Shown piece after piece: positions 1 to 64,000 of a stretch of 64,000 nt of DNA; position 1 is the first letter of the stretch; the number at the start of each line of letters is the position of its first letter. This DNA comes from Loxodes magnus (Eukaryota; Ciliophora; Karyorelictea; Loxodida; Loxodidae), in contig CAMPDV010000241.1 of the NCBI GenBank assembly GCA_946699065.1, positions 365,005-429,004 on the forward strand, given 5' to 3'. The position numbers and the translations under genes are program-made. The notes under the pieces are model-generated. The model was given only the letters and a program-made list of their open reading frames with translations. It was not told the origin of the DNA and made no database searches.

Positions 1-888
1 GTTCATTGATTGGACTGTCTTATAGGGCATAACGAAAATCACTACTCTTTCATTCGTGAAATTCTGCTATGGATGTTAGGTTTTGAACTTTGGTGGTAAA
101 CATAGCATCGAGCATAATATGATATCAAATTTTTATATCGTAACGGGCATTCATTTCATCACTAATGGTAAAAACCTGAAGATATGATTGGAACAACTAA
201 TTTTGCATTCGATCACATAGTAAAAACTTATGTTTCTATGTCAACTTCATTCTACTGTACACTAATATTTCCTATAAACTACTGGGCCAAAGTATTTATA
301 TCGTTAAGTTTATGATGTATCTGTAGATTCACATTGGGATAATTTCCCATACAAGTATCATCTTGATCATCGTTATTAGATTATAACTAATTATGAAGTA
401 CTAATACCAATCTTCGACAAATTTTTTGGAACGTATTACAGTCAAGATAAAAAAGAGCACGACAAATAATATCTCTTTATAAAAACTTATTTCAAAATAA
501 ACGCTTTTTGTTTTCCTCTATTATAACTTTTAGTTTTACTTGATTTTCTCTTAAAATTTGAAATTTCTGCAGACCTGTTTTATCTGGAAAGCTAGATAAA
601 GAAGATCGTTTTGAAACTTAAGATATATAGCGATATCATTTCTTTTAAAGAATCTAGAAAATAAGTAGTGACGTTTCGGAATTAAATTTTGATAAAAACG
701 GAAAAGAGTTAGAATTTAAGAAAAAACATTTATCAAACTTGAGGTTGATATAGACATGAAAAATATCAAAGAGGTAACGCAAGTATGTGCATCAAAAGAA
801 TGGATACTTTTATCTTTATTTGATAGAAAATAGTAGGTCAAGATTTTAAATAATATTATAATTCATCGTTTTTATACTGAAGCACTGA
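1..888 (+). CDS. Fatty-acid hydroxylase / sterol desaturase-like protein, 5' truncated by window
   Basis: Frame 1 reads through the window start with UAA/UAG = Gln and UGA = Trp. It contains LGFELWWQTQHRAQYDIKFL followed by YRNGHSFHHQWQKPEDM, which matches the family layout of an HR..H block followed by H-x2-HH. These His residues would bind the di-iron centre of an integral-membrane oxygenase at the ER. Further on, STNTNLRQIFW resembles the C-terminal NTNYG..FWD stretch. Some family His are absent (Gln or Asn stand in their place), so the copy may be divergent or inactive. The same frame continues in a charged region after residue 180. I end it at the TGA at 886, but TGAs at 541 and later could equally be Trp or stop. 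The start is outside the window. Confidence 0.5.
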
Positions 889-1982
889 AATTACTTTTGA
901 TTTAGTATATTGAAATTTAATTATTACATAAACTAAAATGCTAGTGATATGTAATTAATCATGAGTTGAACGATGTGATAATCGAATTACTATATAAAGT
1001 ATTGAAATAATTGAAATATCAGAAATATCTGAGATATAAAGAGAAGTTACTTTTAAATCAATTATCGATTTAAAAAATAACACCAGAGAAATAAAGGTAA
1101 GAAAAATGTTTACTCTATGCTAGGTAAAGTTAAAAAAAATAAATAGCTGTAATAATTCAAATATCTTAGTCGTAATTTCGATTTATATAACAGAGATCTT
1201 AAATTATTGAATATATTGACTTTTAATTTATATAAAATAGATCTTATGCATCTCAGCTTATTTAAAATTGCTTTATTATTTATTTTTATTAAGATATTAC
1301 TTAATTACTTAAAGCAACATACAAATTTTTGAATATTTTTTTTCATATTCCCTTAGTTAAATCACAACTCATATTATCTAAGACCTTTGAAATTATTTTC
1401 TTATAAAAATTATCGATTCCTTCAGACAATATTTTTATTTTAACTTCTATTTTTATATCCAATTAACTTTTATCTGCTATCATGTATTACCAAACAACAT
1501 AAGCTTTCTTATTGAATATCGATATTTTATTTTATGATTTTCATGTTATTATAAACGTTTTAAGTAAAAACTCCTCAATACTATTTCTTGCTAGAGCAAA
1601 TTTTTTTAACTATGACGGAATATGAAAATTTTTTTAATTTAATATCTCTTTCATTTACTAAATTTCCTTTTGTTTCAGAAAATAAAAATGTTCGAATAAA
1701 TCTTTTTATTAGATTTTTAATTCGCTAAATTTTTATAGCATAAAGCACCCAGTTTCTTCTTATCTTTGAACTTTAGATATTGTTTAATTTAAATCTGAGA
1801 ATACTTCTAGCAATTTTTAGTACTTAATTTTGAAATAATTCAAATTTTATCTTATAGAGCTGTAATTATAACTATTTATTTCAATTTAAAATGGAACTAT
1901 AAATGAAAAGAAAATTAAAGGTATATATAAGATTTTTTGCAAAAAGAAATAAAAATACAAAATTAAATATTTGTCATTCTTG
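889..1982. other. AT-rich stretch without a gene I can support
   Basis: About 1.1 kb of T/A-rich sequence. No tRNA, repeat match or family motif was found. Short Lys/Asn/Ile-rich readings exist on both strands but carry no recognisable signal. Confidence 0.5.
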
Positions 1983-2900
1983 GAGATATTTCAACCTTTT
2001 TCCCGCCAACTTCTAGATTGATCTAGAAGCATAAAATAAAAGTTTGAAAATCTCTACAACTCTTTCCCTTGCCATGCTTATTGTCCTTAAATTCTTCTTT
2101 CACCTAGATACTAGATATCTTTTTTCTTGCAAATTTCCCAAAACCTGTTACTATATAGTCTTTATCTTTATTATTTTAGTTGTTACTGTCTCTTCTTTTA
2201 TTTCTCCAAATACTTCTATTAGTTTCAGTATTCTTTCTTGAAATTGAGAAACTTCTAGCAGCTTTTTCACAGGAACGTTTGAGAATTACAGTAATAACAT
2301 CTTTTTACTTGTCTTTTAGGTTGAAATCTTGAGAGATTTTCACCTTCAATTATCATTAGATTATGCCTTATTCTTTCAGTTTCTTTTATCGCTTCAATTT
2401 GTACTGATTTTCTTATATTTTTTCTAAGTTGTTGATCAGCTCTTTCTACTTCTATTAGTAGTTTTGAGTTTAACTGTTCTACTCTTGTGAAATATTTCAA
2501 AATGCGTTAAGGTCTCTTTCTTAGGTCTTTGATCCGATTCTATCCACTTTGCTAGCCAAATTTTCATCAACTTATTATTGTATTTCTTCAATTTTTTGAT
2601 TATTTCCTAAAGGTTCAGCACTACTTTGTTCAACTAATCATAGTTTATTTGTTATTATGTGGTGACATTTGAAATTTTTTAGTCCATTTTATTTTTAGCC
2701 TATTTCCCAGACTTTTCTTCAGAGATGGGAAACTCATCCTGATGGGTGATTTTTTCTTTTCCCTTTTCCTGGTCCTAATCTTTCTAGGATTTCGTTAACT
2801 TCTGCTTTTTTGAAGCCGTAAAGAATCCTTGATTTATCCCTGACATCTTTTTTTACGCAAAGTAAAGAGATGGAAAATTTTTATGTAATAGAGATAAGCA
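1983..2900 (-). pseudogene. Gag-like zinc-knuckle coiled-coil protein, family A, copy 1 (degraded)
   Basis: On the minus strand the readable order is a helical region containing LNKVVLNLQEIIKKLKKYNN, a basic segment ending KLKTTNRSRKSW, and a zinc knuckle CYYCNSQTFLWKSC. The knuckle has CX2CX4-x-X4C spacing, with Phe where His is expected. A conserved tail follows, containing CQKFLNFKKEYWNQQ. The same blocks in the same order occur at 35.1-36.0 kb and 48.4-49.4 kb. Frames switch at least twice, so this copy is broken or mis-sequenced. The Trp of EYWN is TGA here (2225-2227) but TGG in the 35-kb copy. The 3' end carries the family hairpin-like sequence near 1983-1997. Such proteins are typical of ORF1 of non-LTR elements, but no RT is attached here. 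Confidence 0.5.
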
Positions 2901-3125
2901 AAAATTTTATAAGCGAAGTTGAAGGAACATTAATTTTGAAAGCTATAGAGGCTTGTTTCATCTTTAAGAAGCATAAATATATTTAATATTTTCCCAATAT
3001 AATTTTCTGTGATTTTTAACTTTATAAAAAATTTAAGTTTACAGTCTTAGAAAAGAGCTTCATAACTAACTTCCATTTAATCCTACTCTCTCCTAAACTA
3101 AAAGAATTGAGTAGAACTTCATAAC

Positions 3126-3150
3126 ATTTCAATGGTGCGTAACTCTTTAA
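3126..3150 (+). repeat. Short GC-rich dispersed repeat, copy 1
   Basis: TCAATGGTGCGTAACTCTTT lies in otherwise AT-rich DNA. It shares the core TGGTGCG(T/C)A with sites near 3872 (+) and 23970 (-). Function unknown. Confidence 0.35.
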
Positions 3151-3420
3151 TAAAGATTTTTAAAGTAAAAAAAATTATTACTGCAGTCATCCAGAGGGCT
3201 AGTATTCTCTTGTGAGTCTTGTCTTCTAAAGGACCATGATCAGAATGCTACTTTAATCTTAGTATCTGGCATCTTTCAACATTAACACTACTTGACGTCT
3301 TTTCAGTTTTGTCTTCTCTTAACTTCTATCAAAATTATTAATCAGTTCTTCGCTCATGGGATATTTTCTGATGCTAAAATTTTAGTTAATCTCAGTTGTG
3401 GAATTGGTCCTCCTGATTTA

Positions 3421-4288
3421 AAACAAATAATGCATAATAAATGAATATAATATAAAATATTTCAAAATAATGTATTAAAATTTAACTTTTTACAAAAATA
3501 TGAAAATTCTATTTTTAATTTTTAAATAAGTAGGGATAAACATACTAATTTTTCTATAAGTTAAATATCTCAATTAATTTGAAAAAGTTTGTTTAAATCT
3601 TAAGTTTAGATAATTTTAGCATCTATCAATTACATATTTTTATGTAAAAATAAAGATTTTAGTAATTAAAAAAAATTTATTTGAGATTAAATTAATTAAA
3701 ATACATAATTTATTTATTTTATTTCAAAAATCTTTCTTTAAAAATATGAGTATGGAAAATAGTTGACAATTATACAATAAAATAAACTTATATAATCTAA
3801 ATTATCTCATTTAATTTGGTTAATTTTTCTCTATTTTTCATATAAATAAATAAATTTCATTATAGAGCGCGTTACGCCTCGTTGGTGCGCAGCTCTTTCA
3901 ATGTTAATATTAATATAAAAATATTCTCATTATTCATATTAATTCTATTCATTCAATGAGTTACGTCAGCTTCTCAAAATAGAAAATCTACTTATTAATA
4001 ATAATAAAAAATGGAAAATTACATGTAAAAAATCTCTTCTCAAAAGGAATCATCTTAGTCAATTTACGTCTAAAAAAATACTTTAAGGACTCCAAGTCAT
4101 GCAATTAGTAAATTTTAAACTTTTAAGAACTGTATAAGAACTCGAAAGAAAATCTTATCATCTGATGATTAATTCATAAGAAAAAAAATTGAAAATAAAT
4201 AGTTAGAAATTATCAGATTAGAAGAATTAGAAAAAAAATTAATCAATTCGCAGAGTTAATTGAAAGCCTATTACTGCAAAAAATGTAG
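3421..4288. other. AT-rich spacer with one GC-rich island
   Basis: Mostly A/T runs. The only distinct sequence is the GC-rich patch at 3866-3900 (separate entry). No gene supported. Confidence 0.45.
3866..3900 (+). repeat. Short GC-rich dispersed repeat, copy 2
   Basis: Contains GCCTCGTTGGTGCGCAGCTC, an abrupt GC island. The core matches the site at 3126 and the reverse complement of the site at about 23970. Confidence 0.35.
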
Positions 4289-5315
4289 ATGAATGATCCG
4301 ATGGATGTAGAGCGACAGCCTACAATAAATTAAATTTCCTATTTGAAAATAATGAGATGTTGATATTGTAAACGACCTAGGCACAAAGTTAGAAGCTGCT
4401 TACCATTATTACGAAAATAAAAGCAAATAGTAGAAAACTAAAAGGAAAATATTTTCAAGATATATTGCAATCTAGAAGGTAAATTATACAGGAAAAAAAA
4501 CTCTAGTTAACAAAGAATATAAAAACATATAGCATGCAATTAACGAATTTAAGAAGAAATGAGAGAGAATAGATCTATCATAAACTCTCAGAAAAAATAG
4601 TCTAAAAATCTATAGAAAGTATGATATGAAAAATTCAAGAAAATTCGAAGTTCTTTTTATAAACATTTAACGTATGAATGTAATTAAACAACCAAAAAGC
4701 AATCAAGTAAATTAATTTATTCAATTCACATCTATGAATAAACTGAATCGCTAATTTCTAAAAGCTTTTTGATTATATAAATTATAGACGTGACTTAAAT
4801 AAAATTTGTGATCTTTTTTTAAAAGATTATTCATAAAATATTATTATCAGATATAATAAATTTTAAAGAAAAAAAGTTACTTAATAAAATAGTATTTATT
4901 AATAGATAATATTAAAAGAAATTAAAAATTTTGTATTAACACGTTAGTCTTCATTGAAAAAATAATCTTTAAAGATAAAAAATTTTAGTCATTATTTATA
5001 AAAAGATTTCCATATAATATTAAAACAAATAAAGTTAAATCTTGAAAAAATTAAATCTATGTTAAAGTTATCACGTTGAACAATAAAAAAAAGAAAATAA
5101 AAAAAAGTAATAATAGAATTAAAAAATAAAAATATTCATTCTTTTATTCTATAATTTAAAAATAAAAGAAAAAAAAAATAGAAAAAAAAATTCAATATAA
5201 AAATAATCGAAATAAATTTAAATCTCGAAAAAAAATTAAAAATAAAAAAAAAATTTATAAAAATAAGATAAAATTAATCTTACTGAAGAAATTAATAGAA
5301 ATGAAAGTTAAATAA
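4289..5315 (+). pseudogene. Zinc-knuckle protein, family B, copy 1, cut off by the satellite
   Basis: ATG at 4289 opens MNDPMDVERQPTINQ, closely matching MNYDPMDVETEKEVTQ of the copy at 38.6-39.3 kb. A perfect CCHC zinc knuckle CWYCKRPRHKVRSC follows at 4358-4399 (CX2CX4HX4C). Its second residue, Trp, is TGA (4361-4363), as in the 38-kb copy. Downstream is a long Lys/Gln-rich basic tail that becomes low-complexity (A-rich) after about 5050 and runs straight into the 497-bp array at 5316. The knuckle suggests single-stranded nucleic-acid binding. Whether this copy is still functional is doubtful because its natural end is lost. Confidence 0.5.
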
Positions 5316-5487
5316 ACTGGAAATATTCTGAGATTAAATGTGCAAATTTATTTTTGACCAAAATCTTAAATAAATGTTATTTTTAGAGCATTTTAAATAG
5401 TATATGAACTTATAAGTTTATAGCAACTACTAAAATGACTAAGTTTGCTCTTTTTTAAAATCATATGAAATTATTTTGCACTAAAAA

Positions 5488-5549
5488 TATTCAGTGGTTA
5501 GAATATTCTACTCGAAAGTCCCGAGTTCAAATCCTGATATTATCTTTTT
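5488..5549 (+). ncRNA. tRNA-like Pol III module A (shown for unit 1; recurs every 497 bp)
   Basis: A perfect D-arm-like hairpin TATTC-AGTGGTTA-GAATA (5488-5505) overlaps an A-box-like sequence. ACTCG-AAAGTCC-CGAGT forms a second 5-bp stem with a 7-nt loop. GAGTTCAAATCC (5523-5534) fits a B box, and TTTTT (5545-5549) would terminate Pol III. The A-to-B spacing is about 7 nt shorter than in a standard tRNA and no complete acceptor stem is visible, so this is a tRNA relic or tRNA-derived promoter rather than a usable tRNA. Confidence 0.5.
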
Positions 5550-5556
5550 ATTAAAT

Positions 5557-5605
5557 AAAAACGCACAACGTGGGGCTCGAACCCTCGAGTCTAAGTGGGC
5601 TGATT
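5557..5605 (-). ncRNA. tRNA-like 3' half, module B, convergent to module A (recurs every 497 bp)
   Basis: The minus strand reads a T-arm with a consensus B box GGGTTCGAGCCCC, the acceptor-like tail ACGTTGTGCG and an immediate TTTTT (5557-5561). The 3' half looks like a genuine eukaryotic tRNA end. No matching 5' acceptor half or good A box is seen upstream. Together with module A it forms an imperfect inverted pair about 8 bp apart at their terminators. Confidence 0.5.
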
Positions 5606-8600
5606 CTATATAACTCATCTTTACTTTTTATTTATTCTCAATTTTAGAGTAAATATAGGGTACGTTTTTTTCGAACCTAGAAACTAATAACTCTTTTACA
5701 AGTATATTCACACTAAATTGTATGAACCAGTTTTTATAACTTAATTTACACACATCGTTACATTCTATGAGAAAACGGGCCATAAAGATGTGCTTAACTA
5801 TATGGAAGTATGACTGGAAATATTCTGAGATTAAATGTGCAAATTTATTTTTGACCAAAATCTTAAATAAATGTTATTTTTAGAGCATTTTAAATAGTAT
5901 ATGAACTTATAAGTTTATAGCAACTACTAAAATGACTAAGTTTGCTCTTTTTTAAAATCATATGAAATTATTTTGCACTAAAAATATTCAGTGGTTAGAA
6001 TATTCTACTCGAAAGTCCCGAGTTCAAATCCTGATATTATCTTTTTATTAAATAAAAACGCACAACGTGGGGCTCGAACCCTCGAGTCTAAGTGGGCTGA
6101 TTCTATATAACTCATCTTTACTTTTTATTTATTCTCAATTTTAGAGTAAATATAGGGTACGTTTTTTTCGAACCTAGAAACTAATAACTCTTTTACAAGT
6201 ATATTCACACTAAATTGTATGAACCAGTTTTTATAACTTAATTTACACACATCGTTACATTCTATGAGAAAACGGGCCATAAAGATGTGCTTAACTATAT
6301 GGAAGTATGACTGGAAATATTCTGAGATTAAATGTGCAAATTTATTTTTGACCAAAATCTTAAATAAATGTTATTTTTAGAGCATTTTAAATAGTATATG
6401 AACTTATAAGTTTATAGCAACTACTAAAATGACTAAGTTTGCTCTTTTTTAAAATCATATGAAATTATTTTGCACTAAAAATATTCAGTGGTTAGAATAT
6501 TCTACTCGAAAGTCCCGAGTTCAAATCCTGATATTATCTTTTTATTAAATAAAAACGCACAACGTGGGGCTCGAACCCTCGAGTCTAAGTGGGCTGATTC
6601 TATATAACTCATCTTTACTTTTTATTTATTCTCAATTTTAGAGTAAATATAGGGTACGTTTTTTTCGAACCTAGAAACTAATAACTCTTTTACAAGTATA
6701 TTCACACTAAATTGTATGAACCAGTTTTTATAACTTAATTTACACACATCGTTACATTCTATGAGAAAACGGGCCATAAAGATGTGCTTAACTATATGGA
6801 AGTATGACTGGAAATATTCTGAGATTAAATGTGCAAATTTATTTTTGACCAAAATCTTAAATAAATGTTATTTTTAGAGCATTTTAAATAGTATATGAAC
6901 TTATAAGTTTATAGCAACTACTAAAATGACTAAGTTTGCTCTTTTTTAAAATCATATGAAATTATTTTGCACTAAAAATATTCAGTGGTTAGAATATTCT
7001 ACTCGAAAGTCCCGAGTTCAAATCCTGATATTATCTTTTTATTAAATAAAAACGCACAACGTGGGGCTCGAACCCTCGAGTCTAAGTGGGCTGATTCTAT
7101 ATAACTCATCTTTACTTTTTATTTATTCTCAATTTTAGAGTAAATATAGGGTACGTTTTTTTCGAACCTAGAAACTAATAACTCTTTTACAAGTATATTC
7201 ACACTAAATTGTATGAACCAGTTTTTATAACTTAATTTACACACATCGTTACATTCTATGAGAAAACGGGCCATAAAGATGTGCTTAACTATATGGAAGT
7301 ATGACTGGAAATATTCTGAGATTAAATGTGCAAATTTATTTTTGACCAAAATCTTAAATAAATGTTATTTTTAGAGCATTTTAAATAGTATATGAACTTA
7401 TAAGTTTATAGCAACTACTAAAATGACTAAGTTTGCTCTTTTTTAAAATCATATGAAATTATTTTGCACTAAAAATATTCAGTGGTTAGAATATTCTACT
7501 CGAAAGTCCCGAGTTCAAATCCTGATATTATCTTTTTATTAAATAAAAACGCACAACGTGGGGCTCGAACCCTCGAGTCTAAGTGGGCTGATTCTATATA
7601 ACTCATCTTTACTTTTTATTTATTCTCAATTTTAGAGTAAATATAGGGTACGTTTTTTTCGAACCTAGAAACTAATAACTCTTTTACAAGTATATTCACA
7701 CTAAATTGTATGAACCAGTTTTTATAACTTAATTTACACACATCGTTACATTCTATGAGAAAACGGGCCATAAAGATGTGCTTAACTATATGGAAGTATG
7801 ACTGGAAATATTCTGAGATTAAATGTGCAAATTTATTTTTGACCAAAATCTTAAATAAATGTTATTTTTAGAGCATTTTAAATAGTATATGAACTTATAA
7901 GTTTATAGCAACTACTAAAATGACTAAGTTTGCTCTTTTTTAAAATCATATGAAATTATTTTGCACTAAAAATATTCAGTGGTTAGAATATTCTACTCGA
8001 AAGTCCCGAGTTCAAATCCTGATATTATCTTTTTATTAAATAAAAACGCACAACGTGGGGCTCGAACCCTCGAGTCTAAGTGGGCTGATTCTATATAACT
8101 CATCTTTACTTTTTATTTATTCTCAATTTTAGAGTAAATATAGGGTACGTTTTTTTCGAACCTAGAAACTAATAACTCTTTTACAAGTATATTCACACTA
8201 AATTGTATGAACCAGTTTTTATAACTTAATTTACACACATCGTTACATTCTATGAGAAAACGGGCCATAAAGATGTGCTTAACTATATGGAAGTATGACT
8301 GGAAATATTCTGAGATTAAATGTGCAAATTTATTTTTGACCAAAATCTTAAATAAATGTTATTTTTAGAGCATTTTAAATAGTATATGAACTTATAAGTT
8401 TATAGCAACTACTAAAATGACTAAGTTTGCTCTTTTTTAAAATCATATGAAATTATTTTGCACTAAAAATATTCAGTGGTTAGAATATTCTACTCGAAAG
8501 TCCCGAGTTCAAATCCTGATATTATCTTTTTATTAAATAAAAACGCACAACGTGGGGCTCGAACCCTCGAGTCTAAGTGGGCTGATTCTATATAACTCAT

Positions 8601-11600
8601 CTTTACTTTTTATTTATTCTCAATTTTAGAGTAAATATAGGGTACGTTTTTTTCGAACCTAGAAACTAATAACTCTTTTACAAGTATATTCACACTAAAT
8701 TGTATGAACCAGTTTTTATAACTTAATTTACACACATCGTTACATTCTATGAGAAAACGGGCCATAAAGATGTGCTTAACTATATGGAAGTATGACTGGA
8801 AATATTCTGAGATTAAATGTGCAAATTTATTTTTGACCAAAATCTTAAATAAATGTTATTTTTAGAGCATTTTAAATAGTATATGAACTTATAAGTTTAT
8901 AGCAACTACTAAAATGACTAAGTTTGCTCTTTTTTAAAATCATATGAAATTATTTTGCACTAAAAATATTCAGTGGTTAGAATATTCTACTCGAAAGTCC
9001 CGAGTTCAAATCCTGATATTATCTTTTTATTAAATAAAAACGCACAACGTGGGGCTCGAACCCTCGAGTCTAAGTGGGCTGATTCTATATAACTCATCTT
9101 TACTTTTTATTTATTCTCAATTTTAGAGTAAATATAGGGTACGTTTTTTTCGAACCTAGAAACTAATAACTCTTTTACAAGTATATTCACACTAAATTGT
9201 ATGAACCAGTTTTTATAACTTAATTTACACACATCGTTACATTCTATGAGAAAACGGGCCATAAAGATGTGCTTAACTATATGGAAGTATGACTGGAAAT
9301 ATTCTGAGATTAAATGTGCAAATTTATTTTTGACCAAAATCTTAAATAAATGTTATTTTTAGAGCATTTTAAATAGTATATGAACTTATAAGTTTATAGC
9401 AACTACTAAAATGACTAAGTTTGCTCTTTTTTAAAATCATATGAAATTATTTTGCACTAAAAATATTCAGTGGTTAGAATATTCTACTCGAAAGTCCCGA
9501 GTTCAAATCCTGATATTATCTTTTTATTAAATAAAAACGCACAACGTGGGGCTCGAACCCTCGAGTCTAAGTGGGCTGATTCTATATAACTCATCTTTAC
9601 TTTTTATTTATTCTCAATTTTAGAGTAAATATAGGGTACGTTTTTTTCGAACCTAGAAACTAATAACTCTTTTACAAGTATATTCACACTAAATTGTATG
9701 AACCAGTTTTTATAACTTAATTTACACACATCGTTACATTCTATGAGAAAACGGGCCATAAAGATGTGCTTAACTATATGGAAGTATGACTGGAAATATT
9801 CTGAGATTAAATGTGCAAATTTATTTTTGACCAAAATCTTAAATAAATGTTATTTTTAGAGCATTTTAAATAGTATATGAACTTATAAGTTTATAGCAAC
9901 TACTAAAATGACTAAGTTTGCTCTTTTTTAAAATCATATGAAATTATTTTGCACTAAAAATATTCAGTGGTTAGAATATTCTACTCGAAAGTCCCGAGTT
10001 CAAATCCTGATATTATCTTTTTATTAAATAAAAACGCACAACGTGGGGCTCGAACCCTCGAGTCTAAGTGGGCTGATTCTATATAACTCATCTTTACTTT
10101 TTATTTATTCTCAATTTTAGAGTAAATATAGGGTACGTTTTTTTCGAACCTAGAAACTAATAACTCTTTTACAAGTATATTCACACTAAATTGTATGAAC
10201 CAGTTTTTATAACTTAATTTACACACATCGTTACATTCTATGAGAAAACGGGCCATAAAGATGTGCTTAACTATATGGAAGTATGACTGGAAATATTCTG
10301 AGATTAAATGTGCAAATTTATTTTTGACCAAAATCTTAAATAAATGTTATTTTTAGAGCATTTTAAATAGTATATGAACTTATAAGTTTATAGCAACTAC
10401 TAAAATGACTAAGTTTGCTCTTTTTTAAAATCATATGAAATTATTTTGCACTAAAAATATTCAGTGGTTAGAATATTCTACTCGAAAGTCCCGAGTTCAA
10501 ATCCTGATATTATCTTTTTATTAAATAAAAACGCACAACGTGGGGCTCGAACCCTCGAGTCTAAGTGGGCTGATTCTATATAACTCATCTTTACTTTTTA
10601 TTTATTCTCAATTTTAGAGTAAATATAGGGTACGTTTTTTTCGAACCTAGAAACTAATAACTCTTTTACAAGTATATTCACACTAAATTGTATGAACCAG
10701 TTTTTATAACTTAATTTACACACATCGTTACATTCTATGAGAAAACGGGCCATAAAGATGTGCTTAACTATATGGAAGTATGACTGGAAATATTCTGAGA
10801 TTAAATGTGCAAATTTATTTTTGACCAAAATCTTAAATAAATGTTATTTTTAGAGCATTTTAAATAGTATATGAACTTATAAGTTTATAGCAACTACTAA
10901 AATGACTAAGTTTGCTCTTTTTTAAAATCATATGAAATTATTTTGCACTAAAAATATTCAGTGGTTAGAATATTCTACTCGAAAGTCCCGAGTTCAAATC
11001 CTGATATTATCTTTTTATTAAATAAAAACGCACAACGTGGGGCTCGAACCCTCGAGTCTAAGTGGGCTGATTCTATATAACTCATCTTTACTTTTTATTT
11101 ATTCTCAATTTTAGAGTAAATATAGGGTACGTTTTTTTCGAACCTAGAAACTAATAACTCTTTTACAAGTATATTCACACTAAATTGTATGAACCAGTTT
11201 TTATAACTTAATTTACACACATCGTTACATTCTATGAGAAAACGGGCCATAAAGATGTGCTTAACTATATGGAAGTATGACTGGAAATATTCTGAGATTA
11301 AATGTGCAAATTTATTTTTGACCAAAATCTTAAATAAATGTTATTTTTAGAGCATTTTAAATAGTATATGAACTTATAAGTTTATAGCAACTACTAAAAT
11401 GACTAAGTTTGCTCTTTTTTAAAATCATATGAAATTATTTTGCACTAAAAATATTCAGTGGTTAGAATATTCTACTCGAAAGTCCCGAGTTCAAATCCTG
11501 ATATTATCTTTTTATTAAATAAAAACGCACAACGTGGGGCTCGAACCCTCGAGTCTAAGTGGGCTGATTCTATATAACTCATCTTTACTTTTTATTTATT

Positions 11601-14600
11601 CTCAATTTTAGAGTAAATATAGGGTACGTTTTTTTCGAACCTAGAAACTAATAACTCTTTTACAAGTATATTCACACTAAATTGTATGAACCAGTTTTTA
11701 TAACTTAATTTACACACATCGTTACATTCTATGAGAAAACGGGCCATAAAGATGTGCTTAACTATATGGAAGTATGACTGGAAATATTCTGAGATTAAAT
11801 GTGCAAATTTATTTTTGACCAAAATCTTAAATAAATGTTATTTTTAGAGCATTTTAAATAGTATATGAACTTATAAGTTTATAGCAACTACTAAAATGAC
11901 TAAGTTTGCTCTTTTTTAAAATCATATGAAATTATTTTGCACTAAAAATATTCAGTGGTTAGAATATTCTACTCGAAAGTCCCGAGTTCAAATCCTGATA
12001 TTATCTTTTTATTAAATAAAAACGCACAACGTGGGGCTCGAACCCTCGAGTCTAAGTGGGCTGATTCTATATAACTCATCTTTACTTTTTATTTATTCTC
12101 AATTTTAGAGTAAATATAGGGTACGTTTTTTTCGAACCTAGAAACTAATAACTCTTTTACAAGTATATTCACACTAAATTGTATGAACCAGTTTTTATAA
12201 CTTAATTTACACACATCGTTACATTCTATGAGAAAACGGGCCATAAAGATGTGCTTAACTATATGGAAGTATGACTGGAAATATTCTGAGATTAAATGTG
12301 CAAATTTATTTTTGACCAAAATCTTAAATAAATGTTATTTTTAGAGCATTTTAAATAGTATATGAACTTATAAGTTTATAGCAACTACTAAAATGACTAA
12401 GTTTGCTCTTTTTTAAAATCATATGAAATTATTTTGCACTAAAAATATTCAGTGGTTAGAATATTCTACTCGAAAGTCCCGAGTTCAAATCCTGATATTA
12501 TCTTTTTATTAAATAAAAACGCACAACGTGGGGCTCGAACCCTCGAGTCTAAGTGGGCTGATTCTATATAACTCATCTTTACTTTTTATTTATTCTCAAT
12601 TTTAGAGTAAATATAGGGTACGTTTTTTTCGAACCTAGAAACTAATAACTCTTTTACAAGTATATTCACACTAAATTGTATGAACCAGTTTTTATAACTT
12701 AATTTACACACATCGTTACATTCTATGAGAAAACGGGCCATAAAGATGTGCTTAACTATATGGAAGTATGACTGGAAATATTCTGAGATTAAATGTGCAA
12801 ATTTATTTTTGACCAAAATCTTAAATAAATGTTATTTTTAGAGCATTTTAAATAGTATATGAACTTATAAGTTTATAGCAACTACTAAAATGACTAAGTT
12901 TGCTCTTTTTTAAAATCATATGAAATTATTTTGCACTAAAAATATTCAGTGGTTAGAATATTCTACTCGAAAGTCCCGAGTTCAAATCCTGATATTATCT
13001 TTTTATTAAATAAAAACGCACAACGTGGGGCTCGAACCCTCGAGTCTAAGTGGGCTGATTCTATATAACTCATCTTTACTTTTTATTTATTCTCAATTTT
13101 AGAGTAAATATAGGGTACGTTTTTTTCGAACCTAGAAACTAATAACTCTTTTACAAGTATATTCACACTAAATTGTATGAACCAGTTTTTATAACTTAAT
13201 TTACACACATCGTTACATTCTATGAGAAAACGGGCCATAAAGATGTGCTTAACTATATGGAAGTATGACTGGAAATATTCTGAGATTAAATGTGCAAATT
13301 TATTTTTGACCAAAATCTTAAATAAATGTTATTTTTAGAGCATTTTAAATAGTATATGAACTTATAAGTTTATAGCAACTACTAAAATGACTAAGTTTGC
13401 TCTTTTTTAAAATCATATGAAATTATTTTGCACTAAAAATATTCAGTGGTTAGAATATTCTACTCGAAAGTCCCGAGTTCAAATCCTGATATTATCTTTT
13501 TATTAAATAAAAACGCACAACGTGGGGCTCGAACCCTCGAGTCTAAGTGGGCTGATTCTATATAACTCATCTTTACTTTTTATTTATTCTCAATTTTAGA
13601 GTAAATATAGGGTACGTTTTTTTCGAACCTAGAAACTAATAACTCTTTTACAAGTATATTCACACTAAATTGTATGAACCAGTTTTTATAACTTAATTTA
13701 CACACATCGTTACATTCTATGAGAAAACGGGCCATAAAGATGTGCTTAACTATATGGAAGTATGACTGGAAATATTCTGAGATTAAATGTGCAAATTTAT
13801 TTTTGACCAAAATCTTAAATAAATGTTATTTTTAGAGCATTTTAAATAGTATATGAACTTATAAGTTTATAGCAACTACTAAAATGACTAAGTTTGCTCT
13901 TTTTTAAAATCATATGAAATTATTTTGCACTAAAAATATTCAGTGGTTAGAATATTCTACTCGAAAGTCCCGAGTTCAAATCCTGATATTATCTTTTTAT
14001 TAAATAAAAACGCACAACGTGGGGCTCGAACCCTCGAGTCTAAGTGGGCTGATTCTATATAACTCATCTTTACTTTTTATTTATTCTCAATTTTAGAGTA
14101 AATATAGGGTACGTTTTTTTCGAACCTAGAAACTAATAACTCTTTTACAAGTATATTCACACTAAATTGTATGAACCAGTTTTTATAACTTAATTTACAC
14201 ACATCGTTACATTCTATGAGAAAACGGGCCATAAAGATGTGCTTAACTATATGGAAGTATGACTGGAAATATTCTGAGATTAAATGTGCAAATTTATTTT
14301 TGACCAAAATCTTAAATAAATGTTATTTTTAGAGCATTTTAAATAGTATATGAACTTATAAGTTTATAGCAACTACTAAAATGACTAAGTTTGCTCTTTT
14401 TTAAAATCATATGAAATTATTTTGCACTAAAAAGATTCAGTGGTTAGAATATTCTACTCGAAAGTCCCGAGTTCAAATCCTGATATTATCTTTTTATTAA
14501 ATAAAAACGCACAACGTGGGGCTCGAACCCTCGAGTCTAAGTGGGCTGATTCTATATAACTCATCTTTACTTTTTATTTATTCTCAATTTTAGAGTAAAT

Positions 14601-17600
14601 ATAGGGTACGTTTTTTTCGAACCTAGAAACTAATAACTCTTTTACAAGTATATTCACACTAAATTGTATGAACCAGTTTTTATAACTTAATTTACACACA
14701 TCGTTACATTCTATGAGAAAACGGGCCATAAAGATGTGCTTAACTATATGGAAGTATGACTGGAAATATTCTGAGATTAAATGTGCAAATTTATTTTTGA
14801 CCAAAATCTTAAATAAATGTTATTTTTAGAGCATTTTAAATAGTATATGAACTTATAAGTTTATAGCAACTACTAAAATGACTAAGTTTGCTCTTTTTTA
14901 AAATCATATGAAATTATTTTGCACTAAAAATATTCAGTGGTTAGAATATTCTACTCGAAAGTCCCGAGTTCAAATCCTGATATTATCTTTTTATTAAATA
15001 AAAACGCACAACGTGGGGCTCGAACCCTCGAGTCTAAGTGGGCTGATTCTATATAACTCATCTTTACTTTTTATTTATTCTCAATTTTAGAGTAAATATA
15101 GGGTACGTTTTTTTCGAACCTAGAAACTAATAACTCTTTTACAAGTATATTCACACTAAATTGTATGAACCAGTTTTTATAACTTAATTTACACACATCG
15201 TTACATTCTATGAGAAAACGGGCCATAAAGATGTGCTTAACTATATGGAAGTATGACTGGAAATATTCTGAGATTAAATGTGCAAATTTATTTTTGACCA
15301 AAATCTTAAATAAATGTTATTTTTAGAGCATTTTAAATAGTATATGAACTTATAAGTTTATAGCAACTACTAAAATGACTAAGTTTGCTCTTTTTTAAAA
15401 TCATATGAAATTATTTTGCACTAAAAATATTCAGTGGTTAGAATATTCTACTCGAAAGTCCCGAGTTCAAATCCTGATATTATCTTTTTATTAAATAAAA
15501 ACGCACAACGTGGGGCTCGAACCCTCGAGTCTAAGTGGGCTGATTCTATATAACTCATCTTTACTTTTTATTTATTCTCAATTTTAGAGTAAATATAGGG
15601 TACGTTTTTTTCGAACCTAGAAACTAATAACTCTTTTACAAGTATATTCACACTAAATTGTATGAACCAGTTTTTATAACTTAATTTACACACATCGTTA
15701 CATTCTATGAGAAAACGGGCCATAAAGATGTGCTTAACTATATGGAAGTATGACTGGAAATATTCTGAGATTAAATGTGCAAATTTATTTTTGACCAAAA
15801 TCTTAAATAAATGTTATTTTTAGAGCATTTTAAATAGTATATGAACTTATAAGTTTATAGCAACTACTAAAATGACTAAGTTTGCTCTTTTTTAAAATCA
15901 TATGAAATTATTTTGCACTAAAAATATTCAGTGGTTAGAATATTCTACTCGAAAGTCCCGAGTTCAAATCCTGATATTATCTTTTTATTAAATAAAAACG
16001 CACAACGTGGGGCTCGAACCCTCGAGTCTAAGTGGGCTGATTCTATATAACTCATCTTTACTTTTTATTTATTCTCAATTTTAGAGTAAATATAGGGTAC
16101 GTTTTTTTCGAACCTAGAAACTAATAACTCTTTTACAAGTATATTCACACTAAATTGTATGAACCAGTTTTTATAACTTAATTTACACACATCGTTACAT
16201 TCTATGAGAAAACGGGCCATAAAGATGTGCTTAACTATATGGAAGTATGACTGGAAATATTCTGAGATTAAATGTGCAAATTTATTTTTGACCAAAATCT
16301 TAAATAAATGTTATTTTTAGAGCATTTTAAATAGTATATGAACTTATAAGTTTATAGCAACTACTAAAATGACTAAGTTTGCTCTTTTTTAAAATCATAT
16401 GAAATTATTTTGCACTAAAAATATTCAGTGGTTAGAATATTCTACTCGAAAGTCCCGAGTTCAAATCCTGATATTATCTTTTTATTAAATAAAAACGCAC
16501 AACGTGGGGCTCGAACCCTCGAGTCTAAGTGGGCTGATTCTATATAACTCATCTTTACTTTTTATTTATTCTCAATTTTAGAGTAAATATAGGGTACGTT
16601 TTTTTCGAACCTAGAAACTAATAACTCTTTTACAAGTATATTCACACTAAATTGTATGAACCAGTTTTTATAACTTAATTTACACACATCGTTACATTCT
16701 ATGAGAAAACGGGCCATAAAGATGTGCTTAACTATATGGAAGTATGACTGGAAATATTCTGAGATTAAATGTGCAAATTTATTTTTGACCAAAATCTTAA
16801 ATAAATGTTATTTTTAGAGCATTTTAAATAGTATATGAACTTATAAGTTTATAGCAACTACTAAAATGACTAAGTTTGCTCTTTTTTAAAATCATATGAA
16901 ATTATTTTGCACTAAAAAGATTCAGTGGTTAGAATATTCTACTCGAAAGTCCCGAGTTCAAATCCTGATATTATCTTTTTATTAAATAAAAACGCACAAC
17001 GTGGGGCTCGAACCCTCGAGTCTAAGTGGGCTGATTCTATATAACTCATCTTTACTTTTTATTTATTCTCAATTTTAGAGTAAATATAGGGTACGTTTTT
17101 TTCGAACCTAGAAACTAATAACTCTTTTACAAGTATATTCACACTAAATTGTATGAACCAGTTTTTATAACTTAATTTACACACATCGTTACATTCTATG
17201 AGAAAACGGGCCATAAAGATGTGCTTAACTATATGGAAGTATGACTGGAAATATTCTGAGATTAAATGTGCAAATTTATTTTTGACCAAAATCTTAAATA
17301 AATGTTATTTTTAGAGCATTTTAAATAGTATATGAACTTATAAGTTTATAGCAACTACTAAAATGACTAAGTTTGCTCTTTTTTAAAATCATATGAAATT
17401 ATTTTGCACTAAAAATATTCAGTGGTTAGAATATTCTACTCGAAAGTCCCGAGTTCAAATCCTGATATTATCTTTTTATTAAATAAAAACGCACAACGTG
17501 GGGCTCGAACCCTCGAGTCTAAGTGGGCTGATTCTATATAACTCATCTTTACTTTTTATTTATTCTCAATTTTAGAGTAAATATAGGGTACGTTTTTTTC

Positions 17601-20600
17601 GAACCTAGAAACTAATAACTCTTTTACAAGTATATTCACACTAAATTGTATGAACCAGTTTTTATAACTTAATTTACACACATCGTTACATTCTATGAGA
17701 AAACGGGCCATAAAGATGTGCTTAACTATATGGAAGTATGACTGGAAATATTCTGAGATTAAATGTGCAAATTTATTTTTGACCAAAATCTTAAATAAAT
17801 GTTATTTTTAGAGCATTTTAAATAGTATATGAACTTATAAGTTTATAGCAACTACTAAAATGACTAAGTTTGCTCTTTTTTAAAATCATATGAAATTATT
17901 TTGCACTAAAAAGATTCAGTGGTTAGAATATTCTACTCGAAAGTCCCGAGTTCAAATCCTGATATTATCTTTTTATTAAATAAAAACGCACAACGTGGGG
18001 CTCGAACCCTCGAGTCTAAGTGGGCTGATTCTATATAACTCATCTTTACTTTTTATTTATTCTCAATTTTAGAGTAAATATAGGGTACGTTTTTTTCGAA
18101 CCTAGAAACTAATAACTCTTTTACAAGTATATTCACACTAAATTGTATGAACCAGTTTTTATAACTTAATTTACACACATCGTTACATTCTATGAGAAAA
18201 CGGGCCATAAAGATGTGCTTAACTATATGGAAGTATGACTGGAAATATTCTGAGATTAAATGTGCAAATTTATTTTTGACCAAAATCTTAAATAAATGTT
18301 ATTTTTAGAGCATTTTAAATAGTATATGAACTTATAAGTTTATAGCAACTACTAAAATGACTAAGTTTGCTCTTTTTTAAAATCATATGAAATTATTTTG
18401 CACTAAAAATATTCAGTGGTTAGAATATTCTACTCGAAAGTCCCGAGTTCAAATCCTGATATTATCTTTTTATTAAATAAAAACGCACAACGTGGGGCTC
18501 GAACCCTCGAGTCTAAGTGGGCTGATTCTATATAACTCATCTTTACTTTTTATTTATTCTCAATTTTAGAGTAAATATAGGGTACGTTTTTTTCGAACCT
18601 AGAAACTAATAACTCTTTTACAAGTATATTCACACTAAATTGTATGAACCAGTTTTTATAACTTAATTTACACACATCGTTACATTCTATGAGAAAACGG
18701 GCCATAAAGATGTGCTTAACTATATGGAAGTATGACTGGAAATATTCTGAGATTAAATGTGCAAATTTATTTTTGACCAAAATCTTAAATAAATGTTATT
18801 TTTAGAGCATTTTAAATAGTATATGAACTTATAAGTTTATAGCAACTACTAAAATGACTAAGTTTGCTCTTTTTTAAAATCATATGAAATTATTTTGCAC
18901 TAAAAATATTCAGTGGTTAGAATATTCTACTCGAAAGTCCCGAGTTCAAATCCTGATATTATCTTTTTATTAAATAAAAACGCACAACGTGGGGCTCGAA
19001 CCCTCGAGTCTAAGTGGGCTGATTCTATATAACTCATCTTTACTTTTTATTTATTCTCAATTTTAGAGTAAATATAGGGTACGTTTTTTTCGAACCTAGA
19101 AACTAATAACTCTTTTACAAGTATATTCACACTAAATTGTATGAACCAGTTTTTATAACTTAATTTACACACATCGTTACATTCTATGAGAAAACGGGCC
19201 ATAAAGATGTGCTTAACTATATGGAAGTATGACTGGAAATATTCTGAGATTAAATGTGCAAATTTATTTTTGACCAAAATCTTAAATAAATGTTATTTTT
19301 AGAGCATTTTAAATAGTATATGAACTTATAAGTTTATAGCAACTACTAAAATGACTAAGTTTGCTCTTTTTTAAAATCATATGAAATTATTTTGCACTAA
19401 AAATATTCAGTGGTTAGAATATTCTACTCGAAAGTCCCGAGTTCAAATCCTGATATTATCTTTTTATTAAATAAAAACGCACAACGTGGGGCTCGAACCC
19501 TCGAGTCTAAGTGGGCTGATTCTATATAACTCATCTTTACTTTTTATTTATTCTCAATTTTAGAGTAAATATAGGGTACGTTTTTTTCGAACCTAGAAAC
19601 TAATAACTCTTTTACAAGTATATTCACACTAAATTGTATGAACCAGTTTTTATAACTTAATTTACACACATCGTTACATTCTATGAGAAAACGGGCCATA
19701 AAGATGTGCTTAACTATATGGAAGTATGACTGGAAATATTCTGAGATTAAATGTGCAAATTTATTTTTGACCAAAATCTTAAATAAATGTTATTTTTAGA
19801 GCATTTTAAATAGTATATGAACTTATAAGTTTATAGCAACTACTAAAATGACTAAGTTTGCTCTTTTTTAAAATCATATGAAATTATTTTGCACTAAAAA
19901 TATTCAGTGGTTAGAATATTCTACTCGAAAGTCCCGAGTTCAAATCCTGATATTATCTTTTTATTAAATAAAAACGCACAACGTGGGGCTCGAACCCTCG
20001 AGTCTAAGTGGGCTGATTCTATATAACTCATCTTTACTTTTTATTTATTCTCAATTTTAGAGTAAATATAGGGTACGTTTTTTTCGAACCTAGAAACTAA
20101 TAACTCTTTTACAAGTATATTCACACTAAATTGTATGAACCAGTTTTTATAACTTAATTTACACACATCGTTACATTCTATGAGAAAACGGGCCATAAAG
20201 ATGTGCTTAACTATATGGAAGTATGACTGGAAATATTCTGAGATTAAATGTGCAAATTTATTTTTGACCAAAATCTTAAATAAATGTTATTTTTAGAGCA
20301 TTTTAAATAGTATATGAACTTATAAGTTTATAGCAACTACTAAAATGACTAAGTTTGCTCTTTTTTAAAATCATATGAAATTATTTTGCACTAAAAATAT
20401 TCAGTGGTTAGAATATTCTACTCGAAAGTCCCGAGTTCAAATCCTGATATTATCTTTTTATTAAATAAAAACGCACAACGTGGGGCTCGAACCCTCGAGT
20501 CTAAGTGGGCTGATTCTATATAACTCATCTTTACTTTTTATTTATTCTCAATTTTAGAGTAAATATAGGGTACGTTTTTTTCGAACCTAGAAACTAATAA

Positions 20601-22560
20601 CTCTTTTACAAGTATATTCACACTAAATTGTATGAACCAGTTTTTATAACTTAATTTACACACATCGTTACATTCTATGAGAAAACGGGCCATAAAGATG
20701 TGCTTAACTATATGGAAGTATGACTGGAAATATTCTGAGATTAAATGTGCAAATTTATTTTTGACCAAAATCTTAAATAAATGTTATTTTTAGAGCATTT
20801 TAAATAGTATATGAACTTATAAGTTTATAGCAACTACTAAAATGACTAAGTTTGCTCTTTTTTAAAATCATATGAAATTATTTTGCACTAAAAAGATTCA
20901 GTGGTTAGAATATTCTACTCGAAAGTCCCGAGTTCAAATCCTGATATTATCTTTTTATTAAATAAAAACGCACAACGTGGGGCTCGAACCCTCGAGTCTA
21001 AGTGGGCTGATTCTATATAACTCATCTTTACTTTTTATTTATTCTCAATTTTAGAGTAAATATAGGGTACGTTTTTTTCGAACCTAGAAACTAATAACTC
21101 TTTTACAAGTATATTCACACTAAATTGTATGAACCAGTTTTTATAACTTAATTTACACACATCGTTACATTCTATGAGAAAACGGGCCATAAAGATGTGC
21201 TTAACTATATGGAAGTATGACTGGAAATATTCTGAGATTAAATGTGCAAATTTATTTTTGACCAAAATCTTAAATAAATGTTATTTTTAGAGCATTTTAA
21301 ATAGTATATGAACTTATAAGTTTATAGCAACTACTAAAATGACTAAGTTTGCTCTTTTTTAAAATCATATGAAATTATTTTGCACTAAAAATATTCAGTG
21401 GTTAGAATATTCTACTCGAAAGTCCCGAGTTCAAATCCTGATATTATCTTTTTATTAAATAAAAACGCACAACGTGGGGCTCGAACCCTCGAGTCTAAGT
21501 GGGCTGATTCTATATAACTCATCTTTACTTTTTATTTATTCTCAATTTTAGAGTAAATATAGGGTACGTTTTTTTCGAACCTAGAAACTAATAACTCTTT
21601 TACAAGTATATTCACACTAAATTGTATGAACCAGTTTTTATAACTTAATTTACACACATCGTTACATTCTATGAGAAAACGGGCCATAAAGATGTGCTTA
21701 ACTATATGGAAGTATGACTGGAAATATTCTGAGATTAAATGTGCAAATTTATTTTTGACCAAAATCTTAAATAAATGTTATTTTTAGAGCATTTTAAATA
21801 GTATATGAACTTATAAGTTTATAGCAACTACTAAAATGACTAAGTTTGCTCTTTTTTAAAATCATATGAAATTATTTTGCACTAAAAATATTCAGTGGTT
21901 AGAATATTCTACTCGAAAGTCCCGAGTTCAAATCCTGATATTATCTTTTTATTAAATAAAAACGCACAACGTGGGGCTCGAACCCTCGAGTCTAAGTGGG
22001 CTGATTCTATATAACTCATCTTTACTTTTTATTTATTCTCAATTTTAGAGTAAATATAGGGTACGTTTTTTTCGAACCTAGAAACTAATAACTCTTTTAC
22101 AAGTATATTCACACTAAATTGTATGAACCAGTTTTTATAACTTAATTTACACACATCGTTACATTCTATGAGAAAACGGGCCATAAAGATGTGCTTAACT
22201 ATATGGAAGTATGACTGGAAATATTCTGAGATTAAATGTGCAAATTTATTTTTGACCAAAATCTTAAATAAATGTTATTTTTAGAGCATTTTAAATAGTA
22301 TATGAACTTATAAGTTTATAGCAACTACTAAAATGACTAAGTTTGCTCTTTTTTAAAATCATATGAAATTATTTTGCACTAAAAATATTCAGTGGTTAGA
22401 ATATTCTACTCGAAAGTCCCGAGTTCAAATCCTGATATTATCTTTTTATTAAATAAAAACGCACAACGTGGGGCTCGAACCCTCGAGTCTAAGTGGGCTG
22501 ATTCTATATAACTCATCTTTACTTTTTATTTATTCTCAATTTTAGAGTAAATATAGGGTA

Positions 22561-23039
22561 GTGTATTATATTTTTTTTAAAAGTTTCTTTTCTTTCTTTT
22601 TTTACATTCATCAGCCTAAATATTTTTTTTTTATCTACTTATTTTTTATTTTTTATTGATTCTATTTCTTTTTTTTACAGTTTTATTAGTATATGTTTTT
22701 TTTAATAATTTTTTGACTTTATTTTTTACTTACCATTTTTTTTCTTTTACTAAAATTAAAATTTTTATATTGTAGATTTCTAAATTTTTACCATTTTTTG
22801 ATTTATTCTATTAAAATACCATTGATATGCTTCCTAAATTTTTAATGCATCCAGAGAGTGATTGTAATTCAGCTTTTGAAAATCTTTTTGATTTTTCAGA
22901 TGCTGCACTAATTTTGAGTAAAAGAAATGTGAATTATAAGGTTCACTCGTTTAATAACTTACTTTGGAAAGATTAAATATATAGTTAAAGTTAAAGAACA
23001 CAAGATGAATAATCTTATTTTTATCAATTTAAAATAGAA
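22561..23039. other. T-rich spacer and an ambiguous ORF
   Basis: 22561-22800 is T-rich. From 22827 the + strand reads MLPKFLMHPESDCNSAF..., but the minus strand of the same bases is equally protein-like, so I make no gene call. No repeat or RNA seen. Confidence 0.3.
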
Positions 23040-23640
23040 AAAGTTAAAGATTGTTTTTACTTTGAAGAAATTTTCACAGTTAATTTTCATTCGGAATCGA
23101 TCTCTTTCAAACTCAAGCTTTGCGAAGGACTTTTTTTTTTCACCAGCCTTTTTCTTTCCAAGTTTCTTATTTTCGCTATGATTTATTCTTCAACTATTAC
23201 ATTCTGATATTCTTTAGATACAAAATTTCTTTATATTTATTAGTCCTTCTTTGTTGGTCAAAAATAGAAAAGTACGCCTAATATTTTCTGCTTATTTATT
23301 CTTTCAATTTCAGTTTTCTTTCGACGCCATTTCCTACTATGATTCTTTCTAACATATATATTACTAAATCTTTCTGCTATAGAAATTAATTTTATTTGCA
23401 TCTTATTTTTATTCAGTTTCAATTTCTTCTATGAATTTGAATTATCAGTCTAGTTATTTAATCATTTTTTCTAGCTTTCTTTCTAGTTTTTCTATCTTTT
23501 ATCTTTGTTTTTTAATTCTTTTTGTATATTATTATCTCATTGCTACACTGATTATGCGTAAGCTTGCAGATATTATTTTTCTTAAGTTTACTAATAATTT
23601 ATTTTTACATGTTATATTATTCTTTTTTAATAAATGAACT
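23040..23640 (-). CDS. Lys/Gln-rich coiled-coil ORF, possibly Gag-like
   Basis: The minus strand reads a highly charged sequence including MIKQLDWQFKFIEEIETEQ, a second Met block MASKENWNWKNKQ and KSFAKLEFERDRFRMKI. The Met-Ala-Ser-Lys start resembles the MASKKQ start of family B at 39.29 kb, and the charged tail resembles family A. Frames change around an A-rich run near 23130. No zinc knuckle was found. This may be another decayed member of the same families. Confidence is limited because only composition and short similarities support it. Confidence 0.3.
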
Positions 23641-25144
23641 AAGAGAGGACTATTTCTTAGATATCATTTTAATATAATTAATTACATAATTAACTTTTTA
23701 AAATTCTTAATTAGCTTAAGATAAATAGGATTTTTTTATTTTATAAGACCTGTTTGTAATTAAATTACTAAAATATTAAAATAAAGAAGAGCAGAAGAGC
23801 TATTAAGAAAAATGGAAAAACTATAATATTAAGAAAGTAATTTTGATAGAAGAAAGAACGCAAAGTCCCTAGTACATCCAAGAGGAGGTATGCTTTTTAC
23901 AACTTTAAAGACATATCCCTCTCATGTTTTTAGCATAAATGAGAATGAATTTAATAGTTTAATAATTTAAAAAATAAGGCTACGCACCATTGAGGAGCTA
24001 CTCGTACTTTAATAAAAGTATTTTTTTAATCTAATTTAAAAGTAATAAAGTAATAAAGTAATAAAGTTAATTTAATTACTTTAAAGCTATATCTTTAAAG
24101 TAATAATTTAATTATTATCTTTAATCTTTATTTCAAATTTCAAATTTTATATTTTTATTTATTAATCAAATTTAAAATTAATTCCAAATATCTTTCTCTA
24201 ATTTCATTACTACTATAAAATTTAATTATAGTTTTAAACAAAAAAAGCAATGAAACAGTAAATTGTAAACATAATAATATTATAGTATTCTAATTAAGAA
24301 AAGAAAGAAATGTATTTTAAATTAATAAAGTTATAATAATTACTTAAATCATTTATTATATCTTCACTTTTAATTTACTTTTTTGTTACCTTTATAAAAA
24401 ATCTTAAGTTATCACTTTTTATTAACAGTAAAAATATTTTGCTATATATTATATTTTATTTATATATTCAAATATTTAAAATATATTATAAGCTTATAAT
24501 TTCGTTTAAATCATATTAATCTATCATTTTTTAAATTATTAAATAATTTTTATTGAAAAAAGGATTTATTATGGAAAAACAAAAAAATAATTCATATATT
24601 TTCAACAGAAATAAAGAAAGAAGGTTTTAGACTAACTATTGGAAAATTGCTTTAATTTTAAACCATAAATGAGACCAAGCTCAAGAAAATTTGAGCAGAC
24701 CAATGAGTTATTAAAAGGTAAGAGAAATCCTTTAGGCTAAATAAATGAACGAATAACTTATAATATATTAAATAAGCATACAAAGTAATCTAATTATTTT
24801 ATTTTAGTCTACTTTTAATATCCTTTTGTTTTTTATTTCTAAGATAGCATATTTTTCTTATTAGCAACACTCAAAGTTTAGCTTTAGCTTAAAATATCAT
24901 GAACTCATCACCTTCCAGATTATATTTAATCTCCCAATTTTTAAATAGCTAAAGATTCAGTTCCTAAAATTTAAAGTTTTAACGCGAAATAAGTAGTGCA
25001 AAATTAAAATTTGCTTAGTTTTCTCTAATATATATAGATGCTTCGAGCATTGTTGTTTCTCTTCTTATTTTTATTTAAAAAAAATTACCTGAAATTAACA
25101 GAGTAAGGGACTAAAGCTGCTAATATATTCTAGCTTGTTTAGTG
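23641..25144. other. AT-rich intergenic stretch with one short repeat
   Basis: Low-complexity AT sequence, including direct AGTAATAA repeats at 24048-24065. The GC-rich island at about 23970 is listed separately. No gene supported. Confidence 0.45.
23968..24000 (-). repeat. Short GC-rich dispersed repeat, copy 3
   Basis: The reverse complement contains CTCCTCAATGGTGCGTAGCC, sharing CCTC(A/G)(A/T)TGGTGCG(T/C)AGC with 3866-3900 and TCAATGGTGCGTA with 3126-3150. Confidence 0.35.
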
Positions 25145-27658
25145 ATGGAAAAAAGAAAGTTAAATTGAATAATGTTTGAGAGTTTTATAAAAGATTGGAA
25201 AGATTTAAAGACAATTCTTATTAGAAGGAGTGAACAAATATAAAAATCAGGATAGTATTAAAGATATTTCAGGATAAGGAAAATTTATTTAATGCTAAGA
25301 AATTAAAAGTTAGGCTTTAATCTTCATCTTTTTTTTCCAAAAGTTAATAAAATTTTATGAATAGAAGCTTATCAATTAAAGTTCTAATCTAATAGAAAAT
25401 AATTGAAATAAAATTAACAAAAGTGTAAATAATATTAATTTTATTTAGATAATTTGAGAAGATTTTTGTAGATGAAGATAAAATATACTTAGAATAAAAT
25501 AATTCTTTGAGGTTAGTAGAAAGATTAATTTTAATAATAATAAAAATAAAAAAATGTAAATAGAAAGAAGAAAAAATTAACAAAGCTTAAATGGTTTTTC
25601 AAATAAAGGATTTTAATATAAAATTAGAATAAAATATATTAAACTAAGTAACTAATTAAAAACCTTTGCAAAATAAATAAAATTCAAAGAATGAGAAGAA
25701 TTTCTGGAACTAAAATTGTAAATGTTAATAGAATAGCTTACTCTTAAATTATACTGAAGGTTTTTAAAATTAAAAAATTGATATATCTAAGAATAAAGAT
25801 AGATAATGCTTATATTTAATTAACACCGCAAAATAGTAGATAGATACGGATTAAAAAAATAAGCTCATTAAATTTAGGAATTTTAACTTTATAAAAGAAA
25901 CTAATTTCTTAAAATCCTTAGATCTTGCTAAGTTACTCATTAAATTCTAAAAGATGAAGACTTGAAAAGAAAAAGTAATGAATAAATCAATAATTTCAAA
26001 AAAGTTGAGAGAAAATGATAATTTCTTAATTTAAAAATGATATTTGCAGAATAAAGCATGTCTAAATTTTATTGATATCTGATCTCTTAAAGTTAAGCGA
26101 ATTTTAATAAAGTATAAGTGAAGATTCGAAATTAAAGTATCAATTGATCAACTTAAAAATTGGACCAAGAAAATTAAATTCAAAAGATTATATCATTAAT
26201 GAAAAATGTAATCAATATCACAGAGTAAAGAATAAAATCAGAGAATATTATTTTGAAAATCACTTCTAACATTAAACTCAAAACTATTCGATTCATTTAA
26301 GAATATATAAGCAAAGCCTCGCTTTCAGAGTAAAAACCATTCGAAATGAAATCATGCCACCAAGTTTCTAAAAATAAAATAAAATAAAGAAATAATAAAA
26401 AGAAACAGAATTAGAAAACCAAGGAACAAAGGTTATTCCAAATAAATAGCACTGGATAAAACTAAAATTTTCAGAAAAAGGATAAAATTAATAAAAATTG
26501 AATTATTAGATAAAATTTAATAGTAACTACAAGAAAAACAATAAAATGTTTAAATAAGCATCAATATCTAAAAATAAAATTTTATTTATTCTAACTCAAA
26601 GTTAAATTTATAAATATTTAATTTGGCTAATAAAGCTTTAATCGTCTTTCATTTAGATATAATTAAATTTGAGGTTTTATTAATTTTCTTTTAATACTCA
26701 AATAAAGATTAACTTATCAAAAAGATATCACTTATAATAATTTATTTTTTACATAAATCTAATAGATTTAATTAAGTAAATCCATCTAATGCTTTTAGAT
26801 AATATTTTAATTTTAATTGAGATTGTTAAATTAAAATATCTAATTATTATGCTCTTTTAGTTTATCAAACATTTAACTTTTAAAAGACTGTTTTATATGA
26901 AAAATTAGAATATAGTTATTTATTCTTTTTAGTAAAGCTAAAAAATGTTTTCGGTAATATAATTATCTCATAACTTGACTTTAAGAAATGATACTCAGAA
27001 TTAAAAAATAATATTACTACAAATGCTTTCTAACTTAAATATTTCTTTCAACCAGCTTGGTTTTAAAGGTAATTTGCTTTATTCCTAAAACTTTATTCTA
27101 GTATGCTAGATTAAAAAAAACTATCAATCATTAAATGATTTAACTCTTAAGTAGAAGTCAGAAGTGAAAATTAAAGCTTTAACTAAAATAATAAATATTT
27201 AATCAAATAACTTGATAAATGAACTTAAGATAAAATTAGATTAAAAAGAATAAAAATATAATTTTATTAACTTTTAATACACTTTGCTGTTTCTCTTTAT
27301 TTTGATATTCGATGAGTTCTAATAAATTAAGTTTTAAGCATTTTTCTACTAAAAGGTAATTTCTTTAGTAAGTACTAAAGAATAAAAAATTTACTTTTAG
27401 TTGAATGATTAAAAATCCTTTTTATTGAAGTAGAAACTTTTGAATAAAAATCTTAATAGAATAATAATCAATATAAATATCTAGAGGCTTGAAGATAGAA
27501 TTGAATAAAAAGTAGTTAAGCACTTCTTTAATAGTAAACTATAATAAGAATTTTTATTTGTTAAGTTATTTTCTCTTAATTTTTACCTTTGTTAAAATAA
27601 ATTAAAGCACTGTCTTTGTTTCTATAACTTAAATAAATTTATTAATTCTTGCTCATGA
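25145..27658 (+). CDS. Large Gln/Asn/Lys-rich protein of unknown function (837 aa)
   Basis: ATG at 25145 and TGA at 27656 are in the same frame. With UAA/UAG = Gln the frame is continuous. In-frame TGAs in the first third (for example RWRLEKKKQW near 25955) would be Trp. From about 26010 to 27655, roughly 1.6 kb, I find no in-frame TGA, far fewer than expected by chance at this composition. The middle contains well-mixed sequence such as LKYQLINLKIGPRKLNSKDY, and the last third is rich in Asn, Leu, Ile and Gln. I recognise no domain or signal peptide. If the TGA at 25955 is a true stop, the region is two ORFs. Real coding is likely; the extent is less certain. Confidence 0.5.
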
Positions 27659-27983
27659 CTCAATTTTATCTGGCTATTATTAAACTAAAATAGTTAAGTT
27701 AAATAGTGAAAAAATTAGATAATTATGAATAAAGCTTCATTTATAAAATTGCGATTACTTCAATTAAAATATTAAGCATTTCATTCTTTTTTGTTTTCTA
27801 AAATATAAAAAGAAGGCTTGCTGCTTTTATATAAAAAATGAAAAGCAAAACAACTAAGATTAACAAAAATAATTGACTAGAAGAAAATAACATAAAAAGA
27901 TAAATAATCAGTTCAAAAATATTAAATAGGATTTAGCTAATCCCATAGCTAGAAAATTAGAATTAAATACTATAAGTTTTTAA

Positions 27984-27999
27984 ATAATTGCAGGATAAT
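27984..27999 (+). repeat. Target-site duplication, left, of 314-bp element copy 1
   Basis: ATAATTGCAGGATAAT, exactly repeated at 28314-28329. Confidence 0.85.
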
Positions 28000-28313
28000 T
28001 AATTAATTTCAACTAAAAAAGTTTTTTGGACCGGAAACTCCTTTCCGATTGCACGACCCGACGCTCTCTTTTTATGGAATAACGGGGATATCCTGTTGTG
28101 CTCCAGGCACAGCTGTTAGGGAGCTCTATCGCTATGAGCACCCAGGCTTCAAGCCCCTACCAAGAGCGGATAATCTCAAAGATAGCGTTCCCTTCAGAAA
28201 ATGACTCTGACCAGGGACTTTCTCAACGACAGGAAAGGAACTTGTTCCTACCCATAAAACCAGAAAGCGTTGTCACGAAGGTCATTCTAAGCTCCCACCA
28301 TCTTTCAATTATT
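28000..28313 (-). mobile_element. 314-bp SINE-like structured-RNA element, copy 1
   Basis: A GC-richer insert bounded by a 16-bp direct repeat. On the minus strand it begins RATAAYTGAAAGATGGTGG, ends TTTTTTAGTTGAAATTAATTA, and is exactly 314 bp, as are copies 2 and 3. It has no terminal inverted repeats and no poly-A, so a retroposed SINE-like element with an AT tail is the best fit. Hairpins: CGGAAA-GGAG-TTTCCG near the 3' end, GTGC-CTGGA-GCAC, GGAAC-AA-GTTCC, and long-range AATGAC/GTCATT. The short + strand ORF at 28098-28328 is incidental. Copy 1 is much closer to copy 3 than to copy 2. Confidence 0.8.
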
Positions 28314-28329
28314 ATAATTGCAGGATAAT
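28314..28329 (+). repeat. Target-site duplication, right, of 314-bp element copy 1
   Basis: Second copy of ATAATTGCAGGATAAT. Confidence 0.85.
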
Positions 28330-29260
28330 ATAAACTCTTTTATTTGATAGTAAATTTCTCTTAATTGGTAAAACATTAATAGACATAAAATTTTTAAATT
28401 GACAACATTACTAAAAAGTTCTTCAATTAAAATCATTTTAAACTAATTTTCTTCATAAATATGAATTTTATAAATAGATAACTACTAAAATAAATTAAAT
28501 GCAATTTCCAATAAATTATCTAAGAAACTTATAATAATTTTTATTAGTTTAAAAAGTAGAACTTCTTTATAAACATAACTATCTTTAATAATTTTTATAG
28601 AAGATTCATACAATTCATTTCACATTTATATTTTACCTTTAGTATAATAAAGCTAATACTAATTTTAAAACCCAACTAAATAGACTACCTTCATTTTATT
28701 AATTTAATTTTTTTAAGGAAAATTAAGAAGATTAAATGTTCATGTTTATTTATGAAATCACTTCTTCTTGGCTAGTGTTCCTTTAGCGGGTGCAGCTTCC
28801 TTCTTAGGTGCCCTTTATTTTTATATTAATAAATTTAAAAATAAAAAAAGATTTTCTTAATAGTGTATGGAATTAAATATACAATAAGGAAAATATTTAA
28901 AATAATTAATTTAATATTATTTCTTACATTCAAATATATAATGCTTAATAGATTAATTGTAATTTGGTACTTAATATTATAAAATTAAATATTCTATATA
29001 TATTCCTTTTTAAACTAGGTATCTATATTAAGCTTTACTATTTCAGTTTATCTAATTATTATAGAAGTAAGTTATTTACAAAGGCGGTAGTTTATGCGAT
29101 TGTTATGTATATAAAATAGTAAAGTGATAATTAATATTAGAGAGTGTTGTAGCATTTTAAATTATTATTTAAATAATAGAAAAATAGATATTGTTATTAG
29201 CATTTATAGCTTTATTATATAAGAGAGATTATTTAAAGCATTCAGAAAAATAGTTTATAA
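28330..29260. other. AT-rich spacer with a short basic coding-like fragment
   Basis: At 28757-28813 the minus strand reads APKKEAAPAKGTLAKKK followed by TGA. This resembles the basic N-terminus of ribosomal protein eS25, in which a Trp follows the Lys run, but no further similarity follows. It may be a gene fragment or a terminal exon of a basic protein. The rest is featureless AT sequence. Confidence 0.3.
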
Positions 29261-29333
29261 GCCGGTTTAGCTCAGTCGGTAGAGCGCCAGCCTTTTAAGC
29301 TGGTGGTCAAGGGTTCAAGTCCCTTAGTCGGCG
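29261..29333 (+). tRNA. tRNA-Lys (anticodon UUU)
   Basis: A complete 73-nt cloverleaf. Acceptor GCCGGTT pairs with AGTCGGC (two G-U) with discriminator G; D arm GCTC-AGTCGGTA-GAGC; anticodon arm CCAGC-CTTTTAA-GCTGG with UUU at 34-36; T arm AAGGG-TTCAAGT-CCCTT. No intron, no encoded CCA, and TTTTTT directly follows (29334-29339) as Pol III terminator. A and B boxes are canonical, in contrast with the satellite modules. Confidence 0.97.
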
Positions 29334-29639
29334 TTTTTTCTAGAAATCTTATATTAAATTATGATTTAAACATTATAAAAACTAGTTTTCCTTAAATAAA
29401 CTAAAGATATTAAACTTATTACTATTTAAGTAAAAGATTACTATTAATTACTAATTAATAGTAATAGTAAACTTATTTATAATTCATTTCACTAAGCAAA
29501 TACTTTAAATATATTCCATATATTTATTAGTAAGGTTAAACTTTGGCATAGAGAATTAAAATATTTTATTTTCATATCGCTAGCAAGATTTATTAATTAG
29601 TTAATTAGAATTTAATATGTTTTTACCATATTTCAAATA

Positions 29640-31990
29640 GGCAATAAAAAAGGTTTTGCTACTTCCATCTAAATAATCTTGATTCAATTTTCTTTAATCA
29701 CTTTCTTCTTCGCTTGCTCACTAACCAAATTGTTCAAATAACTCTCCTATTTGTTAATCATTTTAATCTAAAATTTAATTTCTTCTGTGAAGCAACTTTA
29801 AATGAAAATGTTTAATTCTTTAGACAATTTATTAAAGTTATCTTAGAGTAGGGAAGTTAAGATTATTGTAGATTTGGTTGTAAATTATAAGTTCTAGTGA
29901 ATCCTAATTCCTAAAATCTTTAAATTATTCTATTAAATATTGTAGAGCTTCACATTAAGAAATATTCTAATAGGTATCTTATTCTCCGCAAAAGCAAATT
30001 TCAGATTGTTTTATTTAAAGTTTCTTTATTTCAAATCTTACTAAAAATTGTAACTAAAGGTCCTTAATTTGTAAATTGATACTTTTTCTCGAATCATTGT
30101 TTTGTTTAATATTGTGTAAGTATAAGTTGGAAATTTCTGTTAATAAATGCAATTATCATAATATTCAAAATAAATGAGTATAGTAGGCATTGCACTCATC
30201 CTTCCTATTTCATCTTAATAAAATGTTTATTCTATTTTATTTCAAATTTTGTTTAGATATTATTTGCTGCTACTAGTATCTTTAAGGTAAATTTGAAAAT
30301 GTTAAGCTGTTTATATAAAATTATTGAAATATTTAAGTTACTGTTTTTTATTGTTAAAAAGAAATGATACATCAAAGTTGGGATCCATTTAAGATTAATT
30401 ATAAAGCTTTAAATAGAATTTGAAATACCTCATTTCAATATTATATTCAAAAGGTAACAAATTCAATTCAATAAACCAAGATTCATTAAAGTAGAATTAG
30501 GACTTTGTAAAGCACATCTTGCTACTTTTTTTTAGCTAGTGATTATATCATGTCTTATTCTTTACACCCCAAAGAATAAGCCAAGAAATAATTTCTATCC
30601 CCTACTCTAGCTTTAATAGTATAAACGTTAGAAAAGTCTATCTAAAGTTCTAAGGAGTAATAATTTGGTATTTAGATAATTTTTAAACAGATCCTGTTAT
30701 TTATTTTTTGTACTTTGTCGAAACTTTTTAGCAATGATCTTTATAGTTTTCATTTTCATTAATAGCATATCTTAGATAGGCAACTTTTTTTGATATTCAA
30801 ATTTACTAATTATTTAATTTTAAATTAAAGTCTAAAATTTTCATGCTTTTAGTTCTTACTCCTAAAGCAGATATATTGACATTTTTAAGCATTTATAGTC
30901 AATTTAACTCAACCAAATGCTTCACATGTAGCCTAAATTAATAAGTTCATACTATCTTCATCAGACAGTAATAACAGATCATCTATCCAAACTTTGGAAA
31001 CAAATAAAAGGCCACTAATTTTAAAACAAAGTTTTTTTTAAGTTTCCAAATATCTATTGCAATTTAAATGAAAAGAACTGGACCATATAAACTTCCTTCT
31101 AAAACCCATTGATGTAATTCAAGTTTTTCGATAATGTTCCGTTTAAAAGAAATCTAACGCTTAGATGAGAATAAAATGATTTGAGACATTTTATTAGAGC
31201 AAGAGGGAACTTAATTCTACGTAAATATCTAAATAGAAAATTTTTGCTAATGAAATAGAACATTTTTTCTACATCTATAAGAGTAGCAAAAGGATGTTTT
31301 CCTCCTCCTCATCTTCTGTGTAAGTCAATAATTGCTTATAAAGTTCAAACTTGATGTAATTTTTATCACTTCTTTAAAAATCCTTGCTATGAAGGGAATA
31401 TGATCTTACGCTCATAAATTTATCCATAACTTCTTTAAGTGATTATTTTATCATATATATTGAGAATAATGCTTATAAGAGCAATTGGTCTTCAATTCTT
31501 TCGATTACTCTTTGATCCTCTTTTATAAATTGGAAGGATTCTAACTTATTTGAGTTAATTTGAAATTGTATATTTTCTTAATATATTATTCATAAACTTT
31601 TTAAAGTACTTCATAAAATTCATTATAGCATATTTGATGAGTTCGGCTTTGATACCATCTGATTCTGATTCTTTATTATTAGCCAATTTCCTGATAGCTT
31701 ATTTGCATTCTTGTAAGCTTTTAAAATAAATTCTTACTAATAAGGAGCTTTATGTTATTTCACAAAATCAAAATTTTAAAAAATTTTATAGATTTTTATG
31801 TTAAAGTTCTTCAACTCTTCTTCCTCAATATTAGTATGCTTATTAAAAACATTATCTTCTCAGTTATTTACAAATTAAGAAACAATTTCAAAATTCATAT
31901 ACATATTGTTTCTTTTTCTTGGATTTAAGAGTCTTCTTGCTTATTAAAAGCTTTTAGAAGATCGTTAGTTCATTATTTCTCTATCTTCTT
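29640..31990 (-). pseudogene. Non-LTR (LINE) reverse transcriptase, decayed
   Basis: Minus-strand RT motifs appear in order. KLANNKESESDGIKAELIKY and RILPIYKRGSKSNRKN are followed by [TGA]RPIALISIILNIYDKII (the NWRPI motif, Trp = TGA at 31492-31494). Next come EGSLYGPVLFI and the catalytic block VWIDDLLLLSDE, whose two Asp lie near 30978-30983, then INAQKCQ. The spacing fits an RVT_1 domain of a LINE that copies its own RNA by target-primed synthesis. Frames change between motifs, so it is not intact. The 3' end is not defined. No endonuclease domain was recognised. A source of RT would explain the 314-bp elements, though no link in sequence was found. Confidence 0.7.
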
Positions 31991-32260
31991 TGGCTTTTAA
32001 CTAAACAGTTGAAAAGTTCCATTTCTTTACAGCCTTATCATCAATTCCCAATACAATTCATTTCTGGTCACTTGATATCGCTACAGATAGTATAAGATTC
32101 ATACGTCCCTACAAATTATTCTTTAAATAACCATTTGTAACTTCCCATATCTTTATTGTAGTATCATAACTTCCCGATACGATAAAGTTTTTTTGGAGGA
32201 AAAGGCAAAAGATCATACAGAAATCCAATGTACCTACATAATTTGATCTGAATATAAAGA
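31991..32260 (-). pseudogene. WD40-repeat protein fragment
   Basis: The minus strand reads one WD40 blade and the start of the next: HWISV[TGA]SFAFSS, then, after a 1-nt shift, FIVSGSYDTTIKIWEV and SVAISSDQK[TGA]IVLGIDDKAVKKWNF. The two UGAs sit where WD40 repeats commonly have Trp (VWS) and a hydrophobic/Trp residue, and an in-frame TAG reads as Gln. WD40 propellers are protein-interaction scaffolds with 4-8 blades. Only about two are present, abutting the LINE, so this is a gene fragment, possibly truncated by the LINE insertion. Confidence 0.6.
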
Positions 32261-33059
32261 ATTACCTTTAGTTTAGTCCTATTTTATTATTTTTGAAAGT
32301 TTAAAAAAACATAAGTTAGATAAGATTTCATATTTAGAAAGAAGAATCAGAATTCTACCTAAGGAGTCATTTCGTTATCTTAAAAATTTTCGTAAATAAA
32401 TACTTTTATTAAATTGTATTTCTTTAGTTTCCATATTAATTTAATAGCTTACTTTAATAATTGCTCAATTATAGTAACTCATATTATTAATTGAAAATGA
32501 TTTACCAGACTTAATTTAATTGAAATAAAGTATTTAAATAATTAATTTACTAATTATACTTACAAATGAATTATCATTAAACCATAATTTTAAATTTAAT
32601 CCTTTTAATTAATCTAAATATAGAAATAATATTTTAACTCTTATTTTCTTTATATTTTCACTATAATTTTCATATTAACAAAATTAAATAAAATTAATTA
32701 TCATTGTGATTTTTAATTTTTGTTATAAGCAAAACTGTTTTAAAATTAGTTTAAATAGATATATGATTTGTTTATTTTGAAATAAGCGATTTTTATATAA
32801 ATTAAATAGAATAATATTCTATACAATAATCAATGAAAAAGTTACTAACATTAATTACATAAAAAATGCTTTAATATTAAATAAAATATACTTAATAGTA
32901 AATATTTTATAATCTATTTTTAGTAAACTAATTTTAGGAAAAAACTAATACTTAAAATTAATTTTTTAGTTATAGCTTAAATTATTTACTGCTAAGTTTT
33001 AATTTTATTAATTATTCGAAGCTTTTACTTTTTTTATTTCATTGGTAATTAATTATAAT
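32261..33059. other. AT-rich spacer
   Basis: About 0.8 kb of A/T-rich sequence with no RNA, repeat or protein motif recognised. Confidence 0.5.
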
Positions 33060-33710
33060 ATCCTATTGAATAGCTCTCTGCTTCTTATAATTGCACTCTT
33101 CGAGTTACTTCTTCCAAAATACAACATTCAAAGAAAATATGTTCAATTATTTGTTGTATTTTGTTCTTGAAATAATTAATTCCGAAGCAAGCCGACAGAT
33201 ATTATCAACTTGTCTCTTTAATTCTGTAGATGAGGATTTAATTCTTATCTCGATAATCCGAAATCAGTAATCTTAACTCTCAATTCGGAATCCAACAAAG
33301 TGTTTTTACTCTTCATATCCCAGAAATATTTTTCTAATGTATATAATAACTTAATATTATTTACACACTTATTTATTAACGTAATTTCCAAGATTTTTCC
33401 TTAGGAATATGTAATAAATGTAGTAAACTTTAAGATAATAATTCCATTACTAATATAGGAAAGATTAACAATATCCATACAACATTATTATATTCGAATG
33501 CCTTATTAAATAAGTCAACGCTATCTCTATACTCCAAATACTGTATTGCTAATTAATTTATATTTTGATTATGCAACTTTTTATCGTAAACTCTATACTC
33601 CCTTATATAAATCCCTTGCAAATAATTCCAAACAAATCTAAACTTATTCTTCTAATTTTTTAGACTTTGGAGTCTTAAACAATGTAACTTTAATTGAAGT
33701 CTAAACTATT
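33060..33710 (-). pseudogene. Protein kinase (TKL/Ser-Thr type), decayed
   Basis: Kinase subdomains can be followed on the minus strand in order: HSNIIMLYGYCQSF (alphaC-beta4 region), ILVMELLSQSLLHLLHIPKE (hinge and alphaD), SVQIILSYYIHQKNI (alphaE), DMKSKNTLLDSELRVKITDF (catalytic loop and beta8) and GLSRQE (DFG motif). The HRD triad reads FWD and the frame shifts at least twice, including between the alphaE helix and the catalytic loop. The activation-segment APE is degraded (ASEL). The ATP-binding Gly loop and Lys were not found. The K-S-x-N and DFGLSR forms suggest a TKL-like kinase. As written it cannot be an active enzyme. Confidence 0.65.
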
Positions 33711-34164
33711 TATAAATTTAATTAAATTTAAACTTTCAAAAAAATAATATAGCAGAACACAAAAATAAGAATTACTAAAATTTATATTTATTTAGGATTT
33801 AGAAATAATAATCATTTGTTTATTTAAATTTTTATAAATATTTATATTAAAAATAATTTATAGTACAACAAAAAATAAATAAAATTCATTATTTAAAAAT
33901 TATTTAAGTTTATTAAAAACAGATTAGGAAATAAAAAAGAAATTTACTTTAATATTAATATTAATTTTATTATTAAACCTAAATGAGAAAAAAATAATTT
34001 TTATAGCAGTAAATTTTTTTTAATTAAAGCATTAAATTTCTAGTTAATCTTTTATAAAGAATACAAATTTTATTTAAAAATATAAATTTAAACTTTTTTT
34101 ATTATTATTTTTAATTATAAATAAATGTGTGAGAGTAATCTTTAATTAGGGAAACATTTCCTCT

Positions 34165-34713
34165 TCAAATTAAAGACGATAAAGTTTTATTGTTCTTTGG
34201 TAAATTGTTCATGTCTTCATCTGAGTCAATTTCAAACTGAGATGATTCTTCTTTCTCTTCAAAATGCTTGCAGCATTGTTCTTACATCTCTTGTTAATTT
34301 TCTCCAGTTTATCTAAATAAATTCTAAGACCATTGTTGTCCTTATAATTCTATTTATTTTATTGCTATTAATTACCATAATCCTATTTGATTAGTGTCTC
34401 AATTGAATCAATTAATGCTAGCTACTTTCTGTAAATACCTCCAAAGCAGTTACAATATAGCTTCTTGATGTTCAAAATTCTCTTCAATACTGCTCAATCT
34501 CTCTTTTTCACTTTAAGCATTACCTCCATATTGTCCAGTCTTTTGGCAACAATAGCAACGTTTTATTAAGGATTTGAAGTCAAAATTTTTTTTTAATTAT
34601 AATTTTTCTCTCAATTTCCATATTATCTATTTGAGGTTAGATTTTTATTTGGTAATATAGCTTCTTCCTTAATTTTCTATGTATACACTTCTTGTAATCA
34701 AATTTCCTTTCAT
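34165..34713 (-). CDS. Small protein with variant zinc knuckle (182 aa)
   Basis: ATG at 34713 and TGA at 34165-34167 share one uninterrupted frame. A basic N-terminus (MKGNLITRSVYIENQGRSY) leads to a knuckle CYCCQKTGQYGGNA, in which the usual His is Tyr and the last Cys is missing. Then come a helical Gln/Glu-rich region and an acidic C-terminus, FEIDSDEDMNNLPKNN. In-frame TGAs at SIN[W]FN[W]DTNQ read as Trp; TGG is also used (LLWRYL). Flanks are AT-rich on both sides. It may be a diverged relative of families A/B. Function unknown, RNA binding possible. Confidence 0.5.
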
Positions 34714-35144
34714 ATAGTCTTACTCAACTTCCTGGAAATATTAAATAATAATCATTTGATTTTAAAAATTAAAAATTTATATAATTAAATTAAAAAAATA
34801 ATATAATCTAAATATTAAAAATTTTATATCCATTTTAGAAGAAAATCAAAGAATATTTAATATTTAAACAAAAAAGGTAGAATGATTATAAAAACCAAAC
34901 TAATAAATAAAGAAATAACATTCTTTATTTAAAAAAGTCAATAAATAATAAATAAAGGCAAATATAAAAAAATGATAGTTAGGTATATAATCATAAGACT
35001 AAATTCACAAATAAATAATTAATATATGAGATATGAGATATCTCAAATTTATAAGCAAATTAAATAAAAAAACTTAACTAGAAGACTATTTTATGCAAAA
35101 ATTTATAATAATAATAATAGGATAAAATAAGTTTAGCAATTATT
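34714..35144. other. AT-rich spacer
   Basis: About 430 bp with A-runs and no recognisable feature. Confidence 0.5.
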
Positions 35145-36020
35145 GAGGATTTTCACCTCTTTATGCTGGCATCAATTTGCTCATGTGTTAAAAATAAAAT
35201 TTTAAAAGTCTCTCTTCATCTATCCTCCCATTGCTCATGTAATTTCCAATTCTATCTTCATTTCTAATCAGATTTTTTTTGTTGATTTATCCTAATTCAT
35301 TTAAATATAATCTCTCTCTGATTTGTCTCTACTTCATTTATTTTCTTCATCTGCTGTACTTGTATTATTCTTTATTTATTCCAATACTACGTCTTGAAAT
35401 TTTGGAATTTCTTGCAGCGTCTTCACAAGTGTTTTGTCGAATTGCAGTAGTAACAATTCTTCATTACTTTTTTTGGTTTAACCCTTGTCTTCATGTTGGT
35501 CTCTTCAATCATCATTGATCTCCCCTTTGTTCGTCTAGGTTCTTTTCTAATTTTTCCATTATGTTACTTGGATCAGATTGTTTCTTGAATTAATTTTAGG
35601 ATTAGTTATTCTAGTCATAGGATATGCTTCAGAAAGCGCTTAGTTCTCTTTCTTAGAAAATAAGTCTGGATTCTATTCCTTCCGCTAGGCTGAGATGCTC
35701 CATAAGCTTCTCGTTATCCTTCCTCAGTTTCCTAACCTCTGTTGGAGGTTTAGCACCACTTTGATGAGCTACTCCATGCTAATCTGACCAGAAGGATTAA
35801 ATTCTGACACCTCCTGGTGAAGAGCAGACTTCATCTGCTTTCTTGACTTTCCTCCGATGTAGGACTTATTACGTGAATTGCAAGCAAGGATTTCTTCTGC
35901 TCGTCATATCTGCTTGAATTTCAGGTTATTAAGATTAAGAAGAAGGTTAAGAAAAAGACGACTGGCCAAGATTGGATTCAGGTTTACTCTCCAACTTTTT
36001 GGATGTGGTGCAGAAACCTC
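35145..36020 (-). pseudogene. Gag-like zinc-knuckle coiled-coil protein, family A, copy 2
   Basis: The minus strand shows the family-A blocks: ALHQEVSEFNPSGQISMEQL, then TEVRKLRKDNEKLMEHL..ESRLIFQEREL, ALSEAYPMTRITNPKINSRN, the knuckle CYYCNSTKHL[TGA]RRC (CX2CX4HX4C with Trp as TGA) and the tail KFQNFKTQYWNKQ, where Trp is TGG (35381-35383). The tail continues as a long charged helix. Two frame changes separate the blocks; one lies at the same place as in copy 3, suggesting common descent. The 3' end has a small hairpin GAGG-TGAAAAT-CCTC (35145-35159, minus sense). Probably nucleic-acid-binding ORF1 of a retroelement; no RT is attached. Confidence 0.55.
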
Positions 36021-36644
36021 TTCTGAATCCTTCTCATTTTTAATTTATCAAAAAATCCATAAAATATAAAAATAAACAGAAGGTAGTTGAGAATATATTT
36101 TAGTCGCAAACTTTTTAACTACCGTTTCTAAAGTAAAAACTGATTCATAAAAATGAGATCGAGCAGATGCTTATAAAAATTCAGACAAAGAATTGCTTCT
36201 ATAATAAATTCCCTGTGAAATATATTTTCTTGAAAAAAATTACTGACCTTAATATAATGTAAGCAGAAGTTAATTAGCGAAAAGAAAACTGGAATAAATG
36301 CAAAAAATTTTGATAATTAAAAAAATAATTTCAGAATCTAGATAAGTATATAATCAATCATGTTCTTATAGTCAGTTATTTCAAAATAATCTAATTAATG
36401 TTTCAAAATAGAAATTATTTTCTATTTTATAAGTTTAAAAAGATTGATATTTTTAATTCTAAAACATTTTCACGTCTTTTGATTTTAGTTTTTAAAGCAT
36501 CAGGAAAAAATTAAATTTTTATGCATTTTATTTACTAAAGAATTTGGACAAATATCGTTTTTTATTAGCACATATTTATATTATATATAACTTCTAGATA
36601 AGTTAGGTCATAAGTATATAATAATAGGATATAAACTTTATTTT
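36021..36644. other. AT-rich stretch, no supported gene
   Basis: A + strand reading starting near 36153 (MRSSRCLQKF...) is possible but has no motif or paralogue. Otherwise nothing distinctive. Confidence 0.35.
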
Positions 36645-37260
36645 TCATCTAATTTAGTATAAATTAAGATAAAAAGATCTTTATTATTTGAAAGAATATC
36701 CTATGCTAGTATTCGAGAAAAAATTTAATAATTCTTGATCATTACTTAATCTATGTGCTTGCTCTAATATCATTTCTACTGTCATTTAAAAGAAATCTTC
36801 CACATTTTATCCTTTTTTTGCTGATGTTTTAAAAAAGGAATTTTTCGCTGCTATGCTAATTCAAAACCTTCTTCATAAGAAACTTCTCTATCATATCTTT
36901 TATCTATCTTATTTCCAACTAAAATAAAGCAAGTTTGAGGTTTTACTCATTTTCTAATATTTAAATATTAATCCTGTATTAATTGAAAGGATTTATAATT
37001 AGAAATATCATAAAGTAAAGTAACTGTTACATACGTTAATAGTACCTTCTTGAAATAGATTAATATCTTTAAGCTCCTTTTGAGTTTAAAATTCTTAGTA
37101 AAACTTTTGTTTATTAAATCTTCATCAAACACTGCTTAAAATAAATGCCAACTGAAATGTAATCTTTATTATTTTCGAATTCTAATTTTTCGAATCTCCT
37201 CATCAAACTTTTAGATCCTGCATTACTTAATTCATTTAAAGAAAGTTGAAATAAAGGAGC
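36645..37260 (-). pseudogene. Rab-family small GTPase, decayed
   Basis: The minus strand follows a Rab from P-loop to C-terminus. LSNAGSKSLMRRF is a damaged GxxxxGKS loop. YISVGIYFK is the switch I/beta2 region. LRILNSKGAQRYQSISRRYY has lost WDTAG. LLYDISNYKSFQLIQD and ILVGNKIDKRYDREVSYEEG carry the intact NKxD guanine motif. KTSAKKGQNVEDFFQMTVEM contains the SAK motif. Trp of the IRK-W-VKP helix is TGA (36947-36949). A 1-nt shift in a T6 run precedes KTSAKKG. No C-terminal prenylation Cys is visible. The key P-loop and switch II residues are lost, so this is a pseudogene of a vesicle-trafficking GTPase. Confidence 0.75.
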
Positions 37261-37554
37261 ATTTTATTATATAAATAAAAGTAAAGAAATGTAATAACTA
37301 TTTCTTTTTTCACTTTAATTCTTTAGAGTTAATAATCAATTTGTTTCATAATGTTATAGTCTTTGATCTATCTTAAAAGCTAAACCTAGCATATATATAG
37401 CATATTAATTATTGCTTTAAACTTAATATCTGATAAGTCTAAGTTGACATGAATATTAGTATTTTCTGTTAATAGTATGAGGATACTTTTCTTTAATCCT
37501 ATAAATAATGAATACTAAGTATTAATAGTAGAAGATTAATAATTTGATTTATAC

Positions 37555-37571
37555 AATAATAATATAATAAT
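37555..37571 (+). repeat. Target-site duplication, left, of 314-bp element copy 2
   Basis: AATAATAATATAATAAT, repeated exactly at 37886-37902. Confidence 0.7.
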
Positions 37572-37885
37572 TAAAAAGATGGTGGAAGCTGAGATTGACC
37601 TTCTGAATCATACTTTCTGTTTTTATGGTTAGGAACAAGTTCCTTTCCTGTCGCTGAGAAAGTCCCTGGTCAAAGTCAACCTTTGCAAGGGAACGCCTTC
37701 CTTTTGATTATCCACTCCTAGTAGGGGCTTGAAGCCTGGCTGCCCATAGCGATGGAGCTCCCTGGCAGCTGCTTTTCGAAAGTAACAGGATATCCCCGTT
37801 ATCCCATGAAGAGAGTGTTGGGGTCGTTAAACTGCAAGAAGTTGCAGTCCAAAACTCTTTAAGTTTAAAATTAAAAAAAAATTAT
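37572..37885 (-). mobile_element. 314-bp SINE-like structured-RNA element, copy 2 (divergent)
   Basis: Same length (314 bp) and orientation as copies 1 and 3 but clearly diverged. Hairpins are kept by paired changes: CTGCAA-GAAG-TTGCAG replaces CGGAAA-GGAG-TTTCCG, GCTTTTCGAAAGT replaces GTGCCTGGAGCAC, and ATTGAC/GTCAA replaces AATGAC/GTCATT. The central hairpin GGCT-TGA-AGCC and the segment CGGGGATATCC are unchanged. The 17-bp flanking duplication marks an independent insertion. Confidence 0.8.
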
Positions 37886-37902
37886 AATAATAATATAATA
37901 AT
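37886..37902 (+). repeat. Target-site duplication, right, of 314-bp element copy 2
   Basis: Second copy of AATAATAATATAATAAT. Low complexity, so weaker alone than that of copy 1, but it fits the common 314-bp length. Confidence 0.7.
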
Positions 37903-38616
37903 CTACTTTTTATTCAGTTATATGATAATTATAATTAAGTTGTAATAAATTACTATAAACATGTATATTCAAAATTTGTTCTTTATTTAAAATTACATTT
38001 TCCAAAATAATTTAAATACAAAAGCAATTAAAATATCTTTAATACCCTTATATTTCCCTTGCTTATTAAGCTTTTTTTGCTTTATATCTACTTATATATT
38101 AGCATTTTTTAATAAACCTTTATTTAGATAAACATACTATTTTAGTTAGTAAAAAAGATTTAAAACTTATATTAATTAGTAGTTAATTGTATAATATTAG
38201 AATTATAAATAAATAACTATTAAATAAAAAATATCTAAAAAGCTAATTAAGTAGTAATTAATATCAAGCTATCAAGATATTTAGTTTTAAATTTATTTGC
38301 TATAAATGCATTTTGGAAATTAAAACACTATTTATGGAAAATTGGATTCAGTTATTATTTATGAGTAGACTACAAAAGTTTATATCTTAAAGAAATTAAT
38401 TATATATAAGTTATTAAAGCAACCTATATTAAAAGGTATTATTTTATTTAGAAATTGTATAAATATATAGAAATATAGTAGAAATGTTTGCAAATGGAGA
38501 TATAAATAGAATGTAGTTGTAAAAATGTGGAAAAATGCATAACATAAATAGCCTAATCTTTAAAGTGACTTCACCTTTATTTGATTTTGCACTATTAGTT
38601 TATGAAGAGATTTATC
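37903..38616. other. AT-rich spacer
   Basis: No supported gene. Near 38567-38583 is AAAGTGACTTCACCTTT, which can form a hairpin and recurs downstream of the family-B and family-A copies at 47.6 and 39.35 kb. Confidence 0.4.
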
Positions 38617-39289
38617 TCAATAATAATTTTCATCTTCGGAATAGACTTGTATTATATCTTTATTTCCCTTATTTCTGCTGAGACTCGTCTTCATAAGCTT
38701 TCCTACGTCACATCCTTATTATATTTTGTTACAGTTTCCTGCTTCCATTATGAGATATTGTTTGTATAATTTATTGTTATTTCCTTCTATATAATTTTGC
38801 TTAATTTGTTCAATATATTCTAAATATTTTATTTCAAGTTTTTGTTCTTCTATTTTTCTTTCCAAAAATCTGCAAAAGTTTCTTATCTTGTGACCTTGCT
38901 TCCTGCATTATCAGCACCTTATTTTAATTATTCTATATATAAATTAAAGCTTACTATGTAACTTCTTTCTCTGTCTCTACATCCATAGGATCATAGTTCA
39001 TCTTATTTTACGTTTCCTAGTTCTTTTCAGAATTTATTCTTTGTAATTTTTATTCAGTATGCTGGATTATTGTATAATTGGCTATCAGAAGGTCTTCTTG
39101 CAATATCTTATTTTAATCAATTGCTTTCTTTTTTCAGTTAATCAATTTCTAATCTAGAAACACAGATTTTATTTGAAAGTTCTTAAACTACTGATATAAT
39201 TTAAGATTTTCGTTTTTTTGAAGATTGATTTATATTTCTTATTGTATTTTATTGGTCTAGTTTAGAAAGCTTTATTTTTTTGAGGCCAT
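38617..39289 (-). CDS. Zinc-knuckle protein, family B, copy 2 (one frameshift)
   Basis: ATG at 39289 opens MASKKQSFLNQTNKIQQEIQ, followed by a charged helix with HTEQKLQRINSEKN and MNYDPMDVETEKE. After a 1-nt shift near 38930 the frame gives a knuckle CWQCRKQGHKIRNFC, whose second and third residues are TGA (38911-38913) and TAA (38908-38910), read as Trp and Gln. A coiled coil, LERKIEEQKLEIKYLEYIEQ, and an acidic tail, VYSEDENYY, precede the TGA at 38617, which is also kept in the 47.7-kb copy. Likely an RNA-binding Gag-like protein. The H-to-C spacing is one residue longer than canonical. Decay or an indel error is possible. Confidence 0.55.
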
Positions 39290-39339
39290 TTCATATATAT
39301 AGTATAATAAAACTTAAAATAATTTATTAAAGTTACTTC

Positions 39340-40200
39340 ACCTTTATTAGATTAGTCACATATTGACTTATAAAAATCTTGATAATTATCTTAAAACTCA
39401 TTTAAATCGCTCAATTCTACTGTAGATTCGTATTTTCAAATAATTTATTGATAGTTTTTAATCTATCCTTCTTTAACATTGATATTTTAATCCAATCTAA
39501 ATACTTTCCAAACTTTTACTTGATTCTTCCTTTTGAGCATCTATTATTTGCTAGTAATTAACTTAATCTTAAATTTTTCTAAATAGACCACCTTCAGATT
39601 TATAATAAATCTTGGTTAGCTATTTTCATAATTTTTAATTTTTGTTTTTTCTAATTTTGGTATCTCCTGCAGGATTTTTAGCCTTCTTCAGAATTAGTAC
39701 AAAATTGGTCTTCTTTTTATTTAATGATTAATAGTTAATTTTTTTTGTTTAATTAATATTTTAATTGATTATTCAATTTCATCGGATCATATATGGCTTT
39801 ATTCATAATTATTCACGGTTTATTCGATCGAGATTTCATATTTCTTATATTTAAATTTTTAGGCTAGAAGAGTTTTTTGACATTTATAACTGTAAAAGTT
39901 GCTTCTTTCAATTATAGAAGTTAATAAATATTTTAATATTTTTAATATAATCTTGATATCCTCAATCCCAATTACTCTTGTTACAGTTTCATCTTTCATT
40001 TCTTCTTTCTTTTTTTCTTTTTCTATTCTAATAATTCTAGTCTTCTCACATAAGTTTCTTGTAAAAATATTTTTATTTATAAATATAAATATCCAAAAAA
40101 CTTAGAAAAGGGTTTTATAACTTCTTAATCATATAATATAAGGTATCTAGTCATAATTCTCAATCTTTTACGGTTAGTCAATCCCTTATAATAGAATAGT
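39340..40200 (-). pseudogene. Family A-like Gag remnant, copy 4
   Basis: Lies upstream of the family-B copy on the same strand, exactly as family A precedes family B at 47.7-49.4 kb. The bases CTGCAGGAGATACCAAAATTAG match the post-knuckle CTGCAAGAAATTCCAAAATT of the 35-kb copy, and the preceding knuckle is degraded (LYQF[TGA]RRLK). A Lys/Gln-rich helix follows. It ends with AAAGGTGAAGTAACTTT, similar to the 3' ends at 38.57 and 47.61 kb. Poorly conserved; called mainly on order and short matches. Confidence 0.35.
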
Positions 40201-40699
40201 ATATACATTTAAAACGTAATTGAATGAATCATACTCTCCACACATAAAATAGATAAATGACGATCGTAAAGATAATTTCGAAAATTATAGGATTGGATTC
40301 TAAGTTTGCATAAGCTGCTAAATTTTTGTCTAAATTATTTGTTCTATGTATTGTATGTAATTAGTGGAAATTGATTAAAGATTACTAAACTGTTTAGTAT
40401 ATATTTTAGCTGTTTTCATTCTCTTAAAATTTAAATATCTGCATTATAGAAATAATGAGTATTTTGTCTCTTATATATTTAGTAAATTTTTTTTATTTGC
40501 ATTAATCTAGGAATTCTACAGATCAATACTATTAAGGTCTGATAATTGTTAAACTTTATCTTAGTATTTAAATTATTTTTCCAGTTGATAATGAAAAGAG
40601 AGCTTATTGCCAATCTTTGGAAATAAATGCTTTCTTTTTTCATTTTATAATATAATTTAATTTAAAAACTTTATTGCCATAATGTGTTTGAAAGGTAAC
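40201..40699. other. AT-rich spacer
   Basis: No supported gene, RNA or repeat. Confidence 0.4.
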
Positions 40700-41862
40700 A
40701 GTATAAATCTAAATAGCATGACGCGTTATAAGTTGAAATTACTGCTTAAAATGTTTTTCTTGAAATAATTCTCATACTTGATTAAATTCTATTCAAAACA
40801 CCATTTATTCCTTTCTGAATACTTTCGGGTAGTTCTCCTTCATATTCTGCTTTAGTCAGTGTAAAAAGTTTGCATTTATAGCTTTAGAATGTCAAGGAGT
40901 CACATTCTTATATCTCATTTGCTAAAAAGCAGTTTTTTATTGTAGCTATATACTTCAACGAGACTTCTCTACAAAGGGGGTTCAAATTCTTCTTTTGATG
41001 TAGAATTACACCTAAATAAGTTACTTGTTCTTTTTAAATAATAATAATATACTTAAATGTTGAGAGTTTTAGCTTTCCCTGGACTTTCAACCAGGAACCT
41101 GCTACCATTATTTTTACGTGGATGAATACCACAACCTTTTTTTTATATGTGGTAGGTCACCACTAATAGTAACTTAATTTCTTGATAAAATTTTTTACTT
41201 TAGATTCAATTTTCAGTTATTCAGAGTTTATTTAAACTTCTTCATGTTCTTCGTTATTTTCTTATCCTTAGTTACTTTCAGGTTCAATATTGTAGTAAAA
41301 TATGGTATGTTGAAATGCGGTAAAAACAATTTTTAATCGATTTTTCTGATTTTGCTTCTAAATTTTTTTTCCAATTTCTCTATTCGATTTTGTAAATTTT
41401 TAAGTTTTTCCTTCTTATTATTTTTCTTATTCAATTAATTTAGTTTAGTCTTTTTCTATAACCATATTTGTTAATGAATAACTATCGATTGTAATTATTC
41501 ATAAAATTATTGTTCTGTTATTAAGTTATTTTATATTAACTGACAACGTAGTATTAATAACTCATTATTTTAGCGTCAATACTGTTCATAAATTCTCTTA
41601 TTTTTTCTCCTTAATTGTATATTATTCTTCATACTTTTAGATTAATTTTAACGTTTGGTCTAATTTATTTTATATTTTAGCTCAATTTCATTTTAAGTTT
41701 TTTCTATCTTTGCAGTTCCGATCATAACTTTACCTTCTGATGAGGAACTCGATTCCTCTTGTTGTTATTGCTTTTTCTCTATTTCTTTTGCTGCTTTTCT
41801 TCTTAATTTCTAAGTTAATTTTTTTAGAGACGAACAGATTATTCTATTTTTTTAATTAACAT
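40700..41862 (-). CDS. Coiled-coil protein with uncertain C-terminal part, frameshifted
   Basis: ATG at 41862 opens MLIKKIEQSVRLQKNQLRNQ. A 1-nt shift later, a long charged helix runs through KEIEKKQQQQEESSSSEGKV, KNKRIYEQY[TGA]RQNNELL and LKNLQNRIEKLEKKFRSKI. Downstream on the same strand, PRKNNGSRFLVESPGKAKTL and, after a C5 homopolymer shift, LTKAEYEGELPESIQKGING look coding. VESPGKAKTL resembles the Toprim start of type IA topoisomerases, but later Toprim motifs are missing, so I do not assign that function. It may be two genes. The coiled-coil half is the better supported. Confidence 0.4.
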
Positions 41863-42626
41863 TAAAAAATCTTTATTATAAGATGAAATAAAATTACTAT
41901 CTTTATATAAATTAAAACTAGTTTTTTTATTTATTTATAGTTTTTGCTTTTACCTTTAATATCCTAAACTTTAAATAATTCTTTCATTTTTAGATATCAA
42001 GATTTTATGTTAATCAAAGATAGAATAAAAGTTTTTTTTATATAATGTAGAATTATTTTTTAGAAGCATTAAATCAATTATCGTTACATCATCGTTAATA
42101 GGTTTGTCACGATTTAGTTATTCATTTTTATTTAATTTTCTAATCAATTTATTTATCTAAATTTAGCCACCAAATGAAGGCCCGAAAGATTCTTCAAATT
42201 AAAATACTTCTTATTAAAAAATTATTCTAGAGTTTTGAGATAAATATCCCATTTTTCTAAAATAAAATCACAATAAATATTAGAAAAATAAGCTTAAGAA
42301 ACCCGTCATTCAAATCTTGGGTAAATTCGACGAGTCTCTTTTGAGTTTATACTTCCTTATCCTTGGTTGTATCTAGTACAAGATTACTCTCAATGCAGTA
42401 TACATTGAACCAGATTAACTAGAAGTTCTTAGGCTGTTGTTGACATCCATATTTTATATAATATAACAAAATTAAATTCTCTATTTACTGTCCAAGAAAC
42501 CATTTGAAAAATGCTTAAAAAGATTTTTCTATTATAAAATAAAGTAAAACTTATTATTTAAAAACTTATAATTTTACTTCTTTATCTATTTAATTAACTT
42601 AATTAATAACTAAATTATTAAAAAAG
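41863..42626. other. AT-rich spacer between divergent ORFs
   Basis: Separates the minus-strand coiled-coil ORF (start 41862) from the + ORF at 42627. It probably holds both promoters. No defined element recognised. Confidence 0.4.
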
Positions 42627-43420
42627 ATGGAAGAGATATAGAATTCCCTAGATTTTAATAGGGACTCTTCTTTAATTAATTTCAAAGAAGTTGCAAATTC
42701 ATATAAAAAGCACAGACTGGAGCACAAAAACCTCCTAACAAGAGAAAATGAGTTAGTACAAATTAAATAAGTAAACTTAATAATGAATGTATTAAGGTAA
42801 CTACTAAGATATTATATTCAAAAACCGGAAAATTAATTCATAAGCGTTCCACTAAAACTGCTTAGAAATTCTCTTCAATTTGTGCATTAATTGTAGTATT
42901 TAATGAAAGTGAAACTAACCTAAAAATATATAAACAGTTTAGCCGCTTAAAATAATACCACCAAAAATATGAAACTATTACCCAAGAAATCTTTTAAAAA
43001 ATAAGATAATCTACACATTAGATCTAAAGATATGGCTTCAAATCCTAATTAAAATTCAAATAAAATAATCCTTTTATGGTACCAAAAAATATAAGCATAA
43101 GATTTATTTTTGAATAAACTAATTAATAATTCTATTAAGTTTCAAATAATGAAAGTAGTTAAAAAAATAATATTACTAATCCTAATAATTCACATAATCA
43201 CTATTTATCTGATTTTTAAAGCACAAATTTATTTAAACTGACTTTATTATGTTCTTAGAAGTTTTCCTATGAATTAAGATTGATTTAAGAATTTTTCTTT
43301 AGTATATATTAACTATATTAATCTATAAAATATTATGTTTAATATTTAAATATTTATAACAAAGAAAATTAGAGATTTATTAATTATAAAAATTAAATTC
43401 ATCAGCATACTATTTAATGA
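42627..43420 (+). CDS. Gln/Asn-rich protein of unknown function, one frameshift
   Basis: ATG at 42627 gives MEEIQNSLDFNRDSSLINFK and a helical stretch to LIMNVL. After a 1-nt shift near 42800 the frame continues as KVTTKILYSKTGKLIHKRST, then FNESETNLKIYKQFSRLKQY and an Asn/Gln-rich tail (NITNPNNSHNHYLSD) to TGA at 43418. The first half is well mixed and clearly protein-like. No domain recognised. A short ORF, MTTKDEKQTQLSLRNRAFYS (43417-43620), starts on the same bases as this stop. The shift could be a short intron, a sequencing indel or real damage. Confidence 0.45.
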
Positions 43421-43620
43421 CAACCAAAGATGAAAAATAAACTTAATTATCATTAAGAAATAGGGCTTTTTACTCATCTTCTTATAATCTGATTTTTGGA
43501 TAAACGAAATGTTTATAATCTACGATATTACTTGATATGCTTAGCTTTTTATACTTAAACTAATTTTTGGATTTAGGCTTTTAATTAGTATGTTTAAATC
43601 TTCTATAATTTTTAAATTGA

Positions 43621-44655
43621 GTAGCTGAGTGAATAAAACTAATGAGATATTTTATTTATTAATTAATATTATAAGATCTGTTTTAAATTATTAACGAACA
43701 CTGATATAAGTAATATTTTAAACTAAGATAAATTATATTAGGAAATAAAAAATGATGAAGAGTTACATCTAAAATATCTAAATTCTAAAATAAAGTTGTC
43801 TCTATAGTTTAAATATTTTTAAGAAAATTATTTTATTTTATTTATACTTATCCAACTCTTGTAAATTATCATATCTTTTTTATTTTTATATTTAATTATA
43901 TTTTGTACTATTAAACGCTGAAATTAAATAAAAATTATATAAGTTCAAAATAATTTAAATTAAAATGCTATATTTAACTTAACCTAAAAATATTTAATTT
44001 TACTATTTTTCTCATTTTTCAATTATTTTTTAATGTCTAATAATCCTTTTCAAATTTAAATATTTTCTTAAACCAAAAGCTTTATCATTTAATTTAGTTA
44101 TATTTTTAGTATATTTACTTTATTTTTCTTTTAATTTAATATGAAAATTATAGATTATATACACTTTATTTTATTATGAAATTATTTTAATTTTGCTATT
44201 CTTTTAGATAGCCTAACTTAATTATAGAACTTCACTATTTAGCAATTTAATTAAATTAAATTTATCTTATTTTTAATTATTTTATTTATTTTTATCTTCA
44301 ACTTCTCCTTTAGATAAACTATTCTCATACTTATTAGTGATTTGATTTTTCAATCTCCTATTTTTTCCAATTTTAATTTAATAATTTTAATTATTTATAT
44401 TGGATATGGTGCTTTAACACACTTTAATTGAACTTAGATTTTAAAATATTTTTGTTGATCTTTTTTAATTATTTCTATTTCAACTTAAACTTAAACTTAA
44501 ATTATTTACTTATATTTTAATATTTTCTTTATTTCTCTTACTCAATTGTTTTCTTAATTTATTTTCTGTAACTTAATTCAAAATCTTAAAATTTGTTTAA
44601 ATTAGATTTATTTTCTTAATTTCTGTCTTAGCAATTTCTCAAAAGTATAATTATA
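43621..44655. other. AT-rich spacer
   Basis: About 1 kb of T-rich sequence. No supported feature. Confidence 0.45.
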
Positions 44656-45345
44656 ATGCTTGTAATGATGCATCTTGCTAATATTTTACTTTTCCCTCTT
44701 TTATACTTTTGCTTTGCATTAAAAAACTATAAATTTTTCAATTTTACATACTAAATTTAAATTAAACTTTCAAACTTTTCAAATTAAGTAAAATCTTTAA
44801 TAAAATTTGTTCAAAGCAAAGACAGAATGAAGCAATGGTTTAATAAGTAAAGCTAAAAGCTTAAAACAGATTTAATGAAAATGAATACTAACTTAAAATT
44901 ATTAGAAGAAGGAACTATAATAAAATTTTACTTAGAAAGCTAAAACAAAATTCATAAAAGATTTAGGAGTTTTATACTGCAAAATTGCTGAAAGGTTAAC
45001 ACTTGTTAAGAAGAGAACTTTTAAATATTTATTCAACTATTTTAAAAAAAAGATGCAGCAATAATTTCAAAAGATATAGCATAGTCTTTTAAAAATGGAG
45101 AGCTAATAGTAGAAAAAATTATCTTATGCTGCTTATAAATTAGATAATATGAAAATAAAGGATTTCTAAATTTAGCGAAGTTAATTTTGTATAAATTAAG
45201 CTAAAAAATCCAAAAATTTTAAAGATTATTTTCTTTTGATAGATTTGAGAACAAATTCTAAATTTTAAAATTTATTATTTTATTTATTAAGATTTATTTT
45301 ATCTTATAATATAAAAAAAACTTTTTTTAAACAAGAAATACTTGA
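44656..45345 (+). CDS. Small putative secreted or membrane-anchored protein (229 aa), unknown
   Basis: ATG at 44656 and TGA at 45343 share one frame. The N-terminus MLVMMHLANILLFPLLYFCF is hydrophobic and would serve as a signal peptide or anchor. An internal in-frame ATG at 44827 (MKQWFNKQSQKLKTDLMKMN) is the alternative start. The body reads IIKFYLESQNKIHKRFRSFI, DAAIISKDIAQSFKNGELIV and ends RNT. One in-frame TGA (NC[W]KVN) reads as Trp. No domain recognised. The AT-rich flanks and balanced residue use support coding. Confidence 0.45.
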
Positions 45346-46929
45346 CTAAGGAATCTAAAATATGTAAAGTAATCATAAAGATAATTTAAATATTCTTATA
45401 ATAAGTAAATTAGTAGGTATTTTTCATAAAAATATCATTATTATTTTGGCTCTCAATTTATAAATTTAGATTTATCTTTCGTTCTTATCAAAATTAATGT
45501 ATTTCATTTTCTTATTTCCTTATATTAGCTGGTTTATTAAAAAATTTAGAAATCCCTGTTAAATTACACAGATATTAAGATTAATTTATTAAATTTTTGG
45601 TTTTACGTCTTTTCAGAAAAATATTTTGGATTTCTAAATTTTTTGAAAGCTAATGACATCCATTAATTTATGTAAAATAACATAAATTTAACTAATAAAA
45701 ACTGTAAAATAAATAGGACTGAAATATCCAACCAAATAAAAGCACAAAATTAGTTTATCTAAGTATGAATTAATTTGAATTAGTAAAAGTAGAAATTACT
45801 TAAAAATAAGTTAAATAATTTTAAATTAAATTACAGAGAAAATATTTTAAATCAATATATGCAAGATAAAATATTGATATCAGAGGTTATATTTTAAATA
45901 TAAAAATGTTTATTTATAAAATTGATGTTATATATTAAAAAAAATAAAAGTAACATGAATAAATTGAATAAATAAATATAAATTTACTTTTTATAGCTTT
46001 CAAATTAAAAAATATTGCTTAAATAAAAAAATTTAAAATATAAAAGTTTATCTGCTTTAAATTTTATAGGAATATTCAGAAAAAGCATTTCCTAAGCAAA
46101 GATTTATTTCAATTATATTCTTTAAATTTAGTTAAGGAGTTTTAATCTTCTGCTGATTTTTTCGCTAAATTTTTCGTTCACAGCAATTAAATAATTTATA
46201 AGTAAAATTTTCTTAAGCTACTAAATATTTAAGGATATAAAAATTAAATTGAATAATGATCTAAGTAAATTAAATTTTAGTAATAATATTAAATTAGCTT
46301 ATTAAGTAATTTTAATTAATTTTTACTTTATTAATTATTTTATTTAGTGAATGCTCTTTTAAAAGTGGAAATAATTGAAATAAGTTTCTTATTCTTAAAC
46401 AAATGTATGTTTAATTAAATGGTATTCAATTATCAATAATTCTAAGATGCTAGAATTAGTTTTGATTTTAATTAATGGATGAGAAAAAAGATAAAAAGAG
46501 GAGTTAATATATATTTATATTAACCGACATTAGATTTATAATTGATGAAAAAATAATAAATGAATAATAATTTAATAATATATTATAAGTAAATATATTA
46601 ATCTTTACATAACATTTTATGAAAGACTACTTATTATCATGTTTATTGTAAAATATCATAATTATTAAATTTAAATAAAATAATTAATTTAAAAACTAAA
46701 TAAAAATTAAATATTTTTAGTGTTTCTATGCTTAGAGTTTTAAATAGATTTTAATTTTTAAAAACTAAATATTATAAGAACTAAAATGTAAAAATGTTTA
46801 GTAAATAAAATAATTATTAATTATTTTCTAGCATTTTAATAGTAGCTAATTTTAGAATTTTGTTCCTTATTAAAATAATTAATTTTTAAATATATTTAAT
46901 ATTTTAGTACTTATTATATTTATTTTCTT
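45346..46929. other. AT-rich stretch, no supported gene
   Basis: About 1.6 kb. A hydrophobic + strand reading around 45440-45700 exists but lacks any motif. No RNA or repeat was recognised before the target-site duplication at 46930. Confidence 0.4.
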
Positions 46930-46942
46930 ATTAAAAATTAAA
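46930..46942 (+). repeat. Target-site duplication, left, of 314-bp element copy 3
   Basis: ATTAAAAATTAAA, repeated at 47257-47269. Confidence 0.65.
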
Positions 46943-47256
46943 GATAACTGAAAAGATGGTGGGAGCTGAGAATGACCTTTGTGACAACATTTTCTGGTTT
47001 TATGGCTAGGAATAAGTTCCTTTCCTGTCGCTGAGAAAGTCCCTGGTCACAGTCATTTTCTGAAGGGAACACTTTCTTTGAGATTATCCGCTCTTGGTAG
47101 GGGCTTGAAGCCTGGCTGCTCATAGCGATGGAGCTCCCTAACAGCTGTGCCTGGAGCACAACAGGATATCCCCGTTATTCCATAAAAAGAGAGCGTCGGG
47201 TCGTGCAATCGGAAAGGAGTTTCCGGTCCAAAAACTTTTTTAGTTGAAATTAATTA
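46943..47256 (-). mobile_element. 314-bp SINE-like structured-RNA element, copy 3
   Basis: Bounded by a 13-bp duplication and exactly 314 bp. (By local convention the RNA-like sense is written left to right along the window for copies 2 and 3 and right to left for copy 1; strand labels here are nominal.) It starts GATAACTGAAAAGATGGTGG and ends AGTTGAAATTAATTA, the same 3' end as copy 1. The sequence is close to copy 1, with a wobble change GGAAT/GTTCC in the small hairpin. The 73-codon ORF across it is incidental. Confidence 0.8.
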
Positions 47257-47269
47257 ATTAAAAATTAAA
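47257..47269 (+). repeat. Target-site duplication, right, of 314-bp element copy 3
   Basis: Second copy of ATTAAAAATTAAA. AT-rich, so convincing mainly through the identical element length. Confidence 0.65.
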
Positions 47270-47667
47270 ATAAGGAAACTTAAATTTTATTTAAATAAAT
47301 TTTAAATTTACTAAATATTCATAGAATGTAACATTTATTAATATATTTACCACTTTCATTTATCTATCAAAAATATATAAACTATTTTTGTATTATAAAA
47401 TATTTTTTGTAGTTTCATTAATTAAGTAAATATAGTTTTAAATGCATAGGCATTTTAATTATAATAGCAATACTAAAGTTAAAATTCATAAATTAATTAA
47501 TCATTTTTATTTATTTATTATTATTATTAATATTAAATAAAAAAGGTAAAAAGTTCTATAAAGCTTAACTTTTTAAAAATATTTTTTTTATAACATAACA
47601 TAATTTATTAAAGTGATTTATCTTTGTTTGGTTTGCCATATATTAGTTTATGAAGTAGAGTTTTTTC

Positions 47668-48331
47668 TCAATAATAATTTTCTTCTTCGGAATAGACTTG
47701 TATTATGTCTTGATTTCCCTTTACTTCTGCTGAGAATTGTCTTCATAAGCTTTCCTATGTCAAATCCTTATTATCTTTTGTTCCATTTTCTTGATTAATA
47801 TTTGAGATATTGCTCGTATGATTTATTGTTCTTCCTTCTATACAATTTGGCTTATTTTGTTCAATATATTCTATATAGTTTGTTTTAAGTTTTACACTCT
47901 TCTTTTTTTTTAATTAAAATTTCCAAAATTTTCTTACCTTGTGAGCTCGCTTTTTTTATCTTGTTATCGGTCTTATTATATATAAATTAAAGCTTAATTT
48001 ATTTCTTCTCTCTCTGTCTTTACATCCATAGGATCATAATTCATCTTATTTTCAATTATTAGTTCTTTTCAGAATTTATTCTTTGTAATCTTTATTCAGT
48101 ATGCTAGATTATTAAGTATGATTGGCTATCAGAAGGTCTACTTGCAATATCTTATTTTTTATCATTGTTTTATTTTTTCAGTTAATCAATTTCTAAATTA
48201 GAACACAAATTTTATTTGAAAATTCTTAAACTACTGATATAATTTAAGATTTTCGTTTTTTGAAGATTGATTTATATTTCTTATTGTATTTTATTGGTTT
48301 AGTTTAGAAGATGTTATTTTTTAGGTGCCAT
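47668..48331 (-). pseudogene. Zinc-knuckle protein, family B, copy 3 (knuckle lost)
   Basis: ATG at 48331 opens MAPKKQHLLNQTNKIQQEIQ, nearly the same as copy 2, and MNYDPMDVKTEREE follows. The region that encodes the knuckle in copy 2 aligns at the DNA level but its Cys codons have been lost, and frames shift. The C-terminal part and the TGA after ENYY (47668-47670) are conserved. It lies directly downstream of family-A copy 3 on the same strand. Confidence 0.5.
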
Positions 48332-48420
48332 TTTATATTTATTTAATTATAATATTTTGTTTAAAATAATATTATATATTACCTAATAATAATAATATAT
48401 AAATTTAAATTTTCAATTAT

Positions 48421-49356
48421 GAGGTATTTCGACCTCTTTCGGAAGACAACAGTTTTTGCTTCCAGCTGTTAAATAAAATTGTTTATTATTTCCAATTTTA
48501 TCGAGATTAGAAACTTGAGTATTTCCAAATTTTCCTTTTTATTCCGGTCTGTTCTTGTCTTATTTCATCTTTCTTGATTGTTTAAATTTCTCCATTTTTT
48601 CTGAAATACATTCGATTTATTCTTGTTTCTTCTTTTTCCTTTCTTTGTTTTTCTTGAATCCAATATTTAAATTTTTTCTGCTATCATTTTTAACATTTCT
48701 GATATAAATGCAATAAGTTTCCACAACAGAAACATTTTTTTCTAATTTTTATCTACCTCTATTTTCTTTAAAACTTTCTGAAAGTTTCTTCTTCATTCCT
48801 TATTTGGTTACTTTTTTGCTCTCTTATCTCCATTTTAAGTTTTAATTTTTGTTAGTTTTCTTATATTTTCTCTTTTCTTTCCCATTTCTGTCTGCTTCTA
48901 TTGCTAGTTTTAAGATTGGTCGTTTTGATTTTATGAAATGCTTCAGAAAGCATCCAATCTCTTTCCTGGGACATGAATCTTGAATCAAGCTCTTCTTGCT
49001 TGTATAAAATCCCTTCTAATTTTTTGTTGTCCTTCTTTAGCTTTTTCACCTCTTTTGGAGATTTAGCATCACTTTAACTAACTTTTTGTTGTTAAACATT
49101 TTTTCAGTAGTGAATTCCGCGACTTTTTGGTGCATTATGTTCTCAGCTTATTTTTTGGCCTCTCCTCTGATGTTAGAGTCTCGGTTTGGTGATGACTTTC
49201 CTGTTTATCTTTTTTCTGGTTCATGGTAAGTTATTTTTAAGTTTATTAAGAAAATTATTTTTTTAAGATAACATAGATGTAAAAATTGACGCTTCGTTAC
49301 TTCCACTCCTATTCTTAGGAGGTGGCATAGAAGCCCTTTCTGAAGCCATCCATCAT
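48421..49356 (-). pseudogene. Gag-like zinc-knuckle coiled-coil protein, family A, copy 3
   Basis: Best-preserved family-A copy. Possible starts are 49356 (MMDGFRKGFYATSQEQEWKQ) or 49224 (MNQKKDKQES). AENIMHQKVAEFTTEKMFNN is followed, after a 1-nt shift shared with copy 2, by one long frame. That frame holds KEVKKLKKDNKKLEGILYKQ, SQERDWMLSEAFHKIKTTN, a Lys/Arg/Gln coiled coil, and a perfect knuckle CFCCGNLLHLYQKC (CX2CX4HX4C). The end is a hairpin GAGGT-CGAAAT-ACCTC (48421-48436, minus sense). Family B follows on the same strand 90 bp later. Probably ORF1-type protein of a retroelement, binding nucleic acid. Confidence 0.6.
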
Positions 49357-49455
49357 TTTATTTTTCTTTATTATTATCTAATTTTTTTTAATTTAGTTAG
49401 TACTGATACTTTATATAATTAATAGTTTTCTTATCTTACCATATATAGAGAAACT

Positions 49456-50170
49456 ATGACAAATATAAAAGAATTTAATTAGCATATTATTCTAAGTGTG
49501 AAAGAAAATTTTTTATAGGAATGTTTTTAAAGGAATACTCGGATGCCTACAGCTTGAAGATACATGTAATCAATTTAAAATAATCAAAGTGTATTTCCTG
49601 AAATAACTTATACTAAGTTTAACAGACATAGAATATAAGACATTATTTCTATTTTCAAACTAAGGACATTCACCTATAATTTCTAATACGAACTTAGTTT
49701 GCGTCACATAAGAACATAAAATGGAATTGATTGTGCATGTGGTTTAGCTCCTGATGAACTCGGTCGTATATTTGAATGTACTTTATATAAAAATTCTTTT
49801 AGGAATTATCTAATCAAAAAATATTTAATGACAAAGATTATAAAAAACTAATTCTGTACGACTAAAATTATATTAATTCAAACTTTGTATAAAGTAAAAC
49901 CCCTAAGATTGACAAATATATTAAAAATGTTCATCAAAAATTGCTTAAAAATGAATAGAAATTTTAAAAATTTAGCAGTTGAAATAAAAGAAAAATTGAT
50001 GGGAGAAAAAATATAATTAATAAAGAAACTTAAATAATGGTTGTGAAAACAAATAAGAAGAAAATTGAAAATAAGAAGAGAGAGGAAAATGCGATTACAC
50101 AATTTAGAATCATTATAGAAGAAACAAAAGAACAAGAGTAGGAAGAATTAACTAGAGGTAGATAATAAAC
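49456..50170 (+). CDS. C-terminal part of a LINE-type polyprotein (cysteine/histidine motif)
   Basis: ATG at 49456 reads MTNIKEFNQHIILSVKENF. Further on, TYTKFNRHRIQDIISIFKLR and then IDCACGLAPDELGRIFECTL match the C-terminal pattern of many non-LTR polyproteins (L..R.GH...N..L followed by C.CG..E...H.F..C). The canonical His reads Arg (ELGRIFEC). A Lys-rich helix follows (KIKEKLMGEKIQ region). No RT is attached upstream, so this is either a fragment of a LINE or a domesticated domain. The end is uncertain; the frame stays open past 50170. Confidence 0.45.
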
Positions 50171-51045
50171 TTACATAAAATCTTATACTTAACATAATTC
50201 GCATGAAATATAACTATAAGTAGTGCAATTATTACCCAATACTCAAAGTATTGAAACTTTTTTATCTTATTATTATTATTATGCTTATAAAAAAGACTAG
50301 CCAATTGATTGATAATAGAATATCATGTAATTTTTTGCTGCTATAGTTACAAATATCTTAATTATTTGTCTTCAACTTTAAATTAAAAAAAAACTTTATT
50401 TTAATAATTTTCTTTTGGGAAAAAGTAGTGCAGCAAGGTGTATTTTATTAATTAGAGCAACATTAAATATTAAGTGTATTATAGTTTAAGAAAAATAACA
50501 AAGTTGAGATTAATAGGTAGTAAAAGATCTATTTAATGTAGATAAATATACTATTAATATTAACTACTCTTTGCTTTAGAAAAAAAGATTTAAACAAAAA
50601 GGATACAGTAGAGAAAAGAATATGCCTTATTAAAAAGTTTATTATGCCATTTGATATTATTAGCTAAACTTGATTAAATAATTAATTTTAAGGAATGTAT
50701 ATCAAATAAAAAGAAAATGTTATTTTATTTTGCTTATATTAGCTCTTAAATTTTTAATTTTTTACTTGTACTTTTCATTAAATATTATAACTAAAATTAA
50801 ATTTTAAAAGCATCTTAATTCTTACTTTTACCAAAAATAAATCTAGAATATTATTTCTGAAAATTTCTTGCTAAAGATAAGCTTAATCTCTACTTTTTTA
50901 TTCTAATATTATTTGAAATATGACTAAATACATTATGCCAAAATTAATTTTTATCTTTACTTTTACTTTTTTGGTTTTCTAAGTGTGTTTGAAATAATCT
51001 TACCTTAAATTATATTCATTTTTCTTTCATTTGTTAAATTAAAAA
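50171..51045. other. AT-rich stretch, no supported gene
   Basis: The preceding ORF frame stays free of TGA for several hundred bases here, but composition becomes featureless. No RNA or repeat recognised. Confidence 0.35.
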
Positions 51046-52272
51046 ATGATGAGATATTTTATTTCTTTCTCTATTAGCTTTTATTTTATTTGTTTCTTTT
51101 CTTTTTTTATATTTTAATTCAGTTATGTAACAAACCTCCATCTAGTATGAGATAGCTTTTCAATCAATCACCTTTTAGATATTTTCTGGTAGATAATTTA
51201 ACTAAATTGGAATTAATTTAAAAGCATAAATATATGCTTTATATACTTTCTAACTTTAAAACACTTAAATGTTTCTAGACTTTAATCCTATCCTAAATAT
51301 GAATAGCATATTTATCAAATGAATAAGCTAATTTTAATAACATGCTTGATTTATTAGAGACAATCTTTTGATTTCTCTGCTTTATTGAACTAAATTAAAT
51401 GCATGTAATTTGAGAATGGAATGATACTGAAAATGAATAATAAAAAAAATAGATAGTTATATACTTCCAAGAAAGCTAAGAACTTGATTCTGGTTTTAAT
51501 TATATTTGAAAAATAGTGTTATGAAGATATTAAAGGATAATATATAAAAAAATCCCATACATAGATAGATTAAGTCCTATGCTACTATTATTTATCTTAA
51601 AATTACTGTTTTGATGGATTAGAACAAGAAGCTTTCAATACTTTATTGAGTAATTTTACTAGAACTAATGATATCAAGAAGGAAAAACAAATTTCGTTAT
51701 GAAAAAGGAAAGTGAAAAAATACTTCTGCCCTAATATTCTAAATTTTATGATAAAACTCCAAAATTAATAAGAAAAATCTTTATTATAAAAGCTAATAAA
51801 TATAAAGCTAGCGAAGATAGTAAATTAAGGATTATAATTCTAAGCTTTATTTATACATAATAAAATAATATAACTCCATAATATTAGCAAGAGTCTAAAT
51901 GGTTATTGAGTAGCTGATGAGTAGAAGAGGGTTGTTTTATTTATGTGAAATAAAGTAGCTGAAGCCTAGAATTTGTTCTGCTCTAAAATCATCAACATTT
52001 TATCAAATTTATTAATTATCGGTGCTAATTTTAGATCTTAAACATCTTAACATCACTTTATTTCTAGATTATCAATTATGCCTATAATGAGTAATATTTA
52101 AAGGTATTACAAACTTGAATTATAATCTCAAAGAAAGGAGTATATAAGTTTGGTAAAATCTATAGACATTAAAATTCTTTTTGGTATTAATAACTAAGAT
52201 ATAACTAAATTGGCTTTCTTATTTTCCAAATTACTGCTTATAAAAAAACTCATATCTCTATCTTAAAGTTGA
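51046..52272 (+). CDS. Unknown protein with hydrophobic N-terminus (408 aa)
   Basis: ATGATG at 51046 and TGA at 52270 share one uninterrupted frame. The N-terminus MMRYFISFSISFYFICFFSF is a strong hydrophobic segment (signal anchor). The body reads HLNVSRLQSYPKYEQHIYQM, YCFDGLEQEAFNTLLSNFTR and GYWVADEQKRVVLFMWNKVA, then LSNLLIIGANFRSQTSQ. About four in-frame TGAs and two TGGs give a normal Trp content. No domain recognised. The first 60 codons are T-rich and could instead be upstream sequence; the start could be the Met at 51316. Confidence 0.45.
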
Positions 52273-52506
52273 AAACAAAATTCCAAAAAATAATTAAATG
52301 GATATTAAACTACTTAAAGTTGAAAAATAAAAAAAATTAAATTAAGCTATTTTATTAATTTAGTGACTATATAATTAGCAAGATAAGCAAAGAAGAAACA
52401 TTAGTTAATAGAATATTGGTATTACTACTTAAAATATGAATTTAAGACATATATTTTTATATTTCAAGAAATAAAGTATTATTATTAATAATAATACATG
52501 TTTGAC

Positions 52507-54240
52507 TCAAATATTCTTTTGTGAAATACTAAGTTCAAAATTTTAAATGTTTTTGCATCTTTCACTTGCTACTTGGCTTATTCCATCAGATAATTCTATC
52601 CTTTTTGTCACTTTTTTGTTAAGCGAGTATCTTTTCGTTTATTAAATTTTTTCCTGATTTTTTAAGTTTTGTTGGATTTATTCTAGCAGCTTTTATCTCC
52701 ATCATTTCTAAAATTTTACTTTTGATTCAATGTGGTTTAATTTTTTATTATTTTTTCATAATAAATCTTTCAGCTAAAAATACTCATATATTTTGTTTCT
52801 AATATTCCATAATTTCATTAAATATTAGTGAAAATTCTATCTTTTTGTGTTAGTCTATGTTCATCATTTGATCTTATTTTCCAAACTAATTTATTCCAAA
52901 TATGTAGAATATATCTTCTACTCCTAAATAAGGTTTGATCCATTTTATCTAATTTTTCCTAGTTTATCTCTTCCAGATAGAATAAAAACATTTGATCTAC
53001 TAATACGACACTTAATCTAATTTTCTAACTGAAAATAAGAAAACGTTGAGTTATTTGGTTTTTATCCTTCTTAAGTACCTTTTTATTCCTGGTTCTAAGT
53101 TAATTACTGAACTTTTTACCATTCAATTTATAGTAGGAAGGCTACTTTCATTAATTCTTTTAATTAATTGATTTTAACTTAATTTCTTTGCCCATAAGTA
53201 GTCTTATTATAATTTTAGACATCAATTTACTCTTTATAAAGACTATAAAAGCTCAATTATTCTTTTATTTTGCAGCTTTAAAGAAGTTCTTCAAGTTGGA
53301 TCTTAGTTTCAATAGAATCGCTAAATTTAATATTTTACCATAAGGTTTAGCCAACCTTTTCCCTTTTTATCTGACTCGAAAATTAAACTGCGATTCAGAA
53401 GCAAAAAGATAGAAAAATCTAAGATTATATCAGAGGTTTACCTATTAATTGATTAGTTTCTTTTATATTTTTGAGGTTCTTTGCTGTCTTTTTAACAAAA
53501 CTTATGCTTTCCTTGATATCAAACGGACTTTCTTACTCTTTCTGCTTTATTATTTTTTGTTTGTTGGGTATTAAACAGATTTATGAATCTTTTTTATTAT
53601 CCAGATTTTTAATTAAGCAAATCTCATTTCTAAATAGTCTCTCTATCAGTTGTCTGTAAGATACGTATAGTCTACTAAATTATTATCTAAAAATGAAATC
53701 TATTCTTATTATTAATTATTTCTCAAAATCATAAGCATCTAAGTAACTAATATCATCATTAGCTATAACTAGTTATAACCATATTTTTATTCTTTTACTA
53801 TTCAGCGAAATAAACGTTCGCTTATTTTTTTTCTCAGCTTATATGAGAGAACACACTTAAATATTTAAGTTTATCTGTCTTTTTATACTCATAGTAATTA
53901 TAGTATTTTTCTTTTAAACGATTCTTAACAGAATAAGAACAAAAATAGAGATAAAAATGATGTTTCCTTTATATTCTTCCTACTTAATTAGAAAAATTGG
54001 GGAAGAACATCCTTTTATATTTTTATTATGTCTATTTCTACAGTTTTAATGGAAGCTTCGACTAAAGTAAGTAATAATTAAATACTCAATCTTTTACTTA
54101 CAGCTTAGTTATTATAATATCCTTCCCTCATACTTAACAGTTATCGTTTAACTTCTCTATATGCATTTAAGCTTTATTACACGAACAAAAGCTCCCAAAA
54201 TTTTAATTCTCTAATTCGACAAAAAAGTTAAAAAATACAT
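52507..54240 (-). CDS. Large Lys/Gln-rich coiled-coil protein (577 aa), unknown
   Basis: A single frame runs from ATG at 54240 to TGA at 52507-52509. The order is: N-terminus MYFLTFLSNQRIKILGAFVR, a hydrophobic helix FISIFVLILLRIV near residue 90, NDDISYLDAYDFEKQLIIRI, a charged middle (VGQTLWQNIKFSDSIETKIQ), and a long Gln/Lys coiled coil with KFQKWWRQKLLEQIQQNLKN and RIELSDGISQVASERCKNI. In-frame TGAs, including a tandem pair, read as Trp; TGG is also used. No catalytic motif seen. A divergent + ORF starts 232 bp away. The C-terminal half is convincing; the first 150 residues less so. Confidence 0.5.
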
Positions 54241-54471
54241 AAATAAAATAGTTTAAAAGCAAAAGGAAGTATAAAAAATAACGTCTTGTAATAAAAGTCT
54301 TAAGATAACTAAAGTTAAAAATGTATTTAGTTACTAAATGATTAATCATCCTAGGAAAAATGTTAAAAGTATAATATTAAATTATTTATCAAATGATTAC
54401 AAAAACCATTTACATTAATTCATAGCATTACAGGCCATAAATACTTAATCTGTTTTAAAGAGCTAAGTAAA

Positions 54472-55023
54472 ATGATAAAAAGAAATGTTCTAAAGTTAAA
54501 ATTAAAATAGCTAGATCAATAATTTGAATATACAAAGAAAAAGCACTCACCAGTATAGCTTGAGTTTTAAACAAGTAAATAAGGAGAAAGGATTGGAGGG
54601 TAACCTCTATTTCTTTATTTTTGCATTTTCAAATAGAATATCTAAGACTAAACTATATTTTCCTCAGGATCAGACTTAAAAACAAGTATAGCATTGTTTT
54701 ATGATTAATATTCCATAAGCACTTTAAAATGAAGAGTTAAATTCCTTTTATCAATAAGGTTAACATGAAAAGAAAATATTATAAAGGAATAAATGAAGTC
54801 TGATAGTAGCTCATATAAATTTTTATAAACAGAATGAGCTCAATGAGTGGAAAATTTACACAAATATAAAAAATCTAAAATAATTGTGTTGTAGCTCAGA
54901 AATATAAAGTATAAATAAACAAAAAACAAATAGTAATAGAAATAGACAATCCAAAGAAGGATTTAAAGTATATTTCTATATTTTAATTCAGTCTAATTAT
55001 GTTAAAAAAAAATTGAAATTTGA
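54472..55023 (+). CDS. Small basic protein (183 aa), unknown
   Basis: ATG at 54472 to TGA at 55021 in one frame. It reads MIKRNVLKLKLKQLDQQFEY, TKKKHSPVQLEFQTSKQGER, IFSSGSDLKTSIALFYDQYS, then LTWKENIIKEQMKSDSSSYK and a Gln/Lys-rich tail (KNKQQQKQTIQRR). Four TGAs fall within 45 codons (LK[W]RV, LT[W]KE, TE[W]AQ[W]VE) in settings that suit Trp. Divergent from the gene starting at 54240. No domain recognised. Confidence 0.45.
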
Positions 55024-55551
55024 ATTTTTAAGTTTACACATTTAAATAATTTATTACTATCTCCTAGAAAATTAGAGATAAATACCTATAACTAAAGCCT
55101 TAAACACTACTTGCTAATTTTGAAAAGATTGTTTCATTTATAAACTTTTTTAATTTTTAGCTTTAATTTAAATAAATGAATGATGCTTTTTATTATAAAC
55201 AAAGATAAAAAAATCTAAGTCAAAACTATATAAATTTATAAACTTCCTTTTAGTGATTAGTTCCTAAGAAATATTTAAAGTTATAGAGATAAAATGAAAT
55301 ATTATGGAAACTTTCTCTATGCTATAAATTTATTTTACTACAAAGGTATTTGTTTAATCATAATGTAGAATCAATATAACTCATATTTAGCTATTTTAGT
55401 GATTAAAAAATCTTATGATCTAATAATTTGATGTTTGTCTTCTCTTAGAATAATTGTGATTCTCTATCTATTAGTTATATATTTTATATAGAATTGAAAC
55501 TATTCAGATCGCAAAAGTATTTTTAAAGGATATCAAGAAAGTTTAATAAGA
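55024..55551. other. AT-rich spacer before tRNA-Asn
   Basis: No supported gene. It contains the upstream region of the tRNA. Confidence 0.45.
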
Positions 55552-55625
55552 GCCTCCGTAGCTCAATAGGTTAGAGCGTTTGGCTGTTAACCAAAAGGTC
55601 GGTGGTTCAAGTCCACCCGGTGGCG
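55552..55625 (+). tRNA. tRNA-Asn (anticodon GUU)
   Basis: A 74-nt cloverleaf. Acceptor GCCTCCG/CGGTGGC with discriminator G; D arm GCTC-AATAGGTTA-GAGC; anticodon arm TTTGG-CTGTTAA-CCAAA with GUU; T arm GGTGG-TTCAAGT-CCACC. Directly followed by TTTTTT. No intron or encoded CCA. Confidence 0.96.
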
Positions 55626-55875
55626 TTTTTTGATGATTTTTAATTTAGCTTTTAAAATAAAAATATAAATCATTAAATAATCATAGCACTATAGCATAAA
55701 GTTAAGAAGTATAAGATAAAAAGAAAACAAAAGCTTAAATAATATAAAAGTAAATTCAAAGCATACCAGATAGTACATTACTTCTAAGAACTTACCATTT
55801 TGCTTTTACTTTTACTCTGGAATTTTTTATCTTTTAACTTAATTTATCCGTATATATGAGCATCTTGCTTATTAT

Positions 55876-58270
55876 TCAATTTAACGATTAGAGAATTATG
55901 TATATACTCATTTTATTTAAAAAAGCTAAAGTTTAAAAATAATCACTATTTATGTTTCTAATCTACTCGAGTAAAACCTTTCTTGTCAAACTCTTTATCA
56001 GTTTTTTTTACAAAAAGCAAATTTATTTAATTGTTTCCTTCTAGCATTTAGGATAAACTATCCGATTTTATTTTGCCTCTATAAGTTATGGAATTTAAGC
56101 TGAGCTTTAAAGCTGCTCAGATTACTTCTTGTTGATGGAAACTTGATCTGGAATCATATTCTGTTGATTTTCTTAAGTCAGTTCAGGCATAATTTTGGTT
56201 ATTGAAGATTATGACTATTATTGAACTATTTTATTTAAAGTATGAATCTAGACATCAATTTAAGCAATCGAAATTCCCTAATTTACGTTATGATTTACAT
56301 TCGATAAAGCATTAGAAGATATCTGTTGAGCCTAAATTACAGTTATGTCAGTTGGTTATAAATTACTGTTGGTGCTTTGAGATTGAATTGGAGAATAATG
56401 ATTCAAGACTTAGTAGAACTATATCTTAGGAATGAGCTTCGTGATAAGAAATATAAAAATAGGATCTAGAATTAGAAGATAGAATAAGTAGCTGATCAAA
56501 AGGCTATAAATACAGTGAGAATATTTTTCGGTGTTAAATCTAAAGCTGACCCGGGTTGTAATTGCGATACATATTATTAGTTGACCGCTAATGAAAAAAC
56601 GTTAGATACTTTAAAATTTCAGAAAAAGGCAGATATTTAATATCTTTCAGATTATTACTATAGAGGCTTTTCATAGAGCAGTTGTGAAGTCTTATAATTC
56701 AAAGTTATTCTCCCTAGTACTTTAAGAAGTCCGAACAAGATTAATAAAAAAGCAAATTTAAGCTACCATTCAGTCTATTAAGAGGAGAGAGGTATGCTTG
56801 ACTTTTTTTAAGATTAAGGATTTTTCCATGGGCCAGTAAGAGATAAATAAACACATATTGTCTCCATGACAAAGTTGCCAGCTTGAATTTATTATATACT
56901 TTAGTTACTAATCTGTCGATTTGAGTTTTTAATCTTTAAATATCCAAATTAGAATATTAGAAGGAAGACAAAAATCGAGGAGATGCATATTAGTGTATAA
57001 AATTCACTTGATTTGCCATAAATCTTCTTTATATTTGCTTCCAGAATTTTAATTATCCACATTTATATCGTCTCTCTCCTCTTATCTTGCAAAAGAATCA
57101 TCTTCTCCATGTTCTGATTTTTAAGCATCTGCTTAACTTTAATCGATTATATAATTTATTCTCAAAAGACCTGACTTTGAGCATTTGCAAATGTATAAAA
57201 AATCTTAATATGTTCCCTATTAGAGACACGTTAACTCATTAATTCAGATTTCTTGATCTGAATCTCACATCTAGCATGCATAAACTTCGATATTGGTTTC
57301 TTAAAAATAGAGTGTATACTAAATTGAAACTGACTCCTTCAAGGGATTATTTAACCTTGATCAAGAATCATTATCATATATTTATCAGCCTTTGTATATC
57401 TTTATGCCTAAATAAGTCCCTTCAGATTAAATGTTTTCTCAAGGATTATTAAAGCTTGCTAGTATAGAGAAGTGTTGTCAACTGACTGCAAAATTAAAAA
57501 ATTTTGAACTTAATCTTCGAAGTAAAGATAAGTTGATCCAGTATAGTCAATTGACAAATTCAAGTTTTAGCGTGGCATAAATATCTGAAAAAATTTTCTT
57601 TTGATAGTTAGATTTTAGACATCGCAAATAGTAAAGAAGACTTCTATATTATTTACCAAAATGTTGCTTCAAACTATCCTTTCGATTAGTTTTGTTATCT
57701 TAAAGATCTTTAAGTATTTTCTCTTTCTTCCTAAATTGGTTAATTATCTATTATCTTTCTTTTGTTTAATTAACTTTATTTGAACAATAGAGAATCATAA
57801 ATTTCTAAGATAGTTTCTTACTTATCAAATTTAAGTTTTTAATTTTAATTTCAATCTAGACATTTTTCTAAGTAGTTAGAATATCTTCAGGCTTAATCAT
57901 CTAGCAAGATACGTAAAAGCTCTCGATTGCAATTCTCTATTTATCTAGTGTGTTTGCATTGAAAGACAGCAAATTCAAAAATTTCATTAAGTTCTGCTTA
58001 ACAACTGTCTAAGAGCTTTAACTCATTTAATAGCTAGGTAATACAAGAAGTTATTTTTCTCTAGGCTAGAATTAAAGACTCTATTTTCTATTTTTTTAAT
58101 TTCAAGATTTGCATCTCAAATTGTCTTATAAACCTTGATATTTTAGTATATTTTAGTACATTTTAGTACAACTTTCAAACTAGTCGCATATACTTGCACC
58201 TACTACTAAACTTTAGTCGGTGTAGTTAGCAAACTAAGGCAACTTAAAATTTTGCCTGATCACTCACTTT
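55876..58270 (-). CDS. Multi-pass membrane protein with GPS autoproteolysis motif
   Basis: The minus strand holds an extracellular region (FANYTDQSLVVGASICDQFE, FNANTLDKQRIAIESFYVSC), a beta-rich block VSIQYTLYFQ, and a GPS motif: CQMWDSDQEIWINELTC, 13 further residues, then C-K-C. C-x2-W-D-x5-W..C..C-x-C spacing matches PF01825, and both Trp are TGA (57265-57267, 57244-57246). Hydrophobic segments follow (WILYTNMHLLDFCLPSNILI, LLLIDWMVAQICFFINLV, FFISGQLIICIAI, YSLLISYLFYLLIL), then a Gln-rich cytoplasmic tail to TGA at 55876. GPS occurs in adhesion GPCRs and polycystin-like channels; which class is unclear. Frame changes between 57420 and 57850 suggest introns or indels. The 5' end is uncertain. 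Confidence 0.6.
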
Positions 58271-58380
58271 TAACACCAAGCGATAGTTCTTTCTCTGTTC
58301 CTGTTAGATAGAAAAATTGATATTATAAAGGATAATTTGCTTCCAAATCAAAGCAATCTGTACTTTACATTAAGAACTGA

Positions 58381-58905
58381 GTTTCTCATGCGAATCCATT
58401 TAAGGGACTAAGCATAAATGATCCACGTTCAGGAACTTTGTTGACTCAGCCAACCTTTTAGCTAATAAAGGTTTAATTATTAACATCTTATAATATTTAA
58501 ATAGAGCAAATAGACTCTAAATAAAGTTATAAAAAACTACTAAAAATAGAAGAAAACTTATATTCATAGTAGGAAGAAAAACTAGAAATAAGTAAAGACC
58601 TCATAGATCAAGAAGATGAAGTTCATATGGTAGACTGAATAGCTTAAGCTGGAGTTTATGAACGAATGGCAGAATTAGAGAATGATAATTGAATAATGAA
58701 AAAATATAAGTTAGAAAAATTGAGTTAAATTAAATTCAAGATTCCAATTAATTGTAGAAAACTTGAAGCAGACTTCAAAAGGAATGTATGGAAATGTAAA
58801 GAAATTATATTTCATGTAAAGAAAGGGGATGCTATATTTGTAAGAGCCCTTTACATTTGTGATTGGAAATGTCCAAGACAAGAAAGAATAAGAAATAACA
58901 TCTGA
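58381..58905 (+). CDS. Unknown acidic/basic helical protein, 5' end unresolved
   Basis: The + frame ending at tandem TGATGA (58903-58908) reads HANPFKGLSINDPRSGTLLT, SKQSYKKLLKIEENLYSQQE, ISKDLIDQEDEVHMVDWIAQ, VYERMAELENDNWIMKK and VWKCKEIIFHVKKGDAIFVR, with TGA as Trp in VDW and DNW. This is well-mixed and convincing. The same frame can be extended left to about 58210 (LPDHSLLTPSDSSFSVPVRQ), where it overlaps the opposite-strand GPS gene. No in-frame ATG is found before 58630, so an upstream exon or different start is likely. No family recognised. Confidence 0.45.
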
Positions 58906-59767
58906 TGAATATTAACTTATAATTAATAAATTTAATAATGATCTTTGTAAGCTTTAAATGATTAATAATTAAAATAACTGTGTGGCTTCCGGCTTAATTA
59001 AAGTTTTAAATATATAAATATATAAATAAATAAAAAATGATAAACCATTATAATATTTATAAATTAAAAAGTTCTAAATTAATTAATTTAGTTTATAAAT
59101 ATAGACTTTATTATTGAAAATATAGGTAATATATAAAAATATTAGTGATATTATTATATATAGTAAAAATAGTAATTTAATTATCATAAATGAGAATAAT
59201 AAATAGTTTATAATATTGATGGTAATTTAAAGTAGTATAAAATTAATTAAATATATATTTTAAAGTTGATTAATTATTGTTATTATAGTTAAGATTTATT
59301 TTGATATATATTTATTTATTTAATTTGAATATTAAAATTAAGTATAAATTTATATTTATTAATTTTATATAAATTAGTTAATTTAATAATTATAATAGTA
59401 AAAAATGATTTAAACTTATTTACATTTCTAGTTTAAATAAACTGTATTATTACAGTTAAATTTAGTTTTATTATAGTTACTATTTTAATTATTTATTTTT
59501 AATAATAACTTTATAAAGTTAAAATTTATGTTCTGTTAATTTAATTTTATATATAATAAATGTTTTTACTTTTGATAATTCTAGTTTAATAATCTTAAAT
59601 ATTATAAATTAATATTAGTTTATTTTATATTTATTTTATAATATTTAAGATTATTCAATGCTTAAGTATAATATTTATTTTTTATTTTATTCTGTTAAAA
59701 AAACTAAATTTCCGTGATTAATTGTTACTGCATCAAGGGTAGAATTTTCATAATAATAATAAAAGAA
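58906..59767. other. Very AT-rich intergenic region
   Basis: About 0.86 kb of almost pure A/T. It is the upstream region of the RING gene. No element recognised. Confidence 0.6.
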
Positions 59768-61108
59768 ATGTCCTAAAACATTAGATGTTAATCGTGTTAA
59801 GGAGATTTCGAGAGCTAGATGAAAGTACCTATGGTTCTCCCATGTACCCATAACATCTGTGCAATTTGTGCCTTCGATTCGTTCTAGAAAAGCATGACCA
59901 TTAGATGTGTTTAGTAATCATGTTAACTACCTCATAAGATACATCCCGTAAACTTATAGAAGGATGCGCAGTTGTTGAAGTATTTGGAGTCAAAGGGGTT
60001 GCTCGATAGCATATCATTACTAGAAGGTTAATAGGCTTCAGTAAAATCAGTTCGTATTTAGTTAGTTAAGTAGCAAGCAACTTTCATCTAGTAGTTGATT
60101 TAGCATATCAATTTATTCGTCTTCAAGGACAGTTTAGCTGTATAAAAGGACTTAAAATAATCAGCTAAGGTTATCAAGTAGTAGTTAAATCTTCTGAGAA
60201 TCTAGTAGAGTCAAATAAATAAGAATCAGTAAGGAAATTCTCAGTAGTTAAGTTACGACAATCCATAATTGAGTTAGAGAATATCATCCTTAGTTTCTGA
60301 AGCTTAAAGAGTCATGTAATAGTTGTCTTAGGTATCGACAAAGGTATTTGAGGACTTATAGAATGTTAAGAGTTCTTTTATTTAAGTAACTAAGGTTAAT
60401 GGTTAATACTAGGTTTAGTTATAATAGTTGAATTATCAAGCTTAGGTTAGCTAATAGGAGAAAGGAGCATTAGAAAGTTAAATAAAAAAATACATTGAGG
60501 AGAATAAGAGACTTGCGAAATAGTTGAGTTAGATATAAAGCATTTTGATTTAAAAGCTTAAGCCACCTAAATAGTCATGTTAATAGTCTATATAGCCTAT
60601 CTAGTTCATATGTTAGTCCATTGAATAGGTCTAGTAGTAATAAGAAATTTAAATTATACCTTAATAGCTTTAATAGCTTTAGCAGCCTCAACGACCTCAG
60701 AAATAGCTTTAATAGAATCAATAATCTGAGTAGCCTTAGATATCTTAATAATAGACTTAATAGCAACCTTAATTATTGTCGTAATAATATTCTATCAAAT
60801 AATAAGGTTATCAGTAATCAAATATTTAAGTTATGCCTTAATAAAAACCTTAGTTAAGTTTAGATATATCTATAACAATAGTATCGCCTAACAATAAGAA
60901 ATTGAAGTTCGTGGTCAAATAAGATATTACAATCGCATAGATAAAGGAATAGATAGAATAAAATACAAGATTAGAACCACCTTATTTAGAATTATTAAAG
61001 AACGGTTAAATCTTGAATAACTCTTATACGATAGCTTAAAATTAAATAGTGAATGGAGAGAGACTTAAAATGGCATTGAGTAAGCTATAATAAAAAAATA
61101 GGTGGTGA
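59768..61108 (+). CDS. RING / Gln-rich coiled-coil / ubiquitin-like domain protein (446 aa), probable E3 ligase
   Basis: ATG at 59768 to TGA at 61106, one frame with no internal TGA. Residues 7-52 form a C3HC4 RING: C7-x2-C10, C26-T-H28, C31-x2-C34, C47-x4-C52 (LPCTHNICAIC). It is followed by KDAQLLKYLESKGLLDS, a Leu/Gln/Lys coiled coil (about 100-250), and a Gln-rich stretch where TAA/TAG dominate (about 250-350). The C-terminus (about 360-440) is ubiquitin-like: LKFVVKQDITIAQIKEQIEQ, YLELLKNGQILNNS and ERLKMALSKL align with beta2-alpha1-beta3 and the last strand of ubiquitin. Predicted to bind an E2 through RING. The Gln repeat makes 9-bp periodic DNA that gives misleading ORFs on both strands. 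Intact and well supported. Confidence 0.8.
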
Positions 61109-61204
61109 GAGTTATACTATTTAAAGATAAAGGTGAATAAAAATTTTTTATTTAATAAAATTTAGGAAGTAAGCAGAATTAAGAAACATATTTTATTACA
61201 GAGA

Positions 61205-64000
61205 GTAAGTTTTATTAATATTCTTAATTTAGGTAAGTTAATTTAATATTCTTAACTTAGGTAAGTTAATTTAATATTATTAACTTAGGTAAAGTTAATT
61301 TAATATTCTAAACTTAGGTAAGTTTATTTAATATTCTTAACTTAGGTAAGTTAATTTAATATTCTTAACTTAGGTAAGTTAATTTAATATTCTAAACTTA
61401 GGTAAGTTAATTTAATATTCTTAACTTAGGTAAGTTAATTTAATATTCTTAACTTAGGTAAGTTAATTTAATATTCTAAACTTAGGTAAGTTAATTTAAT
61501 ATTCTTAACTTAGGTAAGTTAATTTAATATTCTAAACTTAGGTAAGTTAATTTAATATTCTTAACTTAGGTAAGTTAATTTAATATTCTAAACTTAGGTA
61601 AGTTAATTTAATATTCTTAACTTAGGTAAGTTAATTTAATATTCTAAACTTAGGTAAGTTAATTTAATATTCTTAACTTAGGTAAGTTAATTTAATATTC
61701 TTAACTTAGGTAAGTCAATTTAATATTCTTAACTTATAGCATGTAAGTTAATTTAATATTCTTAACTTAGGTAAGTTAATTTAATATTCTTAACTTAGGT
61801 AAGTTAATTTAATATTCTAAACTTAGGTAAGTTAATTTAATATTCTTAACTTAGGTAAGTTAATTTAATATTCTAAACTTAGGTAAGTTAATTTAATATT
61901 CTAAACTTAGGTAAGTTAATTTAATATTCTTAACTTAGGTAAGTTAATTTAATATTCTTAACTTAGGTAAGTTTATTTAATATTCTTAACTTAGGTAAGT
62001 CAATTTAATATTCTTAACTTAGGTAAGTTAATTTAATATTCTAAACTTAGGTAAGTTAATTTAATATTCTAAACTTAGGTAAGTTAATTTAATATTCTTA
62101 ACTTAGGTAAGTTAATTTAATATTCTTAACTTAGGTAAGTCAATTTAATATTCTTAACTTAGGTAAGTTAATTTAATATTCTTAACTTATAGCATGTAAG
62201 TTAATTTAATATTCTTAACTTAGGTAAGTTAATTTAATATTCTTAACTTAGGTAAGTCAATTTAATATTCTTAACTTAGGTAAGTCAATTTAATATTCTT
62301 AACTTATAGCATGTAAGTTAATTTAATATTCTTAACTTAGGTAAGTTAATTTAATATTCTAAACTTAGGTAAGTTAATTTAATATTCTAAACTTAGGTAA
62401 GTTAATTTAATATTCTTAACTTAGGTAAGTTAATTTAATATTCTTAACTTAGGTAAGTTAATTTAATATTCTTAACTTAGGTAAGTTAATTTAATATTCT
62501 TAACTTAGGTAAGTTTATTTAATATTCTTAACTTAGGTAAGTTAATTTAATATTCTTAACTTAGGTAAGTTAATTTAATATTCTTAACTTAGGTAAGTCA
62601 ATTTAATATTCTTAACTTATAGCATGTAAGTTAATTTAATATTCTAAACTTAGGTAAGTTAATTTAATATTATTAACTTAGGTAAGTTAATTTAATATTC
62701 TAAACTTAGGTAAGTTAATTTAATATTCTTAACTTAGGTAAGTTAATTTAATATTCTAAACTTAGGTAAGTTAATTTAATATTCTTAACTTAGGTAAGTT
62801 AATTTAATATTCTTAACTTATAGCATGTAAGTTAATTTAATATTCTTAACTTAGGTAAGTTAATTTAATATTCTAAACTTAGGTAAGTTAATTTAATATT
62901 CTTAACTTAGGTAAGTTAATTTAATATTCTAAACTTAGGTAAGTTAATTTAATATTCTTAACTTAGGTAAGTCAATTTAATATTCTTAACTTATAGCATG
63001 TAAGTTAATTTAATATTCTTAACTTAGGTAAGTTAATTTAATATTCTAAACTTAGGTAAGTTAATTTAATATTATTAACTTAGGTAAAGTTAATTTAATA
63101 TTCTAAACTTAGGTAAGTTAATTTAATATTCTTAACTTAGGTAAGTTAATTTAATATTCTAAACTTAGGTAAGTTAATTTAATATTCTTAACTTAGGTAA
63201 GTTAATTTAATATTCTTAACTTATAGCATGTAAGTTAATTTAATATTCTTAACTTAGGTAAGTTAATTTAATATTCTAAACTTAGGTAAGTTAATTTAAT
63301 ATTCTTAACTTAGGTAAGTTAATTTAATATTCTAAACTTAGGTAAGTTAATTTAATATTCTTAACTTAGGTAAGTCAATTTAATATTCTTAACTTATAGC
63401 ATGTAAGTTAATTTAATATTCTTAACTTAGGTAAGTTAATTTAATATTCTAAACTTAGGTAAGTTAATTTAATATTCTAAACTTAGGTAAGTTAATTTAA
63501 TATTCTTAACTTAGGTAAGTTAATTTAATATTCTTAACTTAGGTAAGTTTATTTAATATTCTTAACTTAGGTAAGTTAATTTAATATTCTTAACTTAGGT
63601 AAGTTAATTTAATATTCTTAACTTAGGTAAGTCAATTTAATATTCTTAACTTATAGCATGTAAGTTAATTTAATATTCTAAACTTAGGTAAGTTAATTTA
63701 ATATTATTAACTTAGGTAAAGTTAATTTAATATTCTAAACTTAGGTAAGTTAATTTAATATTCTTAACTTAGGTAAGTTAATTTAATATTCTTAACTTAG
63801 GTAAGTTAATTTAATATTCTAAACTTAGGTAAGTTAATTTAATATTCTTAACTTAGGTAAGTTAATTTAATATTCTAAACTTAGGTAAGTTAATTTAATA
63901 TTCTTAACTTAGGTAAGTTAATTTAATATTCTAAACTTAGGTAAGTTAATTTAATATTCTTAACTTAGGTAAGTTAATTTAATATTCTTAACTTAGGTAA
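61205..64000. repeat. 28-bp minisatellite, about 100 units, running off the window
   Basis: Tandem 28-bp units in phase GTAAGTTAATTTAATATT-C-TTAACTTAG from 61205 to the window end. Variants are CTAAAC for CTTAAC, GTCAATT for GTTAATT, GTTTATT, ATTATTAAC, a 29-bp GTAAAGTT form, and a 33-bp form with TTATAGCATGTAAGT (near 61735, 62187, 62305, 62617, 62820, 62994, 63222, 63387 and 63652). Variants recur in the same order in several blocks, so multi-unit segments were duplicated. No RNA or protein recognised. Confidence 0.97.

Follow-up and report, generated by a model that had tools for sequence, protein, structure and literature searches.

The window analyzed here, a stretch of 64,000 nucleotides, carries three insertions in AT-rich surroundings, and the question arises of what kind of element they represent and how they were copied. 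Copies 1 (28000..28313, minus strand) and 3 (46943..47256, plus strand) belong to subfamily A, from whose consensus they differ by 9 and 6 substitutions, respectively, over 294 core columns, and copy 2 (37572..37885, plus strand) to subfamily B, with 6 substitutions from its own consensus over 293 core columns. Copies 2 and 3 are catalogued as L031 and L001, and the insertion of copy 3 is found again in the duplicated segments L002-L006. Pairwise identity is 94.9% between copies 1 and 3, 79.0% between copies 2 and 3 and 78.0% between copies 1 and 2; substitutions cluster between copies 2 and 3 (P = 0.0005) but show no clustering between copies 1 and 3 (P = 0.48). As described in the initial annotation, the copies are GC-richer than their surroundings (45, 43 and 45% for copies 1, 2 and 3 vs. 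17-21% in the 2 kb flanks). Each had also been described as exactly 314 bp long; these lengths are exact, but they agree by coincidence, as the copies differ in their 5' extras, in internal gaps and in the length of the tail.

The direct repeats of 16, 17 and 13 bp which had been proposed to flank the insertions proved exact on recheck, including their coordinates. Copy 1 is bounded by ATAATTGCAGGATAAT (16 bp, 27984..27999 and 28314..28329), copy 2 by the low-complexity AATAATAATATAATAAT (17 bp, 37555..37571 and 37886..37902) and copy 3 by ATTAAAAATTAAA (13 bp, 46930..46942 and 47257..47269). At the same spacing, only 2 of 4,000 random window sites showed repeats of at least 13 bp, and none of 4,000 reached 16 bp. 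The sequence adjoining the element is unrelated among the three copies, and the window contains no further copy. In the 705.7 Mb assembly of the genome to which the window belongs, a 21-base element core has 2,301 matches, against 0 for the reversed control. All 40 core-sampled copies are full length, both body ends being reached within 5 nt. From a collection of copies, 22 of 60 loci were dropped as segmental duplicates, and 39 insertions were kept after the removal of duplicated loci. Target-site duplications of at least 10 bp (10-19 bp) flank 33 of these 39 insertions, with 33 different sequences, and duplications of at least 13 bp flank 25 of them, whereas mispaired flanks gave 274 and 31 such cases, respectively, among 2,000. 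The consistent ends and duplications that the initial annotation expected of further copies are present in the genomic copies. Shorter repeats also occur: 6 of the 39 kept insertions have repeats of only 6-8 bp, and 11 of the 40 core-sampled copies have a duplication below 10 bp. Almost half of the long duplications (16/33) begin with TTAA or ATTA, which matches the tail of the element.

The element has a body of ~305 bp which, as in SINEs, is non-coding, dispersed and present in high copy number. Coding on either strand was considered and rejected, as the differences between copies are spread evenly among the codon phases and the reading frame is shifted by indels. Its 5' end reads AAAAGATGG, and its 3' end is a short (TTAA)n tail of variable length, in keeping with the simple-repeat tails of SINEs. 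In copy 3, a T6 run is followed by AGTTGAAATTAATTA, the start of this tail (47236..47256, plus strand); a run of at least five T precedes the tail in 22 of 24 subfamily A copies, and T4-T6 runs are also present internally. The flanks also contain a separate dispersed family, whose tail is (TTTA)n. Subfamilies A and B, which are ~80% alike, are each tight around their own consensus (4-9 substitutions in A copies, 1-6 in B copies); there is also a small third, older lineage, and one copy, L103, is an A/B mosaic. Together with duplications whose length varies, as is typical for LINE-type insertion, these features support with a probability of roughly 0.8 that the element is a LINE-mobilized, SINE-like family of non-autonomous, non-coding retroposons whose body is a structured RNA. 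Exact element cores are absent from viral contigs and from GTDB genomes, sets which contain few or no ciliates.

SINE heads almost always derive from tRNA, 7SL or 5S RNA. For this element, Rfam searches at gathering and permissive thresholds returned chance matches only, with no SRP, RNase P/MRP, U-RNA or 5S RNA, and neither Rfam nor ARAGORN found a tRNA, so that the body lacks a canonical head by these tools and the initial view that it is not obviously derived from tRNA, 5S or 7SL stands. No internal RNA polymerase III promoter rose above chance either: the best B-like site scored 7/9, which 23-33% of shuffles reached, and A boxes were at chance level, judged against consensus boxes from which those of ciliates may differ. 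In comparison with SINEs bearing such heads (Alu, B1 and others), the element is likewise short, non-coding and abundant, with variable duplications, a simple tail and young subfamilies, but has neither such a head nor an A/B box above chance, and instead contains internal T4-T6 runs and a folded GC-rich body. Head-bearing SINEs of the 7SL type are reported from hagfish (PMC7245038). In ciliates, putative SINEs of Paramecium have been described as repeats without coding potential, annotated because of their multi-copy insertion (PMC5405496). They resemble the element in being non-coding ciliate repeats, and the passages describing them mention no head or structure (PMC5405496).

As for the mobilizing machinery, the Loxodes magnus LINEs rnd-1_family-27 and -19, from what is probably the same genome, are described as autonomous, coding and 5-6 kb long (PMC11441545). 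Unlike the element in all three respects, they are its probable partners. The element RNA would be copied in trans by their reverse transcriptase and endonuclease, its (UUAA)n end annealing to a nicked AT-rich target and so priming reverse transcription. A search of the window for a LINE 3' end via the tail AGTTGAAATTAATTA, allowing 3 mismatches, gave 53 matches against 40.9 expected, the 2 exact ones being the element itself; Pfam listed no reverse transcriptase among 14 ORFs, and the Tetrahymena chromosome-breakage sequence (up to 2 mismatches) was not found. A protein search with a ubiquitin-like ORF likewise gave no match at E of 0.001 or better.

When the two subfamily consensuses are compared, two-sided changes affect 9 of 83 pairs and 0 pairs are broken; as many two-sided changes were reached by 0 of 400 column shuffles (maxima 6 and 7 in two sets of 200). 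Hairpin A, TGTGC/GCACA in copy 3 (47146..47160, plus strand), is replaced in the B consensus by TGCTT/AAGCA through three two-sided changes (37770-37784 in copy 2). Hairpin B, ATCGGAA/TTCCGGT in copy 3 (47208..47227, plus strand), becomes ACTGCAA/TTGCAGT in B through two (starting at 37831 in copy 2). Helix D (47089..47195, plus strand) pairs CGCTCT (47089-47094) with AGAGCG (47190-47195) in copy 3 and reads CACTCC/GGAGTG in the B consensus; its two two-sided changes emerge once the alignment is shifted by hand by 2 nt, and it is clear only between the subfamily consensuses. A further helix (47114..47146 in copy 3, plus strand) reads GGCTGCT/AGCAGCT in the A consensus and GGCTGCC/GGCAGCT in B, with a private G to A change turning its second strand into AACAGCT in copy 3. 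The covariation term amounts to a bonus of 2.75, which at most 2 of 200 shuffles bettered. Taken singly, the best helix was matched by 44 of 500 shuffles on the alignment without hand adjustment; with the window copies, 17 of 300 shuffles did as well. Old copies do break pairs (12/83 in L086, 8/83 in L098).

Single copies do not fold unusually stably (z = -0.62, -0.86 and -1.28, with an equally good fold in 24, 19 and 10 of 100 shuffles), and the evidence for structure is therefore comparative only. The covariation comes from two main lineages and a small third; short of an R-scape result, it speaks strongly for two of the hairpins and for one helix. Among the three stems named initially, CGGAAA/TTTCCG (5 substitutions, P = 0.019) and GTGC/GCAC (7 substitutions, P = 0.017) keep all their pairs, but AATGAC/GTCATT, which retains 7 of 8 pairs (P = 0.20), is unremarkable by itself and has a rival pairing in the consensus fold. 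Judged from these alignments, matched changes have preserved the fold during the divergence of two versions of the element, and the selection on the structure of the parent RNAs invoked from the outset is supported by the excess of two-sided changes over shuffled columns. The fold may be needed for a step of the retroposition cycle, or for the role that the RNA ancestral to the body has in the host. The body probably goes back to the retroposition of a structured host RNA other than tRNA, 7SL or 5S.

It is tempting, if tentative, to go further and see here a new class of SINE, built on a folded RNA of ~300 nt outside the known heads, transcribed without A/B boxes and with its fold selected for retroposition, since lineages with paired helix replacements still amplified. 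The RNA could be that of a ciliate RNP or a self-contained RNA structure. A family of this size on a structured RNA outside the usual heads, with compensatory changes between its amplifying lineages, would offer a direct test of folding selection during retroposition, and access to an uncharacterized ciliate RNA. Extensive DNA elimination was reportedly not detected in Loxodes (PMC11441545). If Loxodes is the host, the element would thus be located in the nucleus that is transcribed, and existing RNA-seq could be searched for its RNA.

Passive spawning of processed retropseudogenes by two paralogous host genes for structured RNAs, rather than by SINE masters, appears unlikely, although it has in its favor that no internal promoter was found, as well as the scatter of A and B copies around one consensus each, and the high GC content and compensatory changes expected of two functional RNA genes. 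Small-RNA retropseudogenes (U6, 7SK and the like) are likewise structured RNAs copied into the genome with duplications. However, the 2,301 exact cores, the A/B mosaic L103 and the third lineage look like an amplifying family, and a host gene without duplication was not seen among the genomic copies collected. The element also differs from small-RNA retropseudogenes in its large family, subfamilies with compensated helices, mosaic copy and (TTAA)n tail.

Derivation from a LINE whose two ends were joined after internal deletion, the body being untranslated LINE sequence, is rather improbable. Such forms are reported, as the R2 hybrids (PMC3414825), but an RNA gene would better account for a GC content of 43-45% within a genome rich in AT and for a fold conserved throughout the body, and the other dispersed family in the flanks ends in (TTTA)n instead. 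More doubtful still is a remnant of RNase P or MRP RNA, suggested by GAAAGUCCCUGG, which presumably resembles the CR-I motif of these RNAs. While the three window copies share an identical GAAAGUCCCUGG, and AAGUCCCUG and UAGGGGCUU can pair in each of them, an invariant pair gives no covariation evidence, the two strands are located in the middle of the molecule with ~55 nt between them, which differs from P4, and five Rfam scans of the element, extending to E of 5 or 10, matched neither P nor MRP RNA. A DNA transposon, a MITE or plain segmental duplication can practically be set aside, for although the 22 dropped loci are indeed segmental duplicates, the duplications differ between insertions and span 10-19 bp instead of having a fixed length, inverted ends are not visible between AAAAGATGG and (TTAA)n, and the flanks beside the three window copies are unrelated. 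Among the subfamilies, a third one with another hairpin A between exact flanks was considered and rejected; of its 20 matches, 18 look like A copies and 2 like B copies with point mutations.

The three 314-bp insertions proposed in the initial annotation were recovered exactly at window positions 28000-28313 (copy 1, minus strand), 37572-37885 (copy 2, plus strand) and 46943-47256 (copy 3, plus strand), flanked as claimed by direct repeats of 16, 17 and 13 bp, respectively; no fourth copy was found in the window. At the same spacing, a repeat of at least 13 bp occurs at only 2 of 4,000 random window sites, and one of at least 16 bp at 0 of 4,000. Copies 1 and 3 are 94.9% identical, while copy 2 shares 78-79% identity with either. 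The length of 314 bp does recur three times over but is accidental, since the copies are unlike in their 5' extras, their internal gaps and their tails. As also proposed, the element is richer in GC than its surroundings (43-45% in the body versus 17-21%), and in AT-rich genomes high GC ordinarily marks out structured RNA genes. Copies 2 and 3 are each followed downstream by a repeat of ~784 bp (38539-39309 and 47590-48354, 83% alike), in which one ORF has no Pfam match.

The assembly searched comprises 705,730,643 bases in 7,843 contigs, with the window at C241:365005-429004. A 21-base core, TGTCGCTGAGAAAGTCCCTGG, has 2,301 matches (1,169 + 1,132) and its reversed control 0, a count which excludes copies with a changed core (e.g., window copy 1) and includes duplicated segments more than once. 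First-look searches with copies 3 and 2 as queries returned 770 and 2,119 candidates, respectively, 40 of each being scored. From 60 loci of both searches and window copy 1, after removal of loci sharing flank and duplication with another (7 for subfamily A, which includes copies 1 and 3, and 15 for subfamily B, which includes copy 2), 39 insertions were kept (24 A and 15 B). Five loci (L002-L006) represent the insertion event of window copy 3 itself, multiplied through segmental duplication; of these, L003, L005 and L006 lie at most 2.2 kb from a contig start (C2314, C1354 and C975), and the repeated segment is perhaps subtelomeric. The paralogous loci L002 and L003 have nothing equivalent, in the corresponding position, to a stretch of ~3.0 kb at window 43311-46313 (GC 17%), which was either gained later or lost elsewhere.

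Target-site duplications were also seen in the wider set of insertions: they reach at least 10 bp in 33 of the 39 insertions, all 33 being different, and at least 13 bp in 25, the remaining six measuring 6-8 bp. When a left flank was mispaired with the right flank of another locus, these lengths were attained in 274 and 31 of 2,000 trials, respectively. The commonest 5' end is ATAATTGAAAAGATGG in subfamily A and ATAATTAAAAAGATGG in subfamily B, with some variation, and the 3' end passes into a (TTAA)n tail of variable length. Since 16 of the 33 duplications open with TTAA or ATTA, where the boundary between tail and duplication is ambiguous, it is suggested that the tail pairs with the nicked target. 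Consistent ends were likewise observed in a sample selected by the exact core only (40 of the first 41 places listed; ~36 insertions, as four pairs have the same duplication), a requirement which skews it toward younger copies. Both ends of the body were reached within 5 nt in all 40 copies and a repeat of at least 10 bp was present in 29. Median divergence from the consensus was 3.3% for its 27 A copies and 2.4% for its 13 B copies, with outliers at 8-15% (L086, L087, L098 and L103), L086 and L087 having a common flank.

The variable duplications, full-length copies, simple tail and lack of any coding capacity found in the element point to retroposition in trans. In line with the proposed absence of a tRNA, 5S or 7SL origin, no Rfam family matched the element, and neither a tRNA nor, above chance, polymerase III A/B boxes were found in it. 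A run of T5 or longer precedes the tail in 22 of 24 subfamily A copies, and the six copies printed show T4 runs inside the element body in both subfamilies. By a rule established in other eukaryotes, from which this ciliate may differ, polymerase III should terminate ahead of such a tail. Judged from its sequence, the element works like a SINE, yet fails the promoter test for the polymerase III SINE class. It would be either a SINE with dispersed masters or a set of retroposed copies spawned again and again by two host RNA genes.

Structural evidence from the three window copies alone is suggestive. Among the three stems claimed to covary, hairpins A (TGTGC/GCACA) and B (ATCGGAA/TTCCGGT) retain every pair although they carry 7 and 5 substitutions (P 0.017 and 0.019), while helix C (AATGAC/GTCATT) is ordinary (P 0.20) and, in the consensus fold, mutually exclusive with an alternative hairpin around columns 97-113. 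A scan of all helices counted 23 two-sided changes, where shuffles averaged 11.8 and 3 of 300 attained 23; the best single helix was matched or bettered by 17 of 300. Single-copy folding energies are ordinary. None of 200 column shuffles folded as well as the three-copy alignment (z -4.1), and at most 2 of 200 beat its covariation bonus; of the 83 pairs predicted by RNAalifold, 8 changed on both sides, and 10 are broken or gapped in at least one copy.

Subfamily consensuses strip private mutations, and the signal is therefore clearer. Their fold has 83 pairs with 9 two-sided changes and 0 broken, whereas in two sets of 200 shuffles the two-sided changes averaged 2.1 and 2.5 and peaked at 6 and 7; no shuffle attained the fold energy, and 1 and 2 per 200 attained the covariation bonus. 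In this test, the alignment was hand-shifted by 2 nt at helix D (CGCTCT/AGAGCG in A) and the structure was predicted from the two consensuses themselves, as was also done for the shuffles. Without the shift, 6 and 5 of 500 shuffles attained the total of 22 two-sided changes, and 44 of 500 did as well as the best single helix.

In two old copies, L086 and L098, hairpin A reads UGUGU/ACACA. This U state occurs in 212 copies genome-wide; among 100 listed, counted by eye, the U faces the matching A in 35 (U-A pair) and a retained G in 65 (U-G wobble). As young copies are only a few per cent from consensus, the U-A double change is taken as marking a putative third lineage. Of the 83 pairs, 12 are broken in L086 and 8 in L098, which counts against the structure and is also what decaying insertions would show. 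L103 appears by eye to be a mosaic whose 5' part resembles A and whose 3' part resembles B, pointing to possible template switching or recombination.

Regarding a LINE partner, no reverse transcriptase was listed among 14 ORFs scanned with Pfam. A second dispersed family, found in the flanks (27 of 121 sequences searched), has a different common 3' end, and its tail is (TTTA)n; hence, two or more retroposition systems may operate side by side. Its 60-bp end (GAGCTGCGCACC... on the reverse strand), present at window 3842-3901, in L015, L030, L007 and L059 and at other loci, is joined with its tail to different bodies, as those of a LINE and its SINEs might be.

The Loxodes magnus macronuclear assembly reportedly spans 706 Mbp, with abundant tandem repeats and LINEs and UGA as sole stop (PMC11441545), and another paper describes putative SINEs in Paramecium (PMC5405496). 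No description of the element family was among the matches listed for ciliate, Tetrahymena and Loxodes SINEs. The term SINE has 0 occurrences in the main texts on the Tetrahymena germline (PMC5182062) and Loxodes (PMC11441545), whose supplements may carry the family as an unclassified repeat.

Elsewhere in the window, a tandem array at 5316-22560 (497-bp unit, 34.7 copies, 99% matches) contains no credible RNA family, and another with a 28-bp unit runs from 61215 up to the window end (64000). An ORF at 59768-61105, open if TAA and TAG encode glutamine and rich in such codons, has a ubiquitin-like domain that passes the Pfam cut-off and a weak RING match that does not. Genes for tRNA-Lys(TTT) and tRNA-Asn(GTT) lie at 29261-29333 and 55552-55625, respectively.
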